Below are positions 1 to 55,669 of a DNA stretch of 55,669 nucleotides, in pieces. The notes beneath the pieces are model-generated. The model had not been told where the DNA came from, made no database searches, and saw only the letters and a program-made list of their open reading frames with translations. This stretch comes from a virus, in IMG/VR virus record IMGVR_UViG_3300037808_001257, positions 1-55,669 of that record. One strand, given 5' to 3'. Each line of letters starts with the position of its first letter. Position 1 is the stretch's first letter. Position numbers and translations under genes: made by a program.

Positions 1-1
1 C

Positions 2-817
2 CTCGCCACAGGTTCTTCAATTGGAACTCTTACTTTAGCGGATGGATCTATCACAGATAGTAATGGAGATATTTCTTTCGGAGATGAGAACCTCGTAACC
101 ACAGGTACTTTAGGTGCAGGTGTTGCTACCCTCGCCGCAGGTTCTAATATTGCAGGAAATACTATCTTAGACGCTTCTACTGTATTATTTGTCATTGATG
201 GAGATGGAGACGCTGATACTACAAATGTTACCGTAACTCCTTCTCAGACTTTGTTGTTTAAAGGTTCAAACGATAACAACAATGCAGGTCTACAGTTTAA
301 GATTAACACTGACTCAGTAGAAGCTTCTTTTGAGAGCACTGTTAAAATGCCTGGAGACTTAACTCTCGTAGGTGGTACTTCTGAGGGTTCTCTTGAAGCA
401 CACAACATAACTGCTGAAAATCAACTTGCTGTCACTTCTTCTGATGGTAAAGGACTTTCGATTACCAAAAAGACAGGGTTCACAGGAGATGAAGTCAGCA
501 ATACCCCATTAGACACAATAGATGATGGCGTAAGAGCTTTCCAAATCATAGTGACAACCAATGTGGAAGTTGCAGACGATGCACATTCGCTTGGTCTTCT
601 ACTTAACACGAACCAAGCTTCAAGCAGTTCTGTTATCATGGCAACATGTTCAACTGCGGTTGATAGTTTAGATAATAATATTTTTGCTCAAGGTGGCATT
701 GAAGTTTATGCTCACACCATCACCAACGGTACGAGCTTTCAGTTCAGTTTCGTTAACAGAACGGGGACTGCGATTGCTGCGGATAGTAAACTAACTATCA
801 ACTTTGTAATCATCTAA
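2..817 (+). CDS. Repetitive tail-fibre-like virion protein, C-terminal part
   Basis: The reading frame is open from base 2, so the gene starts upstream of the window; the TTG at 251 is only an internal codon. The visible 271 codons begin with a Gly/Thr/Ala-rich segment in which units such as LATGSSIGTLTLADGS and GAGVATLAAGSNIAGNTIL recur, a pattern typical of phage fibre or adhesin shafts built from short beta repeats. The last 100 residues are less repetitive and could form a distal beta-sandwich domain. No catalytic motif is seen. The assignment rests on composition and on its position before other virion-type genes. It could equally be another repeat-rich structural protein. Confidence 0.55.
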   Translation, partial: LATGSSIGTLTLADGSITDSNGDISFGDENLVTTGTLGAGVATLAAGSNIAGNTILDASTVLFVIDGDGDADTTNVTVTPSQTLLFKGSNDNNNAGLQFKINTDSVEASFESTVKMPGDLTLVGGTSEGSLEAHNITAENQLAVTSSDGKGLSITKKTGFTGDEVSNTPLDTIDDGVRAFQIIVTTNVEVADDAHSLGLLLNTNQASSSSVIMATCSTAVDSLDNNIFAQGGIEVYAHTITNGTSFQFSFVNRTGTAIAADSKLTINFVII

Positions 818-827
818 GAAATAAGGG

Positions 828-851
828 CAACCTTTTAGGTTGATTTTGTTT
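828..851 (+). terminator. Weak hairpin terminator after the fibre gene
   Basis: A CAACC/GGTTG stem with a five-base loop is followed by ATTTTGTTT. It lies 10 bases after the fibre stop codon. The stem is short, so it is probably auxiliary to the stronger terminator just downstream. Confidence 0.4.
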
Positions 852-871
852 CCTGCGTAGATCTATTTCTT

Positions 872-907
872 AGTCAACTTCTTTTTTTAGGGGTTGGCTT
901 TTTTTGT
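872..907 (+). terminator. Rho-independent terminator
   Basis: AGTCAAC (872-878) pairs with GTTGGCT (893-899), including one G-U pair, and is followed by a run of T. It closes the fibre transcript. The T-run merges directly into the TTTGTTTGTTTAT motif proposed as a promoter element for the next gene. Confidence 0.65.
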
Positions 908-915
908 TTGTTTAT
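903..915 (+). promoter_or_regulatory. Candidate phage promoter element TTTGTTTGTTTAT (copy 1)
   Basis: The 13-mer TTTGTTTGTTTAT ends 47 bases before the ATG at 963. The same 13-mer recurs before the genes at 17435 and 45634, and one-mismatch versions occur before 16553 and 24207. All end 37-53 bases upstream of a start codon. That constant placement suggests a promoter or leader element. No experimental support exists. Confidence 0.4.
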
Positions 916-962
916 AGAGTAGTTTATTTAGCGAATATAGTTTTTTGTTTTGGAGAGAAGCA

Positions 963-3900
963 ATGAAGAGAATAAAACTCAAATCAAATGTGAAACCTTT
1001 TATTGGTCGGCTAAGAAGAACTGTAATGAAAAAAACGGTCAGACCTATTAAACTAGACGAAAAAGAAATAAAAGCATACGTCCAAAAACATGGTACAAAT
1101 CCACCTGTTTCTACTAAACCTTCTTCAGAATGGGCGAATTTATTTGCAGTTTACACTTATTTAATTGAGATAGATCAGTTTTTCATAAAGTTACAAAAAA
1201 GAGTAAATAACAACAAACATGAGGTTAAAGACGTTCTTCTTAGGAGCAAATATCTTAGTGCATACAATTACATTAAGAGGATGTATCGGGAAGACTTAGA
1301 AGAGAACTATATTCAAAACCATAGGATAACAAATCGTCAGCTTGATCTTCTTGAGACGAAGCTTTTAGCACTCGCAATGCAGAACATCCCTATGGAAGAA
1401 AAAATCAAAAAGATCAGATCTCATGTAAGAACAAACGTATTCAAAAATAGGCTTCTCGGTTCATACACTAGATTCATGCTTCAAGCTTTCAGACTATTGA
1501 AATACAGTGTGTCTACAAAAACTAGAAAGAACAGTGCCTTAAGACTTGAATACACACAGTTTAAGTTTGACACTCGAACTGAAGAAATAATAAAGCAGTC
1601 TTCTTTTGATGTAGTCGAAGAGAGAGAAGCTCGTAAGAGACTACTCAAAGTACAAGAAGAGACGTTGAAGAGAGAACTAGAAGAGAGAGAGAGTCCTCTT
1701 GTAGCAGTACAAGAACCTTTATATGTAAAATTAGGGGAAGATGAAAAGGGTAGATCCAAGTCAGAGAAGCAGTTTGTAGTGGTAGGTTACCATCCTTCTG
1801 TCTCTAACTTAAGAGAGAAGCCAAAAAAGAAAGACTTCTCAGTTTCCAAATACCCCACAACAAACATAAAGGATGTTACAGAAGTGACAGTAGGTCGTGG
1901 AGAGGAAAAGAAGAAGGTCTCAGTAAATAAGAAAGCGTTCAACAAAGAGATGGAATCTTGGAGAGAAGAAAAGAAATCCTATGTTGCTGAAATCTACAGT
2001 CCTGTTTTAAGAAATGCTTCTGGAGACGGCTACGAGAAGTTCGAGAAATACGATAAACTTGAAACTGCTCTCGAAGAGAAAAGACAAGAGCAGTTTTTAA
2101 AAGAAAGGCTGACACCAAAGGTTATCCTACCTAAAGATGTCAAACTTAAAGAAGGAGAACGACCAATAGCGAAAGTTGTCTTTGGTCAGGGACAAGCCGA
2201 CCTGGAGTATGAGCTTCCGAACTTTGCTTCAGAATTAGACACAGAATTGGCACAAGAGACAAAACCCTACTTCCGACAAATCACAGACAGAGAAGGGTCT
2301 GAAGTTTCGGATGTTGCCAAGATATACCCTGTAAAGAAGCTTGAAATTGATGGAGATCAAGTAGAAGTCATTTCAGAAGGGCCTTTTGCAGGATTTAAGT
2401 TTGATGAGATGGTTAACGCTATGGGTCGTGTAGTAGATAATGTCTACTATGACTCAGAGGAGAACCCCATAAAACTAATAGATATGGGTCTAGATGCTGA
2501 AAGCTTTGGTTTAGGTCGAGGATTCTTAGAGGTAGAAAAGTCTACAAATACTAAGTCGGGTTACTCTGTAGTCAAAAATAGATTAGTAGAGCCTTATGTC
2601 ACCGTCTCTTCTGACGGAGAACAGTTGATGATTGGACTCCCTAACAAAAAGATGTATAAAAATGATCGTGCTACGATGAAGAAGCTAAAGAAAGCTCAAA
2701 TTGTAACGCAGTACGACTATGCTCTTATTTCTACGAGGCAACAGGGATCAAACCCTTTCTATCTGTTTACTCCTGAGAACTATTCTGTTGTTAAGAATAA
2801 GCTCGGCTCTCTTTCTATTTCTAAACCTGCTCGTGATTTAATTAAGAAATACGAGAGAGAATTAGAAGTTAGAAATAGAGCCTTAGAGCCTGAGAATGTC
2901 TCAAGATTTGACTCTGCTCTTTTGGGAGGGTTTAAAGAAGAAGTGTTTGAAAAACAGTTTGACTTTAATGACAAGCAAAAAGAAGGAATGGCTTGGATTG
3001 AAAGCAATGGTTTCAAAGGTGTGATGTCTCTCGACACAGGTGTTGGTAAAACACTGTTTGGTGGTGGGACAATGCAAAACTTTATGAATTTAGAAAATGA
3101 GAAGATCGCAGATGGGGAGTCCATTTTAAATAAAAATGGAAAAACGAAGAAGTTTTTATTTGTTTCTCCTAAACGACTGGTCGGCAACTTTTCTGCTGAA
3201 ATGTACGATTTTATGAAAGACGAAGGAGTCATTTCAAATCGTATTGTAGAAATGAGCTACTTTGTTTTTGCTCGTACCGTTTCAGCAATGAATGGTATGG
3301 AGGAAGTCTTAAAACCCAACGCCAAAGCTTCTCTAAAGAAATATAGGATGAAGTTCGTGGAAGGTACAGACTTCTTAAACAAAGACAAGACAAAACTCAA
3401 CTATGATGATGCTAATGAGTATTTCTTAGAGAATTACAATATTATTTTCATGGATGAAATCAATGACGCACTTAAGCCTGCGATCAAGAAATCTGTCTCA
3501 GAGTTAGAGCATCCAAGAAAGATTCTTCTCACCGCTTCTCCTATGGAGAAAGACCCTCTCGATCTTTATCGTTTTGTTGCTATTTCTAAGGGGATTAAGC
3601 CAGACAAGAAGAAAGAGCAAGAATTCTTAGACGATTATGCAAATATCATCGGAGGTCGGTTTGTAGGGATAACAGACGACCTCGAAAAGAGAACACAATT
3701 TGAGAAATGGGTTGCAGAGAACGCTTACTTTGCACTTAAAGAAGATGTGGATCTACCTAAGATCAATATGCCAAGACTCCTTAAGCCTACTTACGAGAAT
3801 GTAAGACTAAGAATGGATGATGAAGTTAAGGCTGAGTATAAAAAGAGAGCTAGTAGTCTCAGCAAGAATCTAAAAGGTATGGTGGAGAAATACCGAGACA

Positions 3901-6293
3901 TTATCAAGCTCAAGAAAGCAGATAAGATTTCAGACAAAGAACTTGAGAAGCGTATGAAAGGTCTTGAGGATTATGCAGTTGTTGGCATGGCTGACTCCCT
4001 TAAAGAACTCCAAACACTCGCAACTAACCCTGAAGAAATCCTTCCGGGTGTAAGCAATCCTAAGATCGAAGAAGCTATTTCTATTGCCTCTAAGAGAGAA
4101 GGTAAGAAAATCCTTTATTTCTCTCATCTTGAAAAAATGGTTAAAAAGAACGCTCAGTCTATAAGTAAGCGAGTTTCAGGTCTTCATGTTGCGATGGGAA
4201 ATAATGACATCGTATTTTTTAAAAATGGAGAACCTGTTTCTAAGGTAAACAAGAACACCTCCGTTGGTGATCTTATAAAGATGAACAAAAACTTAAGACT
4301 TGCTTCTTCAAACCCTCCAGTCTTCTTTATGGAAAAGGGTATGGTGAAAGAAGAAGACCTTAACAGAGTTCTTGCTAAAATACTTGGTGGAGATATCTTG
4401 TTGAAAGTCATTGTAGATAAGAAAGGGGGACTCGTTAAGAAATACGATAGCGATCTCCCTCAAAGATACAAGGTGGTCCCTTGGCATGACTCTCCTGAGA
4501 TTATGTTGGAGTACAAAGAAAGAAAAGACCCTAACCAATGGGCGATAGGTGCTTCTAAGTTGATCTTTAAGAAAAACAAAAACATTAGAACGGTTTCCTG
4601 TACTGATGAATATGCTAGAGGCTTCAACTTTCAGTTCACCACAACCGTTGTCCATTTAGATCGTGGAGCAGGCTTTGATTCAGAAATAGTGAAGCAAAGG
4701 ACAGCACGTTCTTATCGCACCAAGCAAGACCAACGTGTAGAGGTTCTGTTCTTAGATGCAACGATTGCAGAGAAGAATGAGAAAGAAATAGAAGTTGAAA
4801 ACGGAGTTAAAGTAAAAGTTAACTGTAACTCTGCTGAAGATCAGACTATTGATGAGATTCAAGATCTTGTTCAAGGTGTGGATCAAGATTTCTTTATGTC
4901 TATCATCAACAAAGCCATGAAGACTAAGCTCAAAGAAGACGGGACTATCTCAGATCTTGGTGAAAGCTATCGTATGAACAGACAAGTGTTGTCTCAAATC
5001 ATAGATCCTACAGGGAAAAACCTCTCAAAGATGAGAGAATCGCTTGCGAAAGAAAGACAAAACCCACTCTTAACTTCTGCTAGAGACCCTAAGCGATTTC
5101 TGTCCTCAGATCTCAAAGCAAGTTTTGAGATCGAGAGTGATATTTCTGAAGATACGGTAGAGTCTAATCTTGATCTTTGTGGTGTCAGTAGCTTTGCAGC
5201 ATTTAACTTTTCCTCTCAAAGTTTCGCTAACTCTGTTTCTGAAAACGAAGTTATTTCTAATGGTCGTCTGCTTAAGCAGTCTACTTCTCTTGAGAAAGAC
5301 GAGGATGGTTTCATCTCAGTTAGAAATAATAAGCTTTCCGTTACAAAATGTGCCCCTAGAGGTACAGGCACTAGAGCTATTGTAGCACAGATAACCGCCT
5401 CTCTTGCGAGGACAGACGTTAAAGAAATAATTGTTATGGGAGAGACTTCAGATAAAACACATTATATCTGGCCAAAACTGGGCTTTAATGCTGAAGTTAG
5501 ACTTCCTTTCTTGGTCGACGAGAAGTTAAACGAAAGAGACAACACAGATGAGGGACGCTCTTTAATAAAAATCAAAGAGTGGCTAGTCTCCAATCGTAGA
5601 CCTATAGGAGAAAATGGTGAGGTCTGCTTACTTAATCTCTATTCTTGTGTAGATTCTTCGGGAGAGTTGATAGGTCAAGAGTGGTGGTTGAAGAACGGCT
5701 TCCCTGTTGAGCTTAAGATTAACTTATCAAACCCCAAGAACAGTTCTCTAAAGTTCTTCAATAGCTATTTCGTTCGGAGATGTGAAGAATTAGAAATTGA
5801 AACGGATGAGTTTCTTTCACTCGAACCTCAACCTTTTGATATAGATCAACCTGCGTGTTGGTTGGATTTCTTAAAGAGATACCGAGAAATAAAAGACTCT
5901 AACGGTAGGGTTTTAAATCCCACAAGAGTGATTAATTCTTACTTCGATGCGTTTATGATAGCTTATGTTTCTCGCAGAGATGTTAGAACGAGAGCAGAAC
6001 CCTTTATTCAGGGTCTACCCACTACAAAACGCAAGAGACTTCAAAGCAATAGTGAAGTTACTGACGAGGCACAAAACGTAGAAACAGGTATTTTTGATGA
6101 CCCAGATACCATTTCAAGATATGCTAACTCTTTGGTTATGAAGTCTGTACATGAGAGAGAAACAAAAACTCTTGATAGTATGTGGAGATCTCGAAGTAAG
6201 AGTATCGAAGCGAATGTAGCCCATGCAGAAATACTTGAAAGTGAAAACTTAGATATAGATGCTCTTGATTTAATTGAAAGTGATGAGGTGTAG
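963..6293 (+). CDS. Giant SNF2-type DNA helicase/translocase with C-terminal GNAT-like domain
   Basis: This is a 1776-residue protein. ATG 963 is preferred over TTG 945 because GGAGAGAAG lies just before it. Residues 1-650 are charged, partly coiled and unrecognised. The helicase core starts near 680: Walker A DTGVGKT (691-697), DE box MDEIND (831-832), TASPM (857-861), and a second RecA lobe with the motif VI-like QRTARSYR (1245-1252). Order and spacing fit SNF2-family superfamily 2 ATPases. Around 1455-1500, PRGTGTRAI (R1466-R1471) followed by WPKLGFN resembles the acetyl-CoA loop and C-terminal motif of GNAT acetyltransferases. Such large helicases are often virion proteins injected with DNA, like P1 DarB, but that role is inferred here. 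The substrate of the GNAT-like part is unknown. Confidence 0.8.
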   Translation: MKRIKLKSNVKPFIGRLRRTVMKKTVRPIKLDEKEIKAYVQKHGTNPPVSTKPSSEWANLFAVYTYLIEIDQFFIKLQKRVNNNKHEVKDVLLRSKYLSAYNYIKRMYREDLEENYIQNHRITNRQLDLLETKLLALAMQNIPMEEKIKKIRSHVRTNVFKNRLLGSYTRFMLQAFRLLKYSVSTKTRKNSALRLEYTQFKFDTRTEEIIKQSSFDVVEEREARKRLLKVQEETLKRELEERESPLVAVQEPLYVKLGEDEKGRSKSEKQFVVVGYHPSVSNLREKPKKKDFSVSKYPTTNIKDVTEVTVGRGEEKKKVSVNKKAFNKEMESWREEKKSYVAEIYSPVLRNASGDGYEKFEKYDKLETALEEKRQEQFLKERLTPKVILPKDVKLKEGERPIAKVVFGQGQADLEYELPNFASELDTELAQETKPYFRQITDREGSEVSDVAKIYPVKKLEIDGDQVEVISEGPFAGFKFDEMVNAMGRVVDNVYYDSEENPIKLIDMGLDAESFGLGRGFLEVEKSTNTKSGYSVVKNRLVEPYVTVSSDGEQLMIGLPNKKMYKNDRATMKKLKKAQIVTQYDYALISTRQQGSNPFYLFTPENYSVVKNKLGSLSISKPARDLIKKYERELEVRNRALEPENVSRFDSALLGGFKEEVFEKQFDFNDKQKEGMAWIESNGFKGVMSLDTGVGKTLFGGGTMQNFMNLENEKIADGESILNKNGKTKKFLFVSPKRLVGNFSAEMYDFMKDEGVISNRIVEMSYFVFARTVSAMNGMEEVLKPNAKASLKKYRMKFVEGTDFLNKDKTKLNYDDANEYFLENYNIIFMDEINDALKPAIKKSVSELEHPRKILLTASPMEKDPLDLYRFVAISKGIKPDKKKEQEFLDDYANIIGGRFVGITDDLEKRTQFEKWVAENAYFALKEDVDLPKINMPRLLKPTYENVRLRMDDEVKAEYKKRASSLSKNLKGMVEKYRDIIKLKKADKISDKELEKRMKGLEDYAVVGMADSLKELQTLATNPEEILPGVSNPKIEEAISIASKREGKKILYFSHLEKMVKKNAQSISKRVSGLHVAMGNNDIVFFKNGEPVSKVNKNTSVGDLIKMNKNLRLASSNPPVFFMEKGMVKEEDLNRVLAKILGGDILLKVIVDKKGGLVKKYDSDLPQRYKVVPWHDSPEIMLEYKERKDPNQWAIGASKLIFKKNKNIRTVSCTDEYARGFNFQFTTTVVHLDRGAGFDSEIVKQRTARSYRTKQDQRVEVLFLDATIAEKNEKEIEVENGVKVKVNCNSAEDQTIDEIQDLVQGVDQDFFMSIINKAMKTKLKEDGTISDLGESYRMNRQVLSQIIDPTGKNLSKMRESLAKERQNPLLTSARDPKRFLSSDLKASFEIESDISEDTVESNLDLCGVSSFAAFNFSSQSFANSVSENEVISNGRLLKQSTSLEKDEDGFISVRNNKLSVTKCAPRGTGTRAIVAQITASLARTDVKEIIVMGETSDKTHYIWPKLGFNAEVRLPFLVDEKLNERDNTDEGRSLIKIKEWLVSNRRPIGENGEVCLLNLYSCVDSSGELIGQEWWLKNGFPVELKINLSNPKNSSLKFFNSYFVRRCEELEIETDEFLSLEPQPFDIDQPACWLDFLKRYREIKDSNGRVLNPTRVINSYFDAFMIAYVSRRDVRTRAEPFIQGLPTTKRKRLQSNSEVTDEAQNVETGIFDDPDTISRYANSLVMKSVHERETKTLDSMWRSRSKSIEANVAHAEILESENLDIDALDLIESDEV

Positions 6294-6295
6294 AT

Positions 6296-6598
6296 ATGTA
6301 CACTAGACCAAGAATAAGTGGGCCTGAGACAATAGAAGAGTGGGTGAATTATATCTCGGATGAGATACCTTCAAACCAACTCATTCACCAAGCAAGAGTC
6401 CTTGGTAGTTCTAAATTCATGTCTGTACTCAGACAAGAAGGTTTTGAAGGCAAAGACTTGGATGCTATTCATCTTGCAGTAGTACGGAGATTCTTAATCG
6501 AGGATGTTAGAATCCCTCAAAATATGGAGAACTGTTCAATCAACTATTTCGAGCTATCTGAACAAATAGTTTTTGAAAAAGAGTTGAAAAAGAAATAG
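6296..6598 (+). CDS. Hypothetical protein, 100 aa
   Basis: It begins two bases after the stop of the giant helicase and is very likely co-translated with it; GAGGTG lies just upstream of the ATG. The protein is mostly helical in appearance, with alternating charged and hydrophobic residues. It has no signal peptide, membrane span or recognisable motif. I do not recognise the family. Its position suggests an accessory of the helicase operon. Confidence 0.6.
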   Translation: MYTRPRISGPETIEEWVNYISDEIPSNQLIHQARVLGSSKFMSVLRQEGFEGKDLDAIHLAVVRRFLIEDVRIPQNMENCSINYFELSEQIVFEKELKKK

Positions 6599-6652
6599 GT
6601 GTAACAGGGTATAACTCCTCTGTAACCAAAAAAATGGAAAGAGGAGTAAAAA

Positions 6653-7000
6653 ATGATGAATGATTTTGAACTATCCGATTTGGACAGAGAGTCAATTGTA
6701 CAATCTTTTGACTTTTTAAATGTGGTCTCAACACTCTGCAACAAAAGAACGCCTACGGTAGAAGAGGTTTTTGAAAATGCAGGTGAGTTTAGATCCTATT
6801 TCTCCACACATACAGAAGAGATGAATGATTTTTGTCTCAGCTTGTCAAAAGACCATCTCTTTGAGAGAATAAATCGTGAAGAAGTACTCCCTTCCGAGAT
6901 CTCTGTTAAGACTTTACTCGATCTGAGTAAGCAACTGAGAAATAAGACTGAAAATCACTCAAAAAAATGGAATGAAAACAGAGTAGCAACATACAACTAA
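6653..7000 (+). CDS. Hypothetical protein, 115 aa
   Basis: ATG 6653 is preceded by GAGGAG with a six-base spacer, a strong ribosome binding site. The product is acidic and soluble (MMNDFELSDLDRESIV...) and is predicted helical by eye; no known domain is recognised. It is the last gene before the 560-base non-coding stretch, so its transcript probably ends or is processed there. Confidence 0.6.
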   Translation: MMNDFELSDLDRESIVQSFDFLNVVSTLCNKRTPTVEEVFENAGEFRSYFSTHTEEMNDFCLSLSKDHLFERINREEVLPSEISVKTLLDLSKQLRNKTENHSKKWNENRVATYN

Positions 7001-7002
7001 GA

Positions 7003-7057
7003 GTAGATGTATTTCTTGTAGATGTATTTCTTGTAGATGTATTTCTTGTAGATGTAT
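7003..7057 (+). repeat. 15-bp tandem repeat, 3.7 copies
   Basis: GTAGATGTATTTCTT is repeated at 7003, 7018 and 7033 without mismatches, then partially at 7048-7057. It begins two bases after a stop codon and is non-coding. Each full unit carries one copy of the TATTTCT 7-mer that is over-represented across the window. Such iterons are typical of replication origins or regulatory regions. There are no CRISPR-like spacers. Confidence 0.85.
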
Positions 7058-7560
7058 TATTACTTCTTTCTGTATTAGTATTATATGTATGAGTTGTATG
7101 TTTAGTTGTTCTATTATTTCTGTTATTGTTATTACGTCATTCTCTTTATATCCTTCTATATCTATACTTAATATAGATCTCTCTAATATAGTCTTCTAGT
7201 ACTACTAGTACTATTTCTATTAGAGCTTAGAAATATCAGGGGAGGAGAAAGAGTCTGCTCAACCAAGAGCCACTCCGTATTGGGTACTTTTTTTTAAAAA
7301 ATAGTTGCCGAACTGAGATACTGTTTCTTGAACTGCTAGACCGTACATCAGACTAGAAGGCTTACGCCTTTAGAGTTCCTTACAAAGAGTTTTCTAAACT
7401 CTCTTTGTTTGCCCCCTTTGCGTCAAAAAAACTGATTAGCGTTGGGAGGGATTACTCTCTGTACTCGTTAAGAGTAAGTTCCTTTTCGATATATCGTTAA
7501 AATCAAAAAAAGACAAACAAAAAGTATATAGAAGGAGAACACAATCCATCGGAGTTAAAT
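7058..7560. other. AT-rich non-coding region, possible replication origin
   Basis: I see no convincing gene in this stretch. It holds a very AT-rich segment (7058-7230) with further TATTTCT/AGAAATA copies and a perfect inverted repeat AGTACTA-C-TAGTACT (7198-7212). It also has a short hairpin AAGGC/GCCTT (7357-7370), a hairpin of CAAAGAGTTT with a complementary arm carrying a two-base bulge (7383-7407), and the 10-bp palindrome CGATATATCG (7487-7496). Iterons, palindromes, AT-richness and the adjacent clamp-loader genes fit an origin. A structured leader or small RNA is an alternative. Confidence 0.4.
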
Positions 7561-8145
7561 ATGATCATGATACATCATGGGAACGGAGTGGAAACTGCGT
7601 TGGGGGAGATCCTAGATTGCAAAACACTAATCCACCCACCGTTTTCTGATTTGAAAGTAGACGCAGTAAAGAAATTAGTGGTTTTGTTTTCTCAAAACCA
7701 CCCACAACACAGTCCTTGTCTTGTAGCGGGTCCTCTCGATGATGCAGACCCCTCTACACTTGATATCCTTCTAAAGAGGATAGAAGAGCCTGTTAAGTTT
7801 GCACCTGAGTTAATTTTGTGGGCTAGAGACTATGGGAGTGTACCTCTCACTATAAGATCTCGTTGTGGAGAGAAGTACCATTATGCTCCTCAACAAGAAC
7901 ACGAAATGAAGAGTCGTGCTCAGAGTATCTATTTTGCTCTTAGAGACAAGAAGGAACTAGACCTTTTCTCTTTGTTGAGAGATGTACCTAAAGGCGAAGA
8001 GAGAGCTGTCTTGGAGGCTTATTTAGAAGTCTTGGTAGAAGAGTCTGACTACCAAAGATATGATAGCACTTTAAAAGAGGTGATGAATGTGTCTCGGCTT
8101 AACAGGACTCTTTTAGTGGGATACTTTAATGGAGCTTTAAAATGA
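7561..8145 (+). CDS. Clamp-loader delta'-like subunit (DNA polymerase III family), reduced
   Basis: At 194 residues it is much shorter than bacterial delta' or gamma/tau (over 320). It keeps the diagnostic stretch of the family: GPLDDADPSTLDILLKRIEE from about residue 57, then LILWARDYGSVPLTIRSRC, the SRC motif that supplies the arginine finger to neighbouring clamp-loader ATPases. I see no Walker A motif; the N-terminus reads HGNGVETAL where a P-loop might be. It would therefore act as a stator or trigger, not as an ATPase. The stop overlaps the start of the delta-like gene by four bases (ATGA), so the two are translationally coupled. Confidence 0.75.
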   Translation: MIMIHHGNGVETALGEILDCKTLIHPPFSDLKVDAVKKLVVLFSQNHPQHSPCLVAGPLDDADPSTLDILLKRIEEPVKFAPELILWARDYGSVPLTIRSRCGEKYHYAPQQEHEMKSRAQSIYFALRDKKELDLFSLLRDVPKGEERAVLEAYLEVLVEESDYQRYDSTLKEVMNVSRLNRTLLVGYFNGALK

Positions 8146-9080
8146 AGAAGCCGTCTATACTCTTGTACGGATCGAGTAAAACCCTTATTTCTTTGAGAAG
8201 ATCGGAGCTGATAAATGATAACTTGGCTCTAAACTATGAGGTGGTGGAAATAGATGCGAAGAAATCTTCCTCTTCAGAAATAGAAGATGCTTTTAGTTTT
8301 GGTCTTTTCGATACTGCAAGAAGATGTGTGGTCGTGGAAAATGCGTCTAAACTTAAGAAGCTAGGTTTGAGAGTGGAAGAAGCAGGGGCAAACTATAACT
8401 TGATACTACTCCATAACGGCACAGCTACTAAGAGTTTGACAGTTATCAAGAACAAAGAGCTTTTGGATGAACCTCCACAGGAATATAAAAAACAAGAGTG
8501 GGCGAGTGGTCTTTTTAGAAAGATGGTGTCTTCTTCAGGTAAGACTATTTCTAAAGAGCTTTCATTAGCGATAGTGTCACGAGTAGGGCATGACTTGGGT
8601 GTTCTGAGATGGGAGTTGGAAAAACTGCTTCAAGTCTCAGAGAAAGAAGAAATAACACCACAAGACGTTGGGCTTGTTATTTCTCCATTGAAGGAAACAT
8701 CCGCACTTTTGGTGTTAGATGCTATTTATAGCTGTAGACCTAGAGATTTCCTTAGAGTTATGGCTCGACTGGAAAAAACTATGAGATATAAAAATATGAA
8801 ATCTTTCACAGAGGGTTTGTTATTCAATAGTATTTATGAAACGTATCTTGTATGTCTTTGCGTGGAAGAGAAGAAATCCTTTGAAGAGATTTCTTCTCTA
8901 TTAAATAAGAATCTTTGGGTAGTTCAAAACAAAATAACACCCAAGTCCATTTCTTTCGGTAAAAAGAGAGCTAAGAGAGTGTTGGACATACTCTTCATAA
9001 TGGAGAAGAAAGTCAATTTTGAGGGTTTTGACCCTCTGACCTTTTTCAAAAGTGCTGTTGTTTCTACAATGGTTCTTTAA
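8142..9080 (+). CDS. holA: DNA polymerase III delta subunit-like clamp loader (HolA family)
   Basis: The 312 residues match delta in length and layout. An N-terminal domain opens with PSILLYGSSKTLISLRR and a degenerate, non-ATP-binding fold. Residues about 150-165 read RVGHDLGVLRWELEKLL, the classic delta signature RxGxDLxxLxxELEKL, and a helical collar domain follows. Delta opens the sliding clamp. Its ATG lies within the stop of the delta'-like gene, supporting a dedicated phage clamp loader. No gamma-type ATPase or clamp gene is visible in this window; they may lie elsewhere or come from the host. Confidence 0.8.
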   Translation: MKKPSILLYGSSKTLISLRRSELINDNLALNYEVVEIDAKKSSSSEIEDAFSFGLFDTARRCVVVENASKLKKLGLRVEEAGANYNLILLHNGTATKSLTVIKNKELLDEPPQEYKKQEWASGLFRKMVSSSGKTISKELSLAIVSRVGHDLGVLRWELEKLLQVSEKEEITPQDVGLVISPLKETSALLVLDAIYSCRPRDFLRVMARLEKTMRYKNMKSFTEGLLFNSIYETYLVCLCVEEKKSFEEISSLLNKNLWVVQNKITPKSISFGKKRAKRVLDILFIMEKKVNFEGFDPLTFFKSAVVSTMVL

Positions 9081-9147
9081 TAGTCCCTACTCTTACACGC
9101 TCTTCAACTGGGAAGAGTTTTTTTATCTTCAAATTAAGGAAAGAGAA

Positions 9148-11070
9148 ATGGAAAATTCGGATTTATCCTCCTTCGTATATTATAGGACGTACTCTAGATG
9201 GCTTAGTAGTCTCGGAAGAAGAGAAACTTGGGGAGAGACTGTGGATCGCTTTATGGCTTGGGCTTTTGCTCCAACGAACCTTGATTCAGATTTACAAGGA
9301 GAAATAAAAGAAGCGATCTTATCAAAATCTGTAATGCCCTCAATGAGGGCATTATGGTCAGCGGGTAAGAATGCAGACAGAGAAAATGTCAGTATATACA
9401 ACTGCTCATTTCTGCCAATAGATTGCGTGAGAGCTTTCTCGGAAGGTCTGTATATTCTTATGCAAGGTACAGGAGTTGGCTACTCTGTTGAGAGTAAGTT
9501 TGTGGACAACCTTCCACTTGTGGCATATAAGCCCGATTCCGATCAGACACCCTTACTTATAACAGTAGAAGACTCCACAGTAGGTTGGGCCGAGGCACTT
9601 GATATTGCTTTTGTTCATCTGTGGCAAGGGGGTGATGTGGAGGTGGATGTGTCGGAAATTCGCCCTAAAGGGGCTGTGCTTCAGACAAAGGGTGGTAGAA
9701 GTAGTGGCCCTGGGCCGTTATTGAAGGCTCTTTCTTTCGCAGAAGACACATTAGAGAAAGCACGAGGCCGTAAGCTCACTACTTTAGAGTGTCATGATAT
9801 GATGTGTCAGATTGCTGAAGTAGTTGTAGTTGGTGGGGTTCGTAGAGCTGCTATGATTTCTTTCTCTGATCCTGAAGATGATACTTTACGTCATGCTAAG
9901 AATTGGAAGAGAGGGGAGTTCCCTTCGATCCGATATATGGCGAACAATAGTGCGTACTATCCTGAAAGACCTTCAGAAGAAGTGTTTTGGGATGAGTGGA
10001 AAGCCTTAGCGGAGAGTGGTAGTGGAGAGCGAGGGTTCTCTATTGATAATTGGTGGAGATACTGTGGAAGTCCTAAAGGCATGGTTAGAAGCAATCCTTG
10101 TCATGAGATCCGGTTAAGATTTAAACCTGCACAAAACCCTTGGACAGGGGAGGGAGGTGCAGGTCAGTTCTGTAATCTAAGTGCTTGCATAATGAGAGCA
10201 GAAGATACTATTGAGTCTATGTGTGAGAAAGTAAGGCTTGCGACATGGATTGGTTGTATCCAAGCGTCTAAGACTAACTTCTGCTTTTTGAGGCCGGGTT
10301 GGAAACAACTTTGCGAAGAAGATCGACTTCTTGGTGTAGATATTACAGGTCAATGTGATAATCCTAAATTATCTACAGATTGGGTTGCGATGAAGAAGTT
10401 CAATCAAGTTGCTTTAGCTACAGCGAAAGAAGCTTCAGAGTTACTTGGCATTAACTATCCCGCTGCGATTACTTGTGGTAAGCCTAGTGGGAATAGTTCT
10501 CAGTTTGTAGATTGTTCTAGTGGATTCCACCCACGTTTCAGTAAATATTATTTCCGCCATGTTCGTGTTGCTTCAAGTGATCCACTTTGTAAAGTACTTC
10601 AGTTTCAGAACATCGCTCTTTTCAAAGAGAATGGTCAAGAAGATCTTCCAGATGAGGAAGTTGACACATGGGTAGCAAGATTTCCTGTGAAGTCTCCTGA
10701 TGATTGTATGACTAGAGTAGATGAGGATTCCATTCAGCAGATGGAGAGATACTTGGGCATTATGAAGTCTTGGATTTCAGAAAAAGGACACAACCAAAGT
10801 GCAACGATTTACGTCAAAGATGGTGATTGGGATAAGGTTGGTCAATGGTTGTGGGATCATTTTGATGAGGTGGTGGGTTTGAGCTTCTTGCCTTATGATG
10901 GTGGTTTATATCGTCTTGCCCCTTATGTGGAAATAACTGAAGAAGAGTATGAGAAGACGATGGAAACTCATATCCCTATCAATTTTGATTTGCTCTCAGA
11001 TTTTGAGAAAGAAGATATGGGTGAGGGGAGTAGGGAAATAGCTTGTGGAGGAGGCGGTTGTGAGGTTTGA
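9148..11070 (+). CDS. nrdJ: Adenosylcobalamin-dependent ribonucleoside-triphosphate reductase (class II)
   Basis: Reduces ribonucleotides to deoxyribonucleotides with coenzyme B12. ATG 9148 follows AAGGAAAGAG and is preferred over upstream TTGs. The 640 residues resemble the monomeric Lactobacillus-type enzyme (about 740). The thiyl-radical cysteine is in NPCHE (C318). The reducing pair is C86 in YNCSF and C342 in QFCNLS. The C-terminal tail ends CGGGGCEV (C633, C638), the shuttle dithiol. A glycine-rich QGTGVGYS segment lies near residue 107. It stands in the replication block and supplies dNTPs together with ThyX and dCMP deaminase. It needs B12 from the host or environment. Confidence 0.93.
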   Translation: MENSDLSSFVYYRTYSRWLSSLGRRETWGETVDRFMAWAFAPTNLDSDLQGEIKEAILSKSVMPSMRALWSAGKNADRENVSIYNCSFLPIDCVRAFSEGLYILMQGTGVGYSVESKFVDNLPLVAYKPDSDQTPLLITVEDSTVGWAEALDIAFVHLWQGGDVEVDVSEIRPKGAVLQTKGGRSSGPGPLLKALSFAEDTLEKARGRKLTTLECHDMMCQIAEVVVVGGVRRAAMISFSDPEDDTLRHAKNWKRGEFPSIRYMANNSAYYPERPSEEVFWDEWKALAESGSGERGFSIDNWWRYCGSPKGMVRSNPCHEIRLRFKPAQNPWTGEGGAGQFCNLSACIMRAEDTIESMCEKVRLATWIGCIQASKTNFCFLRPGWKQLCEEDRLLGVDITGQCDNPKLSTDWVAMKKFNQVALATAKEASELLGINYPAAITCGKPSGNSSQFVDCSSGFHPRFSKYYFRHVRVASSDPLCKVLQFQNIALFKENGQEDLPDEEVDTWVARFPVKSPDDCMTRVDEDSIQQMERYLGIMKSWISEKGHNQSATIYVKDGDWDKVGQWLWDHFDEVVGLSFLPYDGGLYRLAPYVEITEEEYEKTMETHIPINFDLLSDFEKEDMGEGSREIACGGGGCEV

Positions 11071-11135
11071 TTTGTAGATTATTTATCTGACTCTTTAGTT
11101 GATAAATGTATTATAGCTAAAAGAGAGTTGGTTTT

Positions 11136-12263
11136 ATGTACTTTGATAAATATGTTCGCTACCTTGCTTCTAAAAATAAGAAGTCGTCTATGAGAGTGGC
11201 TTCTCAATATCGAAAAGCTCTGAAACTTGATGATCTTGAAAACATGGGTTTCGGCACATCTTCAGGGTGTGATTATGAGAATCTCAAAGACTACCCTGCT
11301 ACGAACAATGCTTATTCTTGTCTTTCAGAGCAATTTGCGGCTCATATGTTTACCAACCAAGTCATGTTTAATAATATCATGGTATCTAGCTTGATGAAAT
11401 TATTTCACCATCGTGCAAGTGCAGATAGCAGTAGAGCAGGCGTTATTTCTATGCTTGCAATGAACGATAACTCTGCAAGAATATCAGCAGGAAAATCAGC
11501 GATCAAGATCCTTAAAGAAGACAAAAGAAAACTTGGGCGATTTATCAAAGCTCTAAGAGTCGACGCTCTTCCTACTTTCTTAGCAGAAGTTAAGAAATAC
11601 TTGGTAGCTGGAGATGGCTATTTTGTATTTGATTCTGTGGACAGGGAGATGGCTAAGATTTCTCAAGAAAGTAAAGCTAAAGCAGATGGAGCTACTAACC
11701 AACAAAAGAAGCACAAACATAAGTTAGAAGGCGTTCAGAAAAAACTTAAACATCTAAGTGGGATTGCAACTTTAACCCGTATTCCTAGTGATTTAGATAA
11801 GGTTTTAGAGACCTATTTCCTTACACATGGAAAGACGCTCGGAGAGCTATTTAAAATTACTGATAGAAATATGGTAAAAATAGATCGTAACTTAGCTCAG
11901 GGTGTGCAAAGAGAAAGAGTACAACAGTTGAGAGAGGATCACTCCGAGGATTACTCTTCGCTGATTGGGGAATTAATCTATAGTAATGAGACCGTTGGTC
12001 GAGCATATAGGTCAGCGATCTTAGGTAACTTCGATCCTGTAGAGGGGGAGTTTACAGATAGGATCTTTAGATCCATAGCACAAGATATGCTTCCTGCTTT
12101 CAGGAGTGCCTCTAGATTTGTTGATTGGTTAGATCGTCTTCTAAAAGAAAAGAAGGGGAGTGTTACACTCTTAAAGTCCACTGTTTCTTACTTAGAAGAA
12201 CAAGGGCTGAAAGAAATGACAGAGATACAAGTTCAAGATTTTATGGACGAGATGGTGTTATAG
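11136..12263 (+). CDS. Hypothetical protein, 375 aa
   Basis: This is a soluble, largely helical protein with no recognised domain. Its N-terminus carries SMRVASQYRKALK (about residues 18-30), an example of the R-V-A-S motif that recurs in many virion-type proteins of this window. The Cys-Asp-Tyr region GTSSGCDYENLKDYPATNNA and the Lys-rich middle (NQQKKHKHKLEGVQKKLKHL) are notable. It lies between the ribonucleotide reductase and RecD2-like genes with 65 bases on the upstream side. The R-V-A-S motif makes a virion-associated role possible, but there is no direct evidence. Confidence 0.6.
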   Translation: MYFDKYVRYLASKNKKSSMRVASQYRKALKLDDLENMGFGTSSGCDYENLKDYPATNNAYSCLSEQFAAHMFTNQVMFNNIMVSSLMKLFHHRASADSSRAGVISMLAMNDNSARISAGKSAIKILKEDKRKLGRFIKALRVDALPTFLAEVKKYLVAGDGYFVFDSVDREMAKISQESKAKADGATNQQKKHKHKLEGVQKKLKHLSGIATLTRIPSDLDKVLETYFLTHGKTLGELFKITDRNMVKIDRNLAQGVQRERVQQLREDHSEDYSSLIGELIYSNETVGRAYRSAILGNFDPVEGEFTDRIFRSIAQDMLPAFRSASRFVDWLDRLLKEKKGSVTLLKSTVSYLEEQGLKEMTEIQVQDFMDEMVL

Positions 12264-12294
12264 GGAGACAACGAAACCAAAAAGTCTTTTTATT

Positions 12295-12331
12295 CTATAT
12301 AAGGGAGAAGGGTATACTCTCTTTTATATAG
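12295..12331 (+). promoter_or_regulatory. Long hairpin overlapping the RecD2-like ribosome binding site
   Basis: CTATATAAGGGAGA (12295-12308) pairs with TCTCTTTTATATAG (12318-12331) as a 14-bp stem with two G-U pairs and a nine-base loop. The right arm ends on the first two bases of the Shine-Dalgarno AGGAG (12330-12334) before ATG 12340. In RNA this could hold back translation of the helicase or serve as a processing site. No T-run follows, so it is not a standard terminator. Confidence 0.5.
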
Positions 12332-12339
12332 GAGTAAGA

Positions 12340-14415
12340 ATGTTTTATTCAGCAAAAGTTTTGGGGGTTGTCTTTTCAAACCCACCTTTTCATATAGTAC
12401 GTTGTCTTGTAGCTACAGAAGAAGGCTTAGTTTCTGATGTGGTTAAAGGTGATATTCCAGGCCCTGTTTCCAGGGGGTATGTTTTCACCTTTAAAGGTCG
12501 AAAACGAAAAGACAATAGCGGTCGGTCAGCGTTCTCTGTGGAGCGTACTCCTATCAACCCTAAGTGGCTCAAGGGTACATCTTCATCTTCTTGGTTAAAC
12601 TGGTCTTCCGAGTCGGCTAGGGATAGTGTTCATGTTTTCTCTACTCTTTCAGAGTGTGGTGCAAGCGTTAAGCTCATTAATTCTATTTGGAAAGATGTGG
12701 AGAAAGATCCGAAAATTATTTCAGACAATCCTTGGTGTCTTGTAGATAAGGGGATACCTTTTAAATCTGCTGACCAAATAGCAAAGAAGTTGTTAGATGT
12801 TTTTGATCTTGGAGACCCACGAAGAGTTGAAGCAAGTATCTCTTGGTCTTTGAAACAAGGACTTCAAAATGGTCATGTTTACTTAGATGTGAATACTGTA
12901 TTCAGAGATTGTGGTCTTCTTACAGGTGTAGATATTACTACGATTGCTCACTCAGTTAAAGATATGAAAGAGAAAGGTTTGGTTGTTGTAGATAAAGATG
13001 AAGCTAATAAGAATATCTTATATTCACCTCGTCTTTATAATATGGAATGTGAAGTTGCTGAGTATTTGAATAGATCGGATGTATCTAATGTCCTAAAAGA
13101 AGAAATAACAGATGCGTTTATTTCTAACCATTCGAGATATGCTCTTACAGAAGATCAGATTCTTGCCATCAAGAGAGGTCTTACGAGTGGCGTTTCTATT
13201 TTAACGGGTCTTCCCGGAACAGGTAAGACTACAATTCTTAATACGTTAGTCAAAATACTTATTTCTCAGGGAGAACAAGTACTTTTGGTTGCACCTACAG
13301 GGATTGCAGCAAAAAGAGCTTCTTCTGTGACAGGTATTTCTGCATATACTATCCATAGGGCTTTTGGTGCAGGAGTTCCTTCTCAAGACAAGAGCAAAAG
13401 CTCAGATTATGAGGGCGTGAAGAAAGATGAGTCTTCTGAAGAGAGTGTAGAGGGTAGTGAAGACCGTTATTCTTCTTTCTGGAAATACCATCCTAAGAAC
13501 CCCCGCTCTGAGAGTGTCATCATAGTGGATGAAGCAAGTATGGTAGATCTTCATTTGATGTGGAGACTCTTAAGAGGCATTTCGCCAAGTTGTAGGGTTG
13601 TTTTGGTTGGAGATACTGCACAGTTGCCCCCTGTAGGAGCAGGCTTTGTATTGAAAGAAATAATAGAATCCGATTTAATCCCTAGAGTTCATTTGGAAGA
13701 TATTTTTAGACAAGGAGAAGGTAGTGGTGTGGTGCGATCTGCACATGATATATATCGAGGTGTCGTACCTACAGGGTGTTCAGACTATAACTTTAAAGAG
13801 CTTAGAAATAATGATTATGTGCTAGAAGAAATAATCAAGGTTTGTAAAGAGCTAAAGTTAGATGGTGTGGATTTCCATGTGATGAGTCCTACACATCATG
13901 GTGTGTTGGGTGTGACCCGACTCAATAAAGAACTAAGGTCTGTACTAAACCCAAGAAATATAAATAAGAATACTTTAAAGGTTGGGAAAGATGAGATTCG
14001 AGAGGGCGACAGAGTTATGGTTACAAAGAATGACTACAACCTCGATGTATTTAATGGTGATATTGGGGTTGTGCATCTGATTTCTAAGAGTGGTGTAGAG
14101 GTGGTGCTGAAAGGAACTAAGAAAGAAATCTTGGTGGAGATTCCGAGAAATAGAGTGGGTTCTTTATTGAGGCTTGCTTACTGTACTACGGTACATAAAG
14201 CTCAAGGTCAAGAATACCATACTATCGTGATGCCTATGGTTATTGAACATGGTAGAACACTCTTAAAAAGAAGTTTGTACTACACTGCCATTACACGAGC
14301 GACAGACAAGGTTTTTGTTTTCGGAGATCTAGATAGTATTGAAGTTTCTGTGTCTAACGACACGACAAATAATAATCTTTGTGGGCTAAAAAATAGACTT
14401 AAATACGATATATAA
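12340..14415 (+). CDS. RecD2-like superfamily 1B DNA helicase
   Basis: This is an ATP-dependent 5'-3' DNA helicase of the RecD/TraA family, 691 residues against 720-800 for cellular RecD2. The N-terminal part (FHIVRCLVAT; FKSADQIAKKL ... RRVEASISWSLKQG) resembles the OB and helix-hairpin-helix-like domains of RecD2. Core motifs: Walker A GLPGTGKT (290-297), VDEASM (D397, E398), GDTAQLPPVG (about 424), IFRQGEG, then YCTTVHKAQGQEY and YTAITRATDK (648-657) as motifs V and VI. A Ser/Glu-rich loop of about 30 residues is inserted between the first two motifs. It likely acts in phage replication or recombination. AGGAG precedes ATG 12340, and a long hairpin covers that site. Confidence 0.9.
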   Translation: MFYSAKVLGVVFSNPPFHIVRCLVATEEGLVSDVVKGDIPGPVSRGYVFTFKGRKRKDNSGRSAFSVERTPINPKWLKGTSSSSWLNWSSESARDSVHVFSTLSECGASVKLINSIWKDVEKDPKIISDNPWCLVDKGIPFKSADQIAKKLLDVFDLGDPRRVEASISWSLKQGLQNGHVYLDVNTVFRDCGLLTGVDITTIAHSVKDMKEKGLVVVDKDEANKNILYSPRLYNMECEVAEYLNRSDVSNVLKEEITDAFISNHSRYALTEDQILAIKRGLTSGVSILTGLPGTGKTTILNTLVKILISQGEQVLLVAPTGIAAKRASSVTGISAYTIHRAFGAGVPSQDKSKSSDYEGVKKDESSEESVEGSEDRYSSFWKYHPKNPRSESVIIVDEASMVDLHLMWRLLRGISPSCRVVLVGDTAQLPPVGAGFVLKEIIESDLIPRVHLEDIFRQGEGSGVVRSAHDIYRGVVPTGCSDYNFKELRNNDYVLEEIIKVCKELKLDGVDFHVMSPTHHGVLGVTRLNKELRSVLNPRNINKNTLKVGKDEIREGDRVMVTKNDYNLDVFNGDIGVVHLISKSGVEVVLKGTKKEILVEIPRNRVGSLLRLAYCTTVHKAQGQEYHTIVMPMVIEHGRTLLKRSLYYTAITRATDKVFVFGDLDSIEVSVSNDTTNNNLCGLKNRLKYDI

Positions 14416-14449
14416 AGACAAAGACAAACATACAAAGGAGCGTGTTGTG

Positions 14450-14797
14450 ATGGTAGTGGAACAAGTCAGAGAAAATTTAATCGCCCTTAAAAAAGGTGCT
14501 AAAATCAGTCAGATTACTGTGAGTCGAATTGTTAAGAATCCTAGAAATGGAGGCGATGTTTTTGTGTCTATGACTGCGAACTATGGTCATGGTGGAGATT
14601 CCATCTCAGAAGAAATGTTGTCCCTGCAAGACGCTAAAGTTGCGTCTTTACTCTTAGGGAAAGAAGTGAATGTCTTAGCTCATGAGCAAGCGAGTGCGAG
14701 TGGTCTTCTGTCAGAAGATCAGATGCGACAAGCCACTAAAAGAATCAGCAACAATTTTAATCAAATCATCAAGGAGAAATACGTTGAGCGTGGATGA
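14450..14797 (+). CDS. Hypothetical protein, 115 aa, recombination block
   Basis: AAAGGAG (14434-14440) suits the ATG at 14450 better than the GTG at 14447. The product is soluble, with a Gly-rich middle (NGGDVFVSMTANYGHGGDS) that looks like beta strands and a helical C-terminus. No family is recognised. It sits between the RecD2-like helicase and a coiled-coil protein and overlaps the latter by 14 bases, implying coupled translation and a shared role in DNA metabolism. Confidence 0.6.
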   Translation: MVVEQVRENLIALKKGAKISQITVSRIVKNPRNGGDVFVSMTANYGHGGDSISEEMLSLQDAKVASLLLGKEVNVLAHEQASASGLLSEDQMRQATKRISNNFNQIIKEKYVERG

Positions 14798-15542
14798 GAA
14801 ATATATAGATCGTATTTATTCCGAACTGACTTCTATGGATATTTCTTTAGACATCAACCCTATTGAATATGGTCCGGGGCGTTTAAATAAGAAGATCGCT
14901 CAAGTTAGATCCTTGCTCTCTTCCACAGAGAAGATTTTCATGGAAGTTTCGCACAATCTTTCAAAATATAAGAGAGACTTATTGCGTTCGGAGACAGAGA
15001 TTAGTCTTCTTCAGACTAATCTGATGGCTACAGACCCGCACGTTCGCAGTGGTCGTAGTCAAGGAGAGAGGGAAGCCTTGGCTTCGACTCATCTTATTAC
15101 AGAGCAAGAGAACATAAACGATCTTACTTTATCTGTCCAAGACCTCGAAGATGTTCTTAAAGTTATCAAAGCTAAGAGAGCTGATTTGAAAGATATCCAA
15201 GCACGTTTGAGAGATCAACTGAAGCTTTGTCAAGAGCAGATCAGCTTGGGTCAAAGATGGGGTGTGAAGATTGATGTCAATATTACAGGTGAAACCATTA
15301 TAGAAGCAGAATCTTCTTTGAGAGAAGACTCTGCTCCTATAATCACTGAATCTTCACAGAGAGAAGACTCTGTGGTTGAGGCTCTCTTCTCTAAGAGTCA
15401 GTCTTCTCTTGGAGCTATGACTACTACTATTTCTTCCGAGGAAGATATTGAAGTTTTCTTGGCTACCCCAACAGAAGCTTTTTCTGTTGAAGAAAAAGTG
15501 GATGCGTTTGATCTTGACGCACTGTTTGACGATTTTACATGA
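14784..15542 (+). CDS. Coiled-coil protein with acidic tail, possible recombination mediator
   Basis: The start is taken as TTG 14784, seven bases after AAGGAG and overlapping the preceding gene by 14 bases; this gives 252 residues. Residues about 30-160 are strongly heptad-like, ending IQARLRDQLKLCQEQISLGQ. The rest is an acidic Ser/Glu-rich tail with two similar SSLREDS/SSQREDS units, ending FDLDALFDDFT. The layout and the neighbouring candidate SSB recall UvsY-type mediators that load recombinase on SSB-coated DNA, but I see no sequence proof. A structural coiled-coil protein is the alternative. Confidence 0.6.
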   Translation: MSVDEKYIDRIYSELTSMDISLDINPIEYGPGRLNKKIAQVRSLLSSTEKIFMEVSHNLSKYKRDLLRSETEISLLQTNLMATDPHVRSGRSQGEREALASTHLITEQENINDLTLSVQDLEDVLKVIKAKRADLKDIQARLRDQLKLCQEQISLGQRWGVKIDVNITGETIIEAESSLREDSAPIITESSQREDSVVEALFSKSQSSLGAMTTTISSEEDIEVFLATPTEAFSVEEKVDAFDLDALFDDFT

Positions 15543-15556
15543 TGTGCAAAAAAAGA

Positions 15557-15585
15557 TTTCAAAAAAAGTTTTCTGACGATATATA
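15557..15585 (+). promoter_or_regulatory. Possible sigma70-like promoter before the SSB candidate
   Basis: TTTCAA (15557-15562), a 17-base spacer and TATATA (15580-15585) lie 88 bases before ATG 15673. The -35 match is weak (three of six). Downstream, TGTGAG and CTCACA form a distant inverted repeat (about 15591-15646) in the 5' leader, which could be an operator. The 130-base gap and a separate terminator after the gene argue for an independent transcript. Confidence 0.3.
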
Positions 15586-15672
15586 CCCATTGTGAGATGA
15601 ACATAACCTAGTCAATGATGACCCTGTTCAATTCTTGCTCACAGAAAAACAAAACAAAACAAGGAGGCATAA

Positions 15673-16392
15673 ATGCCAAGTTTTGAAAAACTCGATTTCT
15701 CTCGCCCTTTAAGTAAGTACACAAGCAACAAATGGAAGCCGAAAAAAGGGAAATATCGTGTTTCTATTGCAAATATACAAGGTTGGGAAAAACTCGCTCC
15801 TCAATTCTCAGAGTCCTCAATTCCTGACTGCCAAAAAGTTCAAGTGCTTTATAAGCAAGGTGTCGGCTCTTTCTACTGCAACGCACCAAAAAGTGAGTAT
15901 TTGAAGCTTGCAGGTGCTACAAAGCCACAGGAAAAAATCCCTTTTGTTCTCGTGTTTTGGCCCACTGACCCTAACGGTCAGATTGACAAAGATCGTCTTA
16001 AGGCGGGAGAGTTTGAAGTTAAATACTATCCGATGTCCACAGATAAGTTTAACCAACTCCTTGAGATCCACACAGAGGGTTCGCTTGCTCTTTATGATAT
16101 TAAGATTAGTGTCTTGGATGAGCAGTTCCATAAAATGAACTTTGTTTCATGTCGAGAAAGCATCTATCAAGCTATTTCTAAGAAAGACGAGACTCTTTTT
16201 AAGACTATTGCTACAGAGGTCAAAGACATTTACGAAAATGTGTGGACTGATCTTGCTCAAGACCTCTCCCTTGAAGAAATACGAGAGAAGCTGAGTGGAG
16301 AGGTGGGATCTCCAATCGGTGAGAATAGTGGTTTTAACTCTTCCTTTGAAGCAAATGACGTTCTCGATGGTGTTTTGGATGGGCTTGATTGA
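15673..16392 (+). CDS. Candidate single-stranded DNA-binding protein
   Basis: The 239-residue protein follows a strong AAGGAGG site. The N-terminal two thirds look beta-rich and basic (SKYTSNKWKPKKGKYRVSIA), followed by a helical region and an acidic tip ending DVLDGVLDGLD. Basic core plus acidic C-terminal tip is the arrangement of phage SSBs such as T4 gp32 and T7 gp2.5, where the tip recruits partner proteins. It has its own leader, possible promoter and strong terminator, as expected for an abundant protein, and stands among replication genes. No family-defining motif was recognised, so this remains an inference. Confidence 0.45.
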   Translation: MPSFEKLDFSRPLSKYTSNKWKPKKGKYRVSIANIQGWEKLAPQFSESSIPDCQKVQVLYKQGVGSFYCNAPKSEYLKLAGATKPQEKIPFVLVFWPTDPNGQIDKDRLKAGEFEVKYYPMSTDKFNQLLEIHTEGSLALYDIKISVLDEQFHKMNFVSCRESIYQAISKKDETLFKTIATEVKDIYENVWTDLAQDLSLEEIREKLSGEVGSPIGENSGFNSSFEANDVLDGVLDGLD

Positions 16393-16431
16393 TTCCCCGA
16401 CTTGACCCTTAATCCAGATCCGACATGGATT

Positions 16432-16458
16432 GGATTCTCTGATTCTATTTGAGAATCC
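16432..16458 (+). other. Hairpin in the 3' leader before the terminator
   Basis: GGATTCTC (16432-16439) and GAGAATCC (16451-16458) form a perfect eight-base stem just upstream of the main terminator. It may protect the 3' end of the SSB-candidate transcript. Confidence 0.5.
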
Positions 16459-16460
16459 AA

Positions 16461-16489
16461 AAAAAACCTAGTTTGTGCTAGGTTTTTTT
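16461..16489 (+). terminator. Strong bidirectional terminator
   Basis: AAAAAACCTAG (16461-16471) and CTAGGTTTTTT (16478-16488) form an 11-base stem with a six-base loop and A/T tracts on both sides. It ends the SSB-candidate transcript. Its T-run runs into the following promoter-like motif. Confidence 0.85.
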
Positions 16490-16499
16490 GTTTCTTTAT
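16487..16499 (+). promoter_or_regulatory. Candidate phage promoter element (copy 2, one mismatch)
   Basis: TTTGTTTCTTTAT differs at one position from the TTTGTTTGTTTAT element. It directly follows the terminator T-run and ends 53 bases before ATG 16553. Confidence 0.35.
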
Positions 16500-16552
16500 A
16501 TCCTGATTCTATTGTCTGTCTTTTTTTTAACAATGTATTCAGGAGTACTAGG

Positions 16553-17359
16553 ATGGAAAATAGAATATCGAGATTGATACAAAGGATTGCTCACCTTGAG
16601 GGTCGTGTGTCTTCTAAGAAGTTAATGATGTCTACTGTGACAATGAATGCCCTTCCAGATGTTGCAAAGCTAATTAAGATGACTAAAAAGATTCTTAAGA
16701 TGACTGACTCTAGTGGGCGTAAATGGTCTGTTACTGCGGGTCACTCAGACAATCCACTGCAAACCGTTCTTGTTTGTTCGCATAATGACGTGGCTCACAG
16801 TCGGTTTCAGCAAGAGGTTTTGGTAGTGCATCATCAAGGTACTGGTAATAGTCTGAGAGCATTTAAAACTGAGATTACAACAGGCTCTCAGTCTTATATG
16901 CAAGCTAACTTGGCGACAGCTATTTCTTTTATGATTAAAGTTGCAGACGCTGAGAAACAAGAAATAATGCAGTCCCGCATGAGTGGTGAAGATCATCCTA
17001 TGATCCGCCCTGTTTATGATTTCTCAGGTAGATCTCGCTTGAAGCTCAGTATCCCTGTAGCTCTTGTAGTACCCGACCCAAGTCGGTTGGCAAAATCTGT
17101 AGTCGAACTTTTAATAGAGAAATCTTCCAAAAGAGGGCGTAAGGTTCGTTGGGTCTTTGCAGACAGTAATTTAGATTACTCAAATAAAGTTTGTCATCTT
17201 CTTTTCACTTCTAACATGGGTGAGGAAAAAGATCTTTATGTTGCATTTGCAGGATCTCAAGGCTCAGGTGCTAAGTTTAGCTTTACTAGTGAAGCTAAGA
17301 CTTCTTCTTCTCTCAACGTGATCACTAGTCATATGCTTGCAGATAAATCTATAGGTTAA
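16553..17359 (+). CDS. Hypothetical protein with shared N-terminal RxxxLExRV tag
   Basis: ATG 16553 follows AGGAGTACTAGG; the upstream in-frame TTG is ignored because the terminator and promoter-like motif lie there. The 268-residue product begins MENRISRLIQRIAHLEGRV, resembling the tags MRRSASEILRDLEKRVATLE and MRRTASEIINDLEIRVARLE of the genes at 45634 and 46171. Beyond the tag the sequence is beta-rich and unrecognised. The tag could be a virion-targeting or cleaved leader peptide. The gene is probably monocistronic, between a terminator and the next promoter-like motif. Confidence 0.6.
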   Translation: MENRISRLIQRIAHLEGRVSSKKLMMSTVTMNALPDVAKLIKMTKKILKMTDSSGRKWSVTAGHSDNPLQTVLVCSHNDVAHSRFQQEVLVVHHQGTGNSLRAFKTEITTGSQSYMQANLATAISFMIKVADAEKQEIMQSRMSGEDHPMIRPVYDFSGRSRLKLSIPVALVVPDPSRLAKSVVELLIEKSSKRGRKVRWVFADSNLDYSNKVCHLLFTSNMGEEKDLYVAFAGSQGSGAKFSFTSEAKTSSSLNVITSHMLADKSIG

Positions 17360-17384
17360 GATTTACGGGGTGGTTGTGAATCCT

Positions 17385-17397
17385 TTTGTTTGTTTAT
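17385..17397 (+). promoter_or_regulatory. Candidate phage promoter element TTTGTTTGTTTAT (copy 3)
   Basis: An exact copy of the 13-mer lies 37 bases before ATG 17435 and would drive the operon 17435-19510 that includes the nucleotide cyclase. Confidence 0.4.
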
Positions 17398-17434
17398 ATT
17401 TCTTTTGTTTGTAGAAAATAAAGGAGAAGAGCAA

Positions 17435-17974
17435 ATGAGTATTATAGATGAGTTTTCTTTTTCAAGTTCAAGAACCTCAAGTCTTGATGAGGTTCTTAGC
17501 ACCCCTAGTGTGAGTGCTCTAGTGGATCGGAACAGAGATAAATTGAGTTCAGATAAACTCAATAGCTTTACTGAGGGTGTTCGAGTTGTAGCAAACACTA
17601 ACAATGGTCTTTTGATACCAAACGACCTCCCCTTTGCAGGAACTAAAGGCACAGTTGTAAAAGTAAGGACAGCTGGAGGTGAGGTTACTTCCTATGGTAG
17701 TGGAGTCTTTGTACAATGGGATGGTAGAAGAGATAAAATCTTTTGTGTCCCACCTTCTTTCTTAAGAGTTGCTTCAATGAAGGTCGCAGGTCTTGATGAC
17801 TTCATTGTCCTCTCTGGTCCTTCTCTCCTTTCTTCTGCCTATATGACAGGTGCTGAGTCGGGAGATCTTGTACATAAATCAACTAAAGATCTTTGGTCTG
17901 TTAAAATTTCAGAAGATGGTACTTATGACATCGAGAGACTTTTTGATGACGATGGTAATCCACTTAAGGTTTAG
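17435..17974 (+). CDS. Hypothetical protein with SH3-like barrel appearance
   Basis: AAAGGAGAAG precedes ATG 17435, giving 179 residues. The Ser-rich N-terminus (FSFSSSRTSSLDEVLS) is followed by a beta-rich block, GTKGTVVKVRTAGGEVTSYG then VFVQWDGRRDKIFCVP. This resembles small SH3/KOW-like barrels that bind nucleic acid or proteins. FLRVASMKVAG is another R-V-A-S motif. It is the first gene of the putative cyclase operon; a link to cyclase function is not evident. No known family recognised. Confidence 0.55.
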   Translation: MSIIDEFSFSSSRTSSLDEVLSTPSVSALVDRNRDKLSSDKLNSFTEGVRVVANTNNGLLIPNDLPFAGTKGTVVKVRTAGGEVTSYGSGVFVQWDGRRDKIFCVPPSFLRVASMKVAGLDDFIVLSGPSLLSSAYMTGAESGDLVHKSTKDLWSVKISEDGTYDIERLFDDDGNPLKV

Positions 17975-17976
17975 TT

Positions 17977-18165
17977 ATGTCAAAAAAACTAAGAGATTTC
18001 ACAAAACCGATACCCTCGGAAGAATTTTGTGCTTTGTGTGGTGAGAAGAGAGTCGAGTGTGAATCTTGTTTCCGTCCTGTACATGAGTGTTCAGACTGTG
18101 ATTGCAATAATAAAGATTGCCCCTGCTGTTTAACAGGAGTTTGTACTTGTGACACTCAAAGTTGA
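17977..18165 (+). CDS. Small cysteine-rich, probably zinc-binding protein
   Basis: The 62-residue protein starts two bases after the previous stop. It contains CALC, CESC, CSDCDC, CPCC and CTC clusters plus a histidine: 13 cysteines in 50 residues. The paired CxxC spacing fits one or two zinc ribbons or knuckles. It overlaps TTG 18162, a possible start of the nucleotide cyclase, so the two are probably translated together. It could be a regulatory partner or an independent transcription or redox factor; the sequence does not decide. Confidence 0.65.
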   Translation: MSKKLRDFTKPIPSEEFCALCGEKRVECESCFRPVHECSDCDCNNKDCPCCLTGVCTCDTQS

Positions 18166-18173
18166 GTAGAAAT

Positions 18174-19013
18174 ATGCCTGACCATGAAATTGCAATGAGA
18201 GAAAGATACTTAGCGATAGTACTCCTAGATTTGATAGGGTCTACTGCTTTTGTCCAAAAGGTAGGTGCGAAAGTCGCCGCTCAGTGGTTTCAAATCCATG
18301 ATCGTATGGCAAGAAATCTTGTTTATAGGCATGAAGGTCGGGAAATAGATCGTTCAGATGGATTTCTTTTATCTTTTGAGAGACCTATAGATGCTATTAA
18401 CTTTGCTCTCGCTTATCAAAAAAAAATCCCTCCTAAGATTAAGATAAACACACGCATAGGTATTCATTGGGGTAAGATCATTGAGGTAGAACAAAAAGAA
18501 GTTTATGTGGGAGCGGGTGCAAAGAGAGTCGAACTAGAAGGGATCTCAAAAAACATTGCTGCTAGAACAATGTCTTTATGTCAAAAAGGTCAAGTTCTAA
18601 TGACTAAGGAAGCAATGTTAGCCGTTAGAAATAGAACGAATATGCACACACCAAAAAGCACCCGATTTGCTTGTGTCGGCCTGTATAAATTTAAAGGTGT
18701 GAAAGAACCACAAGAAATATATGCGGTTGGTGAAACCATTGAATCGCTACAGCCTCCTCCAAGTTCAGAGAAAGTAAAGAGACTAGGAGGCCCTAAATAC
18801 ATTGGAAAAAGAGCTAGAGATCGCAAGTTCCTAGATTGGGCTAGTTATTTCTTTTGGAGGGCTGGGGTTATAGCGTGTTTGTTCTGGCTTTATATTATTT
18901 TTCAAATGTCTACAAAGTCCGTTGCAAGATCTCTTATCGGACTTCCTTACCAAATGCCTAAGTATGACGCTTTTATTAAATGGGCTAAAGAGATTCTTGA
19001 AAGGGCTTGGTGA
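18174..19013 (+). CDS. Class III nucleotide (adenylate/guanylate) cyclase with C-terminal membrane helix
   Basis: Would make cAMP, cGMP or another cyclic nucleotide. Catalytic features of a 279-residue reading from ATG 18174 (TTG 18162 is possible): first metal aspartate D19 in LLDLIGST; second D62 in RSDGF, where the usual GDG has become SDG; RIGIHWG; and the transition-state pair N127 and R131 in KNIAARTM. After YKFKGVKEPQEIYAVGE comes a linker PPPSSEKVKR and one hydrophobic helix about residues 225-245, so it is likely anchored in the inner membrane. From memory, DGFLLSFERPIDA and the linker resemble cyclase domains of kinase/cyclase proteins of Myxococcota-like bacteria. It overlaps the following membrane gene by one base. 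Confidence 0.85.
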   Translation: MPDHEIAMRERYLAIVLLDLIGSTAFVQKVGAKVAAQWFQIHDRMARNLVYRHEGREIDRSDGFLLSFERPIDAINFALAYQKKIPPKIKINTRIGIHWGKIIEVEQKEVYVGAGAKRVELEGISKNIAARTMSLCQKGQVLMTKEAMLAVRNRTNMHTPKSTRFACVGLYKFKGVKEPQEIYAVGETIESLQPPPSSEKVKRLGGPKYIGKRARDRKFLDWASYFFWRAGVIACLFWLYIIFQMSTKSVARSLIGLPYQMPKYDAFIKWAKEILERAW

Positions 19014-19510
19014 TGTCCGAGACAAAAACAAACAGGCACTTCACACAAACCGAGAAAGCTAAAAGAGGGTGGTGGGCTAGTGTAGTCTTTATGCTTTTAA
19101 TAATTGGTCTGATCTGGTTCTTGGCTAAACATGAAATTGTAGAAAAAAACCGAGACATACTAATCGGCATTATAGGAATGCTAACGGGTTCGATTTCTTC
19201 AATGTTAGCAATAGCTAGTGGTCGAGATCCTTCCGAAGTAGAAGAACTCAAAGATAAGCTAGCCTCGGCTAATGGTGACCGAGAAGCTCTTATTGCTCGG
19301 TTGAGAGATTGTCAAATCCAACTACAGTTATGTAGAGATCAGATTTTTGAACTTCAATCCGCAGTCATTAATAAGCTGTCATTGTTTGCAGGTGAAGCAC
19401 CAATAAAGTCAATGACAGAAAAAGATGTGGAGTTAAAAGGTGTTGTTAGTGAATGGAGTGTGCCTAATAACTCTGAGGGTAATCCTATTTCTGACGGGGA
19501 GTCTGATTGA
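19013..19510 (+). CDS. Two-helix membrane protein with coiled coil, coupled to the cyclase
   Basis: ATG 19013 shares its first base with the cyclase stop codon (TGATG), so the two are translationally coupled. The 165 residues have two hydrophobic segments, WWASVVFMLLIIGLIWFLA (about 20-38) and the Gly-rich ILIGIIGMLTGSISSMLAI (about 49-68). A coiled coil (EVEELKDKLASANGDREALI) and an acidic tail follow. This could be a holin-like or channel protein, or a membrane partner or effector of the cyclase. Its 3' end overlaps the convergent gene by 26 bases. Confidence 0.65.
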   Translation: MSETKTNRHFTQTEKAKRGWWASVVFMLLIIGLIWFLAKHEIVEKNRDILIGIIGMLTGSISSMLAIASGRDPSEVEELKDKLASANGDREALIARLRDCQIQLQLCRDQIFELQSAVINKLSLFAGEAPIKSMTEKDVELKGVVSEWSVPNNSEGNPISDGESD

Positions 19511-19859
19511 GATTCTCCCATCTTTTATGAAATGCCCCATCTTCAAAGTTTGTGAGATACTCATACGCTGAATCTGTGTTGCTCAAACCTTGGTCTCCAC
19601 TAAGATTTGAAAAGAAGAATTGCAACTCTCCTTTTGATTGCTCAGAAAAGCGAGAGAAATCCAGATCCGCCATTTCATTTTCAGACATATTAGAAATAAT
19701 GTTGGAGAGAGTTTCTTTCTCTTCTTTGCTTAGATTGAAGTTGACGGTTTGAGGGTTGAAGATATAATCAAGAATCTCTTCTCTTCTTTGCACAGGCATG
19801 GTGTGGCAGACATATCTAAATTTTAATCCCTGTAGTTTGCGTTTGATTGTCTTAAACAT
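19485..19859 (-). CDS. Hypothetical protein, 124 aa, reverse strand
   Basis: The preferred start is the ATG at 19859, preceded on the - strand by GAAGGAAG; a longer reading from 19916 would add 19 residues but has a weaker site. The protein has a basic N-terminus (MFKTIKRKLQGLKF) and an acidic, helical remainder. No domain is recognised. It is a single-gene reversed island between the cyclase operon and thyX, sharing an upstream region of about 147 bases with thyX. Confidence 0.6.
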   Translation of the reverse strand: MFKTIKRKLQGLKFRYVCHTMPVQRREEILDYIFNPQTVNFNLSKEEKETLSNIISNMSENEMADLDFSRFSEQSKGELQFFFSNLSGDQGLSNTDSAYEYLTNFEDGAFHKRWENLNQTPRQK

Positions 19860-20006
19860 TTTTCGATCTTCCTTCTCTTTCTGCGAGGTTGTATCTGTAG
19901 AACACACCTTGCTCATATATTCTTTGGTTCTTTTAAAAAAAAAATCATATTTGAAGTCTGTTTTATTTGGTACACCTTAAGGAACAGAGAAAATAAAGGA
20001 CTCGAA

Positions 20007-20750
20007 ATGTCAGAAGACTTCAGAAAAAACATGACTCCTATTTTTGGTGATGGTATAGGTGGTGTGTCTATAATAAATAGTATGGGAGATGATTTGACCC
20101 TCGTGAACTCAGCGAGGGCAAGCTTGGGTCAAGTGAGTACTGAGATGGGAGATCGAGAAAAAAAACTCTCGGATTTCTTAATAAGAGAAGGACATACTTC
20201 AACGAGTGAGCATAATGTAGTCACATTCTGGATTAAAGTACCCTTGTTCGTGGCACGTCAACAAATGAGACACAGGACATTCTCGTACAATGAGATTTCT
20301 CGTAGATACACTTCTTCAGATATTGAGTTCTATTTCCCAAGCCAATTCCGCCAACAAGATGAAGAAAACAGACAAGCTTCTTTAGACGAGACGTTCAATC
20401 CTACAATAGAATTCGATGCAGATGACTTCCCTAAGTTTTTAAGACTCGATGCTATTTCTGCATTGAAGAACCACACTTCTGATTCTATTAAGTTGTATAG
20501 GAGTATGGTAGACCAAGGTATTGCAAGAGAACAGTCGAGAATGGTTCTCCCACAGAATCTCTATACCACCTATTGGGCAACAGGGTCGCTCCATAACTGG
20601 ATGAACTCTTTTATTGCAAAAAGAGACCATGAGGATGCTCAGTGGGAAATAAAGTTATTAGCTAGAGAAATATCAAGAAAAATCAAACACCTCTGGCCTA
20701 TTGCTCACGAGAACTATGTTAAGCATGGGAAGATACCTCCTGTACTCTGA
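20007..20750 (+). CDS. thyX: Flavin-dependent thymidylate synthase ThyX
   Basis: Methylates dUMP to dTMP using methylene-tetrahydrofolate, FAD and NADPH. The 247 residues carry the family signature RHRTFSYNEISRRY (RHRxxSxNExSxR), ARASLGQ near the N-terminus and the FAD/dUMP-binding TSTSEHNVVTFWIKVPLFVARQ. Length is normal. ATG follows AAAGGA. Host ThyA would use a different fold, so this supplies an independent dTMP route fed by the phage dCMP deaminase. The gene is transcribed divergently from 19485-19859. Confidence 0.97.
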   Translation: MSEDFRKNMTPIFGDGIGGVSIINSMGDDLTLVNSARASLGQVSTEMGDREKKLSDFLIREGHTSTSEHNVVTFWIKVPLFVARQQMRHRTFSYNEISRRYTSSDIEFYFPSQFRQQDEENRQASLDETFNPTIEFDADDFPKFLRLDAISALKNHTSDSIKLYRSMVDQGIAREQSRMVLPQNLYTTYWATGSLHNWMNSFIAKRDHEDAQWEIKLLAREISRKIKHLWPIAHENYVKHGKIPPVL

Positions 20751-20860
20751 AATAGCTTAATACTTCTTTGATAGTTATGCCCTATAAGTCACGATCTCAT
20801 TACTTTGCTATTTCGAGGTGTCCTATGTGCTATTATTCAGAGTATTTGATGATGTGTGTC

Positions 20861-20869
20861 TGCTATACT
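20861..20869 (+). promoter_or_regulatory. Extended -10 promoter candidate TGCTATACT
   Basis: TGC followed by TATACT is a good extended -10 box 37 bases before ATG 20907, in a 156-base non-coding gap. A -35 box is not evident. A similar TGCTATATT lies before the gene at 42405. Confidence 0.4.
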
Positions 20870-20906
20870 GACGTAATAAATAATATGTTTGTATGAGGGG
20901 TTTTCC

Positions 20907-21551
20907 ATGTTATCTGAGAAAAATCGGATCTTAAAAGAAGCTTTTTTGAGACTTTGTAGCTTAAAAACCTTGGGAGAAATAGAACCTACGGTAGTACACT
21001 CCTTAGTTATCAGACCTAATATGAACACCCTATTTAAAAAGAGGATACAAAACTTACTTACATTCACGCCTTTTGCACATAAGGGCGTAGATGATCTGTT
21101 TTCAGACTATAAACGCCACCTCAATTTGCCTTTTTTGAGGATTCCTGAAGACCTCTTAGATGAACATCTTTCTTCAGAAAACTTGCAAGTAAATACAGAT
21201 AGTGTGCGACTAAAGGAATGCGATTTCGTTGGAAAATATGCCTACGTTTTAAAATCTAATGTGCCTCATCTACAAGGGACAGCACGTTTAGTGGGTCACT
21301 TTGGGTTTGAATCGGATCAAGACTATGGTTTTATAGTCAATGCTGTGGACACTCTGCTAGATGAGCTTTTCCCATCTTCTAAACGAAATAGAAAGACAGA
21401 AGAGGCTCTTCTTGATATTTTTTATAACGAGAGGCTCTCGTACAAGTTTGACGTGGAACTTGATTTCCTTATTCCCGTTACCAACTACACTAAGTTAAAA
21501 CAAGACTATGCTTATTATAAGTCACAAACAGGGTTTTACGGATTAAAGTAA
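20907..21551 (+). CDS. Hypothetical protein, 214 aa
   Basis: ATG 20907 follows GAGGGG and is preferred to TTG 20889. The product has a basic helical N-terminus (MLSEKNRILKEAFLRL) and a mixed alpha/beta remainder, with no membrane span or known motif. It is a lone + strand gene with its own extended -10 box, converging on phoH with a nine-base overlap. Function not recognised. Confidence 0.6.
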   Translation: MLSEKNRILKEAFLRLCSLKTLGEIEPTVVHSLVIRPNMNTLFKKRIQNLLTFTPFAHKGVDDLFSDYKRHLNLPFLRIPEDLLDEHLSSENLQVNTDSVRLKECDFVGKYAYVLKSNVPHLQGTARLVGHFGFESDQDYGFIVNAVDTLLDELFPSSKRNRKTEEALLDIFYNERLSYKFDVELDFLIPVTNYTKLKQDYAYYKSQTGFYGLK

Positions 21552-22832
21552 ATCTGCTGTAATGTCTGAAAGCGTAGATCTTTCAGACCTATGTAACTCC
21601 ATACAACCAAAAATAGGTTGGTTTTTCATTCTTTCTATGACATGTATAAGACCATTAGACTTTGAGTCTAAGTATGGGTGGTCTATTTGATATGGGTCGC
21701 CAAGTAAGACTACTTTAGTGCCTTCCGCCGCTCTGGTGATGACCGATTTAATTTCATGCTTGGTGAGATTTTGTGCTTCATCAATAATCATGAAAGCATT
21801 TTTTAAGGACCTCCCCCTAATAGAGTGTATGGGCTGTATTTCTATATTGCATTTATCTAACAACTCTCCTCTGCTATCTTCAGATTGTCTAACATCCCAA
21901 TAAGGGCTTATTTGATCGAGGTTGTCGAAAAAAGATTGCATCCAAGGTTCTAGTTTCTCACTTAAACTTCCGGGTAAAAAACCAATGCCATTACCCACAT
22001 CTACTACGGGCTTGCTTAAGACTATCTTACTGTAGTTTGTCTGCTGTTCTAACGCAGCCGCTAACGCAAGAAAAGTCTTTCCTGTCCCTGCTTTCCCCAA
22101 TATGGCTACAAGCTGTATTTCTGAGTCTAAAAGCAGATCAAGACAAGCTGTCTGTTCTATATTTCTAGGTTTTGCTTTCTCTACTCTTAACTTTTTGTCT
22201 ACATTACTAAGACTCCCATCTTTGTAAATGAACAGGTGTGTTTTTCCTGTTCCATGACTGATAAACTTAATATACTTGTTTTCATATAGCTCACCGACAT
22301 AACACATATGGTCTTCATATCGGATAGCACCTTGCCAGTAAGCCTCTGCTATTTGTTTCTCTAGTTGGTCGTCAGGTATGACTTCGACTATGCCCACATT
22401 ATGTGTATCTCTTCTGTCTGCACTGTAGTCTTCGGACTTTAGTCCAACACTTTCACAAATGATCCTTAAGTTGACATCTTTGCTAACAAGAGTGAAATCA
22501 CTGTATTTCTCATTCTGCTCCATTGCAGTTTGGAGGATGAGTAAGTCTATGTACCTTATTTGACTCGCCTGATCTAAGTCTTTCAGACTTATTTCATCTC
22601 CAAGAGAAACAACTTCAAGATTTTCATCTTTTGATTCCATCTTTGAGAGGATCAAAGAAGAAGCTTTTCTTGCTAAATGGGAAATATGTCCTTTTTCTTT
22701 TTTTGGTGCGTCTTTTAGTAAATCAAGCTCCATAATTACAAATATGGGTATCAGAACTTTAGTATCCCCATACGAGCATACACTCTCTGGGTCATGTATT
22801 AAAATGGAGGTGTCGAGTAGAACCGCTTTCAT
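21543..22832 (-). CDS. phoH: PIN-PhoH fusion: ribonuclease plus PhoH ATPase
   Basis: The 429-residue protein has an N-terminal PIN nuclease domain (VLLDTSILIHDP with D7, E35, DLLIL D96, then TLVSKDVNLR). A PhoH ATPase domain follows: Walker A GKAGTGKT (246-253), IRGRSLKNAFMIIDEAQN (DE at 351-352) and LLGDPYQID. The fusion is the PhoH2-type toxin/RNA helicase architecture also seen in bacterial YlaK-like proteins. It probably unwinds and cleaves RNA and may reshape host mRNA pools; phosphate-starvation control is not shown here. It lies in a reversed two-gene island with 22894-23604, 61 bases downstream of it. Confidence 0.92.
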   Translation of the reverse strand: MKAVLLDTSILIHDPESVCSYGDTKVLIPIFVIMELDLLKDAPKKEKGHISHLARKASSLILSKMESKDENLEVVSLGDEISLKDLDQASQIRYIDLLILQTAMEQNEKYSDFTLVSKDVNLRIICESVGLKSEDYSADRRDTHNVGIVEVIPDDQLEKQIAEAYWQGAIRYEDHMCYVGELYENKYIKFISHGTGKTHLFIYKDGSLSNVDKKLRVEKAKPRNIEQTACLDLLLDSEIQLVAILGKAGTGKTFLALAAALEQQTNYSKIVLSKPVVDVGNGIGFLPGSLSEKLEPWMQSFFDNLDQISPYWDVRQSEDSRGELLDKCNIEIQPIHSIRGRSLKNAFMIIDEAQNLTKHEIKSVITRAAEGTKVVLLGDPYQIDHPYLDSKSNGLIHVIERMKNQPIFGCMELHRSERSTLSDITADLL

Positions 22833-22893
22833 AGAGAACCTTTCTTTTTTTGTTTCTTAAAAAGAAGCTCCCTATTAAGAAAGTAATCTCAAC

Positions 22894-23604
22894 CTAGTGG
22901 TAGACTATCTCACCCTTGTTTGCAAACACCCATACAAAATGTTCTAACTCTTCTACTGAGATGTTTTTCAAGGAAGATAGCTTTTCGATGTCTTTTTTGT
23001 ATTGGTCATAGTCATCTAAGTCTAACTTCCCTTCTTGTGTAAAGGAGAGGATGTTATTAATCGCTTTCGTTCCTTCTATATGGTTCTTAGCCTCTTCGTC
23101 AGAAAGTACTTCATCTACGATTGCAACAGGCCCTCCTATCCACAGGAGGGCTTTTCTACCCTCAAAATCAGTTACCACATAGGATTCAAAGTCATTGCTG
23201 TTTAAATGGTCTAAAGGGATAGGGTATTCAGAGTTTTCTAATTTCTCCCAAGTGATCTTCGCTTCGTTTTCGTAAAATGTGAAGGAGATACTACCATTTC
23301 CTGTTGGGGTGAAAAACACTTCAAAGTTGTTTCCTTTTTGTTTTTTTCGTATTTCTAATACGCAACCGCTATGTTTGACTAAAGGTGTCATGCTTTCAGT
23401 GGTGAAAAATCTTAAGTTGAATAAGTGTTCTTTCTCTTCAAGAAACGCACCTCCGATGTTTTTGAGAGTGTCTTGCTTATCTATGTTAATGCCTTTGTGT
23501 GGCATTTTGCAGTTGAAATAGGTCTCTGAAAGAAGGCTTCTTTTTTTGTGGGAGAAGGGGGTTTTCCCAAACTTGCAAAAATTGAATTTTTCTAGCTCGT
23601 ACAT
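22894..23604 (-). CDS. Hypothetical protein, 236 aa, upstream of phoH
   Basis: The start has GAGAGG six bases upstream on the - strand. The sequence is soluble and beta-rich in the centre (VLEIRKKQKGNNFEVFFTP, GSISFTFYENEAKITWEKL) with an acidic helical C-terminus. No conserved motif is recognised. It precedes phoH in the same direction and is divergent from the deaminase gene, with 81 bases between them that must contain both promoters. Confidence 0.6.
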   Translation of the reverse strand: MYELEKFNFCKFGKTPFSHKKRSLLSETYFNCKMPHKGINIDKQDTLKNIGGAFLEEKEHLFNLRFFTTESMTPLVKHSGCVLEIRKKQKGNNFEVFFTPTGNGSISFTFYENEAKITWEKLENSEYPIPLDHLNSNDFESYVVTDFEGRKALLWIGGPVAIVDEVLSDEEAKNHIEGTKAINNILSFTQEGKLDLDDYDQYKKDIEKLSSLKNISVEELEHFVWVFANKGEIVYH

Positions 23605-23685
23605 TTCATACCTCTCTTGTGGTTTAATGGTCTTCTCTATTATATACTTTTTAGAGTGTGTTTGTTCCAGAAAGTTTTGTACGGT

Positions 23686-24141
23686 ATGAAAGATAAGTTG
23701 TTAGAAATACGAATAAAGCAGTGTGGTTTGCTGTCAAACGCTTCTCCTTGTCCACGAAGGGCGGTGGGTGCGATTATCATAGACCCTACAGATGGTGTTG
23801 TTTTAAGCGATGGTTACAACGGCACTCCTCGTGGTTCTGAGGATGTTCTCTGTGGAGGGTCTGTGTGTCTTAGAGAAGACTCTAGTGTTAAGAGTGGCAC
23901 ACAAAACGATATCGGGTGTCATCACGCAGAGATGAACGCAATTTTAAATAGTTCTCGGAGAGGTCAAGCTACTTTGGGTAAGTGGATGATTGTCTCATGT
24001 AGCCCATGTCTGATGTGTGCAAAAGCAATACACCATGCAGGGATAGTTAAGATTATCATCTCTAGCATTCCAGAGAGTCACACTCAAGGGGTGGAATATT
24101 TGAAAAGAAATGATGTGGACGTTTCCATTGTCCTTTTATGA
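23686..24141 (+). CDS. dCMP deaminase (zinc-dependent)
   Basis: Converts dCMP to dUMP for ThyX. ATG 23686 gives 151 residues, the normal length; upstream in-frame codons lie in the divergent promoter region. Zinc ligands and catalytic glutamate are in HHAEMNAI (HAE) and SCSPCLMCAKAI (PCxxC). GYNGTPRG is the substrate-loop signature of dCMP deaminases, which separates them from cytidine or tRNA deaminases. It also has an additional cysteine-rich segment (CGGSVCLRED), a common second zinc site in phage enzymes. Confidence 0.95.
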   Translation: MKDKLLEIRIKQCGLLSNASPCPRRAVGAIIIDPTDGVVLSDGYNGTPRGSEDVLCGGSVCLREDSSVKSGTQNDIGCHHAEMNAILNSSRRGQATLGKWMIVSCSPCLMCAKAIHHAGIVKIIISSIPESHTQGVEYLKRNDVDVSIVLL

Positions 24142-24153
24142 TTCTACTTATTT

Positions 24154-24166
24154 TTAGTTTGTTTAT
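24154..24166 (+). promoter_or_regulatory. Candidate phage promoter element (copy 4, one mismatch)
   Basis: TTAGTTTGTTTAT matches the TTTGTTTGTTTAT element at 12 of 13 positions and ends 40 bases before ATG 24207. That is the first gene of the long head/packaging operon, so this may be the late-gene promoter. Confidence 0.4.
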
Positions 24167-24206
24167 GTTCTAGTAGTTGGAGAAAGAAAGAAGAGAGGAT
24201 TTTATT

Positions 24207-25145
24207 ATGTCGAGTAGACTTTCAGATTTAATCAGATTTGCCTATAACAACCCAGAATCAAGAGAAGAAGTACTTTCTGAGCTATTTTCAGGGTTAGATG
24301 CAGAAGAAATAGATTCCTTTGAGCGGATGTCAGGAGCAAGGTCTCTTGTGAATGAGCGAGGCGATTGTGCAAACCCACACGTTAGAGGCAAACCCCGCCC
24401 GGGCTATGGTACTTGCTATCAAACTCACAATGAATATGGTTCTGCAAGCAGTGGTGAGAATGGTTCGGATGATAGAAAGCAATACATGGTAGACTATCGT
24501 AAGAATAATTACGATACGGAAAATGGCCCTAACGATGGTAAGGATCGTAAGACTGTACCTATGCCTTGGGGTCAAAGCACCACACGAAGTGCAAGCTCAG
24601 AGTTAGTGAGACTTGCACATGAACTTCCTGAGTTAAGAGACCCCATCTTAAAGCTTTTTTTTTTCAAAACAGCAGTAGATAATGGTTACAAAGCCCCTTC
24701 TCCAAAAGCAAAGGAAAGAGGGTGTGGTGAGGTTTTTAAAGACCGTTCAGAGTTAACACAACAAGAAAAAATAGAGATGGAGTCGGCACGAAAGAAAGGT
24801 GAAGCACCCCCAGTAGGCAGTTGTAATCGTAGGATAAATGATTACGGCAGTGGTGTTTCTTTCGATATGAAGAAATATATGCAGGACTATCGAGCCAAGG
24901 GCTTTCTTGAGTTTAACTCAGATTTAGGTAAAGAAGTCCAAACGAGCAAGGGGGATGCGAGCCGCTCAAAGGTTCCAGATTGGGCAGGCAAAGTTAAAGG
25001 TGAAAATAATCCATCTAAGCTTGAAGTTCAAAAGAAGAGAACAGAGAAGAGAAAAGAGGTTGATCCTTCTAAAGCTCTTAAAGCCCCTCCTAAGAGTGAA
25101 GCTCCTAAGAAGAAGAAGCTTAAACTAGTTAAAGATAGGAGTTGA
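24207..25145 (+). CDS. Virion-type protein with two internal repeats and basic tail
   Basis: ATG 24207 follows AGAGAGGA, giving 312 residues. Two related halves are visible. Each opens with an S-x-L-[IV]-R-[FL]-A-x-x-x-P-E motif (SDLIRFAYNNPESREEVL; SELVRLAHELPELRDPILKL), then a Cys-Gly-Tyr region (GYGTCYQTHNEYGS; VGSCNRRINDYGSG) and [KQ]YM[VQ]DYR. The C-terminus is Lys-rich (SEAPKKKKLKLVKDRS). I know the first motif only as recurrent in structural-region proteins of uncharacterised phages. As first gene of the head operon it is probably a virion or packaging protein; no enzyme motif is present. Confidence 0.6.
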   Translation: MSSRLSDLIRFAYNNPESREEVLSELFSGLDAEEIDSFERMSGARSLVNERGDCANPHVRGKPRPGYGTCYQTHNEYGSASSGENGSDDRKQYMVDYRKNNYDTENGPNDGKDRKTVPMPWGQSTTRSASSELVRLAHELPELRDPILKLFFFKTAVDNGYKAPSPKAKERGCGEVFKDRSELTQQEKIEMESARKKGEAPPVGSCNRRINDYGSGVSFDMKKYMQDYRAKGFLEFNSDLGKEVQTSKGDASRSKVPDWAGKVKGENNPSKLEVQKKRTEKRKEVDPSKALKAPPKSEAPKKKKLKLVKDRS

Positions 25146-25147
25146 TT

Positions 25148-25738
25148 GTGTCAGAGATCAATAGAAATAAAAACATAAGAACAGCAGGTGAAGTTCGCTT
25201 CATCAAAGATGATTCTAATTCTCCTATGAACGCAGGAAATTGGGCATGGGGGGGCTTTCCTCCAACAAACAGAGAAATAAACCCTAACTTCAAGTTTGAT
25301 CCTGATTGTAGTGCGAAGCTCGTTGCTGTGTTGAAGAGTACTCTTTTTGCTTTAGGTCACACACTACACGCCTATGACATCTTCGCTAAACTTAAGAGTC
25401 GGAGTATTTCTCCAGATGGGAGTTTGGGAGGTAAGGGTTATATTCAAGAAGTGAAACATATGCGTAAGCAGTTTATGAATACTGTAGAAGCTCTCTCTGC
25501 TCTTTCTGACACTCTTAATGATGAAGTTAAAGCACCACATTGGGCTTTAGCTTCTAGAGATCCTCAAGAAGTTGATTCTATCAACGACATTAAAGAAGAT
25601 CCTGAGAAATATGCAGAGCGACAAATGAAAGAGGATGCAAAGTCAATAGAAGAATCTTCCAAAATCAGAACTGCAAGCATCCGCAAACGTGCTAGTGTTA
25701 CTATAGTAGCAGATAAATACATAAGGAGCATGAAATGA
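25148..25738 (+). CDS. Hypothetical head-region protein, 196 aa
   Basis: GTG 25148, six bases after AGGAG, is preferred over TTG 25142 that would overlap the upstream stop. The protein has an aromatic Gly/Asn/Pro-rich N-terminal part (NAGNWAWGGFPPTNREINPN), a long helical centre and a C-terminus IRTASIRKRASVTIVADKY with the [RK]xAS motif seen in other virion-type proteins here. It overlaps the next start by four bases (ATGA). Likely structural; family not recognised. Confidence 0.55.
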   Translation: MSEINRNKNIRTAGEVRFIKDDSNSPMNAGNWAWGGFPPTNREINPNFKFDPDCSAKLVAVLKSTLFALGHTLHAYDIFAKLKSRSISPDGSLGGKGYIQEVKHMRKQFMNTVEALSALSDTLNDEVKAPHWALASRDPQEVDSINDIKEDPEKYAERQMKEDAKSIEESSKIRTASIRKRASVTIVADKYIRSMK

Positions 25739-28089
25739 GTAACAACAGTAAACTTCCAAATGGTGGGTTTTCGCTTACAAATGGCTCTAACTATATGCTT
25801 GATGGTTTTAGTTTCGATACCGATTATGGAGATGGTGTTTTAGACAAAGCTCGTCTTCCCGAATCAAAAGGTATTTCTTCTCTACCGAAAGGTATGGTCC
25901 CTCCCGAAGGTTCATTGAGTTCAGACTTACCTATAGGTGTAGAGAGAGAAATAGATCTCGACCTCACTGATTTTACAAAATCAGCAGGTCAGCTTATACC
26001 CTTAGTAGATCATTCTTGGTTGGCGGAGCAGTCAAAAGAAGATTTAGAAGGTATGAGAACACATGATGATATACTTCAACAGTTTGCAGAGGGTAAGTTT
26101 GAGCATCCTCAAGTTAATCAGATAAAAGCACTTGAGGATGCTTGGGGTAAAGGTCAATCTACAGATGGCCTGTCTATCATTCCAAATTCTCAACGCAAAC
26201 ATGAAAAATACACCAATCGCTATGAAGAGGTTTCAGAGTTACCTGCGGATGCTTATCGACAAAGAGTAGAGCAAGCCATGAGGAAGCTCGCTTACGGTGA
26301 CAACTTGGAAGATATCCTCAAAGACCTAGAAGATATGATGTCTTCAGAGAAACAAATGAAGCAAGCTTCTGAGCTGATTATTTCTGAGCATGGTCTACAT
26401 GGTACTGTATATTTGAAAGAAGCATATTTCCCAGGGCTTTTTAATGGTAAGTGGGATGAGGTCGTAAATAAGAGGTGTGCTTCTTCTCTTTATATTATTC
26501 CGAAGAATGAGGGTTGTGCTTTCGATAGAGTCTTAGGGAAAGAGGTGGTGGCATCTATTCCTTGGAAGAAAGCGTATCAGACGCTCATGCCTCGATTAGA
26601 GGCTTTTGGTGTTTCTAAGGTTTCAGGTTCCAGCTATCAATCTATGTTACAACAAGCTTTCATAGACTCTAAGTCTTTGGGAGGAAATACTCATGTAGCA
26701 AACACATGGTTTCCAACTCAAAACTTTGAGTTCGAGAGTATTTCTTCTGAAGACGCACAAAGAGAACTACAAGCTTCTGAATACTCAGATTTCTTTATTG
26801 AGCAAAAAGCAGATTTAAAGCTTGTGCGTTTAGAGCGTATTGCTTCTCAACTTGTGGGTCAGGGTTTCTTAGACTCAGATCAAGTTGAGGCAGTAGTTTC
26901 TTCAGGTAAAACCGCCCAACAGAAAATAGATCGTCTTTATGATCTTGCTTCTACTCCTGTTAAGTCCTCAGAGTATGAAGGGCGTGGGAAAGATGCCCAC
27001 TATTTAGCACCACGAAGAAATACAGACGTTGCTCAACCTGTACCTGTTGGAGAAATAAGTCTGGCTAAAAGAAATAAGTTGGCTATGAATAAAGTCGCTA
27101 AACTTATTTCTAGTGGTCTTATTTCTTATGAAGACTTAGAGCAGGTTACAAAAGGAATGAAAACACCTGAAGCTAAATTAGCTTCAGTACTCGATTTCTT
27201 ATCTAAACCTAAATCAGTTCAGAGTTATGCTGGTCATGTTAATAAAGCACATGTCATTACGGCTAGAAATAAAATGCCCACTGAAAAAGTGGTCTCTACA
27301 GAAGTTGTTGAGGGTAAGAAAATTGCTAGCCGTATTGAATACTTTGTAACGAATGGGTTCATTTCTTCTGAAGACGCAAATGCGAGCATGGCTCTTGACG
27401 GAAACGCTAAGTATAAGTCACTCTTTAAATTAGCTAAAGAGGGCGTGTCTTCTAAGAAAGTTGACTTTAGTGGGCATCATTTTGAAGCTCATATTTCTAA
27501 GAGGGCTTCTGCACCTACCAAGACAGCTCATGAAGTACAATCACATAAAGTGGCTACTTGGCTGAGACAAAAGATGACTGAGGGTTCAGCAGGACAAGAG
27601 CTTGATATCTTGTTAAGTTCGAGGTTCTCTCAGAATGTCCTTGATTCACATAAAGATAGGATTTCGTCTTTGAGGGCCGACCACGAAGGTATTTCTGGTC
27701 ATGCCTATGTCGATACTGAAGCGTATATGACTAGCGGTACTGAGGGTTGTGATAAAGGTGCTCTCATCCATAGAGCCAATCAGATTCCTTCTATTCTTAA
27801 GAACGCAAAATGTGGTGGTTGCGTGTTCAATGTTGGAGGGTCTTGTCAGAAATACAATAAGTGTGCTGTAGATGCTTCAAGCGAAATAGTAGAAGATAAG
27901 GCGAGTTATCAGAGTGAAACGATTAGAATCGCTAACTCTACAGATGCTGAGAGGACAGCTTCTCTTTTTGTTAATAACTACGACCATTCAGAGTTTAACT
28001 TGACTACTAACAACAACTTATCTTTTTCAGACGAAGCACCTAGTCTTGAAAAAATAGGTGAAGTGTTGTTTGGTGGGATAGAACTGTAG
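25735..28089 (+). CDS. 784-aa head-region protein with three internal repeats and a Cys cluster
   Basis: Three related segments of about 50 residues can be read: ERIASQLVGQGFLDSDQVEA, NKVAKLISSGLISYEDLEQV and KIASRIEYFVTNGFISSEDA. Each is followed by a K-x-x-x-L-[FY]-x-L-A-like helix. Each looks like an EF-hand-like or helix-turn-helix pair and carries the [KR][IV]A motif. Near the C-terminus a cysteine cluster CGGCVFNVGGSCQKYNKCAV could bind metal. No enzyme motif is visible. Position before the terminase suggests a virion or assembly role, perhaps a multi-copy internal protein. Confidence 0.6.
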   Translation: MSNNSKLPNGGFSLTNGSNYMLDGFSFDTDYGDGVLDKARLPESKGISSLPKGMVPPEGSLSSDLPIGVEREIDLDLTDFTKSAGQLIPLVDHSWLAEQSKEDLEGMRTHDDILQQFAEGKFEHPQVNQIKALEDAWGKGQSTDGLSIIPNSQRKHEKYTNRYEEVSELPADAYRQRVEQAMRKLAYGDNLEDILKDLEDMMSSEKQMKQASELIISEHGLHGTVYLKEAYFPGLFNGKWDEVVNKRCASSLYIIPKNEGCAFDRVLGKEVVASIPWKKAYQTLMPRLEAFGVSKVSGSSYQSMLQQAFIDSKSLGGNTHVANTWFPTQNFEFESISSEDAQRELQASEYSDFFIEQKADLKLVRLERIASQLVGQGFLDSDQVEAVVSSGKTAQQKIDRLYDLASTPVKSSEYEGRGKDAHYLAPRRNTDVAQPVPVGEISLAKRNKLAMNKVAKLISSGLISYEDLEQVTKGMKTPEAKLASVLDFLSKPKSVQSYAGHVNKAHVITARNKMPTEKVVSTEVVEGKKIASRIEYFVTNGFISSEDANASMALDGNAKYKSLFKLAKEGVSSKKVDFSGHHFEAHISKRASAPTKTAHEVQSHKVATWLRQKMTEGSAGQELDILLSSRFSQNVLDSHKDRISSLRADHEGISGHAYVDTEAYMTSGTEGCDKGALIHRANQIPSILKNAKCGGCVFNVGGSCQKYNKCAVDASSEIVEDKASYQSETIRIANSTDAERTASLFVNNYDHSEFNLTTNNNLSFSDEAPSLEKIGEVLFGGIEL

Positions 28090-28099
28090 GAGAAATAAA

Positions 28100-28756
28100 A
28101 TGCAACGTAGTACTGTCAATGTATCTCAAAAATATAAGCTCCTTGTAGCTCACCATAGAAGACCTTCAGACCCAAGCAAGGGCGAGGTTGGGAATCCTTC
28201 TCCGATCAGAAGAGGCTTTGAGTGTCAAACTATTTCTAATAGTTCGGGACGTGCCATATTGGGGAACTTTTCCGAGAAGAGGGTTAAGCTCGTCATTCAA
28301 GTAAACTCTTTAGATTATTTCAATGATCGTCTTGGAGGAGCACCTCCATTTTTTGAAAAAGATCAAATCTTAGCAGTTGCTTCTAACATCCCTACTTTAG
28401 ATCAGCTACCTTCTTTGAAGGCAGGTGATGATTTTGGACAAGCTAGTGGAGGCGGGGCGGGAAATATCGTAACCGTAGCTTCAGAATTAGCGGAAGCTTT
28501 AAACTCAAAAAGATTGGGTATTTTCGCTAAGGTTGATGACTTAGACAATACATTAGTTAATATTAAAACCGAATCTATTGAGGATGACTTGGTATTAACT
28601 ATTGTAAGCTATTCTTACAAGCTATTGAATGGTGTCCCTCCTTTTATTGTAAAAGACGCAGATGGTAACATAGTCTATGATCCGGATGTAGATGATAGAG
28701 GTGTCCGAGTACTTGTTAAGAGAAATGAGGACATAGACCCCATAAACGAAATTTAG
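28100..28756 (+). CDS. Hypothetical structural protein, 218 aa
   Basis: AGGAGAAATAAA precedes the ATG. The protein is beta-rich with Gly and Pro turns (GNPSPIRRGFECQT, GGAPPFFEKDQILAV) and an acidic C-terminal half, and has no catalytic motif. It stands two genes before the terminase large subunit in a run of closely spaced genes, compatible with a neck, connector or other virion protein. Family not recognised. Confidence 0.55.
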   Translation: MQRSTVNVSQKYKLLVAHHRRPSDPSKGEVGNPSPIRRGFECQTISNSSGRAILGNFSEKRVKLVIQVNSLDYFNDRLGGAPPFFEKDQILAVASNIPTLDQLPSLKAGDDFGQASGGGAGNIVTVASELAEALNSKRLGIFAKVDDLDNTLVNIKTESIEDDLVLTIVSYSYKLLNGVPPFIVKDADGNIVYDPDVDDRGVRVLVKRNEDIDPINEI

Positions 28757-28769
28757 TTGGAGGTATTAC

Positions 28770-29450
28770 ATGAGTATGAAACCCGAAGATTTTAATCTGA
28801 TTCCAGATGGAGTTACTCGTGTTCAAGTTAAAGATGAGATTGGAAAAACTGTTTGGAGAAAACCGACAGACTTAAAAAATTCAGACACTCTACAATTTAA
28901 TCCCTCCACAGGAGATTTATTTGTTATGTTTGGCTCTCCGGGGAAGCCAACGGTGAGCAACCCCAATAACCTGCCGGTTGTTTCAACCCCCCAAGCTACT
29001 ATCCAAAGAATACAAAATAAAAAGCAAGATTCTTTGAGTCGTGATCCTGTCTTAAGTACTACGACTTTGGACCCTGAGTCTTCTGATGTACTGACTTCAG
29101 TTCTTGTGGGTTTAGCAGAAGAATCTGCTTCCTTAGCTTTTGAGCGTCAAGAAGCAGAGAGAAGAGGAGACTCCACTTCTCAGATTTCTTTAAGGCGTGT
29201 AAATGCTTTAAAAGCAGTGGGCGACACTTGGTTAAAAAAGAAAGAACTGATCTCAAGTTCTTCTATTGATTTAGAGTCCACAGCTTTCAAGATTATTTTT
29301 ATACATATAGCTGAAACTTTCAGAAAAGCTTGTGACGAAGCAGGGGTACGGCCTGAGATGAGCGAGAGTGTGTTCGCAGTTTTTGGGACACTTGTGGATG
29401 ACATTGATTGGATGAGAGAAGCTAGGGCGAAATTAGAAAAAGGTAAATAA
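28770..29450 (+). CDS. Protein immediately upstream of TerL, possible terminase small subunit
   Basis: GGAGG precedes the ATG at 28770, and its stop codon overlaps the terminase start by one base (TAATG). The 226 residues comprise an N-terminal beta-rich part, a disordered Ser/Pro linker and a helical C-terminal half (SSDVLTSVLVGLAEESASLA...). Terminase small subunits are commonly helical and encoded directly before the large subunit, and helical oligomerisation would fit. However, I see no clear helix-turn-helix motif, so the assignment is positional. Confidence 0.35.
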   Translation: MSMKPEDFNLIPDGVTRVQVKDEIGKTVWRKPTDLKNSDTLQFNPSTGDLFVMFGSPGKPTVSNPNNLPVVSTPQATIQRIQNKKQDSLSRDPVLSTTTLDPESSDVLTSVLVGLAEESASLAFERQEAERRGDSTSQISLRRVNALKAVGDTWLKKKELISSSSIDLESTAFKIIFIHIAETFRKACDEAGVRPEMSESVFAVFGTLVDDIDWMREARAKLEKGK

Positions 29451-32400
29451 TGAGTCTTTCATCTTTGGCGATAGGTGCTTCAGCGACTGTGGGAAAAAAC
29501 TCTGAAGAAGATGCTAATATTATAGATTTTGTCGAAGCTTCTTGGGGCTTAAAGATGACTTTGTTTCCCATACAGAAAATCATTCTTAAAGCACACTATG
29601 GTCTAGAGCTTGACGGTGTGGAGACTTTTAAGATCAGCGATTGGAGAAGACAAGATTGGGAAGAACATACCGAGAAATCTTACCTCAAGAAGCTATATGA
29701 CGAGGGGAGATGTAATATCGGTGAGGTGATTCCTGGGAAGCAACGCAGGGAAATGATCCTTTCTATTGGTAGGCGTTCTGGGAAATGTGTAACAGGAGAC
29801 ACTCTCATACCGACCTCAAGAGGTTTAGTTAGATTAGATTCTCTTGGCGATTCCTCTTTAGGGGGGCTTGAATACCAACCTCTTTCAGAGTTGATCCTTC
29901 AAGAAGGGGGTAATACTGCTCGGACTGCTTTCTTTTATAATGGGGGCATAAAGAAAACGAAAAAAATGCGAACAAGTTCAGGGTTTGAACTAGAGGGGAC
30001 TCCAAATCATAGGATTAAAGTACTTGATTCAGACTTTAATATTTCTTGGAAATATCTGGCAGATATAAAAGAAGAAGATCTTGCTTGCTTAAATCGAAAG
30101 CGAGGGTTGTTCCCGGATTCTTGTGTTTCTTTAGTTGAATATAAAAGTGATTTGAGTATGAAGGATAAACTTCCTGATATTCTCAATGAAGATTTAGCAG
30201 AGTTTTTAGGAGTACTTGTAGGAGATGGTACTTGGTCTTCCTCCTCCAGGGTTGAAGTCACAGTAGCGGAAGAAGGTTTTAAAAGCGATGTCTGTAAGAA
30301 GATGGTTTCTCTCTTTGGCAAAGTCTCTATATCCTCTTTTTCAAGTGGCTGTTATAGGGTTTCTTGCTATAGCAAAGAGCTGAGACTATTTTTACATCGT
30401 CTTGGGTGGGGCATACAAACACCTCTGTTAGATAAGTCTATCCCCCACGTTATATTAAAAAGTCCTCGTTCTGTGGTGTGTGCTTTCTTTAGGGGTCTTT
30501 TTGAGACTGATGGGTATATTCGTGGCTTTAACTCAGTTACGAAGAAGCACAAGAGGGAGGTCGTTTACTATTCTTCTTCTCCTCTTTTGCTCAAAGAGTC
30601 TCAAATACTCTTAATGAATTTGGGGGTTTTGACTACAAGGAGATGGAAAGAGAGAAAAGGCAAAAAGAACCGAGAGGGGTTCATAAGCTTGAAGGGGTCA
30701 GATTCGTATCTTGTGTTTTTACGAGACATCGGCTTTATTTCTCAGAAAAAGAGAGACATTGCAAAAGCTCTTTTTGATCGTTTGAAGGTGAGGGTGGATC
30801 ATAGTGATTCCTCTTCTCCTAAAGGCTTTGGTTCTTTCTTGAAAAGTAGAGGGGTTTCCATAAGGAGTCACAGCCCAAGTTTTGCTAAGTTGGGTCAAAT
30901 ATTAAAAGGAGACCTCTCAGATGATTTGAGAGAGAAGATCTTAAAGATACTTGATCTAAGTTATTTCTTTGACAAGGTTATTTCTGTAGAGGATTCAGAA
31001 AACCATGTCTATGATTTGAATGTACCCGAAGGATCAATGTTTGTAGGGAACTGCTTTACGAATCACAACACCACTATTTCTGCCTGTATCGCAGCTTATG
31101 AAACGTATAAACTTATAAAGAAAGATGACCCTCAGAAATACTACGGACTGCCTTCCTCGAACAATATTCAGATTATTTCTGTAGCGACAGACAAAGATCA
31201 AGCAGGGTTGCTTTACCAAGAAGTGTCAGGGCATTATCGAAACTGTGCTTTCTTTGGTCCTTATACTGCAAATAACACTCTCTCCTATGCTCGCTTTCAA
31301 ACCCCTAGTGACGTGACAAAATATGGGAGATACATTGAAAACGCAGACGCAAAAGCGACTCTTAAAGTTACTTTTAGGTCTTGTGTGGCTAAAGGTCTTC
31401 GTGGTGCAGGTAACATATGCGTAATACTTGATGAGGTTGCTCACTTTACTGAAACGGGTCAGTCGGGGGCAGAAGAAGTCTATAATGCGGTTGTTCCTTC
31501 GACTTCAGCGTACTCACCTAAAGACCCCATAAATCCAACTAAGCCTGTGGGTGAAGTGGAGGGTCGCATTATTCTTATTTCTTCACCTTTGGGCAAACAA
31601 GGGTTGTTCTATAAGCTCTTCAATATTGGTATGCAAGGAGGGGGTGCTTCTTCTAATATGCTTTGTGTTCAAGCTCCTACATGGGAAGTAAACCCTACTG
31701 TACCTGCGGAAGAGTTTGAAAAGCACTACTTGAAGAATGCAGCGGTGTTCTTCACCGAGTATGGAGGGAAGTTTACAGATAGAACTAGAGGCTGGATAGA
31801 GAAAGAAGAAGACCTTTTAGCTTGTGTAGATCCTAATCTCAAAGAAAGAAAAAGAGCACCTGCAAGAAAACCACATTTCATAGGGATTGACTTGGGTCTT
31901 GTAGGCGATGGTACTGCAATAGCAATAGGACATCTCGAAGAAGATAAAATAGTATTGGATCTTGTTACTCAGATTAAAGCTGGGGAAGGGGATTTCGCAG
32001 ACAGAGACAGACTCGATTTTGATGATGTTGCAGATTGGATTTTCGGCTACACTAGGAAATTTTATGTGTCGGAGGGCTTATTTGATCAGTGGGCGGGTAT
32101 TCCTTTAGAGCAAGCTCTTTCTAAAAGGGGCTTAGGTCAAATGAGATCGGAACACATGACTAAGAATAAGACATCGGATATGTATCAGAACTTTAAGTCT
32201 TTGATGTGGGATAAAAAGATTTCTTTGTATGATAATCAAAACGTAGAAGAAAAGGGTCACGCTCCATATATCTTGGAGTTGTTTGAGTTACAAGCTCATG
32301 TACATAGTAAACATGTGGTCACTGTGGAAGCTCCACAAGTACAAGGGAAGCATGACGACATGGCAGATGCTTTGATAAGAATGGTGTGGGTCGCTTCTAG

Positions 32401-32581
32401 GAATTTCGGTAAGCAGAAATACTTCGCTAATGGTAGTGGTGGTAATACTCTTTCTATATCTGGCAAAGGTTTTGCTACTTCACCAAAGCTGAGAGGGAGA
32501 GCAAACTCTTCTCCTCAGAGATCCTCGCCTAGAAATAACAAGCATTCTTTAAGAAATAGAATACTTGGGAAGAGAAAATAG
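29450..32581 (+). CDS. Terminase large subunit (TerL) precursor containing an intein
   Basis: Packaging ATPase/nuclease, 1043 codons of which 428 are an intein, giving a spliced product of 615 residues. The intein splits the Walker A loop: IGRRSGK, then extein TTISACIAAYE, so the ATPase works only after splicing. Other motifs: Walker B VILDEVAHF, coupling motif LISSPLGKQG, and an RNase H-like nuclease with HFIGIDLGLVGDGTAIAIG and GKHDDMADALI supplying acidic metal ligands. Length and motif order match phage terminases. It is followed by an 88-residue protein and the portal. Dependence on splicing could delay packaging until late. Confidence 0.95.
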   Translation: MSLSSLAIGASATVGKNSEEDANIIDFVEASWGLKMTLFPIQKIILKAHYGLELDGVETFKISDWRRQDWEEHTEKSYLKKLYDEGRCNIGEVIPGKQRREMILSIGRRSGKCVTGDTLIPTSRGLVRLDSLGDSSLGGLEYQPLSELILQEGGNTARTAFFYNGGIKKTKKMRTSSGFELEGTPNHRIKVLDSDFNISWKYLADIKEEDLACLNRKRGLFPDSCVSLVEYKSDLSMKDKLPDILNEDLAEFLGVLVGDGTWSSSSRVEVTVAEEGFKSDVCKKMVSLFGKVSISSFSSGCYRVSCYSKELRLFLHRLGWGIQTPLLDKSIPHVILKSPRSVVCAFFRGLFETDGYIRGFNSVTKKHKREVVYYSSSPLLLKESQILLMNLGVLTTRRWKERKGKKNREGFISLKGSDSYLVFLRDIGFISQKKRDIAKALFDRLKVRVDHSDSSSPKGFGSFLKSRGVSIRSHSPSFAKLGQILKGDLSDDLREKILKILDLSYFFDKVISVEDSENHVYDLNVPEGSMFVGNCFTNHNTTISACIAAYETYKLIKKDDPQKYYGLPSSNNIQIISVATDKDQAGLLYQEVSGHYRNCAFFGPYTANNTLSYARFQTPSDVTKYGRYIENADAKATLKVTFRSCVAKGLRGAGNICVILDEVAHFTETGQSGAEEVYNAVVPSTSAYSPKDPINPTKPVGEVEGRIILISSPLGKQGLFYKLFNIGMQGGGASSNMLCVQAPTWEVNPTVPAEEFEKHYLKNAAVFFTEYGGKFTDRTRGWIEKEEDLLACVDPNLKERKRAPARKPHFIGIDLGLVGDGTAIAIGHLEEDKIVLDLVTQIKAGEGDFADRDRLDFDDVADWIFGYTRKFYVSEGLFDQWAGIPLEQALSKRGLGQMRSEHMTKNKTSDMYQNFKSLMWDKKISLYDNQNVEEKGHAPYILELFELQAHVHSKHVVTVEAPQVQGKHDDMADALIRMVWVASRNFGKQKYFANGSGGNTLSISGKGFATSPKLRGRANSSPQRSSPRNNKHSLRNRILGKRK
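29786..31069 (+). other. Intein with LAGLIDADG homing endonuclease domain in TerL
   Basis: Residues 113-540 of the precursor. Splicing blocks are clear: block A starts C-VTGDTLIPT, block B is GTPNHRIKV, and the end is HVYDLNVPEGSMFVGNCFTNHN in overlapping pieces: block F HVYDLNVPE and block G ending HN, followed by extein Thr. Two LAGLIDADG-type helices, EFLGVLVGDGT (about 251-261) and AFFRGLFETDGY (about 344-355), indicate an endonuclease that can copy the intein into empty terL genes. All key residues (Cys1, B-block His, His-Asn end, Thr+1) are present, so it is probably active in splicing. Confidence 0.95.
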
Positions 32582-32583
32582 CT

Positions 32584-32850
32584 ATGAGTAAGCCAATAAA
32601 ACCGAAGTCTCGTCTTTCTGCTGACCATCGTGTCATTGCACGAATATTAGAGTTATCTCATGGAGATAAAAAGCCTTCAGAAAAGAAGCTAGATCTATGC
32701 TCAAAAGTTTTCAGCAATGCAGGTGGTAGTTGGTATGATTTCTTTGAAGGTAAACCACATACAGTAAAACTTTTAAAAAGAGTAATACTTGCGGTGGACA
32801 TGAAAGAAAAATTAGATGCTAAAAAAAAGGGGCGATTAGATGACGAATGA
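32584..32850 (+). CDS. Small basic protein between terminase and portal, 88 aa
   Basis: It begins two bases after the TerL stop and overlaps the portal start by 11 bases, hence is surely co-translated. The protein is basic at both ends (MSKPIKPKSRLSADHRVIAR; KEKLDAKKKGRLDDE) with a compact helical middle (SNAGGSWYDFFEGKPHTVKLL). No family is recognised. The position suggests a packaging or portal-assembly accessory. Confidence 0.6.
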   Translation: MSKPIKPKSRLSADHRVIARILELSHGDKKPSEKKLDLCSKVFSNAGGSWYDFFEGKPHTVKLLKRVILAVDMKEKLDAKKKGRLDDE

Positions 32851-34516
32851 AGAACCTAAAAAAGTAGGTACGGTCAAAACAAAAGATGGCGTAACTACTA
32901 GACACCTTAAGCCTTTTGAGATGAGATCTCGTGTTAAAGTAGCGATGACCACATCAGGCACACAGATGGGTTCAGGTGGTAATTTTTACTCGCCAGAGCT
33001 ATCTACAGACTTCCTTGAGCTTCCCCAAAGCCAAGACGAACAACGTAACTATTTCAGATTTTTCTATCGTACGGACCCTTTTGTAGGTCAAGCAGTAGAC
33101 TTACATACTGAACTACCCCTTTCAAAAATAAGGCTTGGGATGCCGAAGGCTCAAAACAGAGAGATGGCTATGGCTTCTCTCAGATTTTGTGAGAAATGGG
33201 GCAAAAGAGTCGGGCTTCTTCATCGTCTTATAGAAATACTTCATGAATATAACTTGCTTGGAGAGGTGTTTGTCTTCTGCGAGGATAATAATCCCGATAT
33301 GCCTAAATCTGTGACACATAACCAAAGAAATGAGTTGTCTCCTAATGGAGACATAGATGTTATTTGGGAGAAATATGAGGATGCAGATGATCGTGCTTAT
33401 GTTTGGATGAAGAAGAACTATCTAGGATGGACAGGCATTAGAGTTCTTCCGCCAGAACAAGTCCACATGGAGTCTTTTCCCTTTACAGACCAAAAGATCA
33501 TAGAACTCATTCCTGATTCTAAGACTAAGAGTGTAGTCGAGAGAGCTTCAATCCAAGACCCTGAAGCGATGCGGATTGTAGATTCAATGCCTGAAGACGT
33601 GGTTGGTGCTATTCGGGAAGGTAGAAACATCCCTTTGAACAGTGACTCTGAAAAAGGCTCGTTTGTCTATTATATGGCACGAAAGAAATCTCAATATGAG
33701 CCGAGAGGACACTCTATGTTGGAGCGTTGTCTCAGAATACTAGTTTATCGAGATAAGCTCAGACAGGCAAACACTTCGATAGCTTCTCGTCACATGACCC
33801 CCATACGTCTCGTTTATGCAGAAGATATGGATATGGCAGATGTGGAGGCTCTCAGAGAACAAGTTGACTTAGCGTTACAAGATCCAGATTATTCGATCAT
33901 CTCTAACTTTCAAATTTCTTGGGAAGAAATGGGTAGCGATCAGCGTCTACTCGACTTAGGCTCAGAGTATGACATGACCGATAGACAGATGTATGCAGGT
34001 CTTGGAGTCACCGAGTCCTTGCTTAGTGGTGAGTCTAGTTATAGTGGAGATCGTATTAATTTAGAAGTTATCAACACTCGCTATATGCTCATGCGAGAAA
34101 TACTACAGGAAATGGTTGAGGAAAATATTCTTAAACCAATGTGTAGACGAATGGGTTTTGTAGAAGAAGATGAAGATGGGCAAGAAATAGTAGTTCACCC
34201 AACTCTTAGTTTCACTCGTCTTGGTCTTCGTGATAACCAAGATACTTTTGATGCACTCTTTAATCTGTATCAGAAGGGTTCGTTGGATATAGACATCATT
34301 CTTGAACTTCTCAATGTAGATCCGGAATCTACTAAGAGAAAACTTGAGCGTGATATGTGGACTCTTAATGATAGTCAGTTCAATGAAGTTCTCAGAGGTA
34401 TTTATGGGGAAGCAGGTCGTATGATTTCTGAAAACACAGGTGTGGTGGAACAGATAGCTGAAAATCTTGGGTTGAAATACACACCTGCTGACGAAGGTGA
34501 TGATGGGAGATTTTGA
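32840..34516 (+). CDS. Portal protein
   Basis: Forms the dodecameric DNA channel at the capsid vertex. The 558 residues show the usual portal pattern: an N-terminal region FRFFYRTDPFVGQAVDLHTE, a beta-rich wing with GEVFVFCEDNN and RVLPPEQVHMESFPF, and the long central helix and clip region (YRDKLRQANTSIASRHMTP). An FQISWEEMGSDQRLLDLG stretch is followed by LGVTESLLSGESSYSG, which resembles the tunnel-loop region of portals. Position next to TerL and before the protease supports it. Confidence 0.88.
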   Translation: MTNEEPKKVGTVKTKDGVTTRHLKPFEMRSRVKVAMTTSGTQMGSGGNFYSPELSTDFLELPQSQDEQRNYFRFFYRTDPFVGQAVDLHTELPLSKIRLGMPKAQNREMAMASLRFCEKWGKRVGLLHRLIEILHEYNLLGEVFVFCEDNNPDMPKSVTHNQRNELSPNGDIDVIWEKYEDADDRAYVWMKKNYLGWTGIRVLPPEQVHMESFPFTDQKIIELIPDSKTKSVVERASIQDPEAMRIVDSMPEDVVGAIREGRNIPLNSDSEKGSFVYYMARKKSQYEPRGHSMLERCLRILVYRDKLRQANTSIASRHMTPIRLVYAEDMDMADVEALREQVDLALQDPDYSIISNFQISWEEMGSDQRLLDLGSEYDMTDRQMYAGLGVTESLLSGESSYSGDRINLEVINTRYMLMREILQEMVEENILKPMCRRMGFVEEDEDGQEIVVHPTLSFTRLGLRDNQDTFDALFNLYQKGSLDIDIILELLNVDPESTKRKLERDMWTLNDSQFNEVLRGIYGEAGRMISENTGVVEQIAENLGLKYTPADEGDDGRF

Positions 34517-34583
34517 TGTAGGTTAATATATTCTCTATATCTCCCTATTTCCTATGGATATGAAAAAAAGGAGTATATGGAAA

Positions 34584-35498
34584 ATGGGCAACTTACTTCC
34601 AATTATGAACCCTCTCTTTAACTTGAGAGAAATAGTAAAACAGATGGCTTTACTTGAAGACCATTTAAATAACGCTCGAAAGAGATGCCCGGACTGTATT
34701 AGGAAGCATTTCTTAACCATAGAAGCTTTTTTTGAAGAAACTATTTCTTTAGATAAGAAGTTTCAATACGTTGGTCTTTTAGAGGGCAAAGCTGATTTGA
34801 TGAGAGATTTGCAAGGGTGTTGGCTAGATTTAAAAGATACCGAACAGTCTCAGATCGCTTACTTAGTAATATCTCAAGTTCTTAGGAAAATAAGAAAAGA
34901 GTTTGCTCCTCTTTGTTTCGATGTTCGCAAAATGGCAAACATAGAGCGTAGGGCTAGTTTATATGTATGTCCTCACAGGAGGGTTGCAACTCTCTCTCCA
35001 CAAGAGAAAGAAATAAGAGAAACTGAGAGACTTGTACGAAAAAAACCCAAGATAAAGCCTCCTCGGAAAGATCTAATGCGTAAGAGGATTCAGGAAGAAG
35101 ATCCCGATCTTCAGTATATGGGTGGTGGTGCAGGTGGAGATCGTGATCTCTCTCTGAATCATAAGCGAGTGGCACGTCACAGAGAAGGAGAGGGCTCTCA
35201 TTTTACACACGAAGGTCGCAGATATGACTTGAACTCCGTTCTTTCTTCTGTGGAAAAGAATCCTATTAAAAAAATAAGTGTTGGAGAAATAGATTGGGTT
35301 TTAGATTTTGGAGACACAGACCCAATACAGGTTCGTAAAGCAGATGTTTCTGTACCAATTCTTGTTGCTCCTAGTAAATCGGGTCTACCAACAGTCGTTG
35401 ATGGTTTACATCGTCTCCAAAAAGCCAAAGATTTAGGTTTGGAATATCTTACTTACAGGTATGTGAGTGAGCTTGTTTTGAAATCTTCTGAGATATAG
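34584..35498 (+). CDS. Head-region protein with C-terminal ParB/Srx-like domain
   Basis: ATG 34584 lies 10 bases after AGGAG; the upstream ATGs at 34554 and 34560 precede that site. Of 304 residues, the first 100 carry NLREIVKQMALLEDHLNNA then RCPDCIRKHFLTIEAF, a Cys-containing helical motif. The C-terminal 90 residues resemble a ParB/sulfiredoxin fold: ISVGEIDWVLDFG followed by LPTVVDGLHRLQKAKDLG, the GxHRxxA box that binds CTP or catalyses nuclease or phosphotransfer chemistry in relatives. Its place between portal and head proteins suggests a packaged or DNA-handling virion protein. Confidence 0.65.
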   Translation: MGNLLPIMNPLFNLREIVKQMALLEDHLNNARKRCPDCIRKHFLTIEAFFEETISLDKKFQYVGLLEGKADLMRDLQGCWLDLKDTEQSQIAYLVISQVLRKIRKEFAPLCFDVRKMANIERRASLYVCPHRRVATLSPQEKEIRETERLVRKKPKIKPPRKDLMRKRIQEEDPDLQYMGGGAGGDRDLSLNHKRVARHREGEGSHFTHEGRRYDLNSVLSSVEKNPIKKISVGEIDWVLDFGDTDPIQVRKADVSVPILVAPSKSGLPTVVDGLHRLQKAKDLGLEYLTYRYVSELVLKSSEI

Positions 35499-35506
35499 GA
35501 GTAGAA

Positions 35507-38500
35507 ATGCACACTCTTCTAAGAGAAATAATTCAAAAGTATGCTTCAAAGAAACCAAAATTAAAATCTGAGAAAGCTACTTATGTTGGAGAAGAAATCC
35601 ACAAAAAAATAATGGAGAAGCTCGCACCGAACACTTATAAAGATAAAGATTCGGGCAACGACATTCTTTTTACAACTGCGTATAGCCGTCAACATGCGAA
35701 AGCGGTTGAAGATTATAACAAAGAATTAGACAACTCAAAAGAAGGAGAGGGTGAGTCTAAGAAGACTAGAAAAAACACAAAGACTTTACAGTCAGAAGCA
35801 GACGCTAGTACAACAAAAAAGAAGAAACAACAAGACTCTTTAGATGAAATTAAAAAAACAAAAGACCAGTTTCGTCTTGATCTGTATGATGACCCTCAAA
35901 AATTCATCAATAACCTTTTGGGGGGTGAAAGAGAAAAGGCTATACATATACAATATGCACATGAGGTGGCAAAAGATTTAGCTAAAAGCTTTGATGAAGT
36001 TGCTAAAAACGAAGAGCAAAGATTAAATAGAGAGAACAGTGCTGAAGCTAAAAAAAATAAGATGAAGAAAGAAGAAGGGAAAATCACAGAGGATAAATTT
36101 AAAGAGCTTGAGAAAGAAAGGAAAGCAAAACACAAGCAACGTATAGAAGAGGTCGAGACCCTTGAAAAAGTCTTAGGTTTAGACACATCTAAGTTTACTC
36201 CTACAGAAAGAGAGAAAAAAGAGAACGTCGCTCAAGCAGACGAAAATAAGAGAAAGCTTAAAGACGGAGAAATATCTAAGAATGATTTTACTCGTCTTGA
36301 GCAACGTAGAAAAGCAAAGCAACAGCTTAGAAAAAAAGAGCGTAAGAAAGAAATAGTTAGAGCGATAGGGAAACTCAAAAAGACAAGTTTCCCTTCAGAA
36401 TTAAATGAAGGGGTTGATAAGATAGTAATCAATGATCTGGACGTGATGAAAGACCTTGGTCTTATTGAATTTGAAGGTGACTTAAAAGATTTATCCGATG
36501 AAGAAGTACAAGACCTTAATGACTCTTTTAAAGAGAAGTTAGATGGTATGTCTAAAGAAGAAAAAAAAGAGGCTAAGAATTCTATTTCTAAAAAGAAGAA
36601 AGAAAGCTTGGCTGACAAAGCCGACGCACTTATTGCTGCTAATACAGATCGTGTTTTAAAAGGTGGGACAGAAAAAGACAGAGAGATCATGGAAAACAAT
36701 CCCGTCTTGAAGTTGATGTCCTCTTTCAGAAAAACAGTATCGAGAGAAGAAGCCTCAGATCAAAAGACAAAACTTAATGAGAGACAACAAAAGCAACTAA
36801 GAACCGACTTTTTAGAGAATATGGTTAGTTCGCTAGGGGGGTCATATGGGTTTGGGTCGGCTTCTTCCATCTCTGGCTCAGATATGGACTCCAAAGTTTT
36901 TATTTCTAAAATGATTATGAAAGTTGATATAGATAAGCTTTCAGCAGAAGATATGGATAAAGTTTCTGAGGGATTTAAAGAGGCTTCTGTAAGACTTCAG
37001 AAAATCTTAGATGGTAATGAAGATCCTGATGCAGGTCTTCTCGAAAAGCTCAATCAGCTCCAAGAGAATATAAACGACATTTTTGATGAACAAATTAATA
37101 GTAAAGAGGGTGCAGAATTAGGTGCTTCTATTTTAGCCGGTGCGATGGAGATGGCTATCACTAGAAACCCTCTCTTTGGGGTAGACACATCGTCAAGTAG
37201 TGTTTTTATTGTCAAGAAAGACTCTATGGGTAGAGAAATGAAAGAGGTGGATGAAGATCTTCTCAATGACAACAGTCGCTTTTCAGCTCGAAAATATAAT
37301 GGTCGTGGTGAATCTGAAACGAGACTTGCTCTTGAGAACGTAGAGTCAAAGATGAAAGCGTTAGAGAAGAAAGGTGAGCGAGGTTCTGCTGAATACGAGT
37401 CTTTGGGGTCTGTAAAAGACGGCATAGAGGTTTCACTTCTACTCCAAGATGTGAGACCGAGACCAAAGGGTTTAGCAAAACCCTTCGATTATTTGGTAGA
37501 AATAGCAAAGCAGACGAACTTAGACTCAGCGTATGATGCTTTGAAGTATCTGAAGAGTGAAGATTTAAAGGATCTGGATAAGCATGAGATTCAGACAAAG
37601 TTCTTACACAGTTTGCCTGATAAAGAACTGGCACAAGCTCTTGGAGGCGAATCTGGGCCTTTTGGTGACGCTTTGGATATAATACAAGAACTAAAATGTC
37701 CTAATATTCCAATAAATGGAGATATGGCAGGAGAGGTTATTGGTCCTGGTGATGTTTGCCCTTATCCTGTAGATCCGGGTACGAAGCAAAGTGTGAGAAA
37801 CCATGTTATACAGATGATGTCAGACCACCATGTGGTCAACCCAACTCAAGCCTTGGGGTCATCTTCTTATGGGAGTAAAAAAAGAAAAGAAGAAAAACAA
37901 GATAAGCAAGAAGCCAAAAAACATGAAAAGATGAAGCAACTGTTTGAAATAAGCCCTGAAAAGTTTGAGAAAATCCTTACGAGTGGGTCTGAAAATGAGA
38001 AAGAAGAGTCTCTTGCGTATCTTATTTATCAAATGAGGGTGAAGCAGTTAGAGGAAATGAACTTTGGTTCTTACAATTCAAAGAAAAACAAGAATCAAAA
38101 TGAGAAGAAAAGAGATGTGGCTAAAAGAGATGCTATTTTAGAGATGGTAAAGAAAAATAAGAAAGATGAGATCAAAGAGATGCTTCAGGACCTTGACAAG
38201 GCAATGAAAGCTGATCTTTCATGGGACAGTTCTTTTGGGAAACAGGCAAGTCAGAGTGTGGGGTCTGCTATTTTTAATAGTTTGTTTATTCGAGGTCGCT
38301 ATTTAGACAGAGTAGGAGGATTTACACCTATGGATAAGAAATCACGTCAGCCGTACAACTATCAAGAAGTCGCCACTTCTTTTGAAGTGGGTATGCGAGC
38401 GTTTCCTTTTTTTAAGGGAGATGCTAAGACTTCTGGTGTAGTTGTCGCAGTTTTTCCTGCAATCGGGATGGTTGATTTGAAATTCCCTTATGGTGTTACC

Positions 38501-38665
38501 CGTTTTCCTGTGGAAGATCTTGTCCTCGACACCTCGGAAGATGTTGAGGATGTTTCTACATACGAAAACCCAGCTAAGTATTATCCTGTCTCGGCAGGTA
38601 AACAAAAACCCTCTAAAGAAAAAGTCGCTTCCATGTACTTATCCCTAAGACATAAAAGGAAATAA
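35507..38665 (+). CDS. 1052-aa highly charged head-region protein
   Basis: Very rich in Lys and Glu, with long predicted coiled or disordered stretches. Residues about 170-300 contain two related segments, KKEEGKITEDKFKELEKERK and KRKLKDGEISKNDFTRLEQR, each followed by K-A-K-[HQ]-[KQ]-x-R. The C-terminal 120 residues are folded: GVVVAVFPAIGMVDLKFPYG then TRFPVEDLVL looks like an SH3-like module. The last residues are KVASMYLSLRHKRK, the [KR]VAS motif at the C-terminus. Position just before the prohead protease suggests a scaffold, internal core or ejection protein that is perhaps cleaved in maturation. No enzymatic motif. Confidence 0.6.
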   Translation: MHTLLREIIQKYASKKPKLKSEKATYVGEEIHKKIMEKLAPNTYKDKDSGNDILFTTAYSRQHAKAVEDYNKELDNSKEGEGESKKTRKNTKTLQSEADASTTKKKKQQDSLDEIKKTKDQFRLDLYDDPQKFINNLLGGEREKAIHIQYAHEVAKDLAKSFDEVAKNEEQRLNRENSAEAKKNKMKKEEGKITEDKFKELEKERKAKHKQRIEEVETLEKVLGLDTSKFTPTEREKKENVAQADENKRKLKDGEISKNDFTRLEQRRKAKQQLRKKERKKEIVRAIGKLKKTSFPSELNEGVDKIVINDLDVMKDLGLIEFEGDLKDLSDEEVQDLNDSFKEKLDGMSKEEKKEAKNSISKKKKESLADKADALIAANTDRVLKGGTEKDREIMENNPVLKLMSSFRKTVSREEASDQKTKLNERQQKQLRTDFLENMVSSLGGSYGFGSASSISGSDMDSKVFISKMIMKVDIDKLSAEDMDKVSEGFKEASVRLQKILDGNEDPDAGLLEKLNQLQENINDIFDEQINSKEGAELGASILAGAMEMAITRNPLFGVDTSSSSVFIVKKDSMGREMKEVDEDLLNDNSRFSARKYNGRGESETRLALENVESKMKALEKKGERGSAEYESLGSVKDGIEVSLLLQDVRPRPKGLAKPFDYLVEIAKQTNLDSAYDALKYLKSEDLKDLDKHEIQTKFLHSLPDKELAQALGGESGPFGDALDIIQELKCPNIPINGDMAGEVIGPGDVCPYPVDPGTKQSVRNHVIQMMSDHHVVNPTQALGSSSYGSKKRKEEKQDKQEAKKHEKMKQLFEISPEKFEKILTSGSENEKEESLAYLIYQMRVKQLEEMNFGSYNSKKNKNQNEKKRDVAKRDAILEMVKKNKKDEIKEMLQDLDKAMKADLSWDSSFGKQASQSVGSAIFNSLFIRGRYLDRVGGFTPMDKKSRQPYNYQEVATSFEVGMRAFPFFKGDAKTSGVVVAVFPAIGMVDLKFPYGVTRFPVEDLVLDTSEDVEDVSTYENPAKYYPVSAGKQKPSKEKVASMYLSLRHKRK

Positions 38666-38667
38666 CG

Positions 38668-40020
38668 ATGGCTTTTCTTAGGTATGCTAGGGCTAACATA
38701 GTTCGTCCCCAGCTCCATTCTATGGAGTGGGATAAAGTGAGAATTGCTTCAGGGTCTTCTAAGCTGAATAGCTCTTTGAGAAAGAAAGCAGAAGACATAC
38801 TTGGAGAACCTTTTACTCCTGAAAGATTTCTTTTAACACATGCTACTATTGTATGTTCTGTTGATGCAGTTAAAGTTCCGGGGTCTAAGATAGGCTCAGT
38901 TACTGAAGGAAATATTCAGATCAATAGGAAATACTCAGATTATAGAGTTACTTCTGAAACGGACAAATACATCAACAATAATTTAGACTGTTGGTCTAGG
39001 GGTGTAATTAAAAAGTCGTACTCGACTTTTGTTGGTGCTCACAATTTTGTTGAACACGTTCAGATTGAGGAACTAAGTAAAGGTCGCATTGTTGACGCTG
39101 TTCTTCGAGATGTTGGTGAATCTATCTATGTGGATATTCTTGTAGCCACAGATAAGAAACATGAAGATCTTGTCAACCAAATCCTTTCTGGTGAAATGAA
39201 CGGTATGTCGATGGGTTGTAGTGTCGATTTCACTGTTTGTACTAAATGTGGACATGTAGCAGCGGATGAAGCTCAAATGTGTACTCATGTTAAGTATGAA
39301 AAAGGGAACTCTTTCTTTGATGAGAGTGGAAACAAACATCGTGTAGCAGAACTCTGTGGTCATGATACTGAGGGAGACACAGGTGGGGTTACTTTTATAG
39401 AAGCTTCTTGGGTTTCCGTCCCTGCCTTTCGTGGTGCAGTGGCAAGAAATACTTTAGAAATACCTACAAAAAAAGCGTCTTTGAATTCCATCCCTTCTCA
39501 ATGGCTAACAAAAACAGCCGGGCCGTTTGATGAGGATGATGATGAAGGCTCTGATGAGGGCGAGTCTTCCGATTCTGATACCTCTGAGTCATTCTTAAAC
39601 CAGATCGAAGATGTTATCAAAGATGCCGTTCTTGACAAGTTAAAGAAAAAGCTTCAAAAAGAAATAGATGTGAGTTCTGGTAAGGAAACCCCTCCAACCA
39701 CACCTATAAATGTTACGGATGATACTGTAATAAAAGAAGCTTCAAAGAAATACTTGCTCAATCTTGATTTTGCAGTTAAGAAGGCATCTTCTAAAGCTCA
39801 TACTATTCGCAATATTAGGATAGTCAATGATCACTTTGATGTTTATTTGCCGAACCATATTTACAAAGTTGCAGAACAAATCGACTTTAATAAGAAATAT
39901 GGTAGCGTAAGTAACCTTATTAAAGAGGCTGAGAGTCTTCTCGGCTTTAAACTCAACAAAAAAGACTCCATTCGTCTTGTTAGATTAGCTAAACTGATCT
40001 CGCTAAAATCTGAGCAGTAG
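38668..40020 (+). CDS. Prohead maturation protease
   Basis: Serine protease that cleaves scaffold and capsid proteins during head maturation. Of 450 residues, the catalytic core is in the first 270. It has the prohead-protease pattern FVEHVQIEE with His130, followed by GRIVDAVLRDVGESIYVDIL and NGMSMGCSVDF with Ser181, then a CTKCGH ... CTHVKY cysteine cluster and EASWVSVPAFRGA. The C-terminal 180 residues, after an acidic Asp/Glu/Ser linker, are probably a targeting or autoprocessed extension. They contain VRLAKLISLKSEQ at the end. A 6-bp hairpin (40012-40028) spans the stop codon. The next gene is the likely substrate scaffold. Confidence 0.85.
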   Translation: MAFLRYARANIVRPQLHSMEWDKVRIASGSSKLNSSLRKKAEDILGEPFTPERFLLTHATIVCSVDAVKVPGSKIGSVTEGNIQINRKYSDYRVTSETDKYINNNLDCWSRGVIKKSYSTFVGAHNFVEHVQIEELSKGRIVDAVLRDVGESIYVDILVATDKKHEDLVNQILSGEMNGMSMGCSVDFTVCTKCGHVAADEAQMCTHVKYEKGNSFFDESGNKHRVAELCGHDTEGDTGGVTFIEASWVSVPAFRGAVARNTLEIPTKKASLNSIPSQWLTKTAGPFDEDDDEGSDEGESSDSDTSESFLNQIEDVIKDAVLDKLKKKLQKEIDVSSGKETPPTTPINVTDDTVIKEASKKYLLNLDFAVKKASSKAHTIRNIRIVNDHFDVYLPNHIYKVAEQIDFNKKYGSVSNLIKEAESLLGFKLNKKDSIRLVRLAKLISLKSEQ

Positions 40021-40050
40021 TCCTGCTCTTAATAGGAAAGGAAACACGTT

Positions 40051-42240
40051 ATGTCACAACGTAAATATCCCGCTTTTAATCGCAGGGCTAACTCTGCAAT
40101 GCCCGGTTACGACAACAATGGTTACGATTCTTTCGGACACCCTGCTGCCCAAGATCAACCTTCTGTAGATGCTTATGGTATTGATTCAGAGTTTGGTGAG
40201 GGCGTTACTGACGGACCTTACAGCTCAGGCCCTGCTCCTGCTTCTTATGGTTGGATGCCTGATCATCCTGCAACTCAAGACCAAACTATTTCAGACTACG
40301 AGTCAACTCGTTCTTTGAAAGAGCAAAATCTTAAGCTCGCTATGGAGAGAAAAGCTTCAAAGTGCATTGAGATTGCAGAGCACAGACTCGGTAAGTTTGC
40401 TTCTCAAGATGAAGTAGAAGACCTCGCTCTTCGCTTTATGGATCTCCCGAATCGTGCAATCACTGCTCGACTTCAGAGAATCGCTTCTGATTTCTTAGCA
40501 GGAGATGAGATGCAAGACGAGACTGGTTATGAGGGCGATGATGTTGGTCCTGGAAATGTCATGGCAGAAGACCTCCTTTCAGACGAGGATCTTATGGCTG
40601 ACGAGGATCTTATGGCAGATGTGGATCTTATGGCTGACGAGGATCTTATGGCTGACGATACTGAGTCTATGAGTCCTGCTGAAGTTCTTGCAGAGGAAAT
40701 CTCAATGCTTCGCCAAGCGAATATGCGTTTGCGTTCTGAGTTAAAAAAAAAAGCAGAAGAAGAAGTCCAAGATGAGACTGGCTACGAAGGCGATGACGAG
40801 AGTGTAGATACTCTTGAGGATTCTGAGCCTGACGATGAGCCTACTCAGAAACTTGCAGGTCTTTCTCGTCTTGCTTCAGTTCTCAGTAGTATGATGGCTG
40901 AAGAGGAAGATGCTTCATCACATGAGTTGATGGCAGATCTTCTTGCTGAAATGGAAATCCTTGCTAAGAGCTATAAGAATCACAATGATTATGGTGAGGC
41001 TATTGATGATGATTCTTTCTACCAAAAACCTGCTGAGAGAGGTGCAAGACGCTCTCAAAAAGGCGGAGGTATGTGGGATGCTCAAGTAAAGCAAAACCAC
41101 AATGATCTCTACTATAGAGACAACCCTGACATTTGGGATGTTAAGAGTCGTGCTCCAGGTGAGAAACCTCGTGATGCTAAGAAAAATGTGAACCATACAA
41201 TCGGTGATGGCGGAGCTAAATCTGTTTCTACTGCTCAAAATGAGACTAAGCGTGTTCGTAAGACTCGTGAGAGATCAGCAGATGACATTCTTTCAGAAGA
41301 TCAGTTTGCAGAGCTTCTTGCTACTCTTGAGATGGTTGCTAGAGGCAATAAGAAAAATAAGAGAAATAAGTGGTCTGATGCACCTTATGGAGAAACATTA
41401 AAAGGCGACTTTGGTTATATGGAGCCGCAACAGAGAGTAGATAACCAATCTACTAAAGGTAAGAGTGGTTGGCCTCTTGCGATTAAAGAAGGGTACAATG
41501 AAGCCTATTACCAAAAGTTCCAGGAAAATTGGAAGAAGCAAGCGATGGATCTCAATGCTGAAGAGCGAGATATGCTTGCTGCGATGCTTGCAGAAATTGA
41601 AACTGCTGAAGAGCAACCAGAGGTTGTAGCGTCTTCACAGGAGGCTTCAGACGAAGAAATCTTAGCAAATATGCTTGCAGAAATTGAAACTGCTGAAGAG
41701 CAACCAGAGGCTGTAGCGTCTTCACAGGAGGCTTCAGATGTAGATCCTATGGCTTCAGACGAAGATCTTATGGCTTCAGATGTAGATCCTATGGCTTCAG
41801 ACGAAGATCTTATGGCTTCAGACGAAGATCTTATGGCTTCAGACGAAGATCTTATGGCTTCAGACGAAGAGACCACTATGGTAGCTCCTATGGCTTCAGA
41901 AGATTTGGCAGATCAGAATGATCCACATCACTTCGCAGAAGACATTATGGGTCTTTCTGATGACGAAGTTGGTATCGACCCTAAACTTGCTCGTATTTTC
42001 TCCGCAGGAGATGAGATGCAAGATGCTACAGGGAATGAAGGCGAGGACGTTGGTCCTGGAAATGCTTCAGAGGAAGATGGAGAGTCAGCATCTGAGAAGT
42101 CAGCATCTTTCCGTCCTCAGACTACTGCACGTCAGTCTTCTGTTAAGACTCTAGGAAATATTTCTCGTGAAGCCTCTTCGGCATCTGACGAGCTTTCTAA
42201 ACTTTGGGAGTCTGCTCCTGACGTAAGTAAGTTCTTCTGA
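40051..42240 (+). CDS. Acidic repeat protein, probable scaffold or prohead core
   Basis: 729 residues, strongly acidic, placed between the protease and capsid genes where scaffolds usually lie. It contains two arrays of short repeats (see 40582 and 41737), a longer 29-residue repeat (period 87 bases: MLAEIETAEEQPE...) and two copies of a segment like AGDEMQD-[EA]-TG-x-EG-[DE]-DVGPGN (about residues 150-175 and 650-675). Several regions of the Asn/Tyr-rich type (KNHNDYGEAIDDDSFYQKP) suggest binding surfaces. Repeated D-x-D-L-M-A units could be protease cleavage sites. No enzyme motif. A virion decoration role is an alternative. Confidence 0.6.
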   Translation: MSQRKYPAFNRRANSAMPGYDNNGYDSFGHPAAQDQPSVDAYGIDSEFGEGVTDGPYSSGPAPASYGWMPDHPATQDQTISDYESTRSLKEQNLKLAMERKASKCIEIAEHRLGKFASQDEVEDLALRFMDLPNRAITARLQRIASDFLAGDEMQDETGYEGDDVGPGNVMAEDLLSDEDLMADEDLMADVDLMADEDLMADDTESMSPAEVLAEEISMLRQANMRLRSELKKKAEEEVQDETGYEGDDESVDTLEDSEPDDEPTQKLAGLSRLASVLSSMMAEEEDASSHELMADLLAEMEILAKSYKNHNDYGEAIDDDSFYQKPAERGARRSQKGGGMWDAQVKQNHNDLYYRDNPDIWDVKSRAPGEKPRDAKKNVNHTIGDGGAKSVSTAQNETKRVRKTRERSADDILSEDQFAELLATLEMVARGNKKNKRNKWSDAPYGETLKGDFGYMEPQQRVDNQSTKGKSGWPLAIKEGYNEAYYQKFQENWKKQAMDLNAEERDMLAAMLAEIETAEEQPEVVASSQEASDEEILANMLAEIETAEEQPEAVASSQEASDVDPMASDEDLMASDVDPMASDEDLMASDEDLMASDEDLMASDEETTMVAPMASEDLADQNDPHHFAEDIMGLSDDEVGIDPKLARIFSAGDEMQDATGNEGEDVGPGNASEEDGESASEKSASFRPQTTARQSSVKTLGNISREASSASDELSKLWESAPDVSKFF
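40582..40653 (+). repeat. 18-bp in-frame tandem repeats, DEDLMA units
   Basis: Four 18-base units (40582, 40600, 40618, 40636) encode D-E-D-L-M-A, one with D-V-D-L-M-A. They lie inside the acidic head protein gene. Near-identity at DNA level implies recent slippage or recombination. Confidence 0.9.
41584..41738 (+). repeat. 87-bp period direct repeat in the acidic head protein
   Basis: The stretch starting ATGCTTGCAGAAATTGAAAC at 41584 is repeated from 41671 with very few differences for about 68 bases. It encodes MLAEIETAEEQPE-[VA]-VASSQEAS twice. Confidence 0.9.
41737..41862 (+). repeat. 21-bp in-frame tandem repeats, D[EV]D[LP]MAS units
   Basis: Six 21-base units start at 41737, 41758, 41779, 41800, 41821 and 41842. 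They alternate first between GATGTAGATCCTATGGCTTC-A and GACGAAGATCTTATGGCTTC-A, then become homogeneous. They encode DVDPMAS or DEDLMAS. Confidence 0.9.
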
Positions 42241-42404
42241 GATAAAGTATTCTTAAAGAAATATAGAGAATACTATAATAGTTCCTTTATATTTCTATGC
42301 TATATTGTTGAAAACCTTTGGGGGTCGCTTCGCCTTCCCCTTTCTAACTAACACACTACTCTCTTGGAAACAGAGAGTATGAGCAAACACATAGGAGAAA
42401 TACT
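42241..42404 (+). promoter_or_regulatory. Leader region of the capsid operon
   Basis: No gene is visible here. It holds an inverted repeat AGTATTCT/AGAATACT (42246-42253, 42267-42274), possibly an operator, and an extended -10 box TGCTATATT (42298-42306). A GC-rich hairpin-like stretch lies at about 42319-42341. A long untranslated leader follows before the ATG at 42405. A separate strong promoter for the two abundant head proteins would make sense. Confidence 0.4.
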
Positions 42405-43043
42405 ATGGCTCTACTTGGACAAGCTAGTGGTGGTTTTACTGAAAGTAGCTCTGCTCTTCGTATTTTGCACATCGGTGTTCGTAACACCCTTGGTCAACTT
42501 ACTTCAGACAGCTTCATTCAGACGAACCCCCCAATTATTACGACTCCTGCGACTGTATCTCAGTCTAGTGGTCTTTCCCTCGTCACAGGCGTACTCGGTG
42601 TATTGAGTGGTTCTGTTGCTTTCGCAAGAACTTCAGCAGACGGTAACACTCATGGTGGGCCTTCTGATTCTGGTAACATTGCAGACGCAAATGAGCGAGT
42701 ACTCGGTATTTTCATTAACAATGCTTCGGGCAATGCTTTTGAGAATCAACCCGGTGTTGCTTCTAACAGAGGACCTTATGTTTCTGCACAAGGTTCTTAC
42801 GGAAATAAACTCCGAGAGACACAACAACTCACCGCAGGTAACAATGCAGGTGCAGGCAATGACCTTACTTATGCTGTAGGGGATAGCCTTGTTGCTTCTC
42901 TTAACGGTTATCTCACTAACAGTGCTCAGACTACTGATCATCACGATGTGGCACATGGTGTGGCAACTACTACTGAGATTGCTATTCTTAAAATTGTACC
43001 CGATTCTGACTCTGATGAGTTGGTTTACGATCAACGTATCTGA
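42405..43043 (+). CDS. Probable capsid decoration or head structural protein
   Basis: 212 residues directly upstream of the major capsid gene, in the same transcript (19-base gap). It is rich in Gly, Ser, Ala, Asn and Thr with low charge (SGLSLVTGVLGVLSGSVAFA; TAGNNAGAGNDLTYAVGDS), a composition typical of beta-rich head decoration or stabilisation proteins. RBS GGAGAAATACT precedes the ATG. No enzymatic motif; the assignment rests on place and composition. Confidence 0.5.
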   Translation: MALLGQASGGFTESSSALRILHIGVRNTLGQLTSDSFIQTNPPIITTPATVSQSSGLSLVTGVLGVLSGSVAFARTSADGNTHGGPSDSGNIADANERVLGIFINNASGNAFENQPGVASNRGPYVSAQGSYGNKLRETQQLTAGNNAGAGNDLTYAVGDSLVASLNGYLTNSAQTTDHHDVAHGVATTTEIAILKIVPDSDSDELVYDQRI

Positions 43044-43061
43044 TAGAAAGGAGTTAGAACT

Positions 43062-43937
43062 ATGAGTACCGTAGATAATGCAGTAAAACAGAAGATTATT
43101 TCTGACTATATTAAGACTCCACAGGGTCGTAGCAAACTCGCAGCCAGCATGACTCAGCCTTTGCGTCTTCGCAGAGACTATACGAGCGTTGGTCGTAAGA
43201 CTTTCCTCGTTGAGCAACTTCCTGATGGTGCGTTGCCGATTTATGACAAAGATCCAGACGTGACTGCGTTTGTGGTTGGTGAAGAGGGTGAGAACATTCT
43301 CGCTATCACCAAGCCTAGACGTGTGATTTTCCCTCTTTTTGAGATTGCGTCTAACCCTGAGATCCCATTGACTCAAATCAAAGAGAGACGCTTCGATCTG
43401 ATCGAGCGTGCTCAAGATTTGGCTCGTGCTCAGATCCAAGCGGCGGAAGACGAGCGTGTATTCGCTATTCTTGACGCAGTTGCTACTTCAGGCTTTGATA
43501 GCGTTCCTGGTCAAACTAACGCTGACATTCCTGTTATCGCTCCTCTCAATGGTGCTGTTCTTGCTGATGCTTTTGCTCTCATCGAGAGACATGACCTTCG
43601 TGTTGCTCGTATCTTCATGAACGCTCGTGATTATGCTGACATCCGTAAGTTCGGTAGAGACATTCTTGACATTGAGAGCCAAGCGGCTCTCCTCAAGACA
43701 GGTCTTCAAGCGACTCTTTGGGGTGCTCAGATTATCACTAGTCGTCTTGTTCCTGTTGGAACTGTGTACGCCACTTGTGAGCCTGAAATGTTCGGACGTA
43801 TCCCTGTTCGTACTGAGCTTACCGTTCTTTCTGCTGATGATCCAAAGGCTCGTACCATTGGTTTCAGCGTTTTTGAGAACTTGGGTATAGGTGCATATAA
43901 CCCTAAGGGCCTTGCACGACTCACCGTTACTCGCTAA
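43062..43937 (+). CDS. Major capsid protein, HK97-like
   Basis: 291 residues, ending in a strong terminator. The N-terminal arm (QGRSKLAASMTQPLRLRRDY) is followed by an E-loop-like region with VEQLPDGALPIYDKDPDV and a long spine helix (LIERAQDLARAQIQAAEDER). A P-domain/A-domain pattern ends in LWGAQIITSRLVPVGTVYA and FSVFENLGIGAYNPKGLARL. Helix-rich spine plus GAQIITS-type strand is characteristic of HK97-fold capsid proteins. Codons are more biased and GC-richer than in neighbours, as expected for a highly expressed gene. AAAGGAG precedes ATG 43062. Confidence 0.85.
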   Translation: MSTVDNAVKQKIISDYIKTPQGRSKLAASMTQPLRLRRDYTSVGRKTFLVEQLPDGALPIYDKDPDVTAFVVGEEGENILAITKPRRVIFPLFEIASNPEIPLTQIKERRFDLIERAQDLARAQIQAAEDERVFAILDAVATSGFDSVPGQTNADIPVIAPLNGAVLADAFALIERHDLRVARIFMNARDYADIRKFGRDILDIESQAALLKTGLQATLWGAQIITSRLVPVGTVYATCEPEMFGRIPVRTELTVLSADDPKARTIGFSVFENLGIGAYNPKGLARLTVTR

Positions 43938-43960
43938 TCTTTAAGAAATAGCTTGTAACT
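43930..43960 (+). repeat. Repeat R, copy 1: 3' end of capsid gene and following leader
   Basis: The 31 bases beginning CTCGCTAATC recur at 46806-46836 with 29 matches. This copy includes the last capsid codon and stop. The second copy lies at the far end of the accessory block, suggesting that the block was inserted or duplicated here. Confidence 0.85.
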
Positions 43961-43998
43961 CCGCCTACTTAGGTAGGTGTGAGAGATCTCAGATTAAA

Positions 43999-44027
43999 CC
44001 TCATTTCCCTTTGGGAGATGGGGTTTT
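43999..44027 (+). terminator. Terminator A after the major capsid gene
   Basis: CCTCATTTCC (43999-44008) pairs with GGAGATGGGG (44014-44023) through 10 bases including G-U pairs, followed by TTTT and CTCGTTT. It belongs to a 46-base segment (43982-44027) repeated identically at 45505-45550. Confidence 0.85.
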
Positions 44028-44048
44028 CTCGTTTCTAGGGTTCTTTTT

Positions 44049-44078
44049 TTGCCTTATCTCACCCTCATGTGCTAAAGT
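44049..44078 (+). promoter_or_regulatory. Possible sigma70-like promoter
   Basis: TTGCCT (44049-44054), an 18-base spacer and TAAAGT (44073-44078) with an upstream TGC, 43 bases before ATG 44121. A modest match to consensus. Confidence 0.35.
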
Positions 44079-44120
44079 GGATGCACTCTTAAACACTAAG
44101 AACCACATAAGGAGTGTAAG

Positions 44121-44597
44121 ATGAACAACAATTTTGTTCCAGTTCCCACAGTAATGGAAGCCATGACAGGTTTCCTCTGTAGTAAGGCTTTTCTTATCTA
44201 TCTAATTATATTTGGTGTTCCATTTTTTATATGGCTTTTTAGCAAAAAAAAGAGGAGAGAAGAAACTGATCTCTTTCGAGCACTAATGCTCGAAAACCAA
44301 AATCTTAGGCGAAGACTAGGACAGACACCAAATGAAGAGCAAGATGATATGTTCTCCAACAACGTACTCACCTCGTCAGATGACAATAAAAAACGACAGT
44401 TTAAAGATATCAAATGGATAAACGCAGGACTCAGACATGATATAAAAATACTAAACATCGAGGATAAAGAGACACTATTGAAAGCGAAGGCTCTACTTTT
44501 GTACTTAACTACCTCGGAGAAACAAACCCCACAATTTATTGAGGGTGTTCAGAAAACGCTCAAGGTTATTACGATCCTAGAAAAGAGTGTAAGATGA
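44121..44597 (+). CDS. Single-pass membrane protein, 158 aa
   Basis: AAGGAGTGTAAG precedes the ATG. One hydrophobic helix (AFLIYLIIFGVPFFIWLF, about residues 23-40) is followed by KKKRR, so the N-terminus is probably outside and the coiled or helical remainder cytoplasmic. No known family. It overlaps the homing endonuclease gene by four bases, and both starts share the upstream string GAGTGTAAG. It could be a superinfection-exclusion-type or lysis accessory protein, but there is no proof. Confidence 0.6.
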   Translation: MNNNFVPVPTVMEAMTGFLCSKAFLIYLIIFGVPFFIWLFSKKKRREETDLFRALMLENQNLRRRLGQTPNEEQDDMFSNNVLTSSDDNKKRQFKDIKWINAGLRHDIKILNIEDKETLLKAKALLLYLTTSEKQTPQFIEGVQKTLKVITILEKSVR

Positions 44598-45505
44598 GAG
44601 CGATACCATGCCCTATATCTAAAGAGCGTTTTGAAGACCTCTATACTAAGCAATACTTAACACAGGAGCAGATTAACGAGTTGTTGATCTCTGAGGGTAT
44701 TGACTCAAGCATAAAGCGTATTGGTAGTTGGAGACTACGCTATGGGATTGAAACGGTATCTAAGTTTGATCGTCTTGAGTTACCAAAGATTGAGGGGGAG
44801 TTAAGATCAATCCTTATTGGTTCTATGCTAGGTGACGGTCGTATTGCTTTTCGTACTAACGCTTCACACTATGAGGAACGACACGCACCCAATCAGAAAG
44901 AGTATCTTGAGTGGAAGCAAGAGAAGTGGGGCGTGTGGTCATCTGGGGGTTTAGCTGTAGCGATGAGTAGGGAGTTCCCTAGTTATATCTTTCGCACCCA
45001 CGCTCACCCTATGCTGAATGAGTATCGAGACTTGTTCTATGAGGAGAGGGGTAAGGGGTGGAAAGTTGTTAAGTCTGATGTTATAGACCAAGTAGATGAG
45101 TTAGCTTTGGCTATGTGGTATCTCGATGATGGTCATGCAGGACATTGGCCTATTATTTGTTTTGGTGCAAAACAGGGGAGTCGAGCTAACGCTTACTTAA
45201 TCTTTGAGAAGTTTGGATTGCACCCAAGATGGAAAGTGGTAAAAGACACGAATGGTCAGTTCCATTTTCGAGAGGAAGATGCGGAGCGATTTATTGAGAT
45301 CATTAAGCCTCATGTACCCGATTGTATGTCTTACAAGTTGGACTTTGGTTTTCAAGGTCGTAACAATGCTATTAAGAAAAAGATGAACAAAGGTATCTTA
45401 GAGGAGTTGAGGGGTAAGGGTTGGAGTAAGCGTAGGATAGCTAAGTATCTTGATGTGGGATATAATACAGCAGATCGTTGGATGCGTAAGTTTGGGGTTG
45501 AGTAA
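44594..45505 (+). CDS. Free-standing LAGLIDADG homing endonuclease with terminal HTH domains
   Basis: 303 residues. Two LAGLIDADG-type helices are visible: ILIGSMLGDGRI and ALAMWYLDDGHAG, each ending with the catalytic Asp. The N-terminus (RFEDLYTKQYLTQEQINELL ... IKRIGSWRLRYGIE) and C-terminus (GWSKRRIAKYLDVGYNTADR) both look like helix-turn-helix DNA-binding units, an unusual bracket around the nuclease. The gene is flanked by identical terminators A and B and sits just behind the capsid gene, a typical target of phage homing endonucleases. It probably cleaves the intergenic or capsid site in genomes that lack this block. Confidence 0.88.
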   Translation: MRAIPCPISKERFEDLYTKQYLTQEQINELLISEGIDSSIKRIGSWRLRYGIETVSKFDRLELPKIEGELRSILIGSMLGDGRIAFRTNASHYEERHAPNQKEYLEWKQEKWGVWSSGGLAVAMSREFPSYIFRTHAHPMLNEYRDLFYEERGKGWKVVKSDVIDQVDELALAMWYLDDGHAGHWPIICFGAKQGSRANAYLIFEKFGLHPRWKVVKDTNGQFHFREEDAERFIEIIKPHVPDCMSYKLDFGFQGRNNAIKKKMNKGILEELRGKGWSKRRIAKYLDVGYNTADRWMRKFGVE

Positions 45506-45521
45506 GAGATCTCAGATTAAA

Positions 45522-45552
45522 CCTCATTTCCCTTTGGGAGATGGGGTTTTTT
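45522..45552 (+). terminator. Terminator B, duplicate of terminator A
   Basis: Identical to terminator A over 46 bases (45505-45550), with TTTTTT after the stem. It ends the membrane-protein/endonuclease transcript. Confidence 0.85.
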
Positions 45553-45570
45553 CGTTTTTATAATAGTTTT

Positions 45571-45583
45571 TTTGTTTGTTTAT
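45571..45583 (+). promoter_or_regulatory. Candidate phage promoter element TTTGTTTGTTTAT (copy 5)
   Basis: An exact copy of the 13-mer, immediately downstream of terminator B and 50 bases before ATG 45634. Confidence 0.4.
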
Positions 45584-45633
45584 CTTCTCTGTTAGGTGTT
45601 GTTATCTTTAATAACACACATGGAGAAATGATT

Positions 45634-46038
45634 ATGAGAAGATCAGCATCAGAAATACTTAGAGACTTAGAAAAAAGAGTAGCAACGCTTGAATATAGAG
45701 ACTCTAAATTAGAGGTCTATGTTCAGGTTGAGTTTGATGATCAAGATGGTAGTCGCCCATTTATAGATAAAAGAACCTTTCGCAACATAGAAGACCTAGT
45801 AGGTTTCCTTAAAAGTTCGCATCCAGATAATGGTAAGTATGACGAGCTAGTAGATAATAGAAATAAAGAAGTAAAATCTATCTCTGCCTTGAGGGTTGGT
45901 AAACTGGTTCAGCTTTTAACTGTGACGGAGGATGAAACCGTCACCGCCTCAATTCTCATTGTAAAAGCCAATAATTTGGATCTGGTACAGCTAGGTAGAG
46001 CACTCTTTGATGATCTTTATGATAAATATAAGAGTTAA
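45634..46038 (+). CDS. Hypothetical protein with N-terminal RSASEIL tag, 134 aa
   Basis: ATG 45634 is eight bases after GGAG; ATG 45628 is too close to it. The first 20 residues, MRRSASEILRDLEKRVATLE, match the start of the gene at 46171 and more loosely that at 16553. The rest is an alpha/beta protein without a recognised fold. The gene has its own promoter-like motif and terminator, i.e. a self-contained cassette. A shared leader on unrelated bodies suggests a common targeting or processing signal. Confidence 0.6.
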   Translation: MRRSASEILRDLEKRVATLEYRDSKLEVYVQVEFDDQDGSRPFIDKRTFRNIEDLVGFLKSSHPDNGKYDELVDNRNKEVKSISALRVGKLVQLLTVTEDETVTASILIVKANNLDLVQLGRALFDDLYDKYKS

Positions 46039-46069
46039 TAACTTCTGTATTGCAATTTTAAAACGCTCT

Positions 46070-46093
46070 ATTTCCTTCGGGTGTTGGGGTTTT
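46070..46093 (+). terminator. Terminator C, degenerate copy
   Basis: Resembles terminators A and B in sequence (ATTTCC ... GTTGGGGTTTTCTCG), but the stem is interrupted by mismatches. It lies between the two tagged genes. Function is probably weaker. Confidence 0.45.
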
Positions 46094-46170
46094 CTCGTTT
46101 CTAGGATAGTTCTTTTATTATTGCATATAAGTGTTGTTATCCCCCTTTAGCTACATATGGAGAAATAAAA

Positions 46171-46788
46171 ATGAGAAGAACAGCATCAGAAATAATTAAT
46201 GACCTTGAGATCAGGGTAGCCCGTCTTGAAAGAACAGCATTAGTTGAAGGAACACCAAAAGTAGCTCAATTACATATCCAAGCAAAAAGCTATGATCGTG
46301 TATTTTACTCTCCAAAGCCATTCACTTCTTTTCGTAATGTAAGTCAAGATCAAGGCTACACACTATACGAGAAGCCTAAAGGTCTTTGGTACTCTTGTGG
46401 TAAGGATTGGAAATATTTTGTTCAGACAAATATGGAACATGCAAGATATCCTCACAAATATTTACTTGAAGTAAATCTTAATCGTATGTGTGTGGTACGA
46501 ACAGAAAAAGAGTTATTGAAATTTAGTGAGAAATATGGAGAGCTAGAAAAACCAGATATTAACTTTAAGGGTGATAAAGGAAGATGGGCAGTTGATTGGA
46601 ACAAGGTATCAAGAGACTATGATGGGATAGAGATATGTCCGTACATAGATATTGATTGGAGCTTGAAAGAGTATTATAAATGGTACGATTTTTGGGATGT
46701 GGCAAGTGGCTGTATTTGGGGTAAGGGTGCAATTAAAGATATTACTGAAGTTGACAGCGACATGGGAGATAACGAGTTCCGCTATTAG
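46171..46788 (+). CDS. Hypothetical tagged protein with KPKGLWYS motif
   Basis: GGAGAAATAAAA precedes the ATG. After the tag MRRTASEIINDLEIRVARLE, the 205-residue protein has a distinctive body: FTSFRNVSQDQGYTLYEKPK, GLWYSCGKDWKYFV, then VSRDYDGIEICPYIDID and WDVASGCIWGKGAI. I recall similar KPxGLWxS ... YDGIEI ... WDVASGCIW proteins in viruses as an uncharacterised family. The beta-rich order could fit an ADP-ribosyltransferase-like fold, but I cannot verify the catalytic triad. It is a one-gene cassette between terminators C and D. Confidence 0.6.
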   Translation: MRRTASEIINDLEIRVARLERTALVEGTPKVAQLHIQAKSYDRVFYSPKPFTSFRNVSQDQGYTLYEKPKGLWYSCGKDWKYFVQTNMEHARYPHKYLLEVNLNRMCVVRTEKELLKFSEKYGELEKPDINFKGDKGRWAVDWNKVSRDYDGIEICPYIDIDWSLKEYYKWYDFWDVASGCIWGKGAIKDITEVDSDMGDNEFRY

Positions 46789-46805
46789 AATAATCAGAGT
46801 TACTT

Positions 46806-46836
46806 CTCGCTAATCGTTAAGAAATAGCTTGCAACT
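46806..46836 (+). repeat. Repeat R, copy 2
   Basis: 29 of 31 bases match 43930-43960, which includes the end of the major capsid gene. Here it is non-coding and followed by terminator D. Confidence 0.85.
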
Positions 46837-46855
46837 TAAGGGTTCTAAGAAATAA

Positions 46856-46883
46856 CCTCATTTCCTTCAGGTAGTGGGGTTTT
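46856..46883 (+). terminator. Terminator D
   Basis: CCTCATTTCC (46856-46865) pairs with GGTAGTGGGG (46870-46879) apart from one mismatch, followed by TTTTCTCG. It is a near copy of terminators A and B. Confidence 0.75.
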
Positions 46884-46910
46884 CTCGTTTCTGATAGTTT
46901 TTCATTGGAG

Positions 46911-46939
46911 TTGACATTCTTCCTCTATTGTTCTTAAAT
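46911..46939 (+). promoter_or_regulatory. Sigma70-like promoter
   Basis: A perfect -35 TTGACA (46911-46916), a 17-base spacer and TTAAAT (46934-46939), 32 bases before ATG 46972. This is the best match to a standard host-type promoter that I see in the window. Confidence 0.55.
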
Positions 46940-46971
46940 ACCTTAGTAAGAAACTTAAGAGGTGTGTGTAT

Positions 46972-47187
46972 ATGTGTGACGATGATTTTGACGTTGAAGA
47001 AATAATGAGAGAAATACTCAACCCGAACCCTAAGTGGGAAGAAACACCCACACTAGGTGGAGATTCCCCCAAAGAGAAGCGAGTCTCCGAAATACATATC
47101 TCGGATAAGAATAACAAAAAGTTTGTATTTCCCGGAGACTTTATCGTTAGGTTTGAAGGCGATAAAGTGATCTGCTCATGTGGTTAA
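46972..47187 (+). CDS. Small acidic protein, 71 aa
   Basis: ATG 46972 follows AGAGG; the GTG at 46966 is less likely. The sequence is acidic at the N-terminus (MCDDDFDVEEIMREIL) and ends CSCG; three cysteines. No family recognised. It has its own good sigma70-like promoter, so it may be expressed early. It converges on the nuclease-like gene with a 12-base overlap. Confidence 0.6.
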   Translation: MCDDDFDVEEIMREILNPNPKWEETPTLGGDSPKEKRVSEIHISDKNNKKFVFPGDFIVRFEGDKVICSCG

Positions 47188-47757
47188 GTCTTTCAGTTCT
47201 TTTAAATTCTTGAAAGACTTTAAAAGATCAAACCTGTAAAAAGCAGATTTGTTTCTTATGTCTTTACACTTAACTAAAGTATCATTGAAGTTTTGAGGGT
47301 GGTTGACTGCGATTTTATCTGCAAGACCACACATATGAAAAGTCAGATTGTTTTCTTTTATTAAGATTATCTGAGGGTTTCTAGTAGGCGAAGAAGCACT
47401 GGGTTTCTTTAAGAGAGGAAACCAACCTTTCTCTACTGACTTAACACCTACGTTTAAGTTTAAAGCAGAGAGGTCACATACGTCGTATCTGAGTGACTCT
47501 CCTATAGAGAAATCTACGAACTTTACGCCTAAGAATATTTCTAAAGCACATTCTCCACCCCAACCTGTGTACCATCTTTTAATTAGAGATTTAGGGTCTC
47601 TAGCATATTCTATTTCTTTAGTCTTCTGTAAGACTATTTCTCGAACTTTTGATTTTATTTCTAAATCTTTTTCTGTGGGTATGTTTATTTTAGTAGAGTT
47701 TTTAACAATAAGTTCAGCATATTGCATATACTTAGTGTTGTAGTAGGGGGAATCCAT
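47176..47757 (-). CDS. Putative PD-(D/E)XK-type nuclease
   Basis: 193 residues on the reverse strand. The central part reads GWGGECALEIFLG, then YDVCDL, then NVGVKSVEKGW. This gives an E on a helix, a D before a short loop, and a strand ending V-K-S, the arrangement of the PD-(D/E)XK fold (E ... D ... xVK) in restriction-like and repair nucleases. Tyr/Trp residues around it could contact DNA. The start has no strong RBS; an internal ATG is possible. It might cut host DNA or act as a homing-type or anti-competitor nuclease. The motif match is suggestive, not decisive. Confidence 0.5.
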   Translation of the reverse strand: MDSPYYNTKYMQYAELIVKNSTKINIPTEKDLEIKSKVREIVLQKTKEIEYARDPKSLIKRWYTGWGGECALEIFLGVKFVDFSIGESLRYDVCDLSALNLNVGVKSVEKGWFPLLKKPSASSPTRNPQIILIKENNLTFHMCGLADKIAVNHPQNFNDTLVKCKDIRNKSAFYRFDLLKSFKNLKELKDLTT

Positions 47758-47845
47758 GTGTTTTAACCTGTTTCTGTTAAGATTTATGGTTCTTTTATAT
47801 CATATCATCGGTATGGTCTAACAATTCGTTTAAAGGAGAGAGAAG

Positions 47846-48790
47846 ATGACTTTTGAAAAAGGTAATTTTGTAAAGTTGGTCGCAACTACGACTATCCATC
47901 TGGGAAAAATAGAGAAAAATCTCTCTAAAGAGGATGTAGTGGAGTTTGATGGTTTTGAAGTGAAAGTTTTTGGTCAAACTGTACAGATGCCTGAGTTGAA
48001 GGCGGGCTTGAAGCGTGGTTGGTTGAAACTCCATGAAGGATCTTCTTCTTTGCCAACAGAAAAAGAAGCTGTTGTACCTACACAAGAACCTGCACTTAAG
48101 ATGAAAGTACAGAAAGTTTATGATGAGGAGCGTCCTGTTGCAGAAGTTAAAAAGAAGGAAACTGAATCAGAGAAGAAGAAGTTCCAGGTTATAGTTGAGC
48201 AACAAGAAAATGAGATTATCCCTGTAGCTAAGATCAAGAGTACAAGTGGAGCTACCATTGCAAGTGACAATGCTTCTTCTGGGATTCATGGCGAAGCCGT
48301 TACAATCAATTTAAAAACTGCCTCTAAAGTTAAGACTGTCCTTTCAGATGGTAGCCAAGTTTCTTCAGAGATCAACAGACTAGATAACGTTTCAGCCCGA
48401 CAAGAGTTTCCTATAGTCCGACAAGCTGAAGATGCAGTTGAAGTTTCTTCTTTTGTTGAAATGGCTTCAGAAGAATCTAGTGAGGAGCAACTAGATAATC
48501 TTTTAGAGAGTTTAGACACTCCCGATGAGCAAGCTTTAGAGGATGCTCAGTTATTGCAAGCCATTGAGGGAGAGATCGCTCCAGATCAAGGTGCAGTGAC
48601 GCTAGGTAAGAATGACTCTAAGTTGATTTCTTTGCCTGTAGGCGTAGATTGGGATATGTCTCCACATTGGTCAAAGCGAGCCAAGATCGCAGTTGAGAGA
48701 TATTCAGAGCACCTAGAAATCCTAGAAGCAATAAAAGCTGTAGAAACTAAAGGTGTGGTTAGAGCGATAAATAAGGGTCTTGAGGGATAA
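47846..48790 (+). CDS. Probable virion structural protein, 314 aa
   Basis: AAAGGAGAGAGAAG precedes the ATG. The N-terminal 75 residues form a small beta domain (KLVATTTIHLGKIEKNL; LKAGLKRGWLKLHEG), followed by a long charged, disordered middle. The C-terminal domain contains LPVGVDWDMSPHWSKRAKIA. I recall similar DWDM-xxHW-xxRAKIAVERY ends in proteins of uncharacterised phage structural clusters. Likely virion-associated. The gene diverges from the nuclease-like gene and converges on glutamine synthetase with only six bases between stops. Confidence 0.55.
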   Translation: MTFEKGNFVKLVATTTIHLGKIEKNLSKEDVVEFDGFEVKVFGQTVQMPELKAGLKRGWLKLHEGSSSLPTEKEAVVPTQEPALKMKVQKVYDEERPVAEVKKKETESEKKKFQVIVEQQENEIIPVAKIKSTSGATIASDNASSGIHGEAVTINLKTASKVKTVLSDGSQVSSEINRLDNVSARQEFPIVRQAEDAVEVSSFVEMASEESSEEQLDNLLESLDTPDEQALEDAQLLQAIEGEIAPDQGAVTLGKNDSKLISLPVGVDWDMSPHWSKRAKIAVERYSEHLEILEAIKAVETKGVVRAINKGLEG

Positions 48791-48796
48791 TAGTCT

Positions 48797-49816
48797 TTAT
48801 TTTGAAGATTCTACAATGACTTTTGCTACTCGATAAGGGTCCGCATTTGCATTTGGTCTTCGATCCTCAAAATAGCCTTTTTTATCTCTTGCGGTTGTGA
48901 TTGGGATTCTAACAGAAGCAGTTCTGTCAGAAACTCCCCATTTAAACTCGTCATAGCGACAGGTTTCATGTTTGCCTGTAAGTCGTATTTCATAACCGTC
49001 CCCATACTCGGAGAGGTGTTCAGAAATACGGTTTCCCATAGTAGACATTATTTCTTCTATTACGGCTAGACCTCCTTCAGATCTTGTAGCTTCTGTAGAA
49101 AAATTGATGTGCATTCCTGCTCCATTCCAATCTCCAGTGACAGGCTTCGGTTCGAGTGTTGCAGAAATATTATATTTCTCTCCTATTCTATAAAGTAGCC
49201 AACGTGCTACCCACAGACAATCTGAACCTGTTAGAGGGTCTACTCCCGGACCTCCTACTTGGAACTCCCATTGTCCTGGCATAACTTCCGCATTAATACC
49301 TGTAATCGGTATTTCAGAAGAAATACAAGCCGATAAGTGTTCCTCAACGAGTTCTCTGCCCGAAACTTCGTCTGCACCTACTCCACAGTAATAAGGTCCT
49401 TGTGCGGGAGGGTATCTTCTTTCTGACGGAAACCCTAAAGGTTTTGACCCAAGAAATAATGTATACTCTTGCTCAAACCCTACCCAAGCATCCAAGTTAG
49501 GTTTTTCGTTAAGAATCTCTCTCAACTTAGCTCTGTGGTTTGTAGGGTGTGGGTTTCCATCAACATCGTATACTTCGCAAAGAATGAGGACAGTGTGGAT
49601 TCCTTTTCTTGTGGGGTCAAAGCAATAGAACACAGGTTCTAAAACACAATCAGAGTTATTTCCTTCTGCTTGTTCTGTGGAAGAACCATCGAAAGACCAC
49701 TCAGGAAATACAGATAAGCTGATTTTATCTTCTATTTCGAGGACTCTTGTTTTTGATCTGATTCTTGACGTTGGGTTTCCACCGTCAATCCAAAGATATT
49801 CTGCAATCACATTCAT
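48797..49816 (-). CDS. Type II (eukaryote-type) glutamine synthetase
   Basis: Makes glutamine from glutamate, ammonia and ATP. The 339 residues, starting at the ATG after AAAGAGAGAAG, match GSII length and landmarks: AEYLWIDGGNPTSRIRSKTR, FPEWSFDGSSTEQAEGNNSD, PHPTNHRAKL, FEQEYTLF, PYYCGVGAD, GINAEVMPGQWEFQVG, TGDWNGAGMHINFSTE and the C-terminal RRPNANADPY. Metal and ATP site glutamates (EQE, NAEVMPGQWE) are intact, so it should be active. GSII is normal in eukaryotes and some bacteria; I know of few phage examples. It overlaps the DUF3310 gene by four bases in a reverse-strand operon. Confidence 0.95.
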   Translation of the reverse strand: MNVIAEYLWIDGGNPTSRIRSKTRVLEIEDKISLSVFPEWSFDGSSTEQAEGNNSDCVLEPVFYCFDPTRKGIHTVLILCEVYDVDGNPHPTNHRAKLREILNEKPNLDAWVGFEQEYTLFLGSKPLGFPSERRYPPAQGPYYCGVGADEVSGRELVEEHLSACISSEIPITGINAEVMPGQWEFQVGGPGVDPLTGSDCLWVARWLLYRIGEKYNISATLEPKPVTGDWNGAGMHINFSTEATRSEGGLAVIEEIMSTMGNRISEHLSEYGDGYEIRLTGKHETCRYDEFKWGVSDRTASVRIPITTARDKKGYFEDRRPNANADPYRVAKVIVESSK

Positions 49817-50034
49817 TGTGCTTCTCTCTTTCTGTCTATTTCTCTCTGTAGATACCATATTGCTTTTTTTAAATCCTCTTCCATTTGTTCTTCAGGTTTC
49901 TTACCTGCTCTCAGAATATACTTCAAAGCAGACCCTAAAGAGAAGTTCAACTTGTAAGACTCAATCACATCTATGGCTTCCATATTTTTAGATTGGTAGT
50001 GTTCAGGATGGTTTATTTTCTCGTATGCACTCAA
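49813..50034 (-). CDS. DUF3310-family phage protein
   Basis: 73 residues beginning at a TTG seven bases after AAGGAG. The pattern HPEHYQ ... EAIDVIESYKLNFSLGSALK followed by YILRAGKKPEEQMEEDLKKA is the signature of the DUF3310 family found in many phages, of uncertain function and sometimes annotated as nucleotide kinase without good proof. It is translated just before glutamine synthetase, with a four-base overlap (ATGA), so a link to nucleotide supply is plausible. Confidence 0.85.
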   Translation of the reverse strand: MSAYEKINHPEHYQSKNMEAIDVIESYKLNFSLGSALKYILRAGKKPEEQMEEDLKKAIWYLQREIDRKREAQ

Positions 50035-50050
50035 AATACTTCTCCTTCTT

Positions 50051-50225
50051 TCATAGGATAGTTAAAGCCCTCACCATTTCGCCTTGGATAAGTGGTGTGT
50101 TTTCTTTATATTCTTCTACCCAAGCCCATACTCTTTTATGCGATTATAAGAATCGTTTGGGTATATTAAAGAGACACCTTCGCTGTTATTTCTTTACATT
50201 CTTGGAGTTCTCGCTTGGAAAACAT
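50051..50225 (-). pseudogene. Small frameshifted gene upstream of the DUF3310-glutamine synthetase operon
   Basis: On the reverse strand, ATG 50225 follows AGCGAGG and opens MFSKRELQECKEITAKVSL. It then continues after a -1 shift (at CTTT) as LIYPNDSYNRIK and after a second -1 shift (at AAAA) as RVWAWVEEYKENTPLIQGEM, ending at 50051. Joined, it reads like a normal charged small protein of about 58 residues. Both shifts fall in homopolymers, so they may be sequencing errors as well as mutations. Its end lies 16 bases before DUF3310. Confidence 0.4.
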
Positions 50226-50502
50226 CATATTCTTAGAACCTCGCTCTACCTATGACGCTATGATTATTGGTGTCTGCTATACTATCGGTTTTGTTTGTCT
50301 GTCATATGATAAAGACAAGATAATACTGCATTTGAAAGAAGAAATATTAAGCGAGGATGCTAATGTTTCTGAAGAAGATGCAAACATCATGGCGATAGAG
50401 TTTTTCGAGTTTAACATTCTAGGTGCTTACATGGGAGAGGGTTCTCCTGTTTATATCTCAAAAACAGATTTGGAAGATGTGGTAGATTCTTCAGCGTTGT
50501 AG
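50215..50502 (+). CDS. Conserved phage protein with IIFLEPRSTYD start, 95 aa
   Basis: TTG 50215 lies eight bases after GGAG. The N-terminus IIFLEPRSTYDAMIIGV is a motif I recall from small proteins in structural regions of other uncharacterised phages, which supports this start over the internal ATG at 50260. It has a hydrophobic strand region (VCYTIGFVCLSYD) and an acidic helical remainder (LKEEILSEDANVSEED). No known function. Its start overlaps the divergent frameshifted small gene by 11 bases. Confidence 0.65.
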   Translation: MENIIFLEPRSTYDAMIIGVCYTIGFVCLSYDKDKIILHLKEEILSEDANVSEEDANIMAIEFFEFNILGAYMGEGSPVYISKTDLEDVVDSSAL

Positions 50503-50549
50503 TTTGTTGATATGTTTCCTTCTTTTACTTAAGAATGGAGGAGACGAAG

Positions 50550-52307
50550 ATGGATCGTTTTTATTCACATAGTCAACCCTCCCAAGATTTGGCTGGGGTC
50601 AAAACTTGGGTAGATAAATCTCGCCAAGATGGGGTAGAAGAAGACACTTCTACACCACAATCTAGCAGACCTGATTATGCAGATGGTAAGCCACAGAGAG
50701 ATCGTGTTCTTCCTTTACCAAGTGGACACCCCAAAGGTAGAGACGAACAACGTGTTGGCCCTCCAATACATAATGTACCTTCAGACTCAGCAGGGAATAC
50801 AAATACTAAACCCAAGAGTGAATTTGCTATTTCTGACCACCCCGATGGTAAACCCCTCCACCAAAGACCAAGGTCTTCAGGTATTCCTGGAGATCAGTAC
50901 GGCTCTCCACATATAGATCAGTCTCAATCTACAGGAATGAAAAGGAGAGTTCTTTCTTCTGACTCTTACTATGGTCGAGGGAAGATAAATATTCGCCCAC
51001 CTCAGAGGAGACAACGAAAAACGAGGGGGCGTGTCCGTAGGCTTTATAATTTGTATCGTAAAAAAGTACTACGAACAAATCGCAGTAAAGCTAAACAAGA
51101 CAGAAGACGATATTATCGGAGAAATAAAAGGCGTATTCTTATGTATCAGAAGAGACGCAGACAGTCTCCTAAGAGATATGTGCGGTATGATGGAGGTGGG
51201 CAGTATTCACCTACCAAAAAAAATAAAGACATGCGAAATAAGAGGGCGGGTAGTTTTATGGATCTAGAACAAATGAAGAGAGAGGCATTACATGAAGTAA
51301 TGTCGTCTATGTATAAAGAAGTTGTTGCCCCTGTAGAAACTTCAGATGTTAAATTCTCAGAAGAAACACAAGCCCGTTTTAAAAGTGGTCCGGGAAGCAG
51401 ATCTCGACCTAAACAACAGAAGCAAAGAGCCAAGAGAAAGAAACAAACAGGAGGTTCGCTCTTACAATCAAGACGTAAGGCGAAAGCTTATTACCGAAGA
51501 AATAAAAGTAAGATTAAGCGTAATGTGAAGACATGGCGTAAAAAATACAAAAACACTCTTAAAAGGTACAAGAGACCAGGTCGTCGGGCTTCAGAGTTAC
51601 AGATGCTTTTGAATATTCCTTGTCGTGTATTAGGATGTGAAGCCATGCTATACAGTGTGAACCCACTACAAAACTCAATCCACATGAGATCTGAAATAGG
51701 GGATTTAGAGATGCCTTTGTCTCACTTCTTCGCATTTGTTGATTGGGAAGATCCTACACAAGAAAAAATGCTTGAAGAAATATATGTTGAGAGCCTTTCA
51801 GATTATTTCTCATTGGAGACAGCAAGAGAGAGCGATTTAGTAAAGAAGACTGCGAGTATTTCTATGAATAGTTTAACTGCACTTCAGATACTCCTAGCGT
51901 GTTTGAGAGGGGCTCATTGGGCACATTGGACAAGTCATTGGCAAGTCAGAGGAGATGCGTACTATGGAGATCATCTTTTAATGGAACGTATGTATGGTGG
52001 TCTTGTAGAGGAAATAGACACACTTGCTGAAAAGATTGTAGGTTCTTATGGTCCAGAAGCTGTTGGTCCTGTTGATCAAGCTCAGATTATGGCAAACACC
52101 CTTCTCCCTATCGTTGAGATGCAAGCACAAGAGCATCCTATTTTAAGAGCTTTAGTCGTAGAACAAGCTTTACAGAAGGTCTTCAAAAGAGTGTATGAGT
52201 TTCTCAAAGAACAGGACACTCTTTCTTTAGGTATGGATGACTTTATTATGTCGTTAGCTTCACAACATGAAACTAATGTATATTTAATCAGACAAAGGTT
52301 GAGATAG
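50550..52307 (+). CDS. Basic-repeat protein fused to a Dps/ferritin-like domain
   Basis: ATG 50550 follows GGAGGAG; 585 residues. The first 145 residues are polar and disordered with repeated DGKP/HP segments. Two highly basic blocks follow (about 160-220 and 305-350): AKQDRRRYYRRNKRRI and RRKAKAYYRRNKSKIKRNVK, sharing YYRRNKxxI. After a beta-rich linker comes a C-terminal four-helix domain with RGAHWAHWTSHWQVRGDAYY then GDHLLMERMYGGLVEEIDTL. This has the HW...GD.H.L.E..Y..L..EID pattern of Dps/ferritin-like proteins. Basic arms plus a Dps fold suggest DNA condensation or protection in the capsid; iron binding is uncertain. Confidence 0.75.
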   Translation: MDRFYSHSQPSQDLAGVKTWVDKSRQDGVEEDTSTPQSSRPDYADGKPQRDRVLPLPSGHPKGRDEQRVGPPIHNVPSDSAGNTNTKPKSEFAISDHPDGKPLHQRPRSSGIPGDQYGSPHIDQSQSTGMKRRVLSSDSYYGRGKINIRPPQRRQRKTRGRVRRLYNLYRKKVLRTNRSKAKQDRRRYYRRNKRRILMYQKRRRQSPKRYVRYDGGGQYSPTKKNKDMRNKRAGSFMDLEQMKREALHEVMSSMYKEVVAPVETSDVKFSEETQARFKSGPGSRSRPKQQKQRAKRKKQTGGSLLQSRRKAKAYYRRNKSKIKRNVKTWRKKYKNTLKRYKRPGRRASELQMLLNIPCRVLGCEAMLYSVNPLQNSIHMRSEIGDLEMPLSHFFAFVDWEDPTQEKMLEEIYVESLSDYFSLETARESDLVKKTASISMNSLTALQILLACLRGAHWAHWTSHWQVRGDAYYGDHLLMERMYGGLVEEIDTLAEKIVGSYGPEAVGPVDQAQIMANTLLPIVEMQAQEHPILRALVVEQALQKVFKRVYEFLKEQDTLSLGMDDFIMSLASQHETNVYLIRQRLR

Positions 52308-52309
52308 TT

Positions 52310-54943
52310 ATGTCTGTAACCAGCTTTTCAGGTCCAGATCGAGATCTCGTTGCTTTCTTTGAGAAGAACGTGGGCATTTTTGAGGTAGTTGTAATAAAAG
52401 ACTTTTGTTTTTTTGAAGTAGAGAAAAGTATCAAAAAGGACTTAAAGTCGTTCTTGGAGGGGTCTCCTTCCTCGATCCGCCCTTGGTCTTTATCTCTATT
52501 CGCTTGGGAGAGGACTCTAGGTAATATTTCTAACTATGATTTAACTTACGACTTCAAGTTAATAGAATCAAATTGGATTCTTAAAATGGTTAGTGGTGTT
52601 CTCACTGCAACAGGCACTGTTAAAGTAACCTTTGAAATGGATTACAAATTAAAAACAGGTACTAGTCATACTAGTGTGTTTTCTACTCAGAAGTCCTTCA
52701 ATCTTAGCATGAAAGAAGATACCGCCTTAAGTAACTTATATTTTATGTACTTGTCGGGGAGCAATCAATATAGGCGTTTCGCTACACAACACTTAATTAA
52801 TAGGTCATATGTGGACTATTGTGGGGATGGAAGAAGTCCAAGAGCCAACAAGTTAGCTACTAGATATTCAGTGGAAAAACAGTATGGTAAGAAAGCAGAT
52901 TTCTACAGAGAAGTTTCACCCCCAGACTCTCTCTCTAGCTTTACGACAGGAACTCCTGTTGGGGATTCAGAAAATCCTGATGGCACAAAAGACAACAGTG
53001 CTTTACCCGATGGAGATTCTGCAAGAAATATAGGCAGACCTTCTCCCGACTCACCTAACCTTAAATATCGTAATTTAGATAAATCTGAGGCTAATGGTAG
53101 AACACCTGCGAACAAACTTGATCTAGGCTATGTACATGACAGTGGTTCAGGTTCTGCTAGGGTTATCCCTTATGATAGTGGGTTTGAGAATAATAGCTCT
53201 CCTCTTAGAAATGCTTCGACCAAAGTTAAACCCATGTTTTTAGGGTCAGAAAGTGGAGCAATGGCTTACGATTTCTACTTTATGCGAGTCGAAAAAGACT
53301 ACTATTACCACTACACATACAGAGATCGTGCAGAAGAAATAATTGAAGACGGACATTTAAGACCTAACTTCTACAATGATCAGCCTGGTGCTAAAGGTGC
53401 TTACGCCATTTCTGGTTCTTATGGGCAAGAGGTTACGAGTCTTCAAGTTAGTGGTTCTAGGAAAGAACACATGGATAAAATCGTAGCTCTCAAGTTTAAG
53501 ACTAGAACTGAGCCAAAGTATGGTTACCCCGAAGAAGTCATTTGGGATAAGCCTGTGAAACTTATTCGACCAGAGATTGTGGGCGTTTCAAAAGCAGTAT
53601 CCGATCTGAACCGAAATGAAGACTTGGGAGAGAACTTCAAGGTGTTTTACGACTTCAAGAAGGCTGTCGAGATCAAAAAAGAATATGGGGAATCTAGTTC
53701 TAGGGTTGCAAGTAGATTCCGAATGCGAAGAGGATCTTTGACTAATCTTAGTCAACAGATAAAGCAAGAGTACGGGGTAGAATTATCTCTGCTTGATAAT
53801 GGGGAAATAATAGAATTAATAAAAATAGTGATACCAAAAGACCAAAGAGGGTTAGGTCTTGGGTCTAAGATTATGGGTGAGATTACAGCGTGGGCAGATC
53901 AAAAAGGGAAGATTATTTCTTTAACACCATCTAAGGATTTTGGAGGGTCTTCTGTTTCAAGGCTAGTTAGATTTTACTCTCAGTTTGGGTTTAAGAAGAA
54001 TAAGGGGAGAAATAAAGATTTCAGAACACGAGATACTATGCTCCGATATCCTTCTGAAGCACAAGGGGGGAAAGTAGCGGGGCTGATTAAACCCCCTAAG
54101 AGGTTGATCAACGATATTAATGATTTTGTTTGTCATACTTTCATCACTAACATCCTATATGGAGAAGATGAGTTTAGAGAAGGGTACCCAGAAGAAGAGT
54201 TACAATACTTCAGAGATAACAACTCCTTCACCTCCAAAGAAATAAAAGAGGCTCAGTATTCTGGGCTTGTTTTAAAAGAAATCGACTTCCCGTTGTCTTC
54301 TTATGGATTAGATGACACTCGATATAAAAATCTAAAAGTCTCTGTAAAGTGGGCAGACCCAAAAGGGAGTGCTTCAGCCCACTTCCACCCTGTGACAGGG
54401 GAGTTGTCGTTCTTTTGGATCGGGCAAATTTCTTCTAACTCTCATGGTGCGAAGCATTTTTGTAACTTCCTTAAGAGTATGGTTATCCATGAAGCTACAC
54501 ACGCCATGCAATATGTTAAACATGAAGGTGGTGGTCTACCTGCTAGAAAGAAAAAGCTCCCCTTTAATGTTTATGAATACTCAAAGAGTTCAAATTACCT
54601 AAATAATGTACGATATTTGAAGAATAAATATGGGGAGCGTTATGGAGAAGTCTTCCACACTCTTACTGGTGTTGAGTTTTACCCTGTCCTCTTACAACAG
54701 GTTTTAAGTTTTAGGTTTCATTTCCAAGAGCAGAATAAATCCCACACTAATTCAGATATTCGGAGATACTTGTCCGATAGCGATTTCTTTTTCTTTTTAA
54801 AAGAAGAAATGCCGAAAATGTACCTGAAGGCAGTTGGGATCTTTATAGATGAAGTGAATAAGACTAAAGAAGAAGGTTTATCTTATAAAAAAGCCTCTAG
54901 ACCTATTCGTGTTGCGAGCTTAATAAAAAAGAGTAGCTTCTGA
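52310..54943 (+). CDS. Polyvalent virion protein: ADP-ribosyltransferase-like, GNAT and HExxH protease domains
   Basis: 877 residues, starting two bases after the Dps fusion. Residues 1-180 are beta-rich and 190-305 a disordered linker. About 325-390 reads YYHYTYRDRAEEIIEDGHLR (H334-Y335-T336) then GAYAISGSYGQEV, resembling the H-Y-x start and second motif of ADP-ribosyltransferases. About 470-575 is a GNAT domain: IVIPKDQRGLGLGSKIMGE (R513-G518) with LVRFYSQFGFKKN. Near 720 is a zinc metallopeptidase motif VIHEATHAM (H727, E728, H731). RVASRF and the C-terminal PIRVASLIKKSSF carry the R-V-A-S motif. Polyvalent proteins of this kind are packaged and injected to act on the host; that role is inferred. 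Confidence 0.75.
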   Translation: MSVTSFSGPDRDLVAFFEKNVGIFEVVVIKDFCFFEVEKSIKKDLKSFLEGSPSSIRPWSLSLFAWERTLGNISNYDLTYDFKLIESNWILKMVSGVLTATGTVKVTFEMDYKLKTGTSHTSVFSTQKSFNLSMKEDTALSNLYFMYLSGSNQYRRFATQHLINRSYVDYCGDGRSPRANKLATRYSVEKQYGKKADFYREVSPPDSLSSFTTGTPVGDSENPDGTKDNSALPDGDSARNIGRPSPDSPNLKYRNLDKSEANGRTPANKLDLGYVHDSGSGSARVIPYDSGFENNSSPLRNASTKVKPMFLGSESGAMAYDFYFMRVEKDYYYHYTYRDRAEEIIEDGHLRPNFYNDQPGAKGAYAISGSYGQEVTSLQVSGSRKEHMDKIVALKFKTRTEPKYGYPEEVIWDKPVKLIRPEIVGVSKAVSDLNRNEDLGENFKVFYDFKKAVEIKKEYGESSSRVASRFRMRRGSLTNLSQQIKQEYGVELSLLDNGEIIELIKIVIPKDQRGLGLGSKIMGEITAWADQKGKIISLTPSKDFGGSSVSRLVRFYSQFGFKKNKGRNKDFRTRDTMLRYPSEAQGGKVAGLIKPPKRLINDINDFVCHTFITNILYGEDEFREGYPEEELQYFRDNNSFTSKEIKEAQYSGLVLKEIDFPLSSYGLDDTRYKNLKVSVKWADPKGSASAHFHPVTGELSFFWIGQISSNSHGAKHFCNFLKSMVIHEATHAMQYVKHEGGGLPARKKKLPFNVYEYSKSSNYLNNVRYLKNKYGERYGEVFHTLTGVEFYPVLLQQVLSFRFHFQEQNKSHTNSDIRRYLSDSDFFFFLKEEMPKMYLKAVGIFIDEVNKTKEEGLSYKKASRPIRVASLIKKSSF

Positions 54944-54992
54944 TTTTATTTAAACCTTTATAGATTTCCTTAGTAGAAAGAGGAGATCTAAA

Positions 54993-55199
54993 ATGCAGAA
55001 ATATAAAGACTCTTGTATTGAAACACAACCTGTCATTTATGTGGGTGTGGAAAGACAAGAAGCCAAAGGTTTTGATTCGATCAAACTCATACTAGAAGAC
55101 GCTAAAGGTTTAATCTATTCAGAATCTCACATAAAAGGGGTTATTTCTGTCCGTATGGTAAACAATATCTTAGAAATCTATGTTAAAGAGAGAGGCTAA
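54993..55199 (+). CDS. Hypothetical protein, 68 aa
   Basis: AGAGGAG precedes the ATG. A compact alpha/beta sequence (VIYVGVERQEAKGFDSIKLI; VISVRMVNNILEIYVKERG) without a known family, membrane span or motif. It is coupled to the next gene by a two-base gap, in the virion-type gene run. Confidence 0.55.
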   Translation: MQKYKDSCIETQPVIYVGVERQEAKGFDSIKLILEDAKGLIYSESHIKGVISVRMVNNILEIYVKERG

Positions 55200-55201
55200 A
55201 T

Positions 55202-55669
55202 ATGTACCATCATCTTTCATTGGCAGTTCGAGATCGAATTATAAGAGAACTTAGATCTTATTGGACTGATCATCCTAGATATGAAGATTTCGCTAAGAAT
55301 ATACAGGGAAAATACTCTTTTGAAGAACGTCCTCAGTTTGGGATGATTGTAAAAACTAGTGGTGCGAGCAATGTGGTTTTCAGTCCAAATAACTTTATCG
55401 CCACCGTTGAGGGTTTTGTTTCTTTAGCGAGAGTTCCAGATAAGACTTATGGCTCGATAGAGTGGGTGCGAGAAGACTCCTTCTCAGAAAGAGAAGCAGG
55501 TGTCCATATTATTTCTGTCTTTGAGCCAGATCGTACTGACCCTAGTGTTCGAGAGCATGATGTCTATGTTCAGAGATACGAGAGGATAAAAGAAAACCCT
55601 CCGATATTCATATCTAAAACAGAAATACTTCTTTCTGATCTACCTATTGAAGATAGCTTAAGGGTGGTC
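55202..55669 (+). CDS. Virion-type protein of the MYHHLSLAVRD family, 3'-truncated by the window
   Basis: The frame is open from ATG 55202 to the window end (156 codons). The N-terminus MYHHLSLAVRDRIIRELRSY, followed by WTDHPRYEDFAKNIQGKYSF and RPQFGMIVKTSGASNVVFSP, is a pattern I recall in structural-region proteins of other uncharacterised tailed phages (MYHKLSLAVRD-like). The order of a helical start, NIQGKY and a beta-rich body suggests a virion component, perhaps baseplate or tail. The start is placed two bases after the previous stop. Confidence 0.6.
   Translation, partial: MYHHLSLAVRDRIIRELRSYWTDHPRYEDFAKNIQGKYSFEERPQFGMIVKTSGASNVVFSPNNFIATVEGFVSLARVPDKTYGSIEWVREDSFSEREAGVHIISVFEPDRTDPSVREHDVYVQRYERIKENPPIFISKTEILLSDLPIEDSLRVV

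Follow-up and report, generated by a model that had tools for sequence, protein, structure and literature searches.

Phage head proteases have the scaffold and the protease itself as their classic substrates. In T4 the gp21 cleavage motif of the scaffold is also present in Alt and the internal proteins (PMC9026906), and the head proteases of the giant phages phiKZ and SPN3US cut after glutamate at the motif S/A-x-E (PMC5694885). Polyvalent proteins carry several enzyme domains per chain, with MPTase, ART and GNAT domains being typical; their processing has already been proposed, including autoprocessing for the MPTases in general, and phage N4 packages its virion RNA polymerase without processing it (PMC5512222). 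What is new in the present analysis is a module-shuffling family of such proteins in huge phages, a [KR]xAS signature that ties this family to the head protease, and the placement of this signature at module borders. No earlier description of a cut site of this kind in this lineage was found in the literature searched, although its absence is not thereby proven.

The stretch of DNA analysed here (the window) is a 55.7-kb piece (55,669 nucleotides) of an uncultured virus. Its portal protein shares 70% identity with the portal of the uncultured phage LR745208 (485 kb) and 27% with that of Bacillus phage G, which places the virus among the huge phages. Terminase, portal, protease and capsid genes stand upstream of an 877-residue ORF, and relatives show synteny; the ORF is thus encoded with the late/packaging genes of a portal-terminase phage:

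25735..28089, + strand: unknown protein, adjoining the terminase gene; seven [KR]xAS sites
32840..34516, + strand: portal protein; without [KR]xAS
38668..40020, + strand: head maturation protease, the proposed processing enzyme (phrog_18299, E 4e-15); four [KR]xAS sites in all, on both sides of the protein's middle
40051..42240, + strand: acidic scaffold-like protein, between the protease and capsid genes; six [KR]xAS sites
43062..43937, + strand: major capsid protein (phrog_2522, E 1.7e-50); without [KR]xAS
50535..52307, + strand: companion ORF with M8 low-complexity segment, basic region and C-terminal Dps/DUF5856-like domain; two [KR]xAS sites
52310..54943, + strand: ORF of the putative polyvalent effector; ATG start, 877 aa

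The scaffold role of the 40051..42240 protein is assigned from gene position and composition; the protein contains acidic tandem repeats (MADEDL/MASDEDL). The terminase large subunit gene is split by an intein with a LAGLIDADG domain (29450-32581). A near-identical start peptide, RR(S/T)ASEI..DLE.RVA.LE, is found in two adjacent ORFs (45541-46788) and also opens unrelated ORFs of other contigs. In the companion ORF, the Dps/DUF5856-like ferritin domain is joined to M8 and to a strongly basic region rich in Arg, Lys and Tyr, and the product is possibly a packaged DNA-binding protein.

The preliminary description had placed three sets of enzymatic motifs in the 877-residue ORF, and all were located where it had claimed: HYT (334-336) with AISGSYG (366-372), QRGLGLG (512-518) and HEATH (727-731), together with RVAS at 465-468 and 867-870. 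The order of modules is N-terminal domain, M7, ART-HYD1-like, GNAT and gluzincin:

52310..52864, + strand: N-terminal domain, residues 1-185 (hhalign E 5.3e-6, probability 86)
52895..53215, + strand: M7 low-complexity conserved segment, 196-302 (about 80% identity to many other architectures)
53207..53218, + strand: RNAS site, 300-303, M7/ART border
53237..53689, + strand: ART-HYD1-like module, 310-460, with HYT 334-336, YAIS 365-368 and EEV 408-410 (Tox-ART-HYD1 match, conservation)
53702..53713, + strand: RVAS site, 465-468, ART/GNAT border
53735..54052, + strand: GNAT module, about 476-581, with QRGLGLG 512-518 (family matches)
54071..54082, + strand: KVAG site, 588-591, GNAT/gluzincin border
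54077..54859, + strand: gluzincin-like module, 590-850, with HEATH 727-731 and E789 (homologue conservation, AF2 model)
54887..54919, + strand: KKAS (860) and RVAS (867) sites, C-terminal tail, 860-870

With at least two different effector or catalytic domains in one chain (GNAT, gluzincin and ART-like), the product is, judged by its sequence, a modular phage polyvalent protein. PADLOC and NCBIfam gave no match for it, and PDB sequence searches returned nothing useful. Domains were modelled one by one; an alignment of the whole protein with single-domain rows was misaligned.

The GNAT assignment is solid: at residues 478-584 there is a match of E 8e-27 to phrog_10691, a family that spans 3925 positions, and the module is 37-50% identical to DarB-like/PLxRFG proteins of small phages and to gp273 of the jumbo phage Tunturi_5. 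The acetyl-CoA-binding pattern Q/R-x-x-G-x-G/A is present as QRGLGLG (family consensus RKQGLGS), and the Pfam GNAT match is sub-threshold (E 2e-4). The gluzincin assignment is good. Across 14 gluzincin homologues H727, E728, H731, H783 and E789 are invariant (domain position n being residue 584+n), and the AF2 model (mean pLDDT 71.5) shows an N-terminal helix, a sheet, the HEATH helix and a later helix bearing E789, that is, HExxH with a Glu on a second, C-terminal helix as in zincin-like MPTases. Foldseek of this model against PDB gave no significant match; against BFVD the best matches were three viral proteins without a name (E 1.5e-5 to 5e-4), with polyvalent and 'structural' proteins scoring more weakly. 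The top BFVD accessions are, we take it, proteins of Salicola phage SCTP-2, and independently of that search the gluzincin profile matches SCTP-2 proteins (best E 1e-8). No match to the profile was obtained in phage G and Tunturi_5, and no cellular relative in the species-genome collection searched.

In case of the ART module, Tox-ART-HYD1 (PF15633) is the only family matched by all four ART members tested, with scores (E 0.015-0.05) under the curated cut-off and an aligned stretch that starts at HYT. HYT, (Y/F)AIS and EEV.W recur among ART homologues, and a divergent copy keeps H, YAIS and EEV.W; the HYD1-type signature (H, aromatic, acidic) is thus present in the expected order, divergent copy included. 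AF2 of residues 1-475 reached a pLDDT of 30 and did not confirm an ART fold. Because of the sub-threshold PF15633 score and this pLDDT we file the module as 'ART-like' rather than as an ART member; an ART fold at 310-460 is likely, and the ART assignment, made from motifs and profile, is one of moderate confidence. An ART match in LR745208 at 158 kb was weak and judged to be noise. The structural comparison that the preliminary description had called for was answered in part: the C-terminal third is zincin-like, albeit without a significant PDB match, whilst the N-terminal half gave no usable AF2 model. Its multi-activity effector is supported in part, as a putative three-activity polyvalent protein encoded in a virion-gene neighbourhood, the domain assignments being unequally certain: GNAT secure, gluzincin good, ART moderate.

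These modules are shuffled in related contigs. Among 29 non-redundant multi-module proteins from related uncultured huge-phage contigs we counted 26 architectures, built from two kinds of gluzincin, GNAT, ART, a Dps-like module, M7, M8 and the short M4-M6; residues 1-185 of the 877-residue protein remotely match (hhalign) a module that sits C-terminally in related proteins. In relatives the arrays sit within the virion-gene region: some contigs have them beside the portal gene, others downstream of the gene for the capsid protein, flanked by g47846 and by either a glutamine synthetase gene or g54993; the capsid protein of the window is about 95% identical to that of some array-carrying contigs. 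In several related contigs the effector arrays are accompanied by a class III cyclase-like gene with its neighbour (18162-19510 in the window) and by the glutamine synthetase gene (48797-49858), and the Dps/DUF5856-like domain of the companion ORF is also met in module arrays.

The short motif at the module borders proved to be more widespread than first described. RVAS had been noted in the centre and at the C-terminus, where it does occur, although not only there, as [KR]xA[SG] is found at 300, 588 and 860 as well. It had also been proposed as a packaging mark, which points in the right direction but is too narrow: the signature is [KR]xAS, and it is also present in the scaffold-like protein and the head protease. 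Across 39 window ORFs [KR]xAS occurs 47 times against 11.5 in shuffles, a fourfold excess (z 10.5), whereas all control patterns remain within z 1.7 and the permuted ones below z 1, and replacing the A or S by other residues returns the count to about background. The sites are concentrated in the scaffold-like protein, the head protease, the 25735 protein and the 877-residue protein, and are absent from the major capsid protein, portal and TerL of the window. A narrower pattern, RVAxRYL, was dropped for the broader [KR]xAS after control scans.

In module proteins 45 of 47 [KR]xAS sites stand between modules, counts across homologues not being independent of one another; since linker composition lifts all basic/Ser/Ala patterns, permuted patterns served as control and gave 3-12 linker matches in the same proteins. 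Of 12 occurrences of the strict form [KR][VI]Ax(R/L)(Y/F/H), 11 fall at termini or between modules, and the lone 'inside' case is the window's own ART/GNAT junction, scored so because the GNAT envelope overreaches there. One explanation would be that these tetrapeptides are functionless recombination seams or flexible linkers of common ancestry, in proteins that are ordinary late intracellular enzymes. The heavy reshuffling at the tetrapeptides and the common ancestry of the linkers would fit this, but the motif is sharp, it is enriched in the unshuffled scaffold-like and protease proteins, the loci lie in the virion-gene region, and codons differ between sites, so that [KR]xAS is a signal at the protein rather than the DNA-repeat level; we consider this explanation distinctly improbable.

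Other huge phages show the same excess. In G001 (z 10.3) the three richest ORFs are homologues of the scaffold-like protein, the 25735 protein and the protease; at 51-59% identity five of six sites are conserved in the scaffold-like protein and six of seven in the 25735 protein, while two of four are kept in the protease. In LR745208 the homologues of the same three proteins lead, the excess peaks at 380-420 kb, which is the head block, and a matrix for the longer border motif, trained on other phages, matches 16 ORFs against 2.6 in shuffles, several of the matches being near N-termini. Four stand-alone HExxH ORFs of this phage, including one related to gluzincin B, bear the longer form RVAxR(H/F/Y)L near their N-terminus. 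The first 80 kb of phage G, a cultured phage with published mass spectra of its virions, give z 4.5 (gp7, gp4, portal and the protease homologue gp19), and in Tunturi_5 the excess lies in the 260-kb and 300-kb bins. A mild excess is also seen in SCTP-2 (44 against 29, mostly in one bin), although its leader type differs. This distribution bears on a second alternative, namely that gluzincin domains cut the polyvalent proteins themselves and the head protease is uninvolved. Autoprocessing of this kind is the general proposal for MPTases (PMC5512222) and most arrays contain a gluzincin; against this, [KR]xAS is enriched in the scaffold-like protein and head protease too, phage G and Tunturi_5 are enriched yet lack a gluzincin-profile match, and L145 has many border sites in a locus without a gluzincin. 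We therefore judge such self-cutting to be very improbable.

The 877-residue protein is best read as an injected effector, in analogy to T4 Alt and to polyvalent proteins (PMC5512222), and [KR]xAS agrees better with a site of cleavage during maturation than with a mark for packaging alone. On balance we think it probable that head protease processing at [KR]xAS dices a packaged, injected effector polyprotein into single enzymes. The effector precursor would be recruited into the prohead during head assembly, where the phage head protease would cut [KR]xA|S, the bond marked here being a guess, and free single-domain enzymes; these would remain beside the DNA inside the head and then be injected, with the ART-like and GNAT units modifying host proteins and the gluzincin cleaving host or phage proteins early in infection. 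Cutting at K/R-x-A-S would separate effector units as well as trim them, although for those sites that lie between low-complexity segments propeptide trimming is possible instead of enzyme separation. We count against effector dicing that the major capsid protein and portal of the window are without the motif, that G001 keeps half of the protease sites, the SCTP-2 excess, the unconfirmed ART fold and the gluzincin's failure to find a significant PDB match.

Alternatively, the polyvalent effector could be packaged and injected but act uncut, with [KR]xAS as a docking or capsid-targeting motif bound by scaffold or core. The unprocessed N4 virion RNA polymerase (PMC5512222) is a precedent, and docking motifs would also be placed in linkers; however, several copies in the scaffold and protease themselves are what substrates would show, and a targeting motif is unnecessary at each module border, which leaves this alternative unlikely. 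Returning to dicing by the head protease, we tentatively extend it, with the chances close to balanced, to the huge-phage lineage from phage G-like phages to uncultured phages of about 500 kb: a K/R-x-A|S head protease might trim scaffold and itself and dice modular effector polyproteins in the prohead, with the cut-site code letting modules swap between genes like cassettes. If true, one short pattern would predict, for an entire lineage in which most proteins are without annotation, where the head proteome is cleaved and which effectors are packaged. It would also explain how active single enzymes arise from polyvalent proteins and what makes the exchange of modules so free.

Comparison with the known systems reveals both shared and differing features. 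With polyvalent proteins, including the DarB-like/PLxRFG proteins (PMC5512222), the 877-residue protein shares the multi-enzyme chain, the portal-terminase phage background and a homologous GNAT, and the helix/sheet order described for their MPTases is that of our gluzincin model. Tunturi_5 gp273 carries a Nudix domain, three ART-PolyVal domains and a GNAT domain, and its gene adjoins a minor head protein gene. However, the ART of the window is nearer to HYD1 than to the HYD2/ART-PolyVal type, modules are reshuffled here among neighbouring genes, the low-complexity segments M7/M8 are shared, and [KR]xAS stands at borders as well as in the scaffold-like protein and protease. As with T4 Alt and the internal proteins, effectors, scaffold and head protease have one short motif in common; the T4 motif is L/I-x-E in a leader of 7-20 residues (PMC9026906), whereas here it is K/R-x-A-S at internal borders and near termini. 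Such an L/I-x-E leader is absent from the N-terminus of the 877-residue protein (MSVTSFSGPDRDLVAFF), which would work like a T4-type capsid-targeted internal protein but is not a member of that group. In phiKZ and SPN3US many ejected head proteins are likewise cut by one phage protease at a three-residue motif and the protease removes its own C-terminal part, but their cut follows Glu (PMC5694885), whilst the motif here is without Glu.

The gluzincin proteins of SCTP-2, remote relatives of the window gluzincin, belong to a large set with similar leaders; they are single-domain proteins with T4-like M[KR]..LxE N-termini, in contrast to the chained modules with [KR]xAS described here. By raw count, about 44 of 348 SCTP-2 proteins open with a T4-like M...[LI]xE leader, many as M[KR]....LxE and several with HExxH, and these form a candidate list of packaged proteins. 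In Agrobacterium phage Atu_ph07 (4944-9876) a row of proteins that are ART-like by sequence inspection only stands beside a GNAT gene, and each of these proteins, the GNAT one included, starts with M[KR]WxQLxE or a close variant. From the SCTP-2 and Atu_ph07 leaders, the same kinds of enzyme seem to be tagged by whichever head-protease motif the phage has, and T4-like leaders on the SCTP-2 relatives of the gluzincin are what would be expected if the tag follows the head protease.
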